From: Prostheceraeus crozeri
Lineage: Eukaryota > Platyhelminthes > Polycladida > Euryleptidae
Length of the DNA stretch: 64,000 nt
Assembly: GCA_907163375.1 (NCBI GenBank)
Contig: CAJQUW010011540.1
Span: forward strand, 89,680 to 153,679
Reading direction: 5' to 3'
A program made the position numbers and the translations under genes. Positions 1 to 64,000 of the stretch are shown here, in pieces; within the stretch, counting starts at the first letter, position 1, and every line of letters starts with the position of its first letter. The notes below the pieces were generated by a model. The model was given only the letters and a program-made list of their open reading frames with translations. It ran no database searches and was not told where the DNA came from.

Positions 1-530
1 TCTCCATATTGGATGACTGCATAAAACTACAATTCCGGTTTTGAATACGACAGCCAACGACCGACCGGTCTTGGATGCCCCATGGGGAGTCCAGTGTCTG
101 TCATAGATGCCAATTTACTTATGCAACACATTGAAAATAAAATATTATCTAATAATTTTTGTGATTTGTTATACTGGCGCAGGTGTGTACTGGTAGACGA
201 TACCTGGATTGTCATTCCAGAGCACAACATAGACAAATTTGTTGATTACATCAATACATGTGCTATTGAGCAATCTATTAACTTTACGGTAGAAAGAGAA
301 GATGACAGCCACTCTCTGTCGTTTCTTGACATTTTCATCACAAGGAATATTGAGGACCATGCTTTTGAGATGTAATTGTTTTATAAGCCGACCCAGACGG
401 ACAGGCATTTACAGTTTTCTACACACAATCATATGTGTCATAAAAGAACAGTTGTTAAGTGTTTTCACAGAAAGATTGGTTCTTTTATCATCTTGTGATA
501 ATGTTAGTGATGCTCAGGGATGTTTGTAAT
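1..530 (+). pseudogene. Penelope-like element reverse transcriptase, C-terminal fragment, frameshifted
   Basis: Fragment of the reverse transcriptase of a Penelope-like retroelement, cut by the window edge. Seen: MGSPVSVIDANLL at about 82-120, the motif that opens the palm core in this family, then a degenerate catalytic box LVDDTW at about 190-207, where the usual tyrosine before VDD is replaced by leucine. INFTVE and LSFLDI follow around 280-330. After a frameshift near 375 the thumb region continues as YKPTQTDRHLQF and HKRTVVK around 385-455. The sequence ahead of MGSPVS needs another frame change near position 38. The order and spacing match Penelope-like RTs. The breaks show it is dead. 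It continues into the GIY-YIG piece downstream on the same strand. Confidence 0.8.
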
Positions 531-1204
531 AAGCTGCTAAAAAATGGGTATCCGTATAATTTTGTCCGCAAAAATGTTTATTTTCGGGAATCTGTTTTTT
601 CGAATCGTTTTGAAAGCGTATAGGTATAGTGTGCTTGCCATATATGTCCAAGATATCTGAGTCTATAGCAAGAATTTTACATCATGATAAAGTCAAGACG
701 TTTTACCAACCGTGTTTGCGAATAAGGAATTTTCTACCGGCCCCTAAAGACCGTGTTGATGACGCTCAGAGATGTGGTGTCGTGTGCCAGATAAATTGCC
801 AGGACTGCAACCGCTCTTATGTAGGCCAATCAGGCAACAGGTTGAATACGCGTGTCGGTCAACATCGCGCCGATTTTCGACTCCTACATCCACAGAAGTC
901 AGGAGTAGCCGAACATTCGCTAAATAGCGATCATCATATCGATTGGAATAATGTCGACGTACTGGAGCACGAGACAAATTATCATAAAAGATTGTTTTTG
1001 AAAGTGTGGCATACAGAACGTGTTTCAGATACTTTGAATCGTTGTGATCGGAGTGTTCCTTCGGTTTACAGTATTATTTGGTTTAATTCCAGCATTATTT
1101 TTCTTCTTGTGATAGTATTGCATTACTGTAGATGTTTTAAAGTGCTTTCTGTAAATATTGTAAATAATGTACGATTCTCTCTTTTATCCGATGTCTGTAT
1201 ATAA
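530..1204 (+). pseudogene. Penelope-like element linker and GIY-YIG endonuclease domain
   Basis: C-terminal endonuclease half of the same Penelope-like element. Around 520-600 another frame carries KLLKNGYPYNFVRKN, the stretch that normally joins RT to endonuclease. From about 630 the frame runs LPYMSKISESIARIL, and then the GIY-YIG core from about 773: VVCQINCQDCNRSYVGQS, NTRVGQH and GVAEH with HHIDW after it. The paired cysteines INCQDC are typical of the Penelope version. The first tyrosine of GIY is replaced by cysteine (VVC), so the nuclease would probably be inactive even if it were translated. In intact elements this domain nicks DNA for target-primed reverse transcription. The domain ends near 1080; the remaining ORF tail is probably not coding. 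Confidence 0.85.
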
Positions 1205-2999
1205 TTTCCTGTAGACTTTTAGACTTTGTTGTGTTTCATGTGCGTGCACAGGGTCTCTTTGTGTCAATTGTAAATTATATCCACCGCTTGCTGCATCTCC
1301 ATTGGTTGACAGCTAATGTTGAAATGTATTCATTTTGCATGACGATTACCATGTCAGTCTGCCTTGACGATGAGATCTGTAAAGTCGCGAAATATTGGCT
1401 CACTTTGCCTTTGATTTGTAAATGTCGAAGAACATTTTCACTTCTGTTTATCATCCGACGTTCTACGATGTTCTCAATTCTCACTTCTACAGTAGGTGCG
1501 AGAATTATCTATGCGACAAATGCTATTAATGCAAGATATTTTATGAGGATAATGCAATCAAATCGTTTCTTCCACTTATTAAGTTAAGCTTATAAGTCAC
1601 TTATTCAGTTAAGCTTTCTCAAAATTTCTGGGAACTTTTCTGTACCGGGAAATCCCGTGTTAGACCCTAATCACTACTAATAATTCCTAATAAGTACTTC
1701 GGAGTAGATGCTATCACAGTATCCGCCACTTTTTCAAGCCGCTGCTACTGTAATTTGTGAAATTCATTTACTTAGCAGTGAGTTATTTTCACTTACATTT
1801 CAAAAGTATCACTGACAAAACTTGAGATATTTCATTAATAAAATCTATTTCAAAATTAAATAATTTTGATGAAATAACTTATAATAGCAGGAATTTACAA
1901 TTAATGCCTGTTTCAAAAATCTGATTGAAATTCTTAAGATGCATCAAGATTGACCTAATTCGATGCTGAAGTATGTCACAATTAGATTAATCATCAACAC
2001 ATGGAGAGATTTCACTCAAGTCAGACAGAAATGGGAAGTCCGATTTCTATGATAATGGCATTTGCTCGCAGCTAGGTGAAATAGCAGCCAACAATCGAGA
2101 TTTGCTAATTTCTCGATTTTCAAATGAAGCTCATTTTGGAATGATAATGACTTTTTCATTGAAAATTACCAGAGAAATGAACTCCTACAACGGAATGCAT
2201 TGAATTATGATTGTTTAGACGAAAAATTTAGTGGTGTTACCTTCTTATGGAAAAGAATTTAGCTCTGCTGTAAATATTTTGCTCATTGAGTTAAAAACTT
2301 CAGAAGTAGAGACGCAGCAGATGCGGCAATGGGATGGTATTGACTGTCAACTGCCTATTATCTCCTAACTGTCGCCTTTGTTAGGCAATCGTCCAGCGTT
2401 TTCCTCGCCTCGCCACGCCTGTCAGCGCCAGGCCACTTCACAGTCACTCCCATCTCCGCCATGGACGCCTGAGAGCTCTCTACCAAATTAGACATGGCCA
2501 CGATTGGCAGCTGAGTGTCCTTCATAAGCAACCACAGCTGAGATGAGGAGCAGCAAGGGACAATCGCGACCACGAAGGACGTTTAGAAATTTGAATGACG
2601 TCATTCTTAGTCACGTGACAAGAACTGATACCAGGATTGAGATGAGCATGTCAACTATATATCCAGTGTGCACAGGTCAGGGGTTGTCCAAAAATAATTG
2701 CAATTTAATGGACAAGTAGTGATGCAATGGAAAATTTTTAAATTTTTTTGCGATTGATTATGAAAATAGTGTTAATATATTTATCTATACATTATACATT
2801 TTACCACACTTAAGGAGGAATGCGATATACTCGTAGGTCGTGTGCATACACCATTGAAATTTACTTGAAATTTTTTTGCGTGAACTAAATGTATAATTGA
2901 TATAATGATAGAGAGGCATGTTCGGAGGAAGTGAGTGAATTGAAAAAGAAATTCAAAATTACTGTTAACCATTTTAATGCCAACAGAATAGATGAAAAT
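1205..2999. other. AT-rich stretch with no recognisable gene
   Basis: Short open frames occur on both strands (for example 71 codons at 2358-2573, minus) but none has a domain, motif or repeat that I recognise. The 2380-2600 part is more GC-rich than its surroundings. The first few hundred bases may be 3' untranslated sequence of the Penelope-like element. Confidence 0.5.
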
Positions 3000-4410
3000 C
3001 GACGTACGTCAATGATATAAAAGAGCAATTAAACAAAATCATAAGAAAAGAGAAAAGGATTAACAAAGCTATAAAACTTCAAGAGAAAAGTAAGGCCAAA
3101 TCTAGAAATAGCGCCAAAAAATATTGGAGACTTTTAAATCCCAAATTCAAAACAAAATCTTCAAGCAATTTAAGTGCTACTGACTTCCTGCCTCAATAGA
3201 ATTACATCAGGGATTCAGAAACAGTGTGAATATAACAAAGATTGAAAAAATGCTGCCCTAGATAAGGGTATAACTACATTAGAAGTCGGGAAATGTATCA
3301 AGGAAAGTAAATCTCAGAAAGCTAGTGGACCTGATCATCAAGTGTATGAAATTTTTACAGAAAATAATGAGAATTCGGCTATAATACTTTTAAAATTTGT
3401 GAATAGATAAGCAAAATATTATTCATCCTGCACAAACTGGTTTTAAAAAAGGAAACTCTGCATTGATAATATCTTCGTCTTAAAGGAAATCATTCAAATT
3501 CACAAAAATAAGAGAGAACCATGCTTTTTTGATCTATATAAATATTGACAACACAAATATTGTGAAAGACACATTTGAAATGCTAGTTTAATCAAAAACA
3601 AAATATGGTTCAGAATTCTGTTTTCATCAGAACTTAGGTAATATGAATAAAATGCAATTAGAATAATGAATAAAGTTCTACAAAAGATTCTTTCATCTAA
3701 TGCAAACAACAGCGAACTACTGTTTAGTAGGAGAATTTGGAATATTTCCATATGAATATCACTTTTTACAAAGCAGCAATCTTATATTGGATAAAGTTGT
3801 CATCATCTAATTCTAAACTTTTATATGGTTTATTCAGTAAAGTATCGAGGAATCGCTATGAAAGTGACTTTAAAATACTTGGTGCTGGAAAATATCTAGG
3901 CTGATAGAAAAGCAAATCTCAAGGAATTATGTACTAATCAAATAAACTTAACAGAGAATAATCAGAAATTTTTTGTCAAAAAACAATGAATGGAATATTT
4001 CCGTGAACAATAGATTCAGAATGCAAAATCCAGTCAAAGTAAACTAAGTTATCTAAGATTACCAAGATTTGAAAGCAATACAAAAAATTATCTTAATCTA
4101 AACGTCGATGGAACCGAAGTTCAAATGTTGCTTAAATATCGAACAGGAAATGGAGTACTGGATGATATCGCATAAATAGAGATAACCCAGAAAGCAAAAT
4201 TTGCAAACTATGTGATACCGACGACATCGAGAATGCTTTTTATGTCATTGTCCAATCTATATGGAAATCCGGAGAAAGTACATCCCTTCATACATAGATA
4301 TCTATGAGGAGGATCTATTCAAAACTACATTCGGTACATGCGAATGAATTGAAATCAATGTCCTACTATTTGATAGAAGCAGAGAAAATTAGAAGCAATA
4401 GGACTTAATT
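3000..4410 (+). pseudogene. Decayed non-LTR retrotransposon (LINE) ORF2
   Basis: Remnant of a LINE polyprotein read in several plus-strand frames. Near 3085-3170 there is SAKKYWRLLNP, the linker just before the RT in many LINEs. At 3265-3400 the start of the RT reads LDKGITTLEVGKCIKESKSQKASGPD, quoted in two parts: LDKGITTLEVGKCIKES and KSQKASGPDHQVYE. After a deletion, HPAQTGFKKGNS and, in the next frame, DNIFVLKEIIQIHKNK follow at 3425-3520. Near the 3' end RTGNGVL and RDNPESKICKLC (about 4140-4220, more than one frame) resemble the C-terminal zinc-knuckle region. The catalytic FADD box is not visible. Many stops and shifts mean it is long dead. The clade (CR1/L2-like or related) is not certain. 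Confidence 0.7.
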
Positions 4411-5052
4411 TTTGGCAACAACATGACAAGTGAGATTTATTCACATTCGTTTAAGAGATTCGTTTCAGATTAGTCAGTTGCTAATTTGTCTTTCAATTGA
4501 TAAGGTCGACATTTGTATCTGTTCTTTTCCTGCAATCAATTGATTCATTACAGGTGAGATGCTGTCCACATTACATATTAACTGATAATCGCTTTTGTAT
4601 ATGTTACGCATGTATTTGATGTTTTTGACGGCCCTCTCTCCAAATAACTTTAAAAAAATATTAAGTAAGGTCTAGTCACCGATTGGAAAGTCATGAGAAA
4701 TTAGTTACGCATAATAAAGAAATGAGCCGTCAATTTAATGAAACAATCCACTTTTGCATTTCGATGAATGTTATTGATTACCTATCATTGAAACATTTGA
4801 TTTTGATTGATTATAGTCTATCTCTCCTTCCATCTTTCATGCATGTTCCGTTATCATCGTGTCCCATTCAACTGGCAGAAGCATCATTTCAGTTACTCCT
4901 CCAAATTAGTTCCGGTTCTTTTAAACTTTAAATTTTATCATGTTTATTTTAGCCACAAGTCGGCAATAAAACATTTTTGGCTTTTTTGACTATTGTGAAT
5001 TCTAAAAATTCGCGTGCCGTAGTCATAATACTAATTTTATATATTTTTGATG
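4411..5052. other. No recognisable feature
   Basis: AT-rich sequence between the LINE remnant and the 12-kb palindromic element. Short open frames (82 and 60 codons near 4683-4989) show no known motif. Confidence 0.5.
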
Positions 5053-5058
5053 GAGATA
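5053..5058. repeat. Left target-site duplication GAGATA
   Basis: Direct repeat of 6 bp touching the left terminus of the 12-kb element and matched at 17080-17085. Confidence 0.75.
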
Positions 5059-5102
5059 AGTAGTAACCCCATTCCAAATTCAAGCGCAGTGCGGTGCAGT
5101 GT

Positions 5103-5135
5103 TGAGTCATCGATGAGTCATCATGCTGACTCAGC
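5103..5135. promoter_or_regulatory. Cluster of three AP-1/Maf-type bZIP motifs in the left terminus
   Basis: TGAGTCA at 5103-5109 and 5114-5120 and TGACTCA at 5127-5133, all within 31 bp. The last lies inside TGCTGACTCAGC (5124-5135), which matches the core of a Maf recognition element. The order is repeated inverted at the other end. Such sites could bind host bZIP factors or be transposase binding sites; both are inference. Confidence 0.45.
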
Positions 5136-5214
5136 CCCCCCTCTGGAAGGAAGTGGGCAAGGATGTGATGGAAGGATGGGTCCGAGAGGCGGAAACTGTT
5201 CCCTCCCCCCCTCG

Positions 5215-6800
5215 GCAGCGATCTTCTAACTTTGGTTGTAGAGATGGTAGAAAGTCGTGCAATAGCTCATTTGAAAGCTAAGAGTGAGAAAAATGCCGTG
5301 GAAAGCTCAGTTTGGAGTCATTTTCTTGGGTTTAGGGAGGAAAATGGCAAGAAACCGTCAGACTTGGAAAAGTCAGGTTTTGGAGGTTTTGGGATGAGAA
5401 AGTCAATTTTTCGACAGGAAGGAGGCCTCGGATGGGAAAACGGAGTGCAAATTCGGACGTTTTGGTCAAAGTTGGATCTAGGAACTTCTTCCCAAATCAA
5501 TAGGAGAGAAAAAGTTTTGACCTCCCCCCCCCCTCCTGCCAAACTTCCAACTTTGGTTGTAGACATCGTAGAAAGTCGTGCAATAGCTCATTTGAAAGCT
5601 AAAAGTGAGAAAAATGCCGTGGAAAGATCAGTATGGACTCATTTTCTTGGGTTTAGAGAGGAAAATGGCAGGAAACCGTCAGACTTGGAAAAGGCAGGTG
5701 TTGGTGGTTTTGGGATGAGAAAGTCCATTTTTCGACATGAAGGAGGCCTCGGATGGGAAAACGGAGGCCAGATTCGGAATTTTTAGTCAATTTTGGGTTA
5801 GGAAGGATGTTTCCAGCGACATTGGAGAGAAAAAGTTTTGAAGACCTCCCTCCCCCCCTACCAAACTTCCAACTTTGGTGTGAGAGATGGTAGAAAGTCA
5901 TGCAATAGCTCTTTGAAAGCTAAGAGTGAGAAAAAGGCAGTGAAAAGCTCAGTTTGGACTCATTTTCTTGGGTTTAGGGAGGAAAATGGCAGGAAACCGT
6001 CAGAGTTGGAAAAGTCAGGTTTTGGAGGTTTTGGGATGAGAAAGTCCATTTTTCGACAGGAAGGAGGCCTCGGATGGGAAAACGGAGTGCAAATTCGGAC
6101 GTTTTGGTCAAAGTTGGGTCTAGGAACTTCTTTCCAACTCAATCGAAGAGAAAAAGTTCTGACCTCCCCCCCCTCGACACCGATCTTCCAACTTTGCTTT
6201 TAGTGGATGGATTTTGTCGTGCAATAGCTCATTTGAAAGCTGGGAGTGAGACAAGTTCACTGAAAGAAACGGCTTGTTCATATCTGCCTTCGTTTAGATG
6301 TGAGACGTCATTCAAGATTTTGGGAGATTGGCGAAAAACGACAGAGTTAGAATTTGGACGTTTTTGGGCTGTAGCTTCAAAACGAAGCATCGGATGGGAA
6401 AACGGATTTCAGATTTGGAGTCAGCATGAAATTCTCTATCAACATGGTGAGTTTCAAGTCAATCGGAGAGAAAAATTTTCGCTGACGTCCCCCCCCTCGG
6501 GAGAGCTAGCTTCGATCTTGGCTTCCAGTGGACGGATTTTGTCGTGCCATAGCTCCTTTGAAAGCTGGGAGTGAGACAAATTCAGTGGAAAACATGGCTT
6601 GTTCATATCTACCCTCGTTTAGAGGTGAGATGTTATTGAAAATTTGGGACCTTGGCGAAAAAACGACTAAGTTAGAATTTTTGCGATAGCTGTTGGCTGT
6701 AGAGCCAAAACGAAGCATCGGATGGGAAAATGGAGGGCAGATTCGGATTCAGCGTCAAATTCTACATGGAAATGGCGTATTTCCAGCTCAATCGGAGCAC
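5215..6800 (+). repeat. Outer tandem array, left arm: five units of about 320 bp
   Basis: The landmark GTCGTGCAATAGCTC (or a close variant) recurs at 5254, 5575, 5897, 6216 and 6541, a spacing of 319-325 bp. Each unit holds a run of eight or more C (CTCCCCCCCC), a segment reading GGATGGGAAAACGGA, and a segment like GGAGAGAAAAAGTTTTGA. The first two units are open in one frame for 184 codons (5232-5786), with VESRAIAHLKAK repeated about 107 residues apart. Later units carry stops, so I treat this as a DNA repeat, not a gene. The C runs could form G-quadruplex or i-motif structures. Confidence 0.8.
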
Positions 6801-8039
6801 TAGAACCGGAGATAGACGGGTTTTTAGTGTTTGGATGATGGGTATTACGTCATCAGCTGATCGCCACACACTATATAAGTGGAAACTCGGCTTGTGGAAA
6901 TCAGTTCTCCTCCCGACTGGGTTGGGGTAGGTGAACTCCGGAGCTCCGATGATAGCATTGGAAATCTGAAAAACCGGGTTTCTGTAAGAAAGCGACTTAG
7001 AAAATTTCATTGCTGAACTCAGCTAAGGCGTCAGACTTAGAGGTTCGCCAGGAGATGGCCTTCGTCTCCAGGCCATAAAAGACTCCAAAACTTTAAAGGC
7101 TTGTAACTTTGCTTCTACAAGTCCGTTTGACTTGATTCAAAAAAGGTTCGGTTGCTATTGACCTGCCCTAAGTGATAGACTACTTATAAAATTTCATAAG
7201 TAGTGTTAAAAAGTTGAAAAATTTAAATTCACTAGTTTTGGAGGTTTTCTGGGGTTTTCGACCCTGCTGAAGTCAATGAAAGGATTTGTCATGATATCTG
7301 AGCGAGTCTTCTCATGGACTAAGCGGCTTTTCACTGAAAGCGAGCAAGACATGGAGAGTTTTGCTGTAATATTCCACTGACAGGGTGTTCCTTCGGGACG
7401 GCGGACGATGCCGTAGTGTTAAGTGTGGCAAGGGAGTGTGTCATAGTTTAGACCAAAACCCCTGGGGGTCGTCTCATGTTGGGCATTTGACACAGTTCTC
7501 AAGGTAGCACTTTGAACGCCAATCGGTTGAGTCTTAGCTATCTTGTCATGGGTGGCCTCTAAACATCTCCATTGCAAAACGCTGGTGAATCAAGCTCGCT
7601 CTCTACGGCTTGCTATCAAGCTGATCAAAGTCTGCTAACCTCTTACCAACTCCACCGGTTTTCATGTCTGGCGATCAAGTCATGGACGGTGCACGATTTT
7701 CGGTGTGATACTTCCTGTGGGTGATTTCGAGACAGCGGTGAAGTCCGTAGCTGCACGGGACGTGGGCAATGGTAATCCTTGTGAAACCTCTCTGCGTCAT
7801 GTCTGCAATGTTTCGTCTCAACGTTGTACTCTGACCGCCAGGGCGACATTTAGCTATCTGCCACAGGTTACCTCATAAAATCTCCATTGCACTTGTCTCC
7901 CGACAGTTGGCCAACCATGAGAGAATGAACCATCAGTTCTTCTTGTCTCTATCACGATGACGAAATGATGAATGGAATGAAGGGAGGACATTCATGCGCC
8001 ACACGCAACACATCACAGAATTCTCTCTTCGCTAGTGAA
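6801..8039. other. Unique part of left arm between the two arrays
   Basis: Mirrored at 14501-15738. It contains small open frames on the minus strand that reappear in the right arm only because the arms are near-identical. None has a recognisable domain. CCGTCCGC-like GC-rich stretches occur around 7390-7470. Confidence 0.5.
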
Positions 8040-8900
8040 CAAGCTCTTGTCAGTGTCGTACAAAAGTTTTACTGCAGCACAGGTTGATGTATAGTTAGAA
8101 AGATTGATCATTGAAGGTTTATTCGTAAGTCTAGTCAGAAACTTTATCATGTTGTACAAAGGTTTTATTGCAACACAGGTTGATGTATAGTTAGAAAGTT
8201 TGATCATGACGTTTATTCGTGAGTGTCATCAGAAAGTGTATCATGGTTTGTAAAAGCAAAGTTTAGTATAGTCAAATATTTTTACTGTAACACAGGTTGA
8301 TGTATAGTTAGAAAGTTTGATCATGACGTTTATTCGTAAGTCTAATCAGAAACTTCATCATGTTGTACAGAGGTTTTACTGCAGCACAGGTTGATGTATA
8401 GTTAGAAAATTTGATCATTGAAGTTGTATTTGTGAGTGTCATCAAAAAGTGTATCATGGTTTGCAAAGTTAGTGTAGTCAAATATTTTTACTGTAACACA
8501 GGCTGATGTATAGTTAGAAAGTTTGATCATGACGTTTATTCGTAAGTCTAGTCAGAAACTTCATCATGTTGTACAAAGGTTTTACTGCAGCACAGGTTGA
8601 TGTATAGTTAGAAAACTTGATCATTGAAGTTGTATTCGTAAGTCTAATCAGAAAGTGTATCATGGTTTGCAAAGTTAGTGTAGTCAAGTAGTTTTACTGT
8701 GACACACGTTTGTAAAAGTAAAGTTTGATCATTGACGTTGTATTCGTAGGTCTAGTCAGAAAGTGTATCATGGTTTGTAAAAGTTTTACTGCAACACAGG
8801 TTGATGTATAGTTAGAAAAGTTTGATCATGACGTTTTATGAAACACAAGTGTCATGAAATGCTAGCGTTAGTGTAGTCAAATAATATTACCGCGACACAC
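8040..8900 (-). repeat. Inner tandem array, left arm: about 100-bp units
   Basis: The word CAGGTTGATGTATAGTTAGA recurs roughly every 90-200 bp, each time followed by TTGATCAT and preceded by TTTTACTGCA or TTTTATTGCA. At least seven imperfect units are visible. The array is mirrored in the right arm at 13640-14500. Confidence 0.8.
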
Positions 8901-9859
8901 GTTTGTGAAAATAATGTTTGATCATTGACGTTGTATGACTGACCGAACTCATCACAGCACTAGAAAGTTTTAGAAGGTTTTACTGCACAATGTAGATTGT
9001 CTTGTAACTTACTTTCACAGTGTTAGAAAGTTTTATTGGAGACAGTTGCCAAATGTTTCCCTATTAGAAAATTCAAACTTCATGACTGTTAGATTAGCTT
9101 CATCAGGTTTACTAAAAGCAGTTTTCTACTGCAATGAGAGTTTAGAATGTTATATGAAAACGGTGTTCGCCACAGCACTAGAAAGTTTTAATCCTTAGTT
9201 GAGATCCGGACTGCAGTGTGTAAAATGTTTTATGTGACAGTCTTTTCACAAACGGTGAAGTGTAAATTCAGAGTGAATACATCTGTTAGGTAGTCATTAA
9301 CTTTGGATGTGAAGTAAAGCGAATCTGTGTACAGAATGAATTGAATATTAGACAACGCATGCAAGTTTTTGATGACTTGAGTGGTTGAACCCAAGTCTAA
9401 GTTTAACATGTTGGATATAAAAGTGAGATGGATAGGAATAAGTGTTGAATGTTTTATAAAACCAGATGTTGTCACACACGTTGAGTATGTATTCCATGAC
9501 ATTGAATCGCGTGGGTCGTAAAGTTCATCATCCAAGGCTAGGCTCCTCTACGGTTGGATTTAGGGTTTTATATGACATGTGTTAACCGTTCGTGTAGAAT
9601 ATGTGAAGCACATGTTCGCTTAAATGCAAATGTTGAAATAAGTTTTGTAAGAAGTCTTTGACAGGTTGTTGTGAAACTTAGCGAACGTTGAAAAAAGTTT
9701 TGTGAAATGTTTCTGCAGTCACACTCATTAGCGTACCAGCTTTACTAAATGTGTTGTTTGCCTTTATCAAATTGAATGTGTGTGTGTTTTGTAAATAAAG
9801 ACAGCGTGTTTGCACTCTGCATCGACAGCATACAAGTATAGACATAGCAACTTGTTGTT
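8901..9859. other. Inner part of left arm with a mirrored 101-codon frame
   Basis: The frame 9230-9535 (minus) is open for 101 codons and its inverse copy at 13005-13310 (plus) gives the same residues. It starts at a TTG, not an ATG, and has no recognised domain. The identity between copies reflects arm identity, not selection. A CCTAAATCC...CTTGGATGATG module at about 9525-9575 resembles modules in the core. Confidence 0.4.
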
Positions 9860-11247
9860 CCAGTAGAAACATTTATTCTGTTACATCCATGAACATGACG
9901 TGATAAAATTCACATCATATTAAAACCTTTTAACAGCGCTTGTCTTTAAACATATGCTGAATCTCACGTAGCTTGTTTGTTACACTACCAATTCATTTCA
10001 ATGCGAGCTAATCTTGCATCACTGATTTCATGCGACATAACTTTTCACTTTACTTATTCCTACAATGCTACTACTATGTGTTCTAAACTTTCTGAGATCG
10101 CTTTCACTTCTATCTCACACTTTCTCCATCATATAACTAAGTGAATAAAGTTGATGATACATTATCTGACTAAACTCATTGAGTCACATCCTACACGAGC
10201 AGATATTGCTAACATGGATCATATAAGACGCTAAGTCTTGTCATAGGGTTGACTATACTATGGAGTTAGTGATTTATCAAATTAACTTGTACTTCTAAAA
10301 CGCTAAATCCCTAAATCTTAACGCAGGGATACCTATCCTAAGGGTTTAGTGATTTAGGAGTTTTGCTGTATAGTTTAGTAAACTTATGTCTCTGTCAGCA
10401 TACGACTTTTAAAATACAACACTGACTGATGATTGATGCTCATATATTCCTAGCTTGGATAACAAGAAACTTTCATGCGTTGACTATTATATATTTTAAC
10501 TCTTTACACACTTATTATTCCAATCACTAAGATACATACAACTCTTCTATTGAACATGTATCAATCACCTTTTAACTCACCACATCAAATGTAAAGTGTA
10601 TAAAATAATGAGCATGTAACTATCTCTCATCAACGATATGAAATCTGTCTTTTTAACCTGAAATTAAGTCTTGCCTTCAAAGTCATTTTATAAAGCGAAC
10701 ATATGCATCACGTATTCTACACTAAAATAGATCGTTCATTTGTGCTATCCAAAGCCCTAAGTCCCTAAATCCAACGGTAGGTAACCCTACCTCTTAGATG
10801 ATGGACTTAAGCAATTTATAGGTCAAGTATAAATAAAGTGACAAGCATTTCAGTGTTTGTAAGTTAGGTAAAGTATAAAATAGTGTCACAAGCATTTCAC
10901 TGTTTGCAACGTTAGAAATATAGTTGATGTTTGTAAAGTTTGAAATCATGTTGGAATCCTTTCAGTGTTTGTAAAGTTAGAGATAATAGGTTCAATAAGT
11001 ACGTTAGAGAGTTGACTGTACTGAGGTCTAAGGATGTGATGGTCACATTAGAATTCAAGTGACTGAATGTCATCCTAATGAAGATAGAAATGTGTTTGTG
11101 GCTGCATGTGGTGCAAGAGTGTCCTCCCATTTCATTCCATTCATTATATATCCTTTCCCTCTGCATTCCATATCCGAAGATATGTGGCGGGCTTGGGACC
11201 GCTTTAGCTGCACTAGAAGGAAGTTCTTATAAGAACTCATGATGCAT
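9860..11247. other. Left part of single-copy core with CCCTAAATC modules
   Basis: No convincing gene. CTAAATCCCTAAATC and its partial inverse TTTAGTGATTTAGG at 10303-10355 can form a hairpin. A related module, CCCTAAATCCAACGGTAGG, lies at about 10770-10790. Short repeats of about 50 bp with AAGCATTTCA.TGTTTG lie at 10835-10985. The stretch near 11120-11150 resembles arm sequence near 14545-14575, so parts of the core and the arms share ancestry. Confidence 0.4.
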
Positions 11248-11718
11248 TCACGAGGAAATGTGGTGAAACAGTGTGCTGTATGTGTGCATGATGATTTTAT
11301 GAACTAAAGAACGCCCATCACTCACTCCATCACTGAAAGAAAACATGAATGAGTTGAGATGATAGTCATTCGTATGCATGTGTAAAACTCTTACTTCATT
11401 ATCCGATATCACAATGACATCTTCACTCGCTTCCACTTCCTCACTTTCTATGTTATCACTTTCCATGTTATCACTTTCGACCGTCTCGCTCTCGCTGGTT
11501 GCCATCTCGGCCTCGCTCCCCACCGTCTCGCTCTCACTCGGAGATTCCTGCAGATCCATCATCGGGGATTCGGGTGGAGGTATGACGTTCGATTCATCGA
11601 ACAAGGAATAGTATTTCATAAAATGAAATACTATATCCTCACTCTCATCGGAGAGAAACGTTTCACCCATATAAGTAATCCTATATGGGGTAACTTGAGC
11701 AGTTGGCTTCTCGGACAT
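11248..11718 (-). CDS. Small acidic Ser/Glu-rich protein in the element core, with SUMO-interacting-like motif
   Basis: Open frame of 156 codons, the only convincing candidate gene of the 12-kb element. I chose the ATG at 11718 (MSEKPTAQV) because it has A at -3; the frame opens slightly upstream without an earlier ATG. The N-terminal 45 residues are mixed (PYRITYMGETFLSDESED). Residues 50-100 are a low-complexity run of SESETV and MESDN/IESDN repeats, strongly acidic. DVIVISDNE follows at about 105-113. A hydrophobic VIVI core flanked by Asp/Glu is the known form of a SUMO-interacting motif. No catalytic domain or membrane segment is seen. It could be a regulatory or transcription-linked factor, but the function is unknown. 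The acidic repeats could also keep a frame open by composition alone, so coding is likely but not proven. Confidence 0.5.
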   Translation of the reverse strand: MSEKPTAQVTPYRITYMGETFLSDESEDIVFHFMKYYSLFDESNVIPPPESPMMDLQESPSESETVGSEAEMATSESETVESDNMESDNIESEEVEASEDVIVISDNEVRVLHMHTNDYHLNSFMFSFSDGVSDGRSLVHKIIMHTYSTLFHHISS

Positions 11719-12680
11719 GATTATGATAGTAAAATGCACGAGACTCTGCTTTATAGGAGAATGATACAGCCTTTCAAATGTCTGGTTCGCGCAATCAAAT
11801 CGCTCTAAGCTTATGTTTGGTGGACGAAAAGGGAAGTCATATTTTCATTGACTGCCATCCTCAACCACTCAACAAACTTAGATGCATTTATCGCGTGAAT
11901 CTCCCTTCCGGTCGGATAGCAATGACCTGTGTGGGAATCAGCTAGGTGGGAGGTCGGAGATGGCGATAAGTTCCTGCATCCTTGCTCGTGGGACAGATGC
12001 GATAGATCTCTGTTTCATGTGACAGACGAGTGCCAGAGAGAGCGCGTACATCTTTGTGTTCTACTCTATCTGCCGAGAGCTAGCGCGACAGACGATCGCC
12101 AACCGGCTGCGCTGTCATTCATCTTTGTGTTCTACTCAATCTGCTGAGGGGCTAGCGAGACAACCAGGCGTCAGAGAGCACTTATGATTCTTTGTGGGCA
12201 CAGGAGGGGTTTTTTCACTGATAGGTTTTATGACAAACATTTTGAATGGTAGCGTGTTGACTATTGCAAGCCATGTTAAATGTCATGTTTTCATCGTCTG
12301 CATTCACTCAGAAAATGCTGTTTCCTACAAATTAGTTTTCTCAACAGACGTATTCATTGTGTGAGTTCAAGGGTCGAGTCGTTGAACTAAGACTTATGCG
12401 TTTCTACAGGTCTTGATATCAGCTTTCAACACGCCTGCAATCTATGAAAGTTTTACCAACATAAAGTTGTTGACATAAAGTTTCTTACACCGCAGTTCAT
12501 GTTTACGACTTTCATTTGAATGTCAGATTTGTATGTTCATCTGTCTATGATGAGTGTAAACGTTGTCACAGTTCTCCTTTATTTCCCGTAAACTAGTTGT
12601 GACACTTTTGTGTTTCACTTCATCTATCAGGTTGATTTTTATCTCACACATAATGTTTCCTATCTCATATGCATTCGACT
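11719..12680. promoter_or_regulatory. Upstream part of core: possible promoter region with a short duplication
   Basis: Sequence 5' of the acidic-protein frame. CATCTTTGTGTTCTACTC occurs at 12048-12065 and again at 12119-12136, each followed by CTGC.GAG..GCTAGCG, a tandem duplication of about 71 bp. CpG-containing words are denser in 11890-12180 than nearby. This would fit a promoter, but no clear TATA box or initiator can be assigned. Confidence 0.25.
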
Positions 12681-13639
12681 AACAACAAGTTGCTATGTCT
12701 ATACTTGTATGCTGTCGATGCAGAATGCAAACACGCTGTTTTTATTTACAAAACACACACACATTCAATTTGATAAAGGCAAACAACACATTTAGTAAAG
12801 CTGGTACGCTAATGATTGTGACTGCAGAAACATTTCACAAAACTTTTTTCAACGTTCACTAAGTTTCACAACAACCTGTCAAAGACTTCTTACAAAACTT
12901 ATTTCAACATTTGCATTTAAGCGAACATGTGCTTCACATATTCTACACGAACGGTTAACACATGTCATATAAAACCCTAAATCCAACCGTAGAGGAGCCT
13001 AGCCTTGGATGATGAACTTTACGACCCACGCGATTCAATGTCATGGAATACATACTCAACGTGTGTGACAACATCTGGTTTTATAAAACATTCAACACTT
13101 ATTCCTATCCATCTCACTTTTATATCCAACATGTTAAACTTAGACTTGGGTTCAACCACTCAAGTCATCAAAAACTTGCATGCGTTGTCTAATATTCAAT
13201 TCATTCTGTACACAGATTCGCTTTACTTCACATCCAAAGTTAATGACTACCTAACAGATGTATTCACTCTGAATTTACACTTCACCGTTTGTGAAAAGAC
13301 TGTCACATAAAAGATTTTACACACTGCAGTCCGGATCTCAACTAAGGATTAAAACTTTCTAGTGCTGTGGCGAACACTGTTTTCATATAACATTCTAAAC
13401 TCTCATTGCAGTAGAAAACTGCTTTTAGTAAACCTGATGAAGCTAATCTAACAGTCATGAAGTTTGAATTTTCTAATAGGAAACATTTGGCAACTGTCTC
13501 CAATAAAACTTTCTAACACTGTGAAAATAAGTTACAAGACAATCTACATTGTGCAGTAAAACCTTCTAAAACTTTCTAGTGCTGTGATGAGTTCGGTCAG
13601 TCATACAACGTCAATGATCAAACATTATTTTCACAAACG
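12681..13639. other. Inner part of right arm with the mirrored 101-codon frame
   Basis: Inverse copy of 8901-9859, containing the 13005-13310 frame. The inner boundary is sharp: AACAACAAG at 12681 is the last shared block, and the core beyond it is unrelated to the left side. Confidence 0.4.
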
Positions 13640-14500
13640 TTTGTCGCGGTAATATTATTTGACTACACTAACGCTAGCATTTCATGACACTTGTGTTTCA
13701 TAAAACGTCATGATCAAACTTTTCTAACTATACATCAACCTGTGTTGCAGTAAAACTTTTACAAACCATGATACACTTTCTGACTAGACCTACGAATACA
13801 ACGTCAATGATCAAACTTTACTTTTACAAACGTGTGTCACAGTAAAACTACTTGACTACACTAACTTTGCAAACCATGATACACTTTCTGATTAGACTTA
13901 CGAATACAACTTCAATGATCAAGTTTTCTAACTATACATCAACCTGTGCTGCAGTAAAACCTTTGTACAACATGATGAAGTTTCTGACTAGACTTACGAA
14001 TAAACGTCATGATCAAACTTTCTAACTATACATCAGCCTGTGTTACAGTAAAAATATTTGACTACACTAACTTTGCAAACCATGATACACTTTTTGATGA
14101 CACTCACAAATACAACTTCAATGATCAAATTTTCTAACTATACATCAACCTGTGCTGCAGTAAAACCTCTGTACAACATGATGAAGTTTCTGATTAGACT
14201 TACGAATAAACGTCATGATCAAACTTTCTAACTATACATCAACCTGTGTTACAGTAAAAATATTTGACTATACTAAACTTTGCTTTTACAAACCATGATA
14301 CACTTTCTGATGACACTCACGAATAAACGTCATGATCAAACTTTCTAACTATACATCAACCTGTGTTGCAATAAAACATTTGTACAACATGATAAAGTTT
14401 CTGACTAGACTTACGAATAAACCTTCAATGATCAATCTTTCTAACTATACATCAACCTGTGCTGCAGTAAAACTTTTGTACGACACTGACAAGAGCTTGT
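13640..14500 (+). repeat. Inner tandem array, right arm: about 100-bp units
   Basis: TCTAACTATACATCAACCTG occurs at about 13725, 13927, 14021, 14134, 14226, 14342 and 14443, alternating with CATGATACACTTTCTGA-type spacers. It is the inverse of the left inner array and differs from it at only occasional bases. Confidence 0.8.
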
Positions 14501-15738
14501 TCACTAGCGAAGAGAGAATTCTGTGATGTGTTGCGTGTGGCGCATGAATGTCCTCCCTTCATTCCATTCATCATTTCGTCATCGTGATAGAGACAAGAAG
14601 AACTGATGGTTCATTCTCTCATGGTTGGCCAACTGTCGGGAGACAAGTGCAATGGAGATTTTATGAGGTAACCTGTGGCAGATAGCTAAATGTCGCCCTG
14701 GCGGTCAGAGTACAACGTTGAGACGAAACATTGCAGACATGACGCAGAGAGGTTTCACAAGGATTACCATTGCCCACGTCCCGTGCAGCTACGGACTTCA
14801 CCGCTGTCTCGAAATCACCCACAGGAAGTATCACACCGAAAATCGTGCACCGTCCATGACTTGATCGCCAGACATGAAAACCGGTGGAGTTGGTAAGAGG
14901 TTGGCAGACTTTGATCAGCTTGATAGCAAGCCGTAGAGAGCGAGCTTGATTCACCAGGGTTTTGCAATGGAGATGTTTAGAGGCCACCCATGACAAGATA
15001 GCTAAGACTCAACCGATTGGCGTTCAAAGTGCTACCTTGAGAACTGTGTCAAATGCCCAACATGAGACGACCTCCAGGGGTTTTGGTCTAAACTATGACA
15101 CACTCCCTTGCCACACTTATCACTACGGCATCGTCCGCCGTCCCGAAGGAACACCCTGTCAGTGGAATATTACAGCAAAACTCTCCATGTCTTGCTTGCT
15201 TTCAGTGAAAAGCCGCTTAGTCCATGAGAAGACTGGCTCAGATATCATGACAAATCCTTTCGTTGACTTCAGCAGGGTCGAAAACCCCAGAAAACCTCCA
15301 AAACTAGTGAATTTAAATTTTTCAACTTTTTAGCACTACTTATGAAATTTTATAAGTAGTCTATCACTTAGGGCAGGTCAATAGCAACCGAACCTTTTTT
15401 GAATCAAGTCAAACGGACTTGTAGAAGCAAAGTTACAAGCCTTTAAAGTTTTGGAGTCTTTTATGGCCTGGAGACGAAGGTCATCTCCTGGCGAACCTCT
15501 AAGTCTGACGCCTTAGCTGAGTTCAGCAATGAAATTTTCTAAGTCGCTTTCTTACAGAAACCCGGTTTTTCAGATTTCCAATGCTATCATCGGAGCTCCG
15601 GAGTTCACCTACCCCAACCCAGTCGGGAGGAGAACTGATTTCCACAAGCCGAGTTTCCACTTATATAGTGTGTGGCGATCAGCTGATGACGTAATACCCA
15701 TCATTCAAACACTAAAACCCGTCTATCTCCGGTTCTAG
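14501..15738. other. Unique part of right arm between the two arrays
   Basis: Inverse copy of 6801-8039. It holds open frames of up to 123 codons (14962-15333, plus; 14661-14996, minus) without recognisable motifs. Single-base differences from the left arm occur, for example near 14960 against 7580. Confidence 0.5.
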
Positions 15739-15749
15739 TGCTCCGATTG

Positions 15750-16960
15750 AGCTGGAAATACGCCATTTCCATGTAGAATTTGACGCTGAATCCGAATCTG
15801 CCCTCCATTTTCCCATCCGATGCTTCGTTTTGGCTCTACAGCCCACAGCCATCGCAAAAATTCTAACTTAGTCGTTTTTTCGCCAAGGTCCCAAATTTTC
15901 AATAACATCTCACCTCTAAACGAAGGTAGATATGAACAAGCCATGTTTTCCACTGAATTTGTCCCACTCCCAGCTTTCAAACGAGCTATGGCACGACAAA
16001 ATCCGTCCACTGGAAGCCAAGATCGAAGCTAGCTCTCCCGAGGGGGGGGGAGGTCTTCAAAACTTTTTCTCTCCGATTGAGTTGGGAAGAAGTTTCTAGA
16101 CCCAACTTTGACCAAAACGTCCGAATTTGCACTCCATTTTCCCATCCGAGCACTCCTTCATGTCGAAAAACGATTTTTCTCATCCCAAAACCTCCAACAC
16201 CTGCCTTTTCCAACTCTGACGGTTTCCTGCCATTTTCCTCCCTAAACCCAGGAAAATGAGTCCAAACTGAGCTTTCCACTGCATTTTTCTCTTTTTTAGC
16301 TTTCAAATGAGCTATTGCACGACTTTCTACGATGTCTACAACCAAAGTTCGGTAGATCGCTGCCGAGGGGGGGAGGTCAGAACTTTTTCTCTTCGATTGA
16401 GTTGGGAAGAAGTTCCTAGACGCAACTTTGACCAAAACGTCCGAATTTGCACTCCGTTTTCCCATCGGAGACCTCCATCTGCCCGAAAAACGACTTTTCT
16501 CATCCCAAAACATCCAAAACCTACCTTTTCCAACTCTGACGGTTTCTTGCCATTTTCCTCCCTAAACCCAGGAAAATGAGTCCAAACTGAGCTTTCCAGG
16601 GCATTTTTCTCACTCTTTGCTTTCAAATGTGCTATTGCACGACTTTGTGCGATGTCTACAACCAAAGTTAGAAGATCGCTGCCGAGGGGGGGGGGAGGTT
16701 AGAACTTTTTCTCTCCAATGTCGCTGGAAACATCCTTCCGAACCCAAAATTTCACGTAGAGTCCGAATCTGCACTCCGTTTTCCCATCCGAGGCCTCCTT
16801 CTGCTCGAAAAACGACTTTTCTCATCCCAACACCACCAACACTCGCCCTTTCCTCACTCACTCCCTCACACGTCACCTTCCTTCCCTTACCCGAACACTC
16901 CTTCCTTCCTTCCAGAGGGGGGGAGGGACCTGTTTCCTCCTCACGGACCCATTCCTCCCA
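15750..16960 (-). repeat. Outer tandem array, right arm: three full units plus a partial one
   Basis: Inverse copy of the left array. GAGCTATTGCACGAC-type landmarks lie at about 15984, 16309 and 16629. A further, partly homologous unit runs to about 16860, then a CT-rich stretch leads to the terminus. The copy number differs from the left arm (five), which explains the 400-bp arm-length difference and points to slippage or unequal exchange after insertion. Confidence 0.75.
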
Positions 16961-17002
16961 ACACATCCTTGGCGAACTCCCTTCCTGCCAGAGGGGGGGG
17001 GG

Positions 17003-17035
17003 GCTGAGTCAGCATGATGACTCATCGATGACTCA
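17003..17035. promoter_or_regulatory. Cluster of three AP-1/Maf-type bZIP motifs in the right terminus
   Basis: Mirror image of the left cluster: TGAGTCA at 17005-17011 within GCTGAGTCAGCA, then TGACTCA at 17018-17024 and 17029-17035. The second and third left motifs have exact right-hand partners. Confidence 0.45.
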
Positions 17036-17079
17036 TCACTGCACCGCACTGCGCTTGAATTTGGAATGGGGTTACTACT

Positions 17080-17085
17080 GAGATA
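17080..17085. repeat. Right target-site duplication GAGATA
   Basis: Partner of the word at 5053-5058. It starts directly after the terminal TTACTACT of the 12-kb element. Confidence 0.75.
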
Positions 17086-18880
17086 ATTTTGTTTGTTCCA
17101 AAACTTTATAATCAATGATGCTTTCATTTTGTGAAAGTGAGATGAGAACCGAGATGAACTATAATTGACCACGTTCACCTATATTTTCACAATAATTTCA
17201 CGTGTATAGTGTTGCCCAGTTCTTCCATTTATAAGCTCCACACGGTTGTGAAAACAAAGGAGATAAGTCATTAGGTACGTGGTCAAATGTATGAGTTCTT
17301 TCGCAAATACGACTGCAATGAAAAATGTGATTTTTTAGGGAGACACAAGCCATCATTTAAGACGGATTGAAATGGATTGAACACCCAATTCAGTGACCCA
17401 ACCTCGTAATTGGCGCATGTTACACAGACGGAGTGAAGGTGTAGCACATGTAATTCGTTAGAATCAGAATAGAACAGCTTTCAATTTGGTTTACTTAAGA
17501 CAGGACGCATGCAGATTAGGCTTCCATGTTTTGCAAAACGTGCTGTGATAACATATTAGTTCTGTACAATTTGAATCCATAATTTCGAAGCACGTATAGA
17601 CAATATGTAGGCCTTATCTCAATTTGCAGGATTTTGGCATTGAAGTCAAACTAAGCTTAATGAAGTCTCCAAGATTTCACATTTACAAATGGTCTTATTT
17701 TGTTCCTCATCTGTTCGTCAAGTAAGTTGTTTGGAAGTAGGTCAATATTTACTGTACTCGTATATATTAGCATAGTCAACATGCATCTAATATATTGACA
17801 GCAAGTCTAGGGTGCATTAAATAGAATACAAAGTAACAAATAACGGATAAATCTTGATGCTGCGTATTTTGTAATTCATTGTAGAAACACACCAAACATG
17901 TCTATTTCGACTGGTCGTATAATTTTGCACATTTAAATCAGCTCCAGGAGATTCCGAATTATACGTAGGCCTATTCTATTGTGAACAAGGTAAATTAAAT
18001 TAAGTGTAATTATGTGGACTCTAGTTATTCATGCAGGCTTATTTGATTGCAGTGGTAAAATAAATACTTCTCTGAACCAGTCTAATGATTGAAAATATTT
18101 TAATACGAAGAAAATGAAGAAATTTATTGCTATTTGGAATTTTTGTTAAAAGGAGAATGAAAAAGTTTAATATTTGGAATATTTATCACTAGAACTAAAT
18201 GTCATTTTCTGAAAATAATGCTTTTCCATTGCAATGTAGATTTTCATATTTATGTAGATACTCATTAATACTCATTAGATACTCAATAAACAGGCAGATA
18301 AATTACGATCTAATCTTATAAACAACTATTCTTTTTAAAGAATTTTATGTCGGTATTCTAAGTAGGCCTGCTGCTAATGAAAACAAGTTCTTTTACCACA
18401 AACCGCGCAGCAAAGCAGATGTCACCACACTTAATTGCTCAACAGTCTCGAAAAAATCGAAGCATAAAGCTTGATCTGACAAGGAGATTCACATTTTGAT
18501 GCATTCAATGAAGAATGTTAATGACAAATGGTTTGCGGTAAATCATGCAGGAAAAATACATGTATTCTTATCATGCAAATATCAGCATTCTAGTTTATGA
18601 CGATCAACATTGGTCGACTTTGATAGTCAAGCTCATACCGGTCATGCCGGCCGGGTACTGGCCAGTCATGTTAATGCCTGACCGAACTGGCCAGGCGCCG
18701 GTACTTGTCCGACTGGTATGCCGATCGGCATACCGATTCCACCTCTAATTTACCTTCTGTGAAAGAACCCAGCTGGGATGTGTCTAAGCATAGCGCTCAG
18801 CTGTGTTTTTAATCAACGCTGCCTTTTAAACGAACCGTGATAGATTGACTGTGACCGTTGACTTTTTCAGATATATCATT
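17086..18880. other. No recognisable gene
   Basis: AT-rich sequence right of the 12-kb element. A GC-rich patch at 18640-18740 includes a perfect 20-bp palindrome, GGTATGCCGATCGGCATACC, at 18715-18734. Similar CCGGT-rich text occurs at 53535-53640. Confidence 0.5.
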
Positions 18881-19139
18881 TCCCGTCCCTGCCCAATCTA
18901 TGGACTTCTTGGCTTGCTAATCTGCCTCCAAGTATGTCGATGTGCTTAAGAGCCCGATGTGGAGAGGGTCAAATTGTTATCAGCTGCTACTACATCATGA
19001 GCTCCAACAAAAATATTAACATGCAGCCATTCTATAAAAAAATAAATATAAACATTCCTCTAACATGGATCGACCGATGGTGCTGTCATCAGAATGTGTA
19101 TTTATCAGTATTACTGAGTACATGGATTAACCTGATGTT

Positions 19140-19779
19140 CTGGCGGTGAGATTGACATGCTTTGATTTAACGAAGGCATTTCATAAAATTCTGCCAAACG
19201 TCTTACTAAGCAGACTTGTTGAGGGAGGTGCAAGTGGAGGTTTCATAACATGGTTGAAAGTTATTTGACGAAGAGGTTGATTCGTATTAAAATGGAACCT
19301 GCATTTGTCCCCCCTCTCAATGTTCCGTCGGGAATCCCACAGGGATCACTGATGGGTCCTTTTATTGTATGCTGTGCTCATGGGCTCGCTCTCAGTTTCA
19401 TATTTGTCAACTGTAGTTATCCATGCTCATTATGTAAGCCTGATTGAACTGATTTGTGAAAATGTCGCATTGTGATAATTTATTGGATATTTTCGCTTGA
19501 ATTCGTCGAAATCATATGACTCTTAATTTGCGTAAGCAAATGGCACTACGATGTGGCGCTCCTTGTACGTCTATTCATCCTGATATTGAGGTTGTAAGTA
19601 AATGCAAGGTAATTGGTGTCATTTGGAATGACAAGCACAAATGACATTTGCATGTTGATGCTGTATTGAAAACTTACTCGCAGCGTTTATATACAATACG
19701 TCTTTTAAAATTATAATCTTCGTTATCGCCAGCCCAATTTGTGAATGCATATAACTCAATCATTTTGTCCCAACTCTTA
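19140..19779 (+). pseudogene. LINE reverse transcriptase, 5' portion of a split copy
   Basis: Remnant of a CR1/L2-like RT. CFDLTKAFHKILPN at about 19158-19200 is motif A, with the first catalytic Asp in FDLTKAF. VEGGASGGFITWLKSYL and TKRLIRIKMEP follow at 19218-19300. VPSGIPQGSLMGP at about 19323-19362 is motif B. The YADD box is lost. At 19590-19660 KCKVIGVIWNDKHK matches the usual KYLGV-type thumb. The frame VNAYNSIILSQLLY stops at 19781, where a 4.3-kb element is inserted, and resumes at 24069. Frames change several times, so it is dead. Confidence 0.75.
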
Positions 19780-20534
19780 TACCAGTTGTCCCAAAAAAGT
19801 GCCGAAAAGCGCTTATAACTTCACCAATTTCCATTCGACTCAGCTGACGTTTTGCATACAATTGTAAAATACCCACAAATTTTTGTCTGTAAAGTTTGAA
19901 GTTTGAATATTTAGTACTCTTAGAGAAAAATAGGCATAAGTTCAAATCCTGCATATTTCTCTTGGTGAAGCTCAAGATATCGGACATATTGATATCCGAT
20001 TTCCATCCATCAATCGTGATCACAGCACGTTAGTTAGTATGATCAGGGATGTCCATGAATCATAGAAAGTGTCAGGGATTTCCATTCCAACTCTCAATCC
20101 GTAGGATTTAGCGTAGGCTGCTTTTCTACCGAATTAGGTTTCTGGGCATATGGCTTTCATGAGTTATAAGAACCTTTATTTCATCAATCAATTGGTTATA
20201 ATTATGGGCGGTTACACTACGGTTGCTCAATTGCTCCCGAAGTTCAAGAAAATGATCTAAATGCAGATGTGTCATCATTACAATTATCAGATATATTGTC
20301 AAACACCTGAAGATCACAAATTTTCTCTTTCCTTCAAACGAAAGTATTATAGGATAATTCTGTTAGGACTGAATTCACGATGACCTCCCTCTCTCACTCC
20401 TCTCCGTTATATCAGCAATACCCGACCAAGAAGCAGTCATGAATTTGAAATATTTATTAGACTTTTTGGGACTGTGCACCTGAATTTATGATCGGTTGAT
20501 GTAAGCCAATCATTTGTAATAAACTTTAATCAGT

Positions 20535-20965
20535 GGACGGGATGGAATAATAGATAGTTGGGCGTAGCGGAGGATCGGCAATGTGTTTCACTAAGAAATT
20601 GTTTGAGCTTTTGTGATCCTTCTGAACTAGTGAACGGAGAGTTCGATTTGTGACGTGATTATCTGCCATTATATAAAGTATGGATATCCACCAGAAGACT
20701 TCACAATCTCAATAGCATTCACTAAAATTTGCTTGATCAATTTTGAAGTCAGTGGAAATGCTGGAAAGAGACATAACAAATGCACGGATGGGTTTTCAAA
20801 AACAAAGGCTTTACCATCATTGATAGAATAGTATGGACTGCTGTTTTTACGCGAGTCACCAGCATGTCCGATAATGTATTTTCCGCAATATCTAAGAGAT
20901 GACAAAATCTTCATATCATCACACACCACTTGTCCAGGAGAACCTGAAAATGTATAGTTTTGCAA
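20535..20965 (-). pseudogene. P-element/THAP-type transposase catalytic-region remnant
   Basis: The minus strand reads DDMKILSSLRYCGKYIIGHAG, quoted in parts: DDMKILSSLRY, GKYIIGHAG. Then come VHLLCLFPAFPLTSKLI and IEIVKSSGGYPYFI. After a one-base shift near 20669, MADNHVTNRTLRSLV continues to about 20535. The arrangement of an Asp-rich DEM-like start, a conserved hydrophobic block, and GG followed by a short strand and (C/A)DN..N is that of the RNase H-like region of P/THAP9-related transposases as I know the family. No THAP zinc finger or C-terminal part is visible. Frameshifts make it non-functional. It sits in the 4.3-kb TA-flanked element, although classical P elements duplicate 8 bp, so the assignment needs a profile search. 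Confidence 0.45.
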
Positions 20966-21161
20966 AGTTCTAGTGACTCTTATTCCGATACTTTCCGATT
21001 ATTCCGATATTTTGGAAGCTTTCAATGTTTTCCGCCAATGTGCGAGTAGTTGGATGTGGAAATGGAAGAAAAAATCATTTAGTAATATTTATTGTCTGCT
21101 ATCTGTTGGATTAATCCATTCAGCTACTGATTTGATCGATTTGATAATATGTCATTCATAC

Positions 21162-21816
21162 CATAGAGTAGGAATATATAGGTAGAGTGTCGACTCAAAA
21201 AAGTATCTATATACAGTGAAAATTTTTATATCAAAAGATTCAGTTTTTTGTGGAGATTGCGTTCCCGTGGTCCAAAAAATTATTTGAGCACTTTCGAAAA
21301 AAGTCAAAATTTGCCAATTTATATACTACCGAGATGACTCTTCTATGTAAGTAGTATACAGCAAGTTGGATATCAAAAGGAATGAATACTTACTGATACG
21401 CATCCTAATCAACCGGAAATTAAGCTGATTATCAAGGGAACTTCATGATCCGTTTTATAATGGACGTCTTCATGAAAATGTCGACATCTCATTGTGTTTC
21501 CTTGGCTGAAATTTCTTGCTTCTAATTCATGAAAGCAATAGCAGGTCATCGAGTTGCCAATTTAACAAATATTACCTCTCCAAGGCTGTCACGAAACGGA
21601 CAATCTGTAAAATAACACCATTTCCTTCTGCTTTGCTATCATGATCAATCAATTCCGTTGTAATTTCTTCAAAACTGCATAAATGTGCATATCTCACATT
21701 AGGAAACAATTCCGATTGTATCTCCCTTGAGTTCATTTAATAAAATCGAAAGTGTATACACATTGGGGATTTAATAAATGCGGAGTTACCACTCTATCTA
21801 ATATACTTACTCTATG
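21162..21816. mobile_element. Non-autonomous DNA element, copy 1 (655 bp, 8-bp target duplication)
   Basis: Ends CATAGAGTA...TACTCTATG with terminal inverted repeats of about 28 bp that continue to GGTAGAGTG. It is flanked by ATTCATAC at 21154-21161 and 21817-21824. No ORF is recognised. It is inserted in the 4.3-kb element, so it is younger than that insertion. It shares about 600 bp with the copy at 25609-26454. Confidence 0.85.
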
Positions 21817-22569
21817 ATTCATACTTTTCATGAAGTATAGCACATTTCCCAAATGTGATGATCTCTCTGATATATGCTAGCCAAGCATTGTGGGTGGAAT
21901 TGAGAAAAGTTATGTACCTGGGTATCCTTTCAGCTGTCAAATATGAATAAGCTTGAAGCAAGACTATTTGAGGCCTTCATCAGTAAGCATACATGATCAA
22001 GAATTTCTGACGGTGCTGCTAAACAAGCTATTCTCTGTGAATGAAATCGATAGGATACTCTTTCAGCTGCAGGCGTAAGTATTGTTTGAATGATCATAAT
22101 CAATAATTCACATAATTCTAAATTTCTTTAAATTCATATATTTTGTCGAGAATTTGATTCCAATGTTCAATTGATACTCAGTTGGAATTTTTTGTGACTA
22201 AATGTATATTCCACGCAGAATACCTGCAGTGTTGTTAATGCAAGAATCGAAAATAATAGATTGTATGGCTATCAGATGTCCACTTCTTATTCAATGCTTT
22301 GGCTTTTTGCAAGACCAGTGTCATGCACAAATACTCATAGTTTTTGCTGCTATCTCTAAATCAATGATGTTAGGAATGGCGTTAATGCACTTGTCTTTGT
22401 TTTTTTGTTTCTGATTGGAAATTACAATTTACGACAGCGCGCTTTCTGAACATCCTTGATGAAAATTCTGCTATCTGCTTTTTCAAACCGGTCTACGCTA
22501 GATCCCACGGATTGAGAGTTGGAAATTCCTAACACTTTCTATGTTTCATAAACATCCCTTGCATGATCA

Positions 22570-23760
22570 AGCAAACACGAATATCAAAGATTGATTACAC
22601 TTCGCAGACAGAAAATGTGGGTCAAAATGTCCTCAAGAGAGTACAATATGCATGAAAGGGTTAATGTTAGTATCTGGATGGGCAACTTTCCTAGAATGAT
22701 TCTTCAGCTGCACATCTAATGGTCTACATAATAACGGGGACTGCACGAGTGAATGAAGGAACGCTCATTCCCAATAGCATGCACTTGACTGAATACTGGC
22801 GAATTGTTTTAGCTTGATAGATGACGGTTGTGTGCACTTGGATAAAACTATAGAACGATATGCAAAAAATCCATTTCATTGCTGTGAAATGCATCAGAAT
22901 CAATTGCTATACATTCAAATGCTCTAGTCCATGCAATTTATTTGTCGAGAGAAGATTATGAACCCAATGGAGAAGATTGAATACATGTATATATGCCTAG
23001 TATCAACGGCTAACAGTACAAAATCCATATTTACCCATGTCTTGTATCTAGAATATTCTTGCTACCATCGATTCAGTAGACTTTTATGTGAATTTTATTT
23101 TATTTTTTATTCCTCTGCTAGTAGTAATGTGGTGATCGAATTGTTCCAAAAATTATTTGCAAAATTCTACTATTATTGCACCTGTTTTCATGCATTCTTT
23201 ATTACTAAAAAAGCATGATTGAAATCTAAAAAGTTGACATTCTGTGTGCTTCCACAAAGAATAGCTCATAAGCGATTTGTTGTGCTCTATGATGGTTTTG
23301 GTTGCAGCTTACTTTACAGCTGATGTAACTTCTCTAACGATATGAAAGAAGCGACATCAAGACGGTGTCAAAAATCCAACCAACTGCAAATTCAACGCAG
23401 AAGAAAATATCTATATCAAAGGGGGCAGTCTGAATCAGATGTCTCAGTAAGCCTGCTCACTTGAAAGGAACTATCGAATCGATTATTTTGCGCCCAAAAT
23501 TAAGCATTTCCAATTATTCTTCTCAGCTCATCATATCACTTTCCGCATTAGATTCACTTTTTCTCATTGTTCTTTAAAATCATGCTTCTTGCTACACGCA
23601 CTTCTTCAAAAGTATCGGCAATCGTTCTGGAATAATTCCCATTTGCGTTTGTCACAGCTTCCAACTTCTATCAAATAGTGATTCTATGTAAGTTGTCCAT
23701 CCAAATACTAGCATTAAGAAGTCTGCGAAGTGTAATCAATCTTTGATATTCGTGTTTGCT
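22570..23760. mobile_element. 1.19-kb DNA element with perfect 40-bp inverted ends and TGATCA target duplication
   Basis: The first 40 bases from AGCAAACACGAATATC (22570-22609) are exactly inverted at 23721-23760. TGATCA flanks at 22564-22569 and 23761-23766. Because TGATCA is its own reverse complement, the duplication length is less certain. The ends are 5'-AG...CT-3'. The insertion interrupts the right inverted repeat of the 4.3-kb element, which resumes on both sides. A 95-codon frame (22931-23218, plus) has no known motif. Confidence 0.8.
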
Positions 23761-24070
23761 TGATCATGCCATGGACAGCTAGAATACTATCACCTGTCCA
23801 TGATCATGCTAACTAACGTGCTATGATAACGATTGATGGTTGGAAATTGGATATCAATATGTCCAATATCTTGAATCACCAATGGAATATACAGGATTTG
23901 AACTTTTACCTAATTTTCTCTAAGAGTACTCAATATTCAAACTTTTAACTTTACATACGGTACAAAAATTTGTGGGTATTTTATAATTGTATGCAAATCG
24001 TCAGCTGAATCGAATGGAAATTGGTGAAGTTACAAGCACTTTTTTCAGCACTTTTTTGGGACAACCGGTA

Positions 24071-24440
24071 TGGTGCTTCCTTGTTAGCATGGCTGCCAAA
24101 GTCACTAGAAATATAATTTTAATCAACATAGTCATGTCCTAATTTGTAGGAAGCATTGTAAATGTGACGATTTTCCTTCGCTTTCCTCATTGCGACAAAA
24201 TCATTCAATTAATTATTTCAGAAAATGCGAAAATTTCGATGTATATCTTCACGACTTTGTACCGTCTCACATGTACCATAGTGGCCATTTATGTCTACCT
24301 GAAGTTAACTCAGCGCGCCGACTGCGTTCTTTTTCCTTCTGTCTCGTTTATGATCAACAATATTTCACCTTAACAGTCGCTGCTGAATATCTTTACATGT
24401 TACCTTCTTTTCTTTCTCTGTGATATTATTGCCAATAATT
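24071..24440 (+). pseudogene. LINE 3' portion downstream of the 4.3-kb insertion
   Basis: Continuation of the split LINE: YGASLLAWLPKSLE at 24069-24112 joins directly to SQLLY at 19781. Farther on, in another frame, LHDFVPSHMYHSGHLCLPEVN and RLRSFSFCLVYD (quoted in parts) at about 24250-24350 resemble the LP..RT.R..SF end of CR1-like ORF2. It probably ends before 24440. Confidence 0.6.
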
Positions 24441-25600
24441 CGAGTGTCCTGATTTTCATTGGTACAAATGTACGCTTACTTACTTCCTTTACATTACCTG
24501 TCTACAAATTACAGTGAATTTTTTGACGCTTTTGCTTATTGAGCGCTACACCTTTGCCTAATATATTTTGATAGGCGCCAACAGCATTTGAAGTCTTTTT
24601 CCACATTCCATTTACAGATGAAACTCGATAGAATACTTTCTTCCGAAGTTAAATCATATTAATTGCAGTCATCTAATTATCTGATGCTTTGAGTCGTGTT
24701 TTTATTCATTCGTGCCAAAATCAATGCTTACCAACCTTGTTAAGCACATTAAACCAGATGGGAAATTTTAAGTTAGAAAAAGTGTTCGACAAAACTGTAA
24801 GCATCAAAGTTACCGCTAGAGCAATGAAGAGTAAGGAGATAAGCTGATTCGATATTTACGCAGTACTCGGGTTTGATACGAATCGGCGCAGTGCTGACGT
24901 TTTAAGTAACGACTGTAGAGACTTGAGACACCAATTTCATTTCAATAGAGAAGTTTTCAGGGAAATATTTCAAAAAGTCGCCAAGTACTGCTATCTCAAA
25001 CATTGCTTATTTTTGTGTATTTTTCGATTTGTCTGCAATTTAAATGACCATTGATATCAGGCTTTACACGAATTAGGATGTGCCAGATCCAAACAAAAGA
25101 TTTGGATGCAGGAGTCTCCAGAGGACGGTGAAAAGAGTCTGACATGAGGAAAGTAACACATGTAGTAACAAGAGCATTTAATGTGATAAGCCAGACACGA
25201 TAGGAGGGACAACCACACTAAACATCGATGTCAATGCTTTTTGTCATCACTTATCACCGCATTGGCAGAATTTTCAGTGGGACTCCGTAATGTGGCATCT
25301 CGAGCTTGTATAATGAAGTTCTGTCTTTCTGGCTGAGCGGTAGTACACTGATTCAGCATCATGCTGAAAGAGTATAAATTATTACATTATGTGCTAGGCT
25401 ATGCATCTGTTATGCGCAGAAAACATGTCAAGATGATATACATGTGCATGTGAAATACATGCAATTATTGTCAAATATCATTTGAACATTATGTACGGCA
25501 TCCTGATAGGCTAGCTACCATTTCACTATTCACAAAAGTACATCAAAAGTGCATGAAATCAAATGTTGGCATTGACTGTTCTTAAAAATCTTTCTAACTA
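24441..25600. other. No recognisable gene
   Basis: AT-rich. A TGGCTGAGCGGTAGTAC word at 25338 resembles a tRNA A box but no B box follows at the proper distance. A small hairpin, TTCAGCATCATGCTGAA, lies just after it. Confidence 0.4.
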
Positions 25601-25608
25601 GTGTGGAC

Positions 25609-26454
25609 CATAGAATATGCATATATTAGGTAGAGTGTCAACTCAAAAAAGTATCTGTATACAGTGAAAATTTTTTTATCAAAATATTCAGTTTTTTGAG
25701 GAGATCACGCTCCTACGGTTAAAAAAATATTTGAGCAGTTTTTAAAAATCTAAAATTTTGTCAATTTATATATTACCGACATGTAGCCCTTTTATAAGTA
25801 GCATGAAATAAGTTGGATATCAAAGGAATGAATATTTGCTAATAAGCATCCTAACTAAGTGAAATTAAGCCGATTGTCAAGGGAATTTGATGAGCCGCAT
25901 TATAATGGAAGTCTTCATGAAAAAGTCGCGATATTATTGTGCTTTTTTTGGCTGAAATTTGAAGTTTTTTATTTTATTTTCATCGATATGATTTTGTGAT
26001 TCACTAAATTTATATGTTTCATTTCTTGAATATGAATAGTGATGTGAACCCTTCAATCTTTCAAAGTTAATTGACATCGTTGTCTTTGATTATGTTCTTT
26101 TGTTCTACCAGTGGTTGGTTACCTGTGATGTGATCACACTGTAGAAAAGTGAGGTTGCGCATGAAAGTAATAACAAACTATCGAATTGATTTAACAAACA
26201 TTACCTCTCCAAGGTTGTCATGACACTGAGAATCTGTAAAATATCATCATTCTTCCTGCATTGCTGTCATGATCAGTCAATTTCGTGGTGATTTCTTCAA
26301 AACCTTCAAAACTGCAAAAATTTGCATATTTCACATTTGGTAACAATGCCTAACTGTATTCACCTCGAGTTCATGTCATAAAATCGAAAGTGTATGTACA
26401 TTTTGGATTTAATAAATGCGGAGTTACCACTCTACCTAATATACTTACTCTATG
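25609..26454. mobile_element. Non-autonomous DNA element, copy 2 (846 bp, 8-bp target duplication)
   Basis: Same family as 21162-21816: begins CATAGAAT, then TTAGGTAGAGTG, and ends CACTCTACC...TACTCTATG. GTGTGGAC flanks at 25601-25608 and 26455-26462. It carries about 200 bp absent from copy 1 in the middle (roughly 25960-26190). 8-bp duplications and CA/TG ends are seen in hAT and P families; no transposase is present to decide. Confidence 0.85.
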
Positions 26455-26462
26455 GTGTGGAC

Positions 26463-29161
26463 TGTCTTAAAACGTGGCAGGAAAGTCAAAAGCTTAGAAA
26501 ACTACTGAAATTCATGAAGATGCTAGTTAGTTTAATAAACATCTTATTAATTGGTATTTACGTGGATGTCAGTGACATGCAAAAATTGAAATTTTGTCTC
26601 ATAAAAAGAAAAAATATACATGTGAATGCCTGCTGGTCACCAATTTACCACAAATATCGGAGAAGCAAACTAAAAGAGTGATTACAAAATAATTTCATTT
26701 AATGCTAAGATATGCTGTGGACAAAGCAAATAGTGCTCACCTTCTGATTAAGTGATTTCAAAACTGTATTTTAATTGGTCTCTTCTGTTTCAAAGCATTT
26801 ATATCCAAGTTAAGGGCATTTTGGCGGGTAGTACCAAAAGTGAAGAATAACTTCTTAGCTTATCAAGTGATCTTTTTACATCACTAATTTCTCATGACGC
26901 AACTTTACAAAACCATCTTATTTCCCAGGAGGAAAAACGCCTTCTGAATGTGCTTATCATTGGAGTTGATCTATCAACCACAACGACAAATTTGATTAAT
27001 CGCAGAGAGATAAACTTACTATCCTGTAATTTTTTGAAAACGAACAAACTTTTCACCATTCAGAGCGTCACGGTACAACTCACTGCTGGACTGTTATTCA
27101 GCAGCCACTGATTCATTGATGCATTATTAAACAATTTCCTTTTGCAACTTTGGAATGATAATTTGTCAATATGATGCATCCGGCTAAGAAAACATCATTT
27201 TGAGACCGTCACATTCATGGACTCGACACAGGTAGGTCCATAACCTGCGGATGGCATCCTAGATAATTCGCAATACATACTTCGTAAATTGCATTATGAC
27301 AAAACATAGCATAAGTTAGGAAGTAATAAAAACGGTGCTTTAAAAATTTGCATCGTTGAAAATTTGGATGCCTGCAATAATTTTTCGGCAATGCTAATCA
27401 GCACTGTATTTTTTGCACATTCAAATAATCTTAAAATCCTTCATTTATGAAAAAAATGTCGAGTAGCTGATACTGTCAGTCAATTTCCATCAAAATGTTC
27501 TCTCGTATCTATGTTGAAGTCTTGCGGTCAATTCTATTGCATGTGAACAACCGGTCACAATTCATCACTAAGGAAGGTAAAGCATATGTCAAAATAATCT
27601 ATGAAACATCATATATCATACGGTGTATTGCATATTAAAATTGAATCACAACTTCAACGCGAAAATTGTATGCTAAAATATGTTGATTTAAGGCATTTTG
27701 TCAATATATACTCGTACATGTACATCGCTCTTCAGTTGCATGGTACTATTTAGTTATAGGCAGTAAGATGTGAACATTTAATAATCAAACTTGTGATATT
27801 GAATTCGATTCTATTTACCCATAAATCTAGGAATTTTTATATATAAATAATAGGTGCACATATTTACAATATGTAGGCCTTTTACACATTTTTTTAAATT
27901 TACATGCAGCCAATAATGAATCCAACATTGGGATATACAGTGTAGATGTATGTTGATTTAATGAGGTCAGAAGGTGTTCCGCTACCCTAAACCGCTAACA
28001 CGGTTTGGCAACCATTAAAGCTAAGACATTTTCATTTGGGAAGAAATGTTAGTTACTTTTCCTGAGAAGGTTTCTCAGCCAAATTAGCTTCATTTTGTAG
28101 CTCACGATTTACACTGTAGCTACCGACAAATGGAGTACTTTTCGCATTGATCACATCAAGCTAATTGTGAAAACCTTTTCATCAACCATTCATTCATATC
28201 ACAAAATTTTTCAGTTCGATGCGATTTCGGTACTAGTCATAAGGCAATTAGGAATGCCACATGAAGAATTCTCTCTTTGACACCTGTACTTTGACTTACA
28301 GCATATTTGACATTCAACGAAGTAAAAATGTTCTACATCTAAATTCTTCATAAAAACGATGCGTAATTTTGAAATGATAGAAACATCACTTATCAGTGGC
28401 TACATAAACCAGCCAAATTTTAAAGCCTGAACACCACTTTCAATTATTGTAGGCCATGTTCCTACAATAGATAATATCTGACACACATGCGATGATGGCT
28501 CTGTCGCAAATCATCAAACATAAGTCTGGAAATTCAAAACTTCTCATTTGATTTTGAGAGAGCAAGTTGTGATTATGTCGATCTGTGTACGAATTTTTGT
28601 TCAGTAATGACAGCAATAACAAGAAATTGAACGATTTCTGTGTCCCCAACAGAAACCTTGCATCGCCGCCCATGAACTCTACACTTCTACTAATCACAAT
28701 CGCTTCTGTCTCAGGTAGCGAGTCCTCACAACTGGTAGACGGCTTGTTGATTTCCTGCATGTCGAAGTGGGTACAATGAAGCAAGAAGCGATCCTGCAAA
28801 CACCAATCTGTGACATTTCATCGATTTCCTCTAAATGAACCTAAGACATCAAATTTGGATCAAACTTTGATCGCACTAACTTTATTCCGACGACATATGC
28901 ACTTTTCTTTTCACTTCAATGATGATGATTATAAAATTGAATCAGCCGATTTGCACATTCTCTGCGTGGACATGCTATGACTACCTTCGGCATGTGAATT
29001 GTGATTCTTATAATCGTGAACGATAGGATGCAAATTTGCTTTCTTTGATCATAACTGCAATTCAATGTATTCTACTTTTAAGAATCTTCTTCAAGATGAA
29101 AGTGATTTAATTTATTCAAATGCATTTATGCATTTCATTTATGGCACAGCAGTTCTTTTGT
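26463..29161. other. No gene recognised; dispersed repeat traces
   Basis: The stretch near 27675-27830 (ATATGTTGATTTAAGGC) recurs at 42915-43030. A 119-codon frame at 28440-28799 (minus) contains an uninterrupted, compositionally protein-like stretch but no known domain. Confidence 0.4.
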
Positions 29162-29701
29162 GGAAGTGCTAGTCCTATTCAACTCATTAAATGAGTACTA
29201 AAATGAGTACGAATTAAGTATTGATGCTTTCGAACCCAAAGAGTTCTAAAATAAGTACTAATATTTTCGAACTCAAAGAATACTAGATTTTAGGACTCAT
29301 TTCTTGGTCGTAGTTAGTACTAGGATTAAGTTTTCTTTCTAGTACTCATTTGAGACTACATGAATAGCACCGTACAGTATAACAATTCCGAACTTTAATT
29401 TTCACAATGGTTTTCATTAGCTATTATTCATTATAAGCAAGTAGTAAATAGATTGATTGCTTTTGATGGAAAGAGCATGAAAAACCATTAAGAAATAGAC
29501 TTTTGTATGAGAATTGCCAATGGCATGAGCAAATTTAGATATATACAGTGCACTATTTTTTATAAAGTCTCAAATGAGTGCTTGACAGAGCACTGAATCT
29601 GAGTACGAACTGCGGCTAAGAAATGAGTCCAAAATTTTAGTACTCTTTGAGCGTGAAAATATCGGTACTCATTTAGTGAGTTGCGTAGGACAAGCACCTC
29701 C
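29162..29701. mobile_element. Foldback MITE-like element, about 540 bp
   Basis: Inverted repeats of roughly 200 bp: the left end reads GGAAGTGCTAGTCCT and the right end, inverted, GGAGGTGCTTGTCCT. Both are followed by AACTCA.TAAATGAGTAC. The word AGTACTCATTT and its inverse recur inside. No target duplication can be assigned. A related partial copy of the GTACT-rich sequence lies at about 30165-30240. Confidence 0.6.
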
Positions 29702-29814
29702 GCTAAATCCCAAAATACCATACGGCATATCACACCTGCTATATCCCATGTGCACATCTAAGAACTGCTTAGGCAACTAAACATAAATGTATTTCGATCA
29801 ATAAAACATTCACT

Positions 29815-29980
29815 GGACTCAAGACGCAGTTGGTGAAGTGAGTAAACGCTGGCAAGACTGAAAGCCCAGTCAGAGATGATGGAAAACATTTGCAGAGCTC
29901 AAAGCACTGTCGTAGAGGATGGTAGACGTTTGTAGAACTCAAAGCACTGTCGGAGAGAATGGCAAGCACTCTGAAATTAG
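29815..29980. repeat. Minisatellite, about three units of 57 bp
   Basis: CTCAAAGCACTGTCG.AGAG.ATGG occurs at about 29898 and 29939 and, more diverged, near 29860 (GAAAGCCCAGTCAGAGATGATGG, quoted in part). An 83-codon frame on the minus strand owes its length to the repeat. Confidence 0.5.
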
Positions 29981-30641
29981 GAGCAAAGCACATCGAACAA
30001 GCCAACACGAACAGTGACAATAGAGACGGCGCTGTGACGTGTGATAAGCGATGTTATGGCAATGTAATCACGCACCCCGATCAATACATCGCTATTGTCC
30101 TACGCTTGTATGTCCTTCCCTTTTAGTGAGTCATTGCTATATTGATGTTTCATCATTGTAGTACTTAGTACGCTTTATAGTGCTTGTGTGAAACTAAGTT
30201 CGATCATTTTAGTACTCTTTTCATTCAGTACTCAGATTGGAACTTAAATTGAACTTTATGATTTACATTGCATACTAGAGCAGCTTGGATTCGCACATTA
30301 AATTAGTTATGTTTAGTCATCAGCTCAGGAATAATGCGTAGACTGTAACTAGCTATTTTGGAGGAGAGACGCCACCAACTGTTTATATTTCATATTAACA
30401 ATGCTCAAAGAATTGTGTATGCAAAAAATCTTTGTCATGTGTTGAGCCCTGGTGGGACATTTTTCAATTATAATCACCAAAGTCTTCTTCCTTCGAAACA
30501 ATGCGCCCGATCTTCTATGGATATCAGCGCAAATTTTCAAAATAAAAAGAATACAAAAATGCATTAATGGCACAATTAAAAATGCCCATTTTTTCTGAAT
30601 GTGAATTATCCCACCGATTTTCATTAATGGACTCGTATACT

Positions 30642-30913
30642 AATAGCAGCACACCCTCCATGATCGTGTCAAGAGTAAGTAAAGCTTTCAGCGCGCATTA
30701 TTCGCGTCATAATGCTCGCTGAAAGCTTTACTTGCTCTTGACACGATCATGGAGGGTGTGCTTCGCTGATCTTGGGGATCTTCATGCCGCGTCAGCATTT
30801 CGAAGACTGGGTTCGATTCCCAGCCGGTAAGCCACTTTTCATGGTGGTGCCAAGAGCAAGGTGCATTGAAATATTATTTCAACCTCGTGAAAGCCGGAGG
30901 CATTAAATCATTA
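30642..30913 (+). mobile_element. SINE-like insert (272 bp) with 12-bp target duplication
   Basis: GACTCGTATACT flanks at 30630-30641 and 30914-30925. The insert opens with a long hairpin (30648-30762) and then carries CTGGGTTCGATTCCCAG at 30809-30825, a perfect T-arm/B-box stem-loop of a tRNA. The remaining tRNA-like part (30763-30840) lacks a good acceptor stem. A direct repeat of 12 bp with a tRNA-like segment fits LINE-mobilised retroposition. Confidence 0.65.
30648..30762. repeat. Near-perfect 115-bp hairpin
   Basis: Arms of 54 bp around a 7-base loop (TCGCGTC at about 30702-30708). The left arm starts AGCACACCCTCCATGATCGT and the right arm ends with its exact inverse. Only two mismatches are visible. 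A transcript would fold into one long stem. Confidence 0.85.
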
Positions 30914-30999
30914 GACTCGTATACTCTTTAGTTGGTGTAGTGAACGCTTATTACACGTGTAATCAAATCATTCCATTTAGTTTAAAGGTATCATGGACT

Positions 31000-33148
31000 A
31001 GTAATTGTAGAGCCTCATATAGCCGATTCTCTTCCTTAAATTGATTGAATCTTATGATATTCTTATTCTATAGTATATGTGCGAAAACGCATTTCATTGA
31101 GAGATATTTTTACACGCTTTTAGTATGACACTGGTTTTTTCAAAAGTCCCAATCCACCACAACGATTGGTTGCATGCATTTTGTATTGCACCAACTGTTT
31201 TACTTAAGTTAGTATTGGTTTCAGACTTTTTCCCATCGTGTACATGTATTTAAGCACAGATTTTTAGCAAGAAATTCTTATGTGCTCAGAAAATTCAGTC
31301 TTAGACAGATGGTCATAGAAGATTTTTGAATTGTCGAAGAATTTAGCAATTGACCCTATGCTCATGAAACTTTCCCGTAGTCGGAAATTGCTCATAAAAG
31401 CAATGGGGATAAAGCAATGGGGATGTCTCATGAATTACAGTGAATAAAACTCTTTTAATTACCTAATTCATATTTGTTATTGAGGCATCTAGTTCCTGAC
31501 CATTATCTTTACTTGATGATTTTAAAATAGGCCTACCACTAAGCTGCTGTTGGCGGGCATGAAATGAATTACTACCTTAATTAACAATTAATTTCAAATA
31601 TTATCACTAGATAATGTAGGATTTTTTCCATCATGATTTTTTATTAAACCCGTCTGGCATACAGTTAGAGAAATGCTTACTCTTCAACAAACGGACATCA
31701 TCAGCAAGTGTTAAACTGCCACCAGCAAACTGAATGTGCTTTGATCGGATAGTCTTTTAAATAAAATTATCTGTGATTACGTCTAATGCTGTGGCTATTT
31801 AGACACTGGTTGACAGAATAATCCGCTTAACTTGTTCGGGATTTGTCACCAAATCGACAGATGGAAATTGCTCTCGCTTTATCCCTTAAACATAAACAGA
31901 GCAGCGTAATACTATCTTCCGATACCATTTCATGAAAGAAATACATAACTGTTGATATTGAAAGTGCATCGATATGTTTATACAAACATTTGCATGGAAC
32001 TTCGTTCTGATTGTGCTAGATAAAATTCAAGGTGGAAATTGAAATTTTGGCGCATCCGTAATGCTTGACATTTCATCAAACTTTTATGTTTGCTTATTGA
32101 AATCCAGAACAAATATCATGTATCTCAATATGTATGTCCATCTCAAGTATAAAGTCTCGGTTTTGAAATCGAGCTTTCTCAGGTATCAATTATCTTCTCT
32201 TTGCAAAAATTATCTGTTGCAAACTTGTTGTTTATGTAAATAAATGTGAATGTTCGCCTCGTTCATCGACTTCCAAGCAGCATTTTTTGAACTTTTACGG
32301 ATGTGTTCTGCAACAGCTTGCAATTGCCATTCACAATATGAAATAGGCCTGTGCTTTATGAGATAAAGCACAATTCCCACTTTATACAAGAACAGTATCA
32401 TTATTAGTCGCAGATGCTTTAAATGGTATTCACATTGAATAATGTTTTCAGATTATTAAACTGTAAAAGCCTTTAGCGACACCCATTATTATATCGCAGT
32501 TTTAAACTACTTCTGCAACGTGTGATATAGCTAAATTAGTGACATAATATTTTTCTTTGTATTTTTCGTATTTTTCTTTGTAATTATGTTAATCCTAAAA
32601 TGTATTTTCAAGAGTAAAGTTAATCAGACAACTGATTGCGATTCTACAAATAAAATCTTCTAAAATCAGGTAAAATCAACGGCGTCTGCAATACATGCAA
32701 CTGACCCTGCCCTTAACAATATGGATAATTTGATTTTGATATTTTTGCATTGTTTCTTTTCTCCATTCATTAAACTTCTAAATTTATTTTCTGAGCATGA
32801 AACGATTTCACTTGATAAATAGCCACAAAAATAATTCCCAAACTTCCTAACAATGACAGAGATCAAAGGCCTTCATAAAATTCTCTTTTAGTTCAAACAT
32901 GAACAGTTCTTTGTAAAACTCTCGACGGAAATTGCTAGAGAAAATTGCAAACAAGTGATTCCAAACCCAAGTTCGTGAAAGCTGTTATTTCCTTTCGTAA
33001 ATTGTTTCAGGTGTATTTACATGCTTACCGTAAATGACAATAATTTTCATCAACTCGGTCGAAATACTGGTTGTGAATTGAAGACAGGATAGCATGACAA
33101 GAAAAGTTGTTGGAGAATTGCGTTTGCAATTAAGTTCTAATTGAGTCC
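31000..33148. other. No recognisable gene
   Basis: AT-rich, with short frames only (up to about 66 codons). No motif or repeat boundary that I can define. Confidence 0.5.
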
Positions 33149-33253
33149 TTTTTTCCTGCAGGTTTTGCGAAAATTCTCCAATTGTTGGTAAAAGATGTTG
33201 TCAACATTTTTTACCAGCAATTGGAGAATTTTCGCAAAGCCTACAGGAAAAAA
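33149..33253. repeat. 105-bp palindrome with almost no loop
   Basis: The left half carries TTTTGCGAAAATTCTCCAAT and the right half its inverse, centred on 33201. A few mismatches are visible (for example CCTGCAGG against CCTACAGG). AATTG-containing sequence outside both ends (33110-33145, 33254-33300) pairs weakly, so the foldback may be up to 200 bp. Confidence 0.75.
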
Positions 33254-33784
33254 TGATGCACCCAATTGCAAATACAACATGTAGCATATTTGCTGCAATT
33301 GAGACTTGTAACCACAGAATTTGATTGTTTAATCGTATCACTTTGCTAGAAGTGCAAACTGATTCAAACAGATGGCACATGCAGGAACTTAATAAGTGGG
33401 CAAAAAGAAATTCTTAATACCTTACAGAGATAGGAAAAATAGTCGTGCGTCGCTTGCAGATTTCTCTGAATTCTTTCAAAATGCTCCGATCGCCACGATT
33501 CCTTCAGATTCGAAGAATTCAGATCATTGCGCAAAAGTTTTCTCGATAATGTTGGGTCCTCCGATCATTTTAAAAAAAGTTAGCAGGCGCATGAAAAAAC
33601 GTTCACAAACTTCTCTGCAGAACTTGACATCGTCTGTGTCTCTTTGCTGTGTGATCCGGTTGATAACAGTCACTGAAACTTTGTACAATTTGGCGTGTTT
33701 AATGTTGAACTGGCTGCTCATTGTTCGATTGCTATGGTATTTAGTCAGGAGATTGTGCCATTCCATTAACGCTACATGTCCCAA

Positions 33785-34513
33785 TTAGTCCGGCAGCCAG
33801 AACGAGTTTCTGCAGGGAACGAGGCCGAAAGTGAGACTTTCACAGAATGATGTGCACCCTATGCCTACTACGAATTGGCACGTCTGCCGAGTTCTATTGA
33901 GTTCCTCTTCTTGTCAGACAGGATCAAAGAAAAACACATGTAAATCCAATGGGACGCAGATTGCAGTTTTTGACTAAAATGAAATTTTGTATGTTTTCTC
34001 TGATTAAACGAAAAGTACCAAGTCTAGAGTCATGATTTTTGACATGGAATGTATTCAGGTCATTTCCTATGATGTGCAGATGCTTTTATCATGCATTATA
34101 TCGCCGATGTATGCGAGAATCAGGTTGAATGTGGATAAAGTAGCTCAAAATGTTTGTGTTTGCCGACATTTAGAGGCTCGCCAAATATAAATGTGTTTAG
34201 CTTTAGAGACAGGGGTGCATGAACATGAAAGGAAATGACCTGAATACATTCCATGTCAAAAATCATGACTCTAGACTTGGTACTTTTCGTTTAATCAGAG
34301 AAAACATAGAAAATTTCATTTTAACCAAAAACTGCAATCTGCGTCCCATTGGATTTACATGTGTTTTTCTTTGATCCTGTCTGACAGGAAGAGGAACTCA
34401 CTAGAACTCGACAGACGTGCCGATTCGTAGTAGGCATAGGGTGTACATTATTCTGTGAAAGTCTCACTTTCGGCCTCGTTCCCTGCAGAAACTCGTTCTG
34501 GCTGCCGGACTAA
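33785..34513. mobile_element. Foldback element with 284-bp inverted arms
   Basis: Arms 33785-34068 and 34230-34513 are equal in length and nearly identical. The ends read TTAGTCCGGCAGCCAG and CTGGCTGCCGGACTAA. The 161-bp spacer (34069-34229) is single copy and non-coding. AAT at 33783-33785 and 34513-34515 could be a 3-bp target duplication with TAGTCC ends, or TTA/TAA could belong to the termini; this is not resolved. Confidence 0.8.
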
Positions 34514-37500
34514 ATGCTTCCTTTCTAGTCAAACAGAGGAAGAGACGACCTGTCTATTTCTGTGCTTGTAACAAATCACCTTCTTCTTGTTTAGTCAACA
34601 CAGTTTATTGATTTATTAATTCAAACAAGCTCCGAGCAGATATTTGCATTGTACCGGTATATTGTAGTCAAGATAGTTACACTGTTAGATAACTAAAAGA
34701 GGTGAAGTTAGTAAAACGTGAATTGTCATGAAACTGCTTGACATATAACGCTTCTCGTCAGCTGAACAGCACCATAAATTATGTACACGGCCAAATTATG
34801 AACTCAAATTTCAGTTGCCGGTATTCTTAAAAGCATATGGAAATCCATGCTACTTTCGAGTGGATTGTTTCGAGCGCATCAATTTGCATGTATAGAAAAA
34901 AATTATTTCCGAAATTTCATAAAGAAGTAATTCGATGTCAAAAGGAGTTCTCAATTGCTGTGCTGACAGCATTTGAAATAAAACTTTTTTACAGACACTG
35001 TATAGCTGATATGGTGACCATTTTAATGAAAAATGTATTTGAATATCACATGTCTTCATGTTAAAAATTGCTACTCTCTGATATCTTTTTCTAAAAGATT
35101 TGTATGATTGTCATTTTTTCTGATGCTGTCATGGTTTTCAAACAAACATTCGAGTTTTTCAATTAATTACGAACGTACAACTTAAATTATTAAACGCTTG
35201 TAATGGTCACAGCTATGGTATCAAAAATAGTTATTAGAGTTATTAAACATGTTATTAGAGCTATGTTATTAAACATAGCTCTATCAAGAGGAAATAGCTT
35301 CGGGACTCGTAAGTCAAATTTATCGACAGTGCTGAACACTTTCATTTAAGCCAATATGTTGTGAAGCCAACTCAACTGCATCAATCTATTTATTATTGAT
35401 AAATATTACTTATTAACCTTTTCCAAACCAGGAGCTGGGGCAATTCGTTCCCTGTCGCACTTTTGCTGTGAACCTGTAAGAAACTGAGACACTGAGCTGT
35501 TCAATTTGTGCTTTGTTTTAATTTTAGCGCATTATGAAACTTTTCACCAAAGCTAGGGTCATGAATAAAGCTGATTTTCTATATGAATAGAGCAACATAT
35601 CATAGCTGTTACTGTTACTCTGATGCATTAGCATTAGATAGTTAACAGAATTAGAGACATAAGTTGATGATCATCTACTATGATAATAAATAATTTTAGT
35701 AATTTTTTTATGTGTCCTGGGGTAGGCTGTAAGAAGGCCTATTTTGACATTTATATGATGGCCAATTTCTTACCAAAAACGCAGTCTGTTGGGATTTTTC
35801 ACTTGTCGACCTATAACAAGCGAGATTTTACAAGAAAAGAAATTGATAAAGCAAAAAGGCAGGTAATAACAGTTTTTGATTACTTATGAACATTAATAGG
35901 AAAAGTAATAGAAACACAGTTTTGTTGAGCGTGATACAACATCAGCCGAAAATAGTCTGTTCTGAATCAATCAGACAGCGAAGCAAAAAATTGTGTGTAT
36001 TTTAAATCAATCAGCGCACTGTGAAGGGATTCTTTCAGCTGCCGCATGTTCTTTTATAAAGGTCCTAAGTTTCGGCGAAATGCAGGTTTCATTCATGTCT
36101 CATAATATATCGACTCAACAGCGTCATGCATTCCTAAATAGAGTTTAAAAAAACATTGCTTGTTTTGAGACATGTTGAGAACAACTGATTAAATTAAAAC
36201 ACGACATTGTTAAAAAATTCGAAGAATCGAGGAAACGGAGGAAATCAAATTTAAACAACTGCTCTAGTAGAAAATCGTGTAAATAATTAGGCTACTTGAA
36301 GTCAAAGCGTATAAATTAATAATATTAACATAGAGTTACTTACCCCAGTACAGGGTAGGAAACGTAGTACACATATCGGCTAGCGGACCCACCTTTGATA
36401 GGGACGTGAAAAAATTTAAAAGAACGTGTAATCAATTTTACTTACGAAATTTAAAAAACGTTTACGAAATTTACTTACGAATTACTAAAACGAAATTTAA
36501 AAAAAATTGAGAGATTGCAGCTTCTAGATTGCCAAGAAATGTCGTGCTTAAATTGTTCGTCTGCGGATTTTTTCTAAGATCTGCCCAGATGAACTAACTG
36601 GCACTCTGCAATCTTCCCGCCAGAGATTTAGTGCAGCTAAAAAAATAAGATAACATCATGAATATTTCAAGGGTCGAAATTTCAGTTTTGTGGAATTCTG
36701 TCTGTGTAACCAAAAGTTGTTGTTCCAATTAATTGATTTTGACAAACCAGTTTACATCTGTCTCTCTTAGAAATATTTTATTTCAAACTTCCCTGATGCA
36801 AATTTCTGCTTGTAATCAAGATAGTGAAAATGTAGCATAATGTTTCCGATATTCAGAAATGAGAGAGCATCAACAAAAAGGAAGTGAAATGGCTAATTTT
36901 GATACAAGATAAAACGAATCAAACGCAGCAATCGTAAAATCATTATTTGTTTCAGCTTCTTCTTTACAGCACTTATGATTGGCATGTTTGAATAATTCTA
37001 CCAACCCAGAAACTATTTTTCGTCAGAGCTTTTTTTTGATGTATTGAAGCTTTAAACTGTTGAACTTTTAATTTCAAGAGTATTAAGAATATCTGAAATA
37101 AAGCATTCTGATATCGCTTTCTTGAAACGCAGTCCGTGGGCAGCATCGAAGAAAAGTCTTAATATCAAATACATAGATAAACTTAGTAGAACAGTCAAAA
37201 TTTACCGAAAATGGCAAAAGTGCATGAAAGAGTACATCTGGAAAAGGATGTCTATGTATGTGATATTACTTTCTGTTCCTCACTTTTGTACATCTCTCTT
37301 TCCATCATTGAATTAGAATTTGGATCATTCATATATCCACACACTCTGTTTTAAACAGCGCACATTTTTCGAGGGAGATATCAGCGCTAATTCTCGAAGA
37401 CCGCAGGCTTGAGGGATTTAACTTGATATTTCTCGAGAATGGGCATGGACCTTTTATCTTGAATGGGTATGCATCTATTGGTACATACTTTAAAGGGAAT

Positions 37501-37943
37501 AAAGCGCTATTGTGCGTTATTTGATTCATGTCTTTATCTAATACACGCAAAAATCTCTCCTGGATCTCTAAGTCTACCGAGCGATATTTAGATGACCACC
37601 GGTAACCTAGACTTCTTAAACTGACTATGATGCAGGGCTTTAGCTTTTCAAGCGATCCATTTAGTATTTTACATTTCTATAGTGAGCAGGCTGCCAGATT
37701 CCCCATGGCTGTCATCAATCAATGCCTTATTTGATTATTTTGTTGATTTTGCTAGAAGTTTTGACCCCAATTGTTTGGTACAGGAAGAAGTAGCGAAATG
37801 TCTCACGGAGCAAGTTGTGACAAAGGATAGGATGCAGCATTCATGATTAACATTGCAGAATCCACTGTCAGTGAAGAGAAGGAACACATGAGTTCAGAGC
37901 CTCTTTTATTTCGTGTCATAAAGAGAAAATCAAGACAAAACAA
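34514..37943. other. No recognisable gene; weak exon-like stretches
   Basis: AT-rich. At 35727-35862 a plus-strand frame (AYFDIYMMANFLPKTQ, then HLSTYNKRDFTRKEIDKAKRQ quoted in part) is bounded by GGGGTAG before it and CAG followed by GTAATA after it. At 36340-36420, minus, a stretch ends CTGTACTGGG followed by GTAAGTAAC, a good splice-donor match. Neither is recognised. Confidence 0.3.
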
Positions 37944-38126
37944 TTAACCCATTCATGCCCGGTTTCTTTTTTTTCAGCAAATCAAAAAATATACATCTGT
38001 ATTTAATGTAGAACAGTTAATACAAAAACTTTTATAACACTCGTTTCAAAAAACAAATTGTACTTTTGTAGAAAAAGGCCGTGACCATATGGTCACGCTG
38101 GGCAGTTATCGTGTCAAAAGCAAAAT

Positions 38127-39017
38127 TTAAGCTTTTTTATGGTAATCCGCAAAACAAAATTTGCACAATCCGACATCGCATTTTTTGCACTCCGACCGCA
38201 CCACAGACTTGCAAAATTCCCCGGCACACCTCCGACGCTTGTTGTTTGGTGGGACACCAAGAAGATGGCTGACACCGTCGAAGCGAACTGAGCCTGAAAT
38301 AGGAACACAGAAAGGTTGAAATGTGTGAAATTTTAGCAATGAAGATGGATTCTTACCAGCGGTTGAAAGATTTTCTTTATTAGAACGTCTTCCAGGACCT
38401 CTTGGCTCTGTTCCGTGCTCTTCTTGGTACGAAACAGCAATAGCGCGGCGAAATTGAAATAATGTCATTGATCTACCACTCGCTTTATGAAGCAACCAAC
38501 CGTTCTGAACTGCTACGTCCAATAGCCAAGTAACAATAGGGAAGTACCACTTATTTCCTCTTATGTTTGTTCGATAGTTACCGACGTTATTGTCGAGTCA
38601 GACTCGACAAGTCAGATAGACTCTGTCTGTTCCACCCATGTTTGCGTTGTACATTTTGATGACGTTGGGAACTGGAACCGAGACATATTGTTTTGATTCA
38701 CGTGAAAAACGTTGGCATGTTTGGAGAGGATTGCAAGGGTAGCAGTTCGATCCAATGATGACAGGCTTGTTGTCCTTCCAAATTGTTATTCCGATGTTGT
38801 TATTAGTTGCCGAGCACCAGTCAGCGTCTCCTCGATCAGCCTTCTGAAAACTTTTTCTGTCTGGCAAAGACACCGTTTTTGAGATTCTGTTCGGCCGCAT
38901 TGTCCCTGTGCCTCCAAGATTACGTCGCTCGAGTTCTAACAGAAGTTGGACAGAACAGAAAAGATTGTCAAAAAAGAATGAAAATGGTAGTTTTTGCAAT
39001 TGATCTATAAATTTCAA
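38127..39017 (-). pseudogene. piggyBac transposase, C-terminal half
   Basis: piggyBac transposases cut at TTAA with three catalytic Asp. Here the minus strand carries FFFDNLF (second Asp), GGTGTMRPNRISK, RGDADW, IWKDNKPV and MYNANMGGTDRV (third Asp). A TGA stop falls just after, about 38604, next to a short inserted sequence. The frame then goes on NYRTNIRGNKWYFPIVTWLLDVA, quoted in parts: RGNKWYFPIVTWLLDV, FQFRRAIAVSY. It ends in a Cys-rich module, RRCAGEFC, CKKCDVGLCKFCF. The N-terminal half with the first Asp is absent. It is one of two unrelated piggyBac copies in the window. Confidence 0.85.
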
Positions 39018-39045
39018 TAACTTTTAAAAAGCTGCATCGTATCGG

Positions 39046-39125
39046 TGATGTAGTAGTGCAGTGGTTACAGTACTCGACTACCGCTTTAGTCAGAGCAGGG
39101 TTCGAATCCCAGTGAATACAACATT
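39046..39125 (+). repeat. tRNA-like sequence (probable SINE head) inside the piggyBac element
   Basis: A-box-like TAGTGCAGTGG at 39055 and a consensus B box, GGTTCGAATCC, at 39099-39109, 44 bp apart. The anticodon region folds as GACTA/TAGTC with a 6-base loop and no acceptor stem forms, so it is not a working tRNA. It sits where the missing N-terminal half of the transposase would lie. Confidence 0.5.
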
Positions 39126-39642
39126 TTTTCTATCATTTTCATCATTTCGGGAAATAAAGCACTGTTGATTATGCATTTTGTAGCGTTTTTAAGACATGAA
39201 ATTAAAATCTATCTTTTTTCTATTTGACACTAGTAATGCCTAGCGTGACCATGTGGTCACGGCGATTTGAAATTCATAATTTCTCTCTAGATAAGAATCG
39301 GAAGTGTTTGTTGATGCATCATATATAATTAACAGAATATCAAGATACAAGTTACACAGAAAAAAATCTTGAGAAACATTGTTGACACTCGTACGTGAAA
39401 TGTAAAATAATGTAAGTTACCTTTTTTGAGACAGTTTTGCAGACGCCATTTTCAAAGTTCAATTGATGACATAGATAATTGAAACTTTCAAATTTTTGCT
39501 GAAGTAAAATGACATTTAGAATGATAACTTTAAACAAAAGTCAAAGTCGTAAGTCAAACGATTTGTTTTCATGTCGGAAACATCAATCAAATCTGATATT
39601 CCAAGTGTGACCACTCGGTCACGCTGGGCATGAATGGGTTAA

Positions 39643-42600
39643 TAGCACCTTTGAAGCACCCAGAATATTTGTGATGATGACATTTATCATAGTTCAATGC
39701 AGAAACTAAAAAGTGTGATAGAGACTGCTACCTTGCAGGGCACAGTCTGAGCTCGATTGCCGTGGGACCTCAAACCATCTTGACACAGAAGCGAGTTGAT
39801 CTGCTCAAGTCTTCAAGTCTTTCTAGACTGAAATATACATACTGTGCATCAGATGCTTCAATAAAAGAGACACAACAGCATCACTACCCTCACCGGATAA
39901 TGCAAATCGCAAGCCAATTTCTGCAAATGAAGAAAAATCATTCACAAAAATATGCTATCCGAAGTGTGTATTCTATCCTATTTTGCCCTTATTTCATCTG
40001 AATGGGGTTAGTTTTGCTCTTCGAGGAGGCAAATGACAAACAAATTTACTGATAAAGCCAAACACTGAAAAAAGAAGCGGAATCAAGTTCTGAATGGAGC
40101 GGAATGGGGCCTGAGATCTACAACTGCATTTCTACGACGAAAATGACACTTATAACAAATAGAACCTTTTGAAACTTTTTGACTGTTCGATCTCAAAACT
40201 CTGAACGCTTCTCTTTTTATTTGCATTTTATTAATAATTTGAAGACATTACGATTTTGGCGCTCAAACAGCAGACCAATTGGGAAAAATTGTAGCAGAAA
40301 TCTGCACCAATGCGGGTATTACAGAAAATAGAGCAAATGATTCCTTATTGACAACAGGAATGCCAATGAGAGGGAGGTCGGTTCACAGATCAGTAGTTGG
40401 AGTGTGGTATGACAAGCTAGCATCAGATACAATACACCTTCAATACACCTAATACAACTTCAATGATTGAAATGTTGCGTTTCTCTACCAATATACCGTG
40501 AAAATGAAAATTCATTAAATATTTTCATTAAAAATCAATGATTGTAATAATCATTTTAAGGAGCAGAAAATCATGTCTAAATTGACTGCATTTTTCTCAG
40601 TTACATTACAATCATGAGATGTGCAGAAGCACGCACATAATCGGAACAGCTTTCGTGATGAGAGTGATATGCAAAAGCTCTGACACAACATTTACTGAAC
40701 CCTTAGATTGCAGTAATTCTGTGAACTATGCCATTTAAAGATCGAATTACATATCTAAATGTAGCTATCATCGTCTGATATCAAGCAATTACCTAAGAGC
40801 TGCAACTTCAAAATGCAGAAATTTTGATGCTTTCGACCACCTATAGGTATCTTTGAGTAAATCTTTGTACATTTATGTGGAAGCTTCTCTATCTTCGCCA
40901 TGAGGTCGTATATACTTCATAGAAAAAGTCTTGTCGGATTCGTAAGTTGACAACATCCTCTGTCAAAGAACCATTGCTTTTAGAAGAAAAAGATCTCATC
41001 TTTTCGAGATGTCTGTAGACTGATAAGTTAATTCTGACAATTGGAAAGGCGCATTATCATGAATCTGTTGACATCACATTTACCGAATGGTAGAACGGAT
41101 GAGTTACAAGACTGTGCTTGTGGTAAGTAGTCATCATTGTCAATATTTGTTATTCCTTCACCCATTCCATTTGCTCCACTGATTTTTCCATCAGCATGAC
41201 GAGAAGGCAAGTGACAGTTGTCTTTGGCCGTAATCCCATGGATGACAAAAACGAAAAAAAACCCTTGAAACTCTAGCGACGCGTAGTTCTAGTCTGAAAT
41301 TTAACGATACAATGTTGATCGTGTCTTCAGGCGCAATTACGAGGAATCCAGCGAAACATTAAGTCCTACTACGCAGTAAAAACAAGCAACTCGCTTTAAG
41401 AAGAAAATAACAAAAATGAATGGATGTTGCATCTGTGCTTCTCGTGATTTTATTTATCGATGATGTCGCTATTTCAATAAATAACCAACCGGTAGTAGCG
41501 ATTTCAGCGTCCTGCGGTGAGTGAGCTCTTTAGGCAGAAACTGCGGGTCCGAGAGGTCATGACCTCCAATGCATGATAGAAATGAGGGGAATCCAACGCT
41601 TCGTGGAGTAAAGAACAGTTTTCAGTCTTTCTCAATTGTTGAAAACATTCTATCTATATTCGAAATTAATTAGAATAATTCAAATATCATATGAGATTTT
41701 GATATCCCCGCACTGTAAGAGCAAAAGTGAAAAATTCCCAAAAACACGGTTTTGGAGAGAAACTGTAAATTTAAATCTATAAATAATACTGTGTGCGAAA
41801 TGCTTCCAGAAAATTTTATTGTAGGAATTCCGGCAAATGTACTAATACTTTCCAGATTTATTAAAATTGTGCTAATATAGGCCTAAGTGCGATTATTCGC
41901 GTGAAATTTCAATGAGCACCAAAAATGCGCATAATTTTCAGTACGAAATTGACACTTTATTATTCTCTAGTTTAAACAATTAATTGGGTATTTGGTAATT
42001 GAGATATCTGCTAATTTTTGAAAAATAGGATATCATAACTTTTGTCTTTCATTCTTCATAAATTCCACGACAATGTAGAAATTTCCTAAAATTGAATAAT
42101 GCAGATGACTTGTAAATGACAACAAGTATAAAACAATCTAATTTTCAATATAAACATAAATGAATTCATAAAAAATAGAGACATGTAATTTTATAAAAAT
42201 AGATATCTTATTCGACATGTTTACAGACTTGATGATCATTTAAAGAATGTGAGCAACCATGCACTCGAGAAAGTGCATGATGCATGGAAGCCTACTTTGA
42301 ATGTGTTCCGTCTAAAATAAACCAATGTGGAGGATATTTTATTCAAAATCTGACGAATTGCAACGTCTGTGATGTAAAACATCCGCCAAACTAAGCAAAT
42401 TGCTTAACAGGCCTACGCTGCCAGTTCAAGCGGAATTTTCAGCACGCGTAAGAGAATTTTGTACAAGCTTGAATGAAATGGACGGAGCAAGTGGATTGCC
42501 GAATAAATCGGATTCCACTGCAATCTTAATTAAGGAACATGAGACTCCTAATCGTGTCCCCTAATCGTTGACAACGTGACATGCAGTTAGTAAAAAATGT

Positions 42601-43860
42601 TGAAGCATTTAAACGTACGTGTACAATGCACATCGCTGCACATTGCTGATCAAACATGCCTATCTTACTGTAGGGCTTTTACATAAAATAGGCCTATAGC
42701 TGTCGAAAGGCCAGCTTTAGTAATCCATACACTGTAAATCGCTCAATACCAATCACATACGAAGGGTGCATACCGAAATATTTTTTTGGTATATTTCTGT
42801 ATTCTCTTGGTATATAGTTGTATGCTTTTCGTGTGTTATTTCGAATGTGGTATGCTTTACATACTAAAGCCATATCAGCACAATGTTAAAAGAAAGCATA
42901 AATCATATCCAAAATATGTTGATTTAAGGCCTTTTGTCAATAAAGATTACACTAATGTTACTACTGTTCTGTAAGTAGTAAGATAATGACATTCAAGAGT
43001 CGAACTTACAATACAGAATTCGATTTTAATACACGTAAGTCTAAGGCATTTCATGAATAATCAATAAGTATCCAACCATCAACAATTATGCATCATGTAA
43101 TTTTGAAATGAAGCATATTATCAATCCGAAATAAAAACACATGATAATTCATGAACGCAAAAATAGTTTTGTTTGAGATATACATGATGTACATGATGTC
43201 ATATACATCTACATGAAGTCAACATGATTTCACGAAAGATATCGGTTAGACTAGGCAATTTTTCAAAAATCGAATCCCTGAAGGCATTTTATGTTAATTC
43301 TTGGCATACAGTGGACTTGGGGGTTTCCGAATATGCTGATTCCGAATCTGCTGTATGCCCGGCGTGAAAACAATTCCTCACACCCGAAAATTTGAAATTC
43401 AAGATGCTTCCAGAAATATTCAAAGTTATTTTGAAGAGGATATTATCATATGTTACCTACTTTTTCTAACAATGCGGTGAAGCTTTCAACCAAGCGAAGC
43501 ACTAGTTAATTACTGATAAATAACATATCTCTATTTTATTACAATTAAAAGTCATTACATCAGTAGTATCATATGTTATATGAAGAATTTTGATTTTTCG
43601 GAAATTATAGAATTTTTGAAATTTGCTTAATTGACTGATCGGTAGATCGAAAATTTAAGAGGATAACAGAATCTCTATTTACAATCAAATGTAAACAAAA
43701 ATATGTTTCGGCTTATTCGTGGCATTTAGAAAACATGATTTATCATTGATGCTATAATCATCTCCAAGAACTTAGACATCATCTTGCTAAGTCAGGCCGC
43801 GATACTCGAATGCAATGCGGCACCAATGCAACTTGAAGCAAAATACACATTTATGTTAAA
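39643..43860. other. No recognisable gene; dispersed repeats
   Basis: AT-rich. Sequence at 42730-42880, with CACTGTAAATCGCT and repeated CATAC/GTATG words, is related inverted to 53040-53425. 42915-43030 is related to 27675-27830. Nothing else recognised. Confidence 0.45.
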
Positions 43861-43862
43861 GT

Positions 43863-44115
43863 GTTCTCCGTAGCACAATGGTTAAGTGCATGGCCTAGCG
43901 ACTTTTTGGTCAATAGGTCAAGCCCCGAAAGTGCCATTGGAAGTCACCAGGACGGGCATCGGGACTAAAAGTTGCCACAGCGCTTCAGAAATGTCTGATT
44001 ATGCCAGCACTGTTGAAGCCTCCAGTATGAGGGAGTGGTGACGTCAAAGCTTCATTTGTCTGACCCCGTTTAACGTGGACAAGGACGAAAAACTAGGAAA
44101 TAAGCAAGTAAGTTA
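43863..44115 (+). repeat. tRNA-derived SINE
   Basis: A box TAGCACAATGG at 43873-43883 and a degenerate B box, AGGTCAAGCCCC, at 43915-43926, followed by a body of about 170 bp and an AAGCAAGTAAGTT tail. Internal-promoter spacing and overall length (about 250 bp) fit a SINE. Target duplication not found. Confidence 0.6.
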
Positions 44116-44227
44116 AAGAAGTATCAACCTGAAACAATTAAAGGAAATATAGCATCAATAATTGTTGTATCTTTCCATACAGTAATTCAAAAGAAACTTC
44201 ATGGCTAGAAGTAGATCATCACTTGTC

Positions 44228-47200
44228 TTATAGCACATTTTGACAGTTTCTTCCATTGATTTTACATTTGCATGCGTCAATGCACGACATTGAAAGCTTT
44301 CTGCAAGAACATCGTTGATTTACACAGCCTGTTACACAACCGCAGCTCAGGATCTCCTTGCAGGCTTTTGGGATAGGAGGAAGGTCCAGTAACTGAGGCT
44401 GCAACTTTCCATCCTCTTTCATCCATCCCATGTCCGTTTTTGCAGGTAATTCGGGGTACTGAATGCAGGCCTGATTCCATATCATCGCTTGACAGTGGGA
44501 TCGCATGATGTGATACTTCGCGGCATTTGAGGTCGGATGTAAATTTTCTTGTGAGCGTCCTATACAGAACAATTTCACTCGAGCCTCGCCACAAGTTTCA
44601 AGTTCACTCACTCCATAAATCTTACAAATAAATTTTTCAGCATTTCTTAATACGTCATCATCATATGGTGCTTTACCAAGTTCACTAAGGTCTAAATGAT
44701 GTTCGAGAAAGATTTTCCAGGTGGATGATTTTGAGTGACCATAGAATTGCGATACGGTGTCACAACCTGTTAGTGCATGGTAACCTAGAAGAGTTCTTGC
44801 CTGAGTTGGAAGAAGGCCTTGATAGATGTCGTGGACTGGATAATACTTATAGGACTTTGATGTACCAGCTTTCATGTACAGTTGTGAGCAACTGATTTGT
44901 TCATAATGTGCCAACAGGGGCCTATTTCACGAAACTTCATCAGTTACCAGTTACCAGTTTTACAGTGACCGACCCGAGGACAATCACCAGTATTTTTTTT
45001 TCATTTCACGAACAAACTGGTTTGTCCTCCTCAGGGAACTGGTAAACTGTAAAATCTATTGTAGCGTCACAATCATCAATGTATGAAGAGTTGAGATCAT
45101 CTGCGCTATATATGACCATTTTACGAGACACGAGATCGTCAGCAATGACAAAGACCAATGAGAAGCCAGTGCAGCAGTAGTAACTTCAGTACAGGGATCA
45201 ATCCAAGCTTAAATGACGCATTTTTTGATGCCATGTAAATTTCCTGGCCTACTCATTAAATAGCAAATTCAAATGCATTTTACAACGCATAAATTCCTAT
45301 TCATATGTACTGTATACTACTCTTTAAAAAAAATATTGACCATAAAAAGTACATTCAATCATAATAAAAAGAATAAGCCATAATTGTACAGACAGAGATA
45401 GATCTGCGCGCGCGCGCGTCCTTCAAGGCGAGAAGAAGAAGGATGTAACCTTAATATCGAAATGGCAAACATCACATCACACAAGGCACAACAACTTGCT
45501 GGATATTGCTCCTGCTAAGTTGCTATAAAAAGGAAGAAATGTAAAGCTCAATAATAACAAGCAGCCAGATACAGTGACGCGAGCAGCTGCAGTGCGTCGC
45601 GCGGCGTGCGCACGCACGCGATCTATAAACGACTTCGATGTGTTGTGCTAATGCAAATGTATGCATAGGCAGTGCACTAAATCATCAAGCAATGTTGAGG
45701 ATCATCAAGTGAAACTAATTTAATCTTTATTGGATTACTCTTTATTTAAATCTGAAAAAGGGTCAACTTTTCTGGAGAACACTCGATCTGAAGTTCTTCG
45801 AATCTGTAGGAATTTTTGCAATTTTTGGCATTGCTGGAACTCACATTAGACTTTTTTTGACGCACGACTTTTTTACCTATTTTCCTAGGTTTCCTCCCAT
45901 TCCTTAGGTTCCACAATGTAGGTTTTGCAATTTTAATCCATTTCGTATTATTCACACATTCAGCAAACCATAGCAGTTAAATCAATAATTCAAATTAATT
46001 AAATGATTGATTCTTTTTTTTAATTCTGTCTGTGTTTTCTTATTGTTCGGTGGATTAGTAAATGTCATATCGGAAAATCAATCTATAGAATAGTTATTTA
46101 GATTTTACTAAATAGTCTATAGATAAATTTAGGAATATATGGACAATGGAGAAAATTAAACATAAATACATATAATATAACCCTTACATTAGAATGAAAA
46201 ATAATGAATGATGAACCTAAATTGATCATTTGATTGGAATGTGTGAAAAAAAATGTAACAAAGAAACCAAAAAAACAAACATTTTAAATGATAACAAAAT
46301 AAATATAAGAAAGAGAAGAGAGATTTGATATTCAGAGTTTCTCACAAAGTTTGAGCAGATGATTATGATCTGATAGCTGATGAGTAGTGATCTGCGGCGA
46401 TCGTGCTGGAATTGTAATTGGAATGACTCGTATTCTGAAATCGCACCTCCTCTGAATTTCGCTTTGCGGGGTACCCATGAATTTCAGGAGTCGCATTTGG
46501 CATACCGTATTTTCCGATTGCCTTTATAATTAATAGATATTACACATGTTTTCACAATTCAAGTTTCGACTTGTTTTTTTTTTGGTGCGAAGGTTTCTTA
46601 AATGCAATTTTCGAGTTTTTCCTGTAGAAATTTTAAGATTCAACATGTAATCTTTGTGAACCCCAAATACAAGTACTGTGAATCAACTAAAATCATCAGT
46701 AATTTATCTACAGATTGGATTACAGAATCATCGAGAAATATCCTTTCACCGCTCCCTAATCTTCCCACTTCCGACTACGCTTTTTGGGGTAACTTACTAG
46801 TATTTATACACAACATATCACTTATAATTTATGCGCTAAAAATAACATTAAAATCATTGAAAAACAGAATATTAAATAATATTATTACTAAAAGTATCAA
46901 AAAAAGTAGAATGCTTGAATACAGATGATACAAGAATATAACTCCCCATGGTACAGCTAGAAGGAAATTCTTTTTGAACTAACTAATGACAGAATCTTTA
47001 ATCACCTAGTTACCATCACAACAGCCCAATTGTTTCCAGCTTGATACAGCTTTTGTTTTACTCTCTTACCAGCTAAAAACCAGTTGTCAGTGAGCAGATC
47101 AGTGTTTCGTGTCATTCTATTTTTCTCAACCAGTTCCCAGTCATTTACTTTTTACTGAAATTGTGTCAAGTGAATTCATAAAATTCTGTGATTCGTAAAT

Positions 47201-50200
47201 AATAACCAGTGTCCCAGTGTTCCAGCAGTATAAGCATATCAGTGTCACGCGCTGATATCACGATCGTATATTCTTCCGCATGGATACAATGTAAAATTAT
47301 TCGGGTATCAGCTTCTTCGTGACTAGCATGCAGAAAAGAAATGTCGAGGTCAGGATCTGACGACTTAACTGTGGAAGCCTCATGAAAACCTCCGGAAACC
47401 ACAACAATAGGATGAGTTGTGCTAGTGCGTTCTATCAGCTGATTTGACAAAAGAAAGATTAGATCTTCTTTGTTTTCTTCCATAATGATGAAACTATTCC
47501 AGTCAGATGGAAGAGGAACACTTGAATTTTCGATCTGACGTCTAATAGGTTTAACATTTTTTCTACGACTTAGCCTAGCACCGGTCTTGATTGAATCAGC
47601 TTGATACCTATCGAATACTACATCAATCCTATGGAAGTGCATTCCCATTCTATGAACTGCATTAACAAAGAAGTTGCTATAGTCACCGAAAGTTTTAATG
47701 TTAGGGGGTTTCCCTATAGACATGACTAGAGCCTGGTCATCAATTATCAAGCAACTTGATGTTGTAGGAGTCAGTTGCTGAGGAATCTCTACATCTTATG
47801 CAATTATATTGAGTAATACAGATTTGCTTCCTTGATGCAAAGTTCCATTGACTGTGGCCAATGACAGAGGGACTTTCATAAGCTCATGTCTCAATATATT
47901 TTTCAAATCAACCTTTCGACCTGACTGATATGATGTGATTTATCTTTGTAAAATGCTACGGTCAATTTTCATCATACTATGATTTGTGGTGTGAGATGTC
48001 TTGGAAATTTCGTATAATGAAGAAAATGTCAGTGCATTATTCTTGTGGATGGGTGCTTTGATACTTACATGCTGGTCACTATCTGCAGGCTGATTCAGTC
48101 ATTTATATACAAAGTCTTTCATTTGAGATAATCCTAATTCTTCGGCTGTTAAAAGCGATTCTTGTATTTTAATGGTTGCTACATCTTTATTCAGGAAATT
48201 TTTCAAAGCTTCACCGCAATCCTGAAACATCCCATGAGCCTTCAATCTTTTCACTAATTTCTCCTCATCTTCATCATCTTTTGTCATCCTCCCCTTCGTA
48301 CATTCATTATGTGTGTATTCATCATCATCATGTTCATTATCGTCGTCATGCACAGGATTAAGCATTTCTGATGTTTGGGACGTTAAAACTGTTCGCAGAT
48401 TAAATGATAGAGCCCATCTATTTAATGAAGCTGGTCTTCTGGTAATTCCAGTAATGCCACCGCTCCTCTTCCCGATAGCATTCAGCCACTCTGTACTCTG
48501 ATCTGGAGATACTTGGTTAAAGCGTCTATCAGTGTGCTTTACAACAAAGTTACCACTATCAAATTCTCGTTGGACCTCTTGTGGAAGATTTGACATCTCA
48601 GCTAAATAGACAGCACCCCATCTAGCATAGTTGACATGATCATAACGAAAGAAAAACGGCAACATTCGCCTGAAAGCATATAAGTAGAGACTCCACGAAC
48701 TATCACGCTGCGCTCTTATGAAGCAGAGAAGGATATGAATCGTCGTCATGTATTTACACCAGAAAGAAGCATTTGGATCAGTTGCACAAATGCTGTCAAA
48801 AAATTCTTTCAACGCTTCCAGAAATCTATATCAGTTGAAAATAATTCAACCATCTGTGATATGTGTTCACGATCTATTGTTGTTGATGCATCAAATATTG
48901 CTTTCCATAATAAGATGTCCTTGTCATGAAGATAGGAATAAAGCTGTGGAAGGAGAAGTTGCCACAAAGCTTGTAGTGAAATTTTGTGCACTCGGACAGC
49001 GCGGGCATATCCCTTTCCTTTCATTACATTCTGTGCTGTATTTTCCCCAATAATATCACATTCTACCCACAGTTCAGAGAGGCCTGAATCATTCATGTGA
49101 CGTCCTATCACACCTAAAAAATGGCTGTATGCAGAACCCCGAGACAAGGAATCAGTATGTCTTTGTATTCTTTTACTGACCATTTCAATTGCAGCAGTTT
49201 TGGATAGAGAGCTTCATCAACAGTGAGAACAACGTGCTGTTGATTCATTGCATTTGCTATGTGAATAACTCTTTTAACTACGGTGTTGAGTGTATCTATT
49301 TCAGTTGCCGGCGCTGGTATGATAGGCAGGTATCCTATAGTTGTCTTTTGTGCATCAACGGCACTTGCTTCCTGGTTATAAAAAGTCCAAGATGGCATTG
49401 GTGTATGAGAGGATCTAGAAACAATGAAAGATAAATCAGTGGCATGGGCTTCCTTTGCTTCTTCACATTCATCAAATGTTTGAACAAAATATTTCCAGAA
49501 AGCGGACCAGTGAACGGTCGCTCCACATTACCTAGCTTTGGGGCATTTATTATATCAGTCATAGCATGTGGAATCCTGAGTGTCCTAACAGTTGAAGAAA
49601 TATCCAATCTATTAAATAATTTATAAACTGGAGGGCCACGTTGCCACGCTGCTACTTGAGTAGCATGGAACGTCCCTTTTCCATCAAGCGTTCTTTCATT
49701 GATGTCAACATTATCCGTCGAGAAATGCACAAAGCGTCCTGCAGCTAAATTTGTGGGAACAACTGCACCGGAGCTGTCCATACTTTCCAAAGTCATTTTT
49801 GCGAGTAGAGTGTCAAATTTTATAACTTCTCGATAGCTCATAGTGTGACCGGCCTGATGAAATAAATCAACTAATTTTTTTGATCGAGTAGCTTGATGAA
49901 GAGTACTAGCTAAGCCGATGTGTTTAGGAGTATTAAGATATTTATCTCCGTGAGCAGTATACATAAGATCCTGCGCGATTGATGCTATCCTGGTACATCT
50001 TCTAACTTCGCAATCCTCATCGCTTTCAGTGAGATCAACCAATATCTCCTGCCCACCAAGTAGGAGGTTCAGAAACATATACAAACTGTTGGGTATGCTC
50101 CTTAAAGCTCTCTCTTCACTGATCTCAATACCTTCCTGCTTGGGATGTGATAGCATGTCACGCCGAATGTGCAATGCTACATGTACCATACTAAGAAACA

Positions 50201-51158
50201 TGTCCTCGGCTTCATGTTTGAACTGTGGAATGAGTCGCTCCTCTTAAATGCTTTCTTTATAAGAAGAAATTGGAATGTGTTGAAACTTGGTCGGAACCAT
50301 GACAATTCTATTTCTATTACGAGCCTGATCATGCAGTGTGATAAAGTCATACACATTTCGTAGACTTTCTACCAACTTATCTTTGAAGGTACATCGTCGA
50401 CTAATGTAAGATATTGGAATCTCTATCTCAGCCTCTAGAGCGATATTGCAGTACCTTTCCCACACGTCAACAAAATCAAGGATGTCTGCTTGTTTAGCTG
50501 AATATTCGAGTTCTTGACACAGCCATATGAAAGCGATATCTGATTTCTGTGAAGTAGATTCAGCGAATGCTTTGATTTTTCGGTCAAATTTTATCTTGCA
50601 GCTTCGATGATATTTTCCATCTGCAGCAGTTAAATCATTCACGCAAGATAACTGTGTACTAAGTGTCCTATCATACTTTGCGGATTCCAATATTTTGCTA
50701 CTTACACTCAAATCCTGTATTTCATGAAGAGACTCATTTCCGTTCTGTTGGCAAAAAATACATTTACTCCAATCAATCACTGGTGTTTTGCTACGAAGAT
50801 TGATTTTACTGGATGTGGAATTCGTACTTGATGAAGTAGGATGGATCAAAATATTCTTGCCTTCTGCTACTTTCAATTTCTCAATTTTGGACTTGCTCAT
50901 ATAATTAGAACGACAATCTTTATGCCACGAAAACTTTTGAGTGGACTCCTCTTGTAAAACCTCTCGGAGTCGAAAAGTTGCATCATGAAAGTTATCAAAC
51001 CTCAACTGGCTCCTAAGTTCTATAATACAACGAATGGATGGATAGCTGGAAGAACTAGCTGCCATCAGCTTCGTATGAGAATTATTTTGACAAATTATAC
51101 ACAAGTCAGGATCGAGTGAAATTGTTCTGCATTGCTCATTACTTATACCCTCCGCCAT
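44228..51158 (-). pseudogene. Large zinc-module / PIN-FEN-like nuclease family protein, broken and interrupted
   Basis: Start ATG at 51158 (A at -3, G at +4). N-terminus: two similar modules, CIICQ...WHKDC at about residues 15-80 and CIFCQQ...YHRSC at about 130-200, likely zinc-binding. An in-frame TAA near 50245 is followed in the same frame by EERLIPQFKHEAEDMFLSMV. Frameshifts fall near 49400, 49130 and 48812. Middle markers are HIRRDMLSHPKQEGIEIS, FSTDNVDINERTLDGKGTFHATQ (in part) and LYLYAFRRMLPFFF. At 47750-47200 the nuclease core begins: FDRYQ, HEEADTRIILHC, ARDTDMLILL. After a 2.3-kb insertion it resumes at 44917: AHYEQISCSQLYM, HALTGCDTVSQFYGHSK. It ends in a Cys-rich tail, SCGCVTGCVNQRCSCRK. 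The ADT, DTD and TGCD blocks supply the acidic residues of a PIN/FEN fold. Intact length would be about 1,500 residues. It could be a host multigene family or a mobile-element gene; no flanking termini found. Confidence 0.75.
44918..47222. mobile_element. 2.3-kb insertion inside the nuclease core
   Basis: Removing 44918-47222 rejoins DTDMLILL to LAHYEQISC in frame, which fixes the borders. CAG flanks both sides (44915-44917; 47223-47225). The left end reads GGGCCTATTTCACGAAAC. The right end lacks a matching inverse, though GACACGAAACACTGA (inverted, about 47100) is partly alike. Both ends are rich in CAGTTACCAGTT/ACTGGT words, like subterminal transposase sites. An alternating GC run lies at 45409-45418 and a 69-codon basic frame at 45746-45955 (minus). 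Class not determined. Confidence 0.6.
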
Positions 51159-51385
51159 GATGAGTAGCCACTACCTTTTCATTGATCGACCGCAAAATAA
51201 AAGTATTTCATATAATACAAGACGTTGTTTTGCTGATGTACGTGTATTTGAGAGTGGAAGCGTAACATTATAAAAATAATAGCGTAATCATTATACAAAT
51301 AACATGCATACAAATATATCATCACATAAATATCTCCTGAGTTGAGCCTCCAACCTCGTAATTCTTGAGTTAACACATTGGAAAA

Positions 51386-51497
51386 ACGAAAATTTGGGCA
51401 GAGCCTCCGGCGTCCTATTGACGAATTTCAGTTTCAAATACTGAAAAAAGAAAATTTGGGCAGAGCCTCCGGCGTCCTATTGACGAATTTCAGTTTA
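51386..51497. repeat. Two direct copies of a 62-bp unit
   Basis: GAAAATTTGGGCAGAGCCTC followed by CGGCGTCCTATTGACG and AATTTCAGTTT occurs at 51388-51435 and 51449-51496, identical over about 48 bp and separated by a 13-base spacer. Confidence 0.8.
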
Positions 51498-54240
51498 TTA
51501 CATGCCTGCTGAATCGCAAAGGCATAAACGATCTGCTCCATATGTGTTCCACTGCTTATCATTACACAATCAATTTGTTAAACATGGCATTTATAATGGA
51601 AATGATATAAATATGTAGCTTAATGAACATTCACACGCAGCCTGTATGAGAAGCTAGAGAAATGTGCTGGCTTCGGCATGCAGTAACTTACGATTGGATA
51701 AAATATTGATAGCTCATAATGAAAGATCTATCACATTTGTTTAGTTTAAGTTGGATATGCAACAACACATTATCATGATTGTATCTTTATATTGTATTCT
51801 TGTATAAAACATTGGTTATCATAAAATAAACATCACCAGTTCCATATATCCAGTGGCTCAGTAGCAGTCGATAATATCAGCATGTCTACCCTACAAGACA
51901 CCGGTATAGCTTAATACGAATAATCAGTCCTTGCAAACATCAATTGAATGATGGTTGGAAATACAATAAATTGCTTTGAGCAGAATATTAGGCTTGGACA
52001 TGATATTATTTCAATGGAACTTAGGTTAAAAAATAATAAGTTTAATAATAATTCCACTAAATTCACGCAGCTGACATTAAGTTAAAATAGATGTGTAATA
52101 TGACCTTGAATAATACATAAAAATTGAAGTAGTTAAACGTTTGAATAATTTGCTCACGAAATATTCTATTTCAGCAAACTAAAAGTTGATACAGACTTAT
52201 GGATAGAATGCACCATCTAGTTCACGATGTTCAAATAGTATTACGAAATGAAACAATGAGAAACTGATTATACCAATAATTTGATGAAAATCTTAATTTT
52301 CATGCATTCATTCATTTAATGGTTGTGCATGCCAGCGTAACTAGAATCAATAGCTAGGTTATGCAGATCATTGGCAGCATACAGCTTCCTTCTTTTTACA
52401 AGTGAACCCTATAGGCAAGAAAGAGTGATTTATGTGGGATCAGCTGCTGTTGGTACAATTAGGCTGCCTATTGCAGATTTAGATTCTTAAGTCAAATGTA
52501 TTGGGTTGAATCATAACATCAATTATAAACATCTCCATTGAACATAATGAAAATGAAGGTGTAAAAGACAATGAGGCTACTTACCAGATCTCGAAATTCC
52601 TCGATATTGTCAATTATGCATGTTGTACTCTCCATCCTCTGACGCATGCAAGTTTTGAAACTATTTGTTTTAGTACACCAAAAATTATATCTCGTTGCTA
52701 AGACATTTTTTGAAATATGCTGATGGATATTAGCCATTCCTAGAAAAGTAGATCCTGTTCTCTGAACAGTAGTCGTAGAACAAGACAATTATGCACTGGG
52801 CATACAGACGATTTTAAAGTAGAATCATTTATTATACTCGCGTATGCTTTTAAAAACAAATTAACACGAGATGCCGTCAAAAGTTTTTCAGAACGCATTT
52901 TCATGAAATTTGCCTTGTCTAGTTTGAATGAATGAACTTGGTTCATAAAGAAGAACTAACTAAACGTCCTATTAATGTTGCTAGACAAGTAGCAACGACG
53001 TCAATCTCGTGGAGCGTCAAATTCACAATAAATCTAATTTAGTTAAATATCACTCTATCAAACAAAAAACACACGACTGGTAATACCGAAAAAGTTTTTT
53101 GTCAGTAGTATGTAATACATATATTTTTTTGCTATGTGACTTAAAGCTGCTCATACGAAACACATACCAGAGGCATACGAAAAAAGGATGAATTTGCATC
53201 GGGTCTCGTATATAAAACATACCAACAACTCGTATTTCAGTGTAAAACAGCTAATTACAGATAGAATAGTTTGCATCGCTACATACCAATCACATACGAA
53301 AGTAAGTGAGATGTGGTATGAAAAACATACCAGATCTCTGTAAACATACGAGAATCTTGTATCAGATGTTAGTTTCAAATTGTATGTAATTTTCGCATCC
53401 AGCGATTTACAGATTTACAGTGTAGATGCGTACGTACACAATGCCTTGATCCTTCTTATTTCTTAACACATGTATATGTAAGCAATAGAGGAACTGGAAA
53501 AATGACAAGATGATGCACATTTCAGGGTTGGAAACATGACCGGCTGACCGACCCGGTCGACCGGTTGGGTTGGGTTGCCGCTTGGATGGTGTCGGTGTAT
53601 GTCGATCGGTCGACCGGCCCCGGTGGGTCAATCAATCGGCAGCAATTTTGAGATCAATCGATCAGACAAGAATTGTAATGTATACACAATTTATCTATGG
53701 CTTACTAAACTTGCTTAAAATGTCCACCAAAGATGATCAGTGGCATATTTTTAAGATCGACACTAAGATTACAAATATCATCAATATCCAAATGTGTCGT
53801 GATCTTGTCTACTCACATGCTTACGCATCTCAAAATTTATGTTTGATGATAAATTTGACGAAGTAAAAGTTGGAAGGTGCTAGGCCTACTAATTTGTTTA
53901 AATTGAAATTATTCATATGTAGACGAAAGCACATCCGCATCACACAGGAATAAGCAATGGATAAAAACTATATGTTAGCTCATTAAGACTGATCCTCACC
54001 CTTGCTAACTAAGTGATAATCCACTGACACTTCCCGCTCTCGAACTTTATTTCCTATAATCCCTGCTGCGCGCCCTGATGAAAGCATTTGAGATGAAATG
54101 ACTGACAGACCAAATTTGTTCACGTATCACTTTTGCATATCAATTTTTTAACAGGGAATTCATTCTCAGTAAACCGAGTTCACTCATTAAAGAAACACAT
54201 ATGAGATAACGCTCGTCACTTAATAAATAATTTAGAAAGA
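51498..54240. other. No recognised gene; CATACGA/CATACCA-rich and CCGGT-rich patches
   Basis: 53150-53360 contains many CATACGA, CATACCA and TCGTAT words, and 53402-53422 (AGCGATTTACAG...ATTTACAGTG) resembles the inverse of 42731-42745. 53535-53640 is rich in CGACCGGT words. Two minus-strand frames at 52519-52946 end near GATCTG followed by GTAAGT, but no domain is recognised. Confidence 0.4.
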
Positions 54241-54544
54241 TACCGTAGCAGGGGGTAACTTTGAACAGGTAAGTGTTGAGTGTTGTTTAGTACCGGTAAA
54301 TGAAGGTGACTTCAGTTCTACTTCGCCCACGGTTAAAGCACTGAACAGTGAATGACCTGAGAAACGCGCGCGCACAGGGAAGGCATCGTATCGACCACAG
54401 TCATAGATATGAACACAGTGTGTGTGACTCTGACGTCTGTGTGCTAGGTTTGATTGTTATTTACTAGTGCCACATGTCTACCTTGCTTTAGCGCACATTC
54501 ATTTTATGCTCGTTATCCGCATCATGCTTCGGTGAGTGTTTAAG

Positions 54545-55544
54545 ATGTTGAATCTTTTTTCCATGAAATGCGATCTTCTGGTGCATGCTGAAGATATTCC
54601 TCCATCTAACATGTTTAACTTTGACGAGACTGCGCTTTCTGATGACCCAGTGCTCGCAACGTTGCTGTTCCTCAAGGAACAAGGTGAGTTGAAGTGGTCA
54701 AGGAGCATAGCAATATAGATATCTCTATCATGGTTTGTGGTTTAGCAAATGGTGAGTTATTGCCTCCTTATGTGGTGTACAAAGCACAAAATTTGTACGA
54801 CGGATTGACTCTTGGTGGCCCAGCTGGAACTCACTATAGCGTGTCTAAATCTGTATGGTTTGGGATGGAAATCTTCGAGAAATGGTTTCGTGACATCTTC
54901 CTCGAAGTTGTTAGTTCTAGACCTGGAAGAAAAATCCTAATCGGTGACAATCTTGCGTCGCACTTTTCTGTGAATGTTATCCAGCTTGTTAAGGAAAATG
55001 ACGTTCTTTTTGTGGCCCTTTCACCGAACACAACCCATTTAATGCAACCACTGGATGTTTCCATTTCCCGACCATTCAAGAGAATTTGGACGCGCATCCT
55101 GGGCAACTTCAGGAAGGAGTCACGGGCAAAGGGTGCTGCCCCAAAGGTGAGCTTTCCTGTCTTACTACATCAGCTATGTACAGTATATCAAGAAGTGAAG
55201 ATAAAGCATCGCTGTCAACCTTCAGTCTGGGTTCGAAGCTACTCGATTCTATCCTATTAATCCACAAGAGCCATTGAAGCATCTTCAACCGCTGATGCGA
55301 CTCGCTCTGAATCCTCAACAAAGATTGGGTGTTGTGTGGATGCTTCTCTTCGCGTTGCTTCGCGATCACCGCGGGATTTATAAGAAGAAGACAAAGCGAG
55401 GAAGAAAAATCATTCCGGGTCGCCCGGTTGTACCGGAAACCCTTTGGAGCAACCGGGGGTCCAGAAGCCAGTCCCAATGCTTCAAATTCTGACGATGATG
55501 CCCCTTCAACTTCCAATCCCTCCGGAACTTATAGATCTTTTTGA
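54545..55544 (+). pseudogene. pogo/Tigger-like transposase (DDE_1), N-terminally truncated
   Basis: Tc1/mariner-superfamily transposase core. NMFNFDETALSDDP at about 54605-54646 carries the first catalytic Asp. After a deletion and frame change, ISIMVCGLANGELLPPYVVYK, quoted in parts (ISIMVCGLANGE, LPPYVVYKAQNLYDG), begins near 54715. KILIGDNLASHFSVNVI has the second Asp and LSPNTTHLMQPLDVSI the third. A frame change near 55195 leads to NLQSGFEATRFYPINPQEP and then the basic tail KKKTKRGRKIIPGRPVV. The CENP-B-type helix-turn-helix N-terminus is absent. All three acidic residues survive but the frame is broken at least twice. Element ends are not identified; CAGGGGGTAACTTTGAAC at about 54250 is only a candidate left end. 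Confidence 0.8.
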
Positions 55545-55891
55545 CTCACCCTCACAATGTCACAATGTTATAATATTGTGTTGCAATAAGTAACTTCCGC
55601 TTATCCGGAGTACCGGTAGGCCTACCATTCGTGCACTTCATGTATGAATTGTGGAAATTGAATGTCTAATGCCATAAGTTGATCAAATAATGACGATGAA
55701 AGTTTTAGCCAACCGGTATAGACACGCCAGCCACCGTCCCATCCCCGAACAGCCGGTTTTAAACGCCGACCCAGACGCGGCCGGTTCCAACCCTGGTCGT
55801 CAGCTAAAAATGTCGAATATAAGTAAGCGAAATGTGCTGCTATAGATAGTAAATTGTTTCTTCGCTGTGTCATTTTTTCGTCTGTTTTGAA

Positions 55892-58502
55892 CACTAGAAC
55901 AGCCGGCATGCAATTATACCTAGAACAGCCGAGTGAGTCAATTGACTCAATCACACTAGATATCAGTTTATTTACGAGCAGTCATATCAACTACGTCAGA
56001 TTACAATATCGCAATCATAGCAACATTTTCCTTAGTCAATACCTTTATATCCAATGGCTATGGTCCATCAATATCATTGGATGAATATGATGACAAGGCA
56101 TGTTTCCCTGCGGGAAGTGATGTACTGCATTCGTCATTACTCATTAGTGGTAGTGGTAGTGTTGTTTATTTATAAATGAAAAACATGCGATACAAGTAGT
56201 TGAAAGTAGGATGTAATACACAACAAAAAAAATCAAGGATTGAAAGAATTTCACTTTAAATAAATTCAACACAAAACACACAAGTCACTGCGTAACAGCT
56301 TTAGGGAAAAAATGAAAAAGATATAGACATATGAGCGCGTGTAAAAATTGATTGGTACTGTCGTGCGTGGTAACGTGGTCGGGGTCATGAAAAAGAAAGA
56401 TAAAAAAAAGATTGCACAATGCTTTGGAAAAAAGTTTTCGATGAGAGCGCAGCCTTCTTCGCCGCAAAGAGTCTGGATGCATTGACACCCACGATGCGGG
56501 AAAAAAATCATTTTTGACATTTGGGCTTACTCATTACTGAAGTTGCTAACTATGCGTCGTCAACGATTTGCTGCTGAACAAGCGCTTGCACGTATACCTG
56601 ATTTGGAAAATAGTGGAGATGAATCAGAAGGAAGTGAAAGCGATTGCAATGTCGAGACCGAGGTAGGCCTACCAGCTGGTGATGGGAATTCAATGTTATC
56701 GGATGATGAGGACTTTAAGCATGATACATACGATCAGGACGTGCCTTCTTTTATTGAATCGGGCAATTCAACACGTACATGCAACGATGTATTCGCGAAT
56801 GACGGTACTAAATGGTCAACTTTACCGGATTCTACTGGTGATGGTGCGGGTCGATATCCATCTTATAATGTGTTTTCTGCAAACGCAGGTCATACGTCAT
56901 ATTGCCGAAATGTAGAGACACCTGTTGATGCTTGGCGATTGATCATGGATGAAGGCTGCCTTCGCCACATCATTCGATGTACAGAGGACTTTGCTCGAGA
57001 AACTGTACCTCTATGGAGTATTTCCGAAACTGAGATGGATTCTTTCATTGGCCTATTGTATCTCCGTGGGGTGATGAATCAGCGTAATTTTCCAAGCGAT
57101 CTTTTGTGGTCTTCTGACTATGGTTGCAAAGCATTCCCATCAACCATGTCTCGTGCTCGCTTTCGTGACATCAAAAGGTATATGCGATTTGATATTCGTT
57201 CCTCACGTCGCGAGTGACTACAAAATGACAAATTCGCCTTGATTTCTTTTGTTTCGAATAGATTTGTCGAAAATTCTCAAAAGTGTTATAAACCTGATTG
57301 GTCACTTACGATTTATGAACAACTATTCCCAACTAAGGCAAGATGTCGTTTTACTCAATATATGGGGAATAAGCCCGATAAATATGGACTCAAATTTTGG
57401 ATTCTTGTAGAAGTTGAGAGTAAGTACTGTTTCAATTTTCTTCCGTATTTGGGCAAAGACGAATCACGTAGATCTACTGATAGCGTCGGTACGTCAGTTG
57501 TAATGGATCTGATGAAACCTTTGTATGGAAAGGGATATAATGTAACTTGCGACAACTTTTTTACAAGTTGTGAGTTATCTAAGAGATTGCTTGAGAAACG
57601 TTGTACTCTTGTAGGCACTATTCGATCGAATAAAAGAGACATTCCTACTATGTGTACTTCAAACTTAGATTTATATCAAAACAAGTTTTTCAAAATGAAA
57701 GGATGAATTTGACTGTATGTCAGACAAAACGAAACAAGAGCGTAGCATTGCTATCAACATTTCAATCCAGTTCCACACACGAGCCAGAAGGGAAATTGAA
57801 GCCCCATCAAATCCTTTTCTATAATAATAACAAGTATGGTGTAGACATGCTGGATAGCATGTGCTGTCAGATGTCAACCAAAGCCGGATGCAGAAGATGG
57901 CATATGGCCGTCTTTTGCAACATCTTGGATTTGGCTGGCATAAGCGCGTATATTTTGTACAAGAAGAAAACGAATATTTGATATCACGTCGCAAATTCTT
58001 ATTTGAGCTGTCCGCTCAGCTGCGACAAAGCGCGGAATCCAATGGACTAAATACATCTGATGAACCATTGCCAAAATCTCGTAAGTTGTCGTCTAGACAA
58101 AATTGCAAAGTTCTTACCAGCTGTAGGAGAGATCGTGCATCTTCACTTTGTAGTACCTGCGATAGACCTTGTTGTGGGAAATGTATGGCAAATGTATGTG
58201 AGAAATATTTTTAGTCATAAAGTTTCTGAAAATTATATGTTTACGTTTAGCAACTTGTTTTCATTTTACATATAGTACGATTTGAGTCAATTGACTCAGT
58301 TCGGCTGTTCAAGGGATAACTTAGAATAAATGTCCTGCTTTGCGAGGATAACAAAGCAAACATTATTTGCGCTGTCTTAAATTATACTACATCCCAAAAA
58401 AGTAAAAGTCACAAGATAGCTTGAAAATTGGTTGAGTACTTACTACTAACTACTTATTATAAAATAAATTTGAGTCAATTGACTTAGTCAGCTGTTCTAG
58501 TG
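55892..58502 (+). mobile_element. piggyBac element, 2.61 kb, full length but decayed
   Basis: Ends CACTAGAACAGCC (55892) and inverse GGCTGTTCTAGTG-type (CAGCTGTTCTAGTG to 58502). The right flank is TTAA (58503-58506); the left flank is TGAA (55888-55891), one base off. Each end has a second, internal copy of the terminal repeat: CTAGAACAGCCG at 55920 and CGGCTGTTCAAG at 58301, both joined to the palindrome GAGTCAATTGACTC. Such paired repeats are typical transposase binding sites. A nearly complete transposase lies between. Confidence 0.85.
56552..58214 (+). pseudogene. piggyBac transposase, nearly full length with stop and frameshifts
   Basis: The start ATG at 56552 gives MRRQRFAAEQALARI, followed by an acidic N-terminus (SGDESEGSESD) normal for the family. 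ETEMDSFIGLLYLRGVM and FPSTMSRARFRDIKRYMRFD lead to a TGA stop at about 57217. The same reading continues with WSLTIYEQLFPTKARCRFTQ in part, and GLKFWILVEVESKYCFNF, where the first catalytic Asp appears as Glu. TCDNFFTSCELSKRLLEK carries the second Asp. A frameshift near 57700 gives NNKYGVDMLDSMC (third Asp) and RRWHMAVFCNILDLAG. A second shift near 57975 gives the tail with CSTCDRPCCGKCMANVC, the C-terminal RING-like Cys-rich domain. The gene is dead but can be aligned from end to end. Confidence 0.9.
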
Positions 58503-58506
58503 TTAA

Positions 58507-59743
58507 AGGACTCGAATGAAATATTGAATTTTGAATGAAATTGAATCAAAACGACATTTTTTGAGGTTTTTTAAAGTGTATTTCATGCATGCCACGTGGA
58601 AATTGAAAAAAATTAAACCAGATTTTTTGGGTGCACGACGCCATTGTATAGACTATGGTTGCTTATATGTAATAATAATTGATAGCAGAGAGAGAGAATG
58701 TCCAACGCAGCATCCTCAGACATTTATTGTAAATATCTGACCATCCATTCCCCCTTAAATTTTCCTGATATTTTTCCTGATACTGTCAAATAGTTTACAA
58801 GTAACTGAACTACCGAATAGTGCTCGACATTGGATTACCGTTAATCACCAGAACGTTATTGTAACTCTCTTGCAGTGACAATTGCTTTACGCAAATTCGT
58901 AAGTTTTAATTGAATTTTCTAGTAGAACCTATGCGGATAATTCTAAATCAATTTTTCACGGGTGCAGAGGTAATCTACCCGTACTTGCATTTAATTCTCG
59001 AATGGATATTTTGTAGCTTGGTTTTATGATTTTCATGGTGATGAATGAAATAGGTGCGGTGTGCCAGAAATGCAAATTTCATGCCATGTCACATCAGGTA
59101 AACACTAGAATTATAATCATCGATCATGTACGAGTATGCAACGGTTGCATTCTTTATCATCAAATTTTGAAAGTAATACCGAATAGTCTCTAGGCAGAAC
59201 TTAATGAGCGGGCCTATTTACTGGCTTTTTTGGTGACCTACAAGGCTATTTAGATAATCTTCTTGCAGCTTTCCGAAAAATTTGGGTTTTTCTCTATATG
59301 TCATAGTATTGGTTCCAAGACTTCTCCCATTGCTATCTTCGACCTGCATTCACAAGGAGCTCTTCATCTCAAAAGATGTACTGCAGGAATTCTGATACAA
59401 ACATTCAATTGGTAATAAATTGACATAAATCAGCAAAAATCTCCTGACATATATAAATTGCAGGAAGCCAAAGGTATTTCAATTATTTCACAGCATTTTT
59501 ACAAAAGTCCGGGATATGAACGCGCCAATTTATCTAATATGGATCATTCATAGTATCTGTCCCGAACTTCCCACCTTCGTAAAACAGATCGAGACACACG
59601 AGGAGCTTTCGTCTCTTTGTTTGGCCACTCGAAAGTCAATTTCCGATATACAAATTGAGGCATAAAAATGTGACTAAATATTAATGTAGCATAACTTTCT
59701 AGTTGTGCAGCAGAAATTATTGAATGAGGTCTCATTTTGAAGC
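58507..59743. other. No recognisable gene
   Basis: AT-rich sequence between the piggyBac element and the hAT-like end. Only short frames. Confidence 0.5.
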
Positions 59744-59820
59744 AGGGATGCGGAGTCGGAGTCGAAGTCCTATCATTTTTGCCGGAGTCGGAGTCCTATC
59801 AAATAACAGGACACCGCCCT
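59744..59820 (+). repeat. Isolated hAT-like terminus
   Basis: CAGGGATGCGGAGTCGGAGT at 59742-59761, then GCCGGAGTCGGAGTCC at about 59780, matches the CAGGG start and GGAGTC subterminal repeats common in hAT elements. No matching opposite end seen downstream. Confidence 0.35.
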
Positions 59821-60703
59821 ATTAAAAACCCGAAATATAATACAAACAAATTATTTATCCTCGTGCATTGCTGTCCCTGTCATGATGTCAACTTTCTCCG
59901 TCAAACAAAAGTACAGAGACAGCAGTGCATGCAAACTTGTAATAGTTGAGGAAATGAACCGTGATAGTGAAAAAGGATTGTCTTTTCACTCGGTAATATA
60001 CATGTAGTAGAGAAGACAATCCTTCCTAGAATCGATCACACCTGCGCACCAAAGGTCACATCAGAGACAAAAGCAAAATACTAGTTTGCTTGAGAACATT
60101 GCCTCTTACCCTCACGTCAGCCGTGTGTGATGGCTCCTCCAAAGCGCATATTGAAATCGAAAGTGAACTCATATTTTTTGGACAAGGATGAGGGATTTTC
60201 CTGCCTGATAGAAATCAATTAGCACAGCAAGGTGGCAGAAGCCGGGTGGCATGCACCCAACTTAAAGCGACTTAAAACTGGTGTATAGTTGATAAACTTT
60301 CATTGAAAATGATTGATAATTGATACAGCAATGATCACTAAAAATAGGTTCAGGTGAGCAGAAACGCCAGAAATTTCGTATTTTCCAGTTTCATTGGTTC
60401 CAAAGCCTCCACGTCTCTTCCAAGTCAAACCCCAATATCACTTCATCGCAGACTACTTCCGCAATCGCTTGCAGGATCAAAAAATGCCGGTGCGTGTAGG
60501 CATTTAAATTTGAAAAAATGACAAGATCAACTTAAAATGACAAATACAAACATAGTAATGTAGGGATAAGAATGTGGTAAAGGGGGCCCTGCGGAAAGTC
60601 ATGCTTGAAAGGATCCAAAATTGGAAAAAGCAAAGAATGCATTAGGTAGACTTTTGAGGCCTTCAGATCTTCGCGGATCCGCGCAAAAATCTCATCTCAT
60701 CGC

Positions 60704-62390
60704 CAAGCATGCCGGCACGTAAAAGGGGCAGCATGGGCAAGGATAAAAAAAGGCATTTTGCATATGTACACCTACTGTATATACAAGAAATTTTTTGATA
60801 CGGAAAATATTCAAAAATAAAATATTTGATCAAATCAATGATCTTTTTATGCACAAAATATCAAACAATATAATCTAAACCTCTGTAATAACTCTAATGA
60901 TATAAACAAGAAAAACAAGAGCCAGATCAGAAATGTCCAAAGTATGAGTCTCTTTTCATTGAATTTGATGAATTCATCAGCAACGGTGTGGATATTGACA
61001 TCGTCCATGTAATCCTTATGCAATACTGCAAACAAGATATTGTTAAGGTGGTTTGGTCCAGTCTTGGCTCTGGTCCATGTTTTCAGGCGTCGCATTGCGC
61101 TGAAACTTCTTTCCGCTGTCGCTGAGCTCATGGGTACTATGCAATAATATTTCAGCAAGTCGTGGGTAATTTTGCAAGCTTTTTTTGTCATTGGCATTGC
61201 GTTAAATATATCACAAATTATTGATGTCTTTGTAACCGTCTTTATTCTTGGTTTCATCTGTTCATTTCTCATTTGAGGAGGACTGGCAAACCCTTTAGTT
61301 CTTCTTCAAATTCTGCTTTGCGAGATTGTTGAAGCTTCATTACTCTGGACACAATTGGAAATATTTTGTCAAATGTTTCAAATCATTTTGGGAGAATCTT
61401 CTCTGCATTACTCCGTCGATCAAATTGATCAAATCAAAATATTTCTGGGAAAAAGATTGGAACGTTGTATCCGGTGTATCAATATCAGGCAGGTCAGTCA
61501 TTTCGGACAATATTTCTGGCAGTTTTCTTTTTCTCTTTTCCTTTCTCTCCATGATGCTATCTGTCATTTCGTCCCCTAATTCTGCTTGTAGCTTTTCTGC
61601 ATTACTCCATATCTTACTAGCTTCGTCATTGCAGCACATTTCTTTGAATCGTTGCTTCGCAAGGTTGATGACGAAATTCGCTTCTTGAACACTAACATCA
61701 GATCTTTGAGTAGTCCTGGAAATATTCTCCATTATACAGATCACGTCGTATGAGCACTTAATGCTAGCGATCAAAAAAGTGTCCCTCAATTGATTCACTA
61801 TTCCTTTCGAATTTTCGCGAGTCTCCCAACTGTATGACATTACTTATTTTGTAAATGTGACCGCAGACTTGCCCACGCTTTGTGAAAGTCAGCATTGTTT
61901 CTATTTGCCCATCCTCTATATAAATTGCACAATGGCAAATTGTACCTGTCAAAATGCAAGACACAGTAGAATAACTTGGCCGCCGCGCAAAAAGGCAACA
62001 TAGAAACACGTGCCCACCTTATACTCGTAAAAAAGGCAACAGATGTGCATTAATAACTCTGCCGACCATGTAAAAAGGCAAAATAGATCAATTTGCTCAT
62101 CCTACAAAACGGCAATCATGTTGATCAACTTGCCCACTCTGTCAAACAAAAGGCGACACATATTAACTTGTCCATCCTGTCTAAAGGAAACATCCTAATT
62201 GAAGTCACTTACAGCGTACTTGAAAAAAGGCAATATACGAGCGTAATATAGGTAATTAAACAAATTTGCCCATCTCGTGAAAAGGCAATTTGCCCCTTCT
62301 GTAAAAAGGCAGCATTGCCCACCCTGCCCATCCTGTGAAAAGGGCAGCATGGGCTTTGCCCACCCTGCCCACCCCGTGCCGGCATGCTTG
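60704..62390 (-). mobile_element. hAT element, 1.69 kb, with perfect 8-bp target duplication
   Basis: Ends CAAGCATGCCGGCACG (60704-60719) and the exact inverse CGTGCCGGCATGCTTG (62375-62390). CTCATCGC flanks at 60696-60703 and 62391-62398. Right subterminal region 61970-62370 is a run of about a dozen AAAAGGC and TGCCCA(C/T)CCT words; the left has fewer (60722-60760). It carries the C-terminal part of a transposase on the minus strand. Confidence 0.9.
60847..61840 (-). pseudogene. hAT transposase, C-terminal portion with dimerisation domain (ZMYM/TTF-type)
   Basis: Two overlapping-phase frames read from about 61840 to 60847. The upstream part has SIKCSYDVICIMENISRTTQ, quoted in parts (IKCSYDVICIMENIS, EANFVINLAKQRFKEM), and a Lys-rich linker, RKEKRKRKLPEI. 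DTTFQSFSQKYFDLIN follows. After a stop near 61340 the second frame gives YYCIVPMSSATAERSFSAMR, then RLKTWTRAK and LNNILFAVLHKDYMDD. SSATAERSFSA.RRLKTW is the signature of the hAT C-terminal dimerisation domain as found in the ZMYM1-like group. The BED/TTF finger and the first catalytic acids are missing, so the copy is non-autonomous. Its last 20 or so residues are hydrophobic and probably not original. Confidence 0.85.
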
Positions 62391-62398
62391 CTCATCGC

Positions 62399-64000
62399 AT
62401 AATTTTTTCTTCCTCTTTAGCTTTTAACGAAAATTCTTACCTACTTGATTGTAGAATAGTAGCATGTCATACACAGCAATTCATGAAAATCTCTTCAATT
62501 TTTCATGACGCATTCCATACATGCACCATGCGATGGTTGTCGTCAGATGCATTATGGGCCTATAATCAGCTTTGGATCAGACGGGAGGGGAAGTGGGGAA
62601 TTTCCCCTTCATTGCAGTGTCTGATCCCCGATACTAATGTTATGGTTTTCTTCCCTGAGAGTAAGAACATCATTCGGTAGATAGACTTTACATTGCCTCA
62701 ACCACATTGATTGAGTCGCATCAACAGTTGTAGGCCTATAATTTCCTCACGATTATTTATAAACGTGATCATCAGTACTGAAGCTTCTTTGTTATACGAA
62801 ATGACGAATGAATGCGAGAAGCAGAAAATGCTATATGGAATCAAGGTACAAATCTATCAAAAAAGGATTGGAATCCAAGATGCCATCTTATTTCATTGAG
62901 GCTTTTGTCGACAACGAACACATGGCATTTTTTTATCATAATAATACATGAAAAAGTGTTTAATCAAAAAATCCTGTCTGGAAATATTCTTTTGTTTTCA
63001 CTCTTTGAAAATTGATGTAGCCCGGCTTTCTGAATTCAGGCCTAATTGCAATGAATTATAAAGTGATCCTCTGCGGATTATTCATTTGGACTTTTACATG
63101 CGTAGACCTACCATAAATTTCTGATTCACAGGGTTGGTGTCCACGGTCTTCATTTGAAGTATTATTTAACTATATACGGATATGTATACATTGTGCTTGA
63201 ATAGGACAGTCCCTAGCAACAGTGTTAAATACAATTTCCTTAACCTATTTATTCCTCAACTATTTTCAACAATTAATCGCGGGCGTTCTACAGGTGCGAG
63301 GACGAGAGTGGCACCATAAGAATCGAATTGATCTCCTCTTCCTTTTGATCACAAATTTCCCGACTTTGGTTACGATGTTGACAAAAAACTTCCGGTTGAA
63401 ATTTGCGTTTAAACGAACATTTGGAGAAAATGGTCTAACTGATTCCCCCTTCTGCTATGAAGCTCAAATTCAATACTGCCTATAATTGATTATTTTTCTT
63501 CTTAAACTAAAAAATCGTTGCCAAAATTTCAATGAGAGGAAATTTGGTGGTGATTGTAATTGGAAGAGAATCCTATCCCTGTTTGGCCATATCTGTTGCG
63601 TTTTCTTTTTTGTTTTCTAATGAAGTGCTCAAATTCACATAGGATATGCGCACTGGTGGCGCGCATGTAGGAAACATGTGGCTGCACATGTTGATGAAGT
63701 AATATGGAGTCCATCTCCATGTGTTTTCGGAGAAAATATGCGGCACATGCGTGGGTTGGTCGGCCTACTGTGCTACCCATAATTAATAGTTGTGAAAAAT
63801 GCAATAGAAGCATTTGTTAACATAAATTATGTCTTTGATGTAGATTGAATTGAATAAACTAAAATTTGAATTTATAGCTGTAAAAGCACAAGGTAAAAAA
63901 ACACAAGGTGTGTAAAGTTCACACAGGTTTACTTGAACTCAGAGCGCCAAGAAACAGAATGTACAACGTCATTCAAAACTTTACAAAATGGCGAGAGGAT
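62399..64000. other. No recognisable gene
   Basis: AT-rich, with frames up to 98 codons (62384-62680, plus) without known motifs. Ends without a feature boundary. Confidence 0.5.

Follow-up and report, generated by a model that had tools for sequence, protein, structure and literature searches.

The window analyzed here is a 64,000-nucleotide stretch of a contig of the flatworm Prostheceraeus crozeri. It contains an element with long inverted arms at positions 5059-17079, flanked on both sides by GAGATA. An earlier note, made from the sequence alone, had described a palindromic element with exact inverted termini, its own 6-bp target duplication and a sharply bounded core, and had suggested that it might represent an undescribed class. 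The features are as follows (strand in parentheses where it applies):

5053..5058: left target-site duplication GAGATA, a flush 6-bp direct repeat
5059..9859 (+): left arm, which starts with the Maverick-type tip (AGT)2 (motif: PMC8097293, excerpt)
5223..6797 (+): outer left arm, made of ~320-bp units in tandem that diverge inwards; the PolB-bearing copies have it too
6455..9859 (+): inner left arm, which shares 99.03% identity with 16084-12681 and is the sister of the right arm in the tree
8052..8829 (+): 206-bp tandem array, 3.7 units, left arm
9859..9860: junction where the centre was deleted from one side, with ~5.7 kb absent relative to copy C934, including the loop
9860..12680: the so-called core, read here as the right arm continuing towards the lost centre
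11153..11219 (-): RNA resembling a twister-P1 ribozyme, located 28 nt downstream from the stop of the 156-aa ORF
11248..11718 (-): acidic 156-aa ORF that belongs to no known family
11750..11755 (-): TATA box (TATAAA), ~30 bp upstream of the ATG of the 156-aa ORF
12681..16084 (-): inner right arm, which pairs with the inner left arm
12681..17079 (-): right arm, which terminates in (ACT)2
13710..14487 (-): 206-bp tandem array, 3.7 units, right arm
16038..16853 (-): outer right arm, 2.5 copies of a ~320-bp tandem unit
17080..17085: right target-site duplication GAGATA, flush with the right tip

Ends and Arms of the Element

The inverted tips are exact, with AGTAGTAACCCC at 5059-5070 on the plus strand and at 17068-17079 on the minus strand. 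When up to one mismatch is allowed, this sequence has two matches in the window as compared to the 0.06 expected. The two GAGATA hexamers lie flush with the tips, and the chance of a given flush 6-bp match is 1/4096. The termini and the repeats at both edges are as the earlier note had them, and its limits for the two arms and for the core hold as well.

The earlier description of arms with only occasional mismatches is accurate for the inner arms, where the alignment of 6455-9859 with 16084-12681 has 3406 columns, 30 mismatches and three gap openings. However, it does not apply to the outer 1.0-1.4 kb of the arms, which consist of the ~320-bp tandem arrays and are just 83-91% alike.

Relatives in the Host Genome

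The host genome contains relatives of this element. A search with its first 300 bp, in which 40 of 5095 candidates were scored, gave at least 51 matches. Thirty-five of the 51, including the window's own copy, start at query base 1-7, that is, at the element edge; with these first 300 bp, the expectation in the earlier note that homology ends at the tip is borne out in part. Five other matches start at 60-62, and all three of those that were fetched keep the AGTAGTAA tip; the remaining 11 start at 148-171, within the tandem repeat.

Seven copies were read from end to end. Five of them are palindromes (C934, C12710, C11181, C11434 and the window copy), and two, C4480 and C2832, are non-palindromic and contain a DNA polymerase B (PolB) gene. 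A perfect 6-bp duplication is present in six of the nine same-contig end pairs that were read (the window and five more copies). The other three are imperfect, with five of six bases in C934, four of six in C1088 and none in C4436. There are point changes in the right tip of C11181 and the left tip of C4436. The flush GAGATA repeats and the relatives in the genome, among them palindromes with other flanks, support the earlier view of a mobile element with its own target duplication.

Long palindromes are a known product of mis-assembly, and one could suspect such an artefact here. However, the 30 mismatches between the arms, the duplication that is flush with the tips and the occurrence of other palindromes at several loci with different flanks argue against a fold-over of the assembly, which we regard as exceedingly improbable.

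ORF, TATA Box and Twister-Like RNA

The 156-aa ORF is open in C5600 as well as in the two C934 arms, and both C12710 arms have the same two in-frame stops in this region. The twister-like RNA in the window is a full-length match to Rfam family RF03160 with a score of 31.9 bits (E 0.0012), which is below the gathering score of 67.2; the module in related copies scores 29.6-41.3 bits, all below the same threshold. In the alignment of copies, eight compared relatives have UAA in this RNA and the window copy departs from them. A scan of the PolB-bearing copies with Rfam detected no ribozyme. Matches to microRNA families in one related stretch were rejected; they were below the cut-offs and in simple-repeat-like sequence.

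According to the earlier note, the element contains no gene from a known superfamily, and the Pfam scan agrees: none of 34 element ORFs (some overlapping) has a match above the curated cut-off. Protein database searches found one relative of the core ORF (89%, on an 844-bp ENA contig), one of an arm ORF (on a 917-bp contig) and three of an ORF of C4480, and none of these has a name or a Pfam domain. Viral contigs queried with the 26-bp tip and the core ORF had no relatives, the NCBIfam scan had only TBP models of note and a PDB sequence search with two ORFs gave nothing convincing.

An Apparent Palindromic Lineage

C934 and C12710 have the same 141-bp loop at the same place. In C11181, C11434 and the window copy, the loop is gone through one-sided deletions, and one arm of C11181 extends to 5 bp from the loop edge and one arm of C11434 to 125 bp. 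These observations would imply that the palindromic form was inherited. We also considered a single arm/spacer junction common to the five palindromes, but rejected it because this junction is C11434's own centre deletion; the common palindrome is suggested by the shared loop and by the arms that reach the loop position.

Both C934 arms contain the sequence of the window's core, as do both C12710 arms except for a gap. From these alignments, the 2821-bp core of the earlier note, although its limits hold, is no true core; it is the inner right arm, a remnant of a longer palindrome.

In the trees, all 11 of the 11 within-copy arm pairs are sisters. The arms of one copy are 0.12-1.65% apart, as compared to 3.2-5.4% for the nearest other copy, which indicates copying between the two arms of an element. 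Over the first 42 bp, comparisons within a copy are closer than those between copies in five of seven cases, with a tie in C11181 and the reverse in C934. Sister arms could also be explained, with no need for conversion or hairpin copying, if there were no palindromic lineage and every palindrome had formed independently when a PolB-bearing element folded back. The loop that C934 and C12710 share in the same position, together with the single arms that nearly reach it in two other copies, makes this explanation improbable. The palindromic form seems instead to be a heritable chromosomal lineage, in which the arms evolve in concert and the centre has repeatedly been lost from one side.

PolB-Bearing Relatives and Class Assignment

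The PolB-bearing relatives are 18-20 kb, the PolB frames of C4480 and C2832 are interrupted and the ends of both copies are the same as those of the window element. The C2832 PolB matches PF03175 (E 1.1e-4) with 21.6 bits, below the Pfam cut-off of 25.8, and phrog_1907 with E values of 8.8e-4 and 3.1e-3. A DTDS motif is present in the PolB of both copies. Over its first 3.73 kb from the tip, the right arm of the window element has a piecewise match to only one end of each (the left of C4480 and the right of C2832), and the opposite ends match over 1.1-1.3 kb. Arm sequence past 3.73 kb is absent from the PolB-bearing copies read, short repeats excepted. The 25 ORFs scanned from the two copies had no match to an integrase (some short ORFs lay outside the scan) and no Pfam match to a capsid, packaging ATPase or protease.

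Vertebrate Mavericks/Polintons are defined by (AGT)2//(ACT)2 or (AG)3//(CT)3 tips plus a 6-bp duplication, and intact ones span 12.7-24.6 kb (PMC8097293, excerpt). The window element has the tips AGTAGT...ACTACT, i.e., (AGT)2//(ACT)2, and a duplication of the same length, and the PolB-bearing copies share its ends. Therefore, as far as its mode of insertion is concerned, the undescribed class suggested in the earlier note is not supported. What stands of that suggestion is the palindromic lineage; neither a palindromic Maverick nor a palindromic lineage with mutually copied arms appears among the listed titles and abstract openings of open-licence PMC papers. The family also differs from Mavericks/Polintons in that the window copy has no Maverick gene, no integrase or capsid gene was recognized in the relatives and the arms are 4-9 kb, whereas the inverted repeats of vertebrate Mavericks measure 46-1,447 bp.

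Foldback elements of cut-and-paste superfamilies, such as Galileo in the P superfamily or the Mutator foldbacks, should also be considered. The Mutator target duplication is 8-11 bp. Galileo has long, internally repetitive inverted repeats, like the arms of the window element, but a 7-bp duplication (PMC3573991, excerpt). Instead of longer duplications and transposase relatives, the window family has 6-bp duplications, AGTAGT tips and DNA polymerase-bearing relatives with the same ends, and the 34 ORFs mentioned above had no transposase match. A cut-and-paste origin seems quite unlikely.

A Possible Mode of Replication

We think it probable that the element is a self-complementary, palindromic, non-autonomous satellite of a Maverick/Polinton-type element and that its replication occurs in trans, via a hairpin. 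The observations that bear on this proposal are the ends, the duplications, the relatives, the shared loop, the sister arms and the PolB genes in relatives with the same ends. An ancestral copy-back at one end of a Maverick-type element would have created a near-perfect palindrome with arms of ~7-9 kb and the 141-bp loop. Because such a palindrome would keep two like replication and integration ends, a polymerase and an integrase supplied in trans could replicate and insert it. The polymerase would conduct protein-primed, strand-displacement replication, as the type of PolB and the repeat at the tips suggest, and the integrase would produce the 6-bp duplications on insertion. The displaced strand would fold into one long hairpin, and copying through the loop would rebuild both arms from one and so keep them alike. 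After insertion, the loop and the left inner arm would then have been lost from the window copy. As no integrase was matched among the 25 ORFs scanned from C4480 and C2832 and their PolB frames are interrupted, the supplier in trans remains putative.

Several findings do not fit easily with a hairpin-replicated satellite. The difference between the outer (83-91%) and inner (99%) arms of the window copy should not exist if full hairpin copying occurred at the last insertion. The imperfect duplications in three of nine end pairs (C934, C1088 and C4436), the 42-bp tips of C11181 and C934, the PF03175 score below its cut-off and the arm sequence beyond 3.73 kb that, short repeats apart, the PolB-bearing copies lack also count against it.

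The arms of Y-chromosome palindromes are kept alike by gene conversion. It is possible, if doubtful, that the same Maverick-ended palindrome had its arms kept alike in this way on the chromosome after insertion, rather than by hairpin replication. This would agree with the patchy homogeneity of the arms, in which the divergence ranges between 0.12% and 1.65% depending on segment and copy, and which stops short of the window's outer arms. However, it would require conversion at every one of five separate loci, and the tips also match best within a copy in five of the seven complete copies, as expected if they are set during replication.

If the hairpin-satellite proposal is correct, one can speculate further, and only tentatively, that these elements form a stable class of linear self-complementary palindromes that parasitize Maverick-type protein-primed replication. 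Both arms would be renewed from one strand via the hairpin in each cycle, and each arm may carry one small gene and a self-cleaving twister RNA that sets the 3' end of the gene transcript.

Conclusions

In viruses, defective genomes with a head-to-head structure are known, and the symmetric left-end adenovirus defectives are defective genomes of this snapback type. In the AAV 5' snapback genomes, one genome end is duplicated head to head to give a self-complementary strand (PMC8235507, excerpt). The window palindrome likewise has one end duplicated head to head and is self-complementary, but its family is inserted in the chromosomes in several copies and is apparently an inherited palindromic lineage. 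Here, a head-to-head defective form seems to have been turned into a heritable chromosomal lineage. In these palindromes, fold-back of the strand during Maverick-type replication would have left a natural record; to our knowledge, such fold-back has so far been inferred and not observed, and the arm identity of young insertions would make it testable.

Structure of the element

The palindromic element in the window lies between two copies of GAGATA, and the 6-bp target duplication of its own that the earlier note had claimed is thus present. Both tips read inward as AGTAGTAACCCC, and the arms consist of an outer and an inner zone. The "occasional mismatches" that the earlier note gave for the arms where it had compared them hold for the inner zone, not for the outer one.

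Features of the window copy
5059-17079, palindromic element, 12,021 bp
Outer 1.0-1.4 kb of the arms, outer zone, ~320-bp tandem units, 83-91% alike left versus right
6455-9859 versus 16084-12681, inner zone, 3.4 kb, 99.03% identity (30 mismatches)
9860-12680, stretch between the arms (the "core")
11718-11248 (-), 156-aa acidic ORF with a TATA box ~30 bp upstream

The window has other repeats. A separate short inverted-repeat element (33782-34516) has 294-bp arms of 95.9% identity spaced about 140 bp apart. Transposase fragments at 38601-39023(-), 54688-55257(+), 56486-57703(+) and 60850-61305(-) represent DDE_Tnp_1_7 (piggyBac-type), DDE_1 and the hAT dimerisation domain, a set that points to an animal host. 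The ORFs at 25-1201(+), which are without a Pfam match, presumably resemble a Penelope-like reverse transcriptase with a GIY-YIG end.

Ends and relatives

The search criteria in a vertebrate Maverick survey were the end motifs (AG)3//(CT)3 and (AGT)2//(ACT)2, credited to Kapitonov and Jurka 2006, plus perfect 6-bp duplications (PMC8097293). The window copy has the same (AGT)2//(ACT)2 motif and a 6-bp duplication. In the host assembly (2.05 Gb, 14,165 contigs), the terminal 300 bp has at least 51 matches (40 of 5095 candidates scored), which is a lower bound on copy number. Among the 51 listed, the match starts at base 1-7 of the query in 35 (own copy included), at 60-62 in five and at 148-171 in 11. 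Among nine pairs of ends that share a contig and were read on both sides, six, including the window copy, have perfect duplications; other copies with different 6-bp flanks therefore exist, as the earlier note had asked. Of C8328, C5600, C4337, C8670 and C4436, the analysis covered a portion each.

Copies of the element in the host genome (C-numbers), with form, length and duplication
Window copy, palindrome, 12,021 bp, GAGATA
C12710, palindrome, 17.7 kb, CCTGCA
C11434, palindrome, 14.0 kb, AATACA
C11181, palindrome, 13.3 kb, TACGAC
C934, palindrome, 16.2 kb, GTTGAC/GCTGAC (imperfect)
C4480, gene-bearing, 20.3 kb, AAAGAA
C2832, gene-bearing, 18.3 kb, TCCACA
C1088, ends 43 kb apart, perhaps of different elements, TCTTTT/TGTTTA (imperfect)
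C4436, no perfect duplication, left tip mutated

Copies bearing a DNA polymerase

C4480 and C2832 have inverted repeats of only ~1.6-2.3 kb and carry genes. They are 93-95% alike over long inner stretches and differ by 10% in one arm segment. Their longest gene, broken into pieces, encodes zinc fingers of the C2H2 type, a stretch resembling endonuclease VII (PF02945, 6.8e-5, slightly below the cut-off; phrog_423, 8.9e-7) and PolB (PF03175, E 1.1e-4, 21.6 bits, under the cut-off of 25.8; phrog_1907 DNA polymerase, E 8.8e-4 and 3.1e-3) with a DTDS motif. At L009:5661-8183(+), a host stretch with its own coordinates, the fingers and the endonuclease VII-like stretch share a single frame that continues into the PolB region. 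C4480 also has a TBP-like ORF (L010:4415-4954(-); PF00352, 78.6 bits), whose C2832 counterpart (L022:6937-7476(+)) is recognized by DNA similarity only, at 95% identity; to our knowledge, this is an unusual cargo for Maverick-ended elements. A scan of 25 ORFs from C4480 and C2832 gave no integrase, capsid or ATPase match, so these copies are at most candidates for an autonomous form.

A Tc5/pogo-like transposase ORF (L010:2109-3500(+); DDE_1, 105 bits) is nested within C4480. C2832 has two paralogous ORFs of no known family (L022:3280-4074(+) and L022:5861-6493(+); 24% identity, E 3e-14), and for the first of these, the counterpart in C4480 is 38-95% identical to three relatives in ENA. Next to palindrome C11181 lies another, diverged PolB region (L017:6098-9042(-)), pieces of which share 24-42% identity with pieces of the C4480 PolB frames; this palindrome may have inserted beside or inside another Maverick-like element.

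The palindromes and their centre

Over the first 3.73 kb from its tip, the right arm of the window copy matches piecewise a single end of each PolB-bearing copy, the left one in C4480 and the right one in C2832; the opposite ends of these copies match it over 1.1-1.3 kb only. Beyond 3.73 kb, the palindrome sequence is of at least two kinds and, short repeats apart, is not present in C4480 or C2832. ORFs of at least 150 codons in C12710, C11434 and C11181 lie solely within the outer tandem arrays.

In C934, the inner arms, 99.2-99.4% identical, enclose a loop of 141 bp. The same loop, at 87-88% identity, occurs in C12710, where both arms reach its edge, and is missing from the other three palindromes. 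Relative to the C934 loop edge, the arms stop at 5 and 631 bp in C11181 and at 125 and 1,093 bp in C11434, and the sides of the window copy are joined at ~1.4 and 4.2 kb. Three of the five palindromes have therefore lost their centre through one-sided deletions of about 0.8, 1.4 and 5.7 kb. It follows that the "core", which the earlier note described as sharply bounded, is the surviving inner right arm of the window copy; its sequence occurs in both arms of C934.

The 156-aa ORF, which has an ENA protein relative of 89% identity, is also open in C5600 and both C934 arms. A twister-P1 match that is full-length but scores under the threshold (31.9 bits, E 0.0012) lies 28 nt past its stop. The same module (29.6-41.3 bits) occurs in both arms of C12710 and C934 and once each in C11181, C8328 and C5600; eight other modules share a UAA from which the window module departs. 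A distinct second match lies in or near C5600 (L019:4621-4688(-), 59 bits, E 1e-10). At E up to 0.5, C11434, C4480 and C2832 gave no match, and neither did the stretches covered of C4337, C8670 and C4436. According to one review (PMC7761336), RTE retrotransposons can carry truncated twisters at their 5' end, which makes capture of the module a possibility.

Concerted evolution of the arms

Four arm segments were compared (A-D; C and D share 0.2 kb). Arms differ by 0.12-1.65% within an element and by 3.2-5.4% from the nearest other element. Maximum-likelihood trees place the two arms of an element as sisters in each of the 11 pairs, which come from five elements (A 4/4, B 3/3, C 2/2, D 2/2), with 100% bootstrap in nine and 92% in two, both of segment B. 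The C12710 ORF has the identical two in-frame stops in both arms. The first 42 bp of the tips agree in part, being closer within than between copies in five of seven, with a tie in C11181 and the reverse in C934. The shared loop implies that the palindromic form predates the separate copies, and therefore the arms must be copied from each other, either during replication or later. The later timing, arm conversion after insertion, we consider possible but less likely. The outer arms of the window copy are not homogenised, which is evidence against complete copying in the last cycle.

For copying during replication, a self-complementary element would carry two like protein-primed origins; one displaced strand could then fold into a hairpin, and copying through the hairpin would rebuild the element. 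Such hairpin copying would account for the sister arms, the conserved loop and a lasting palindromic lineage.
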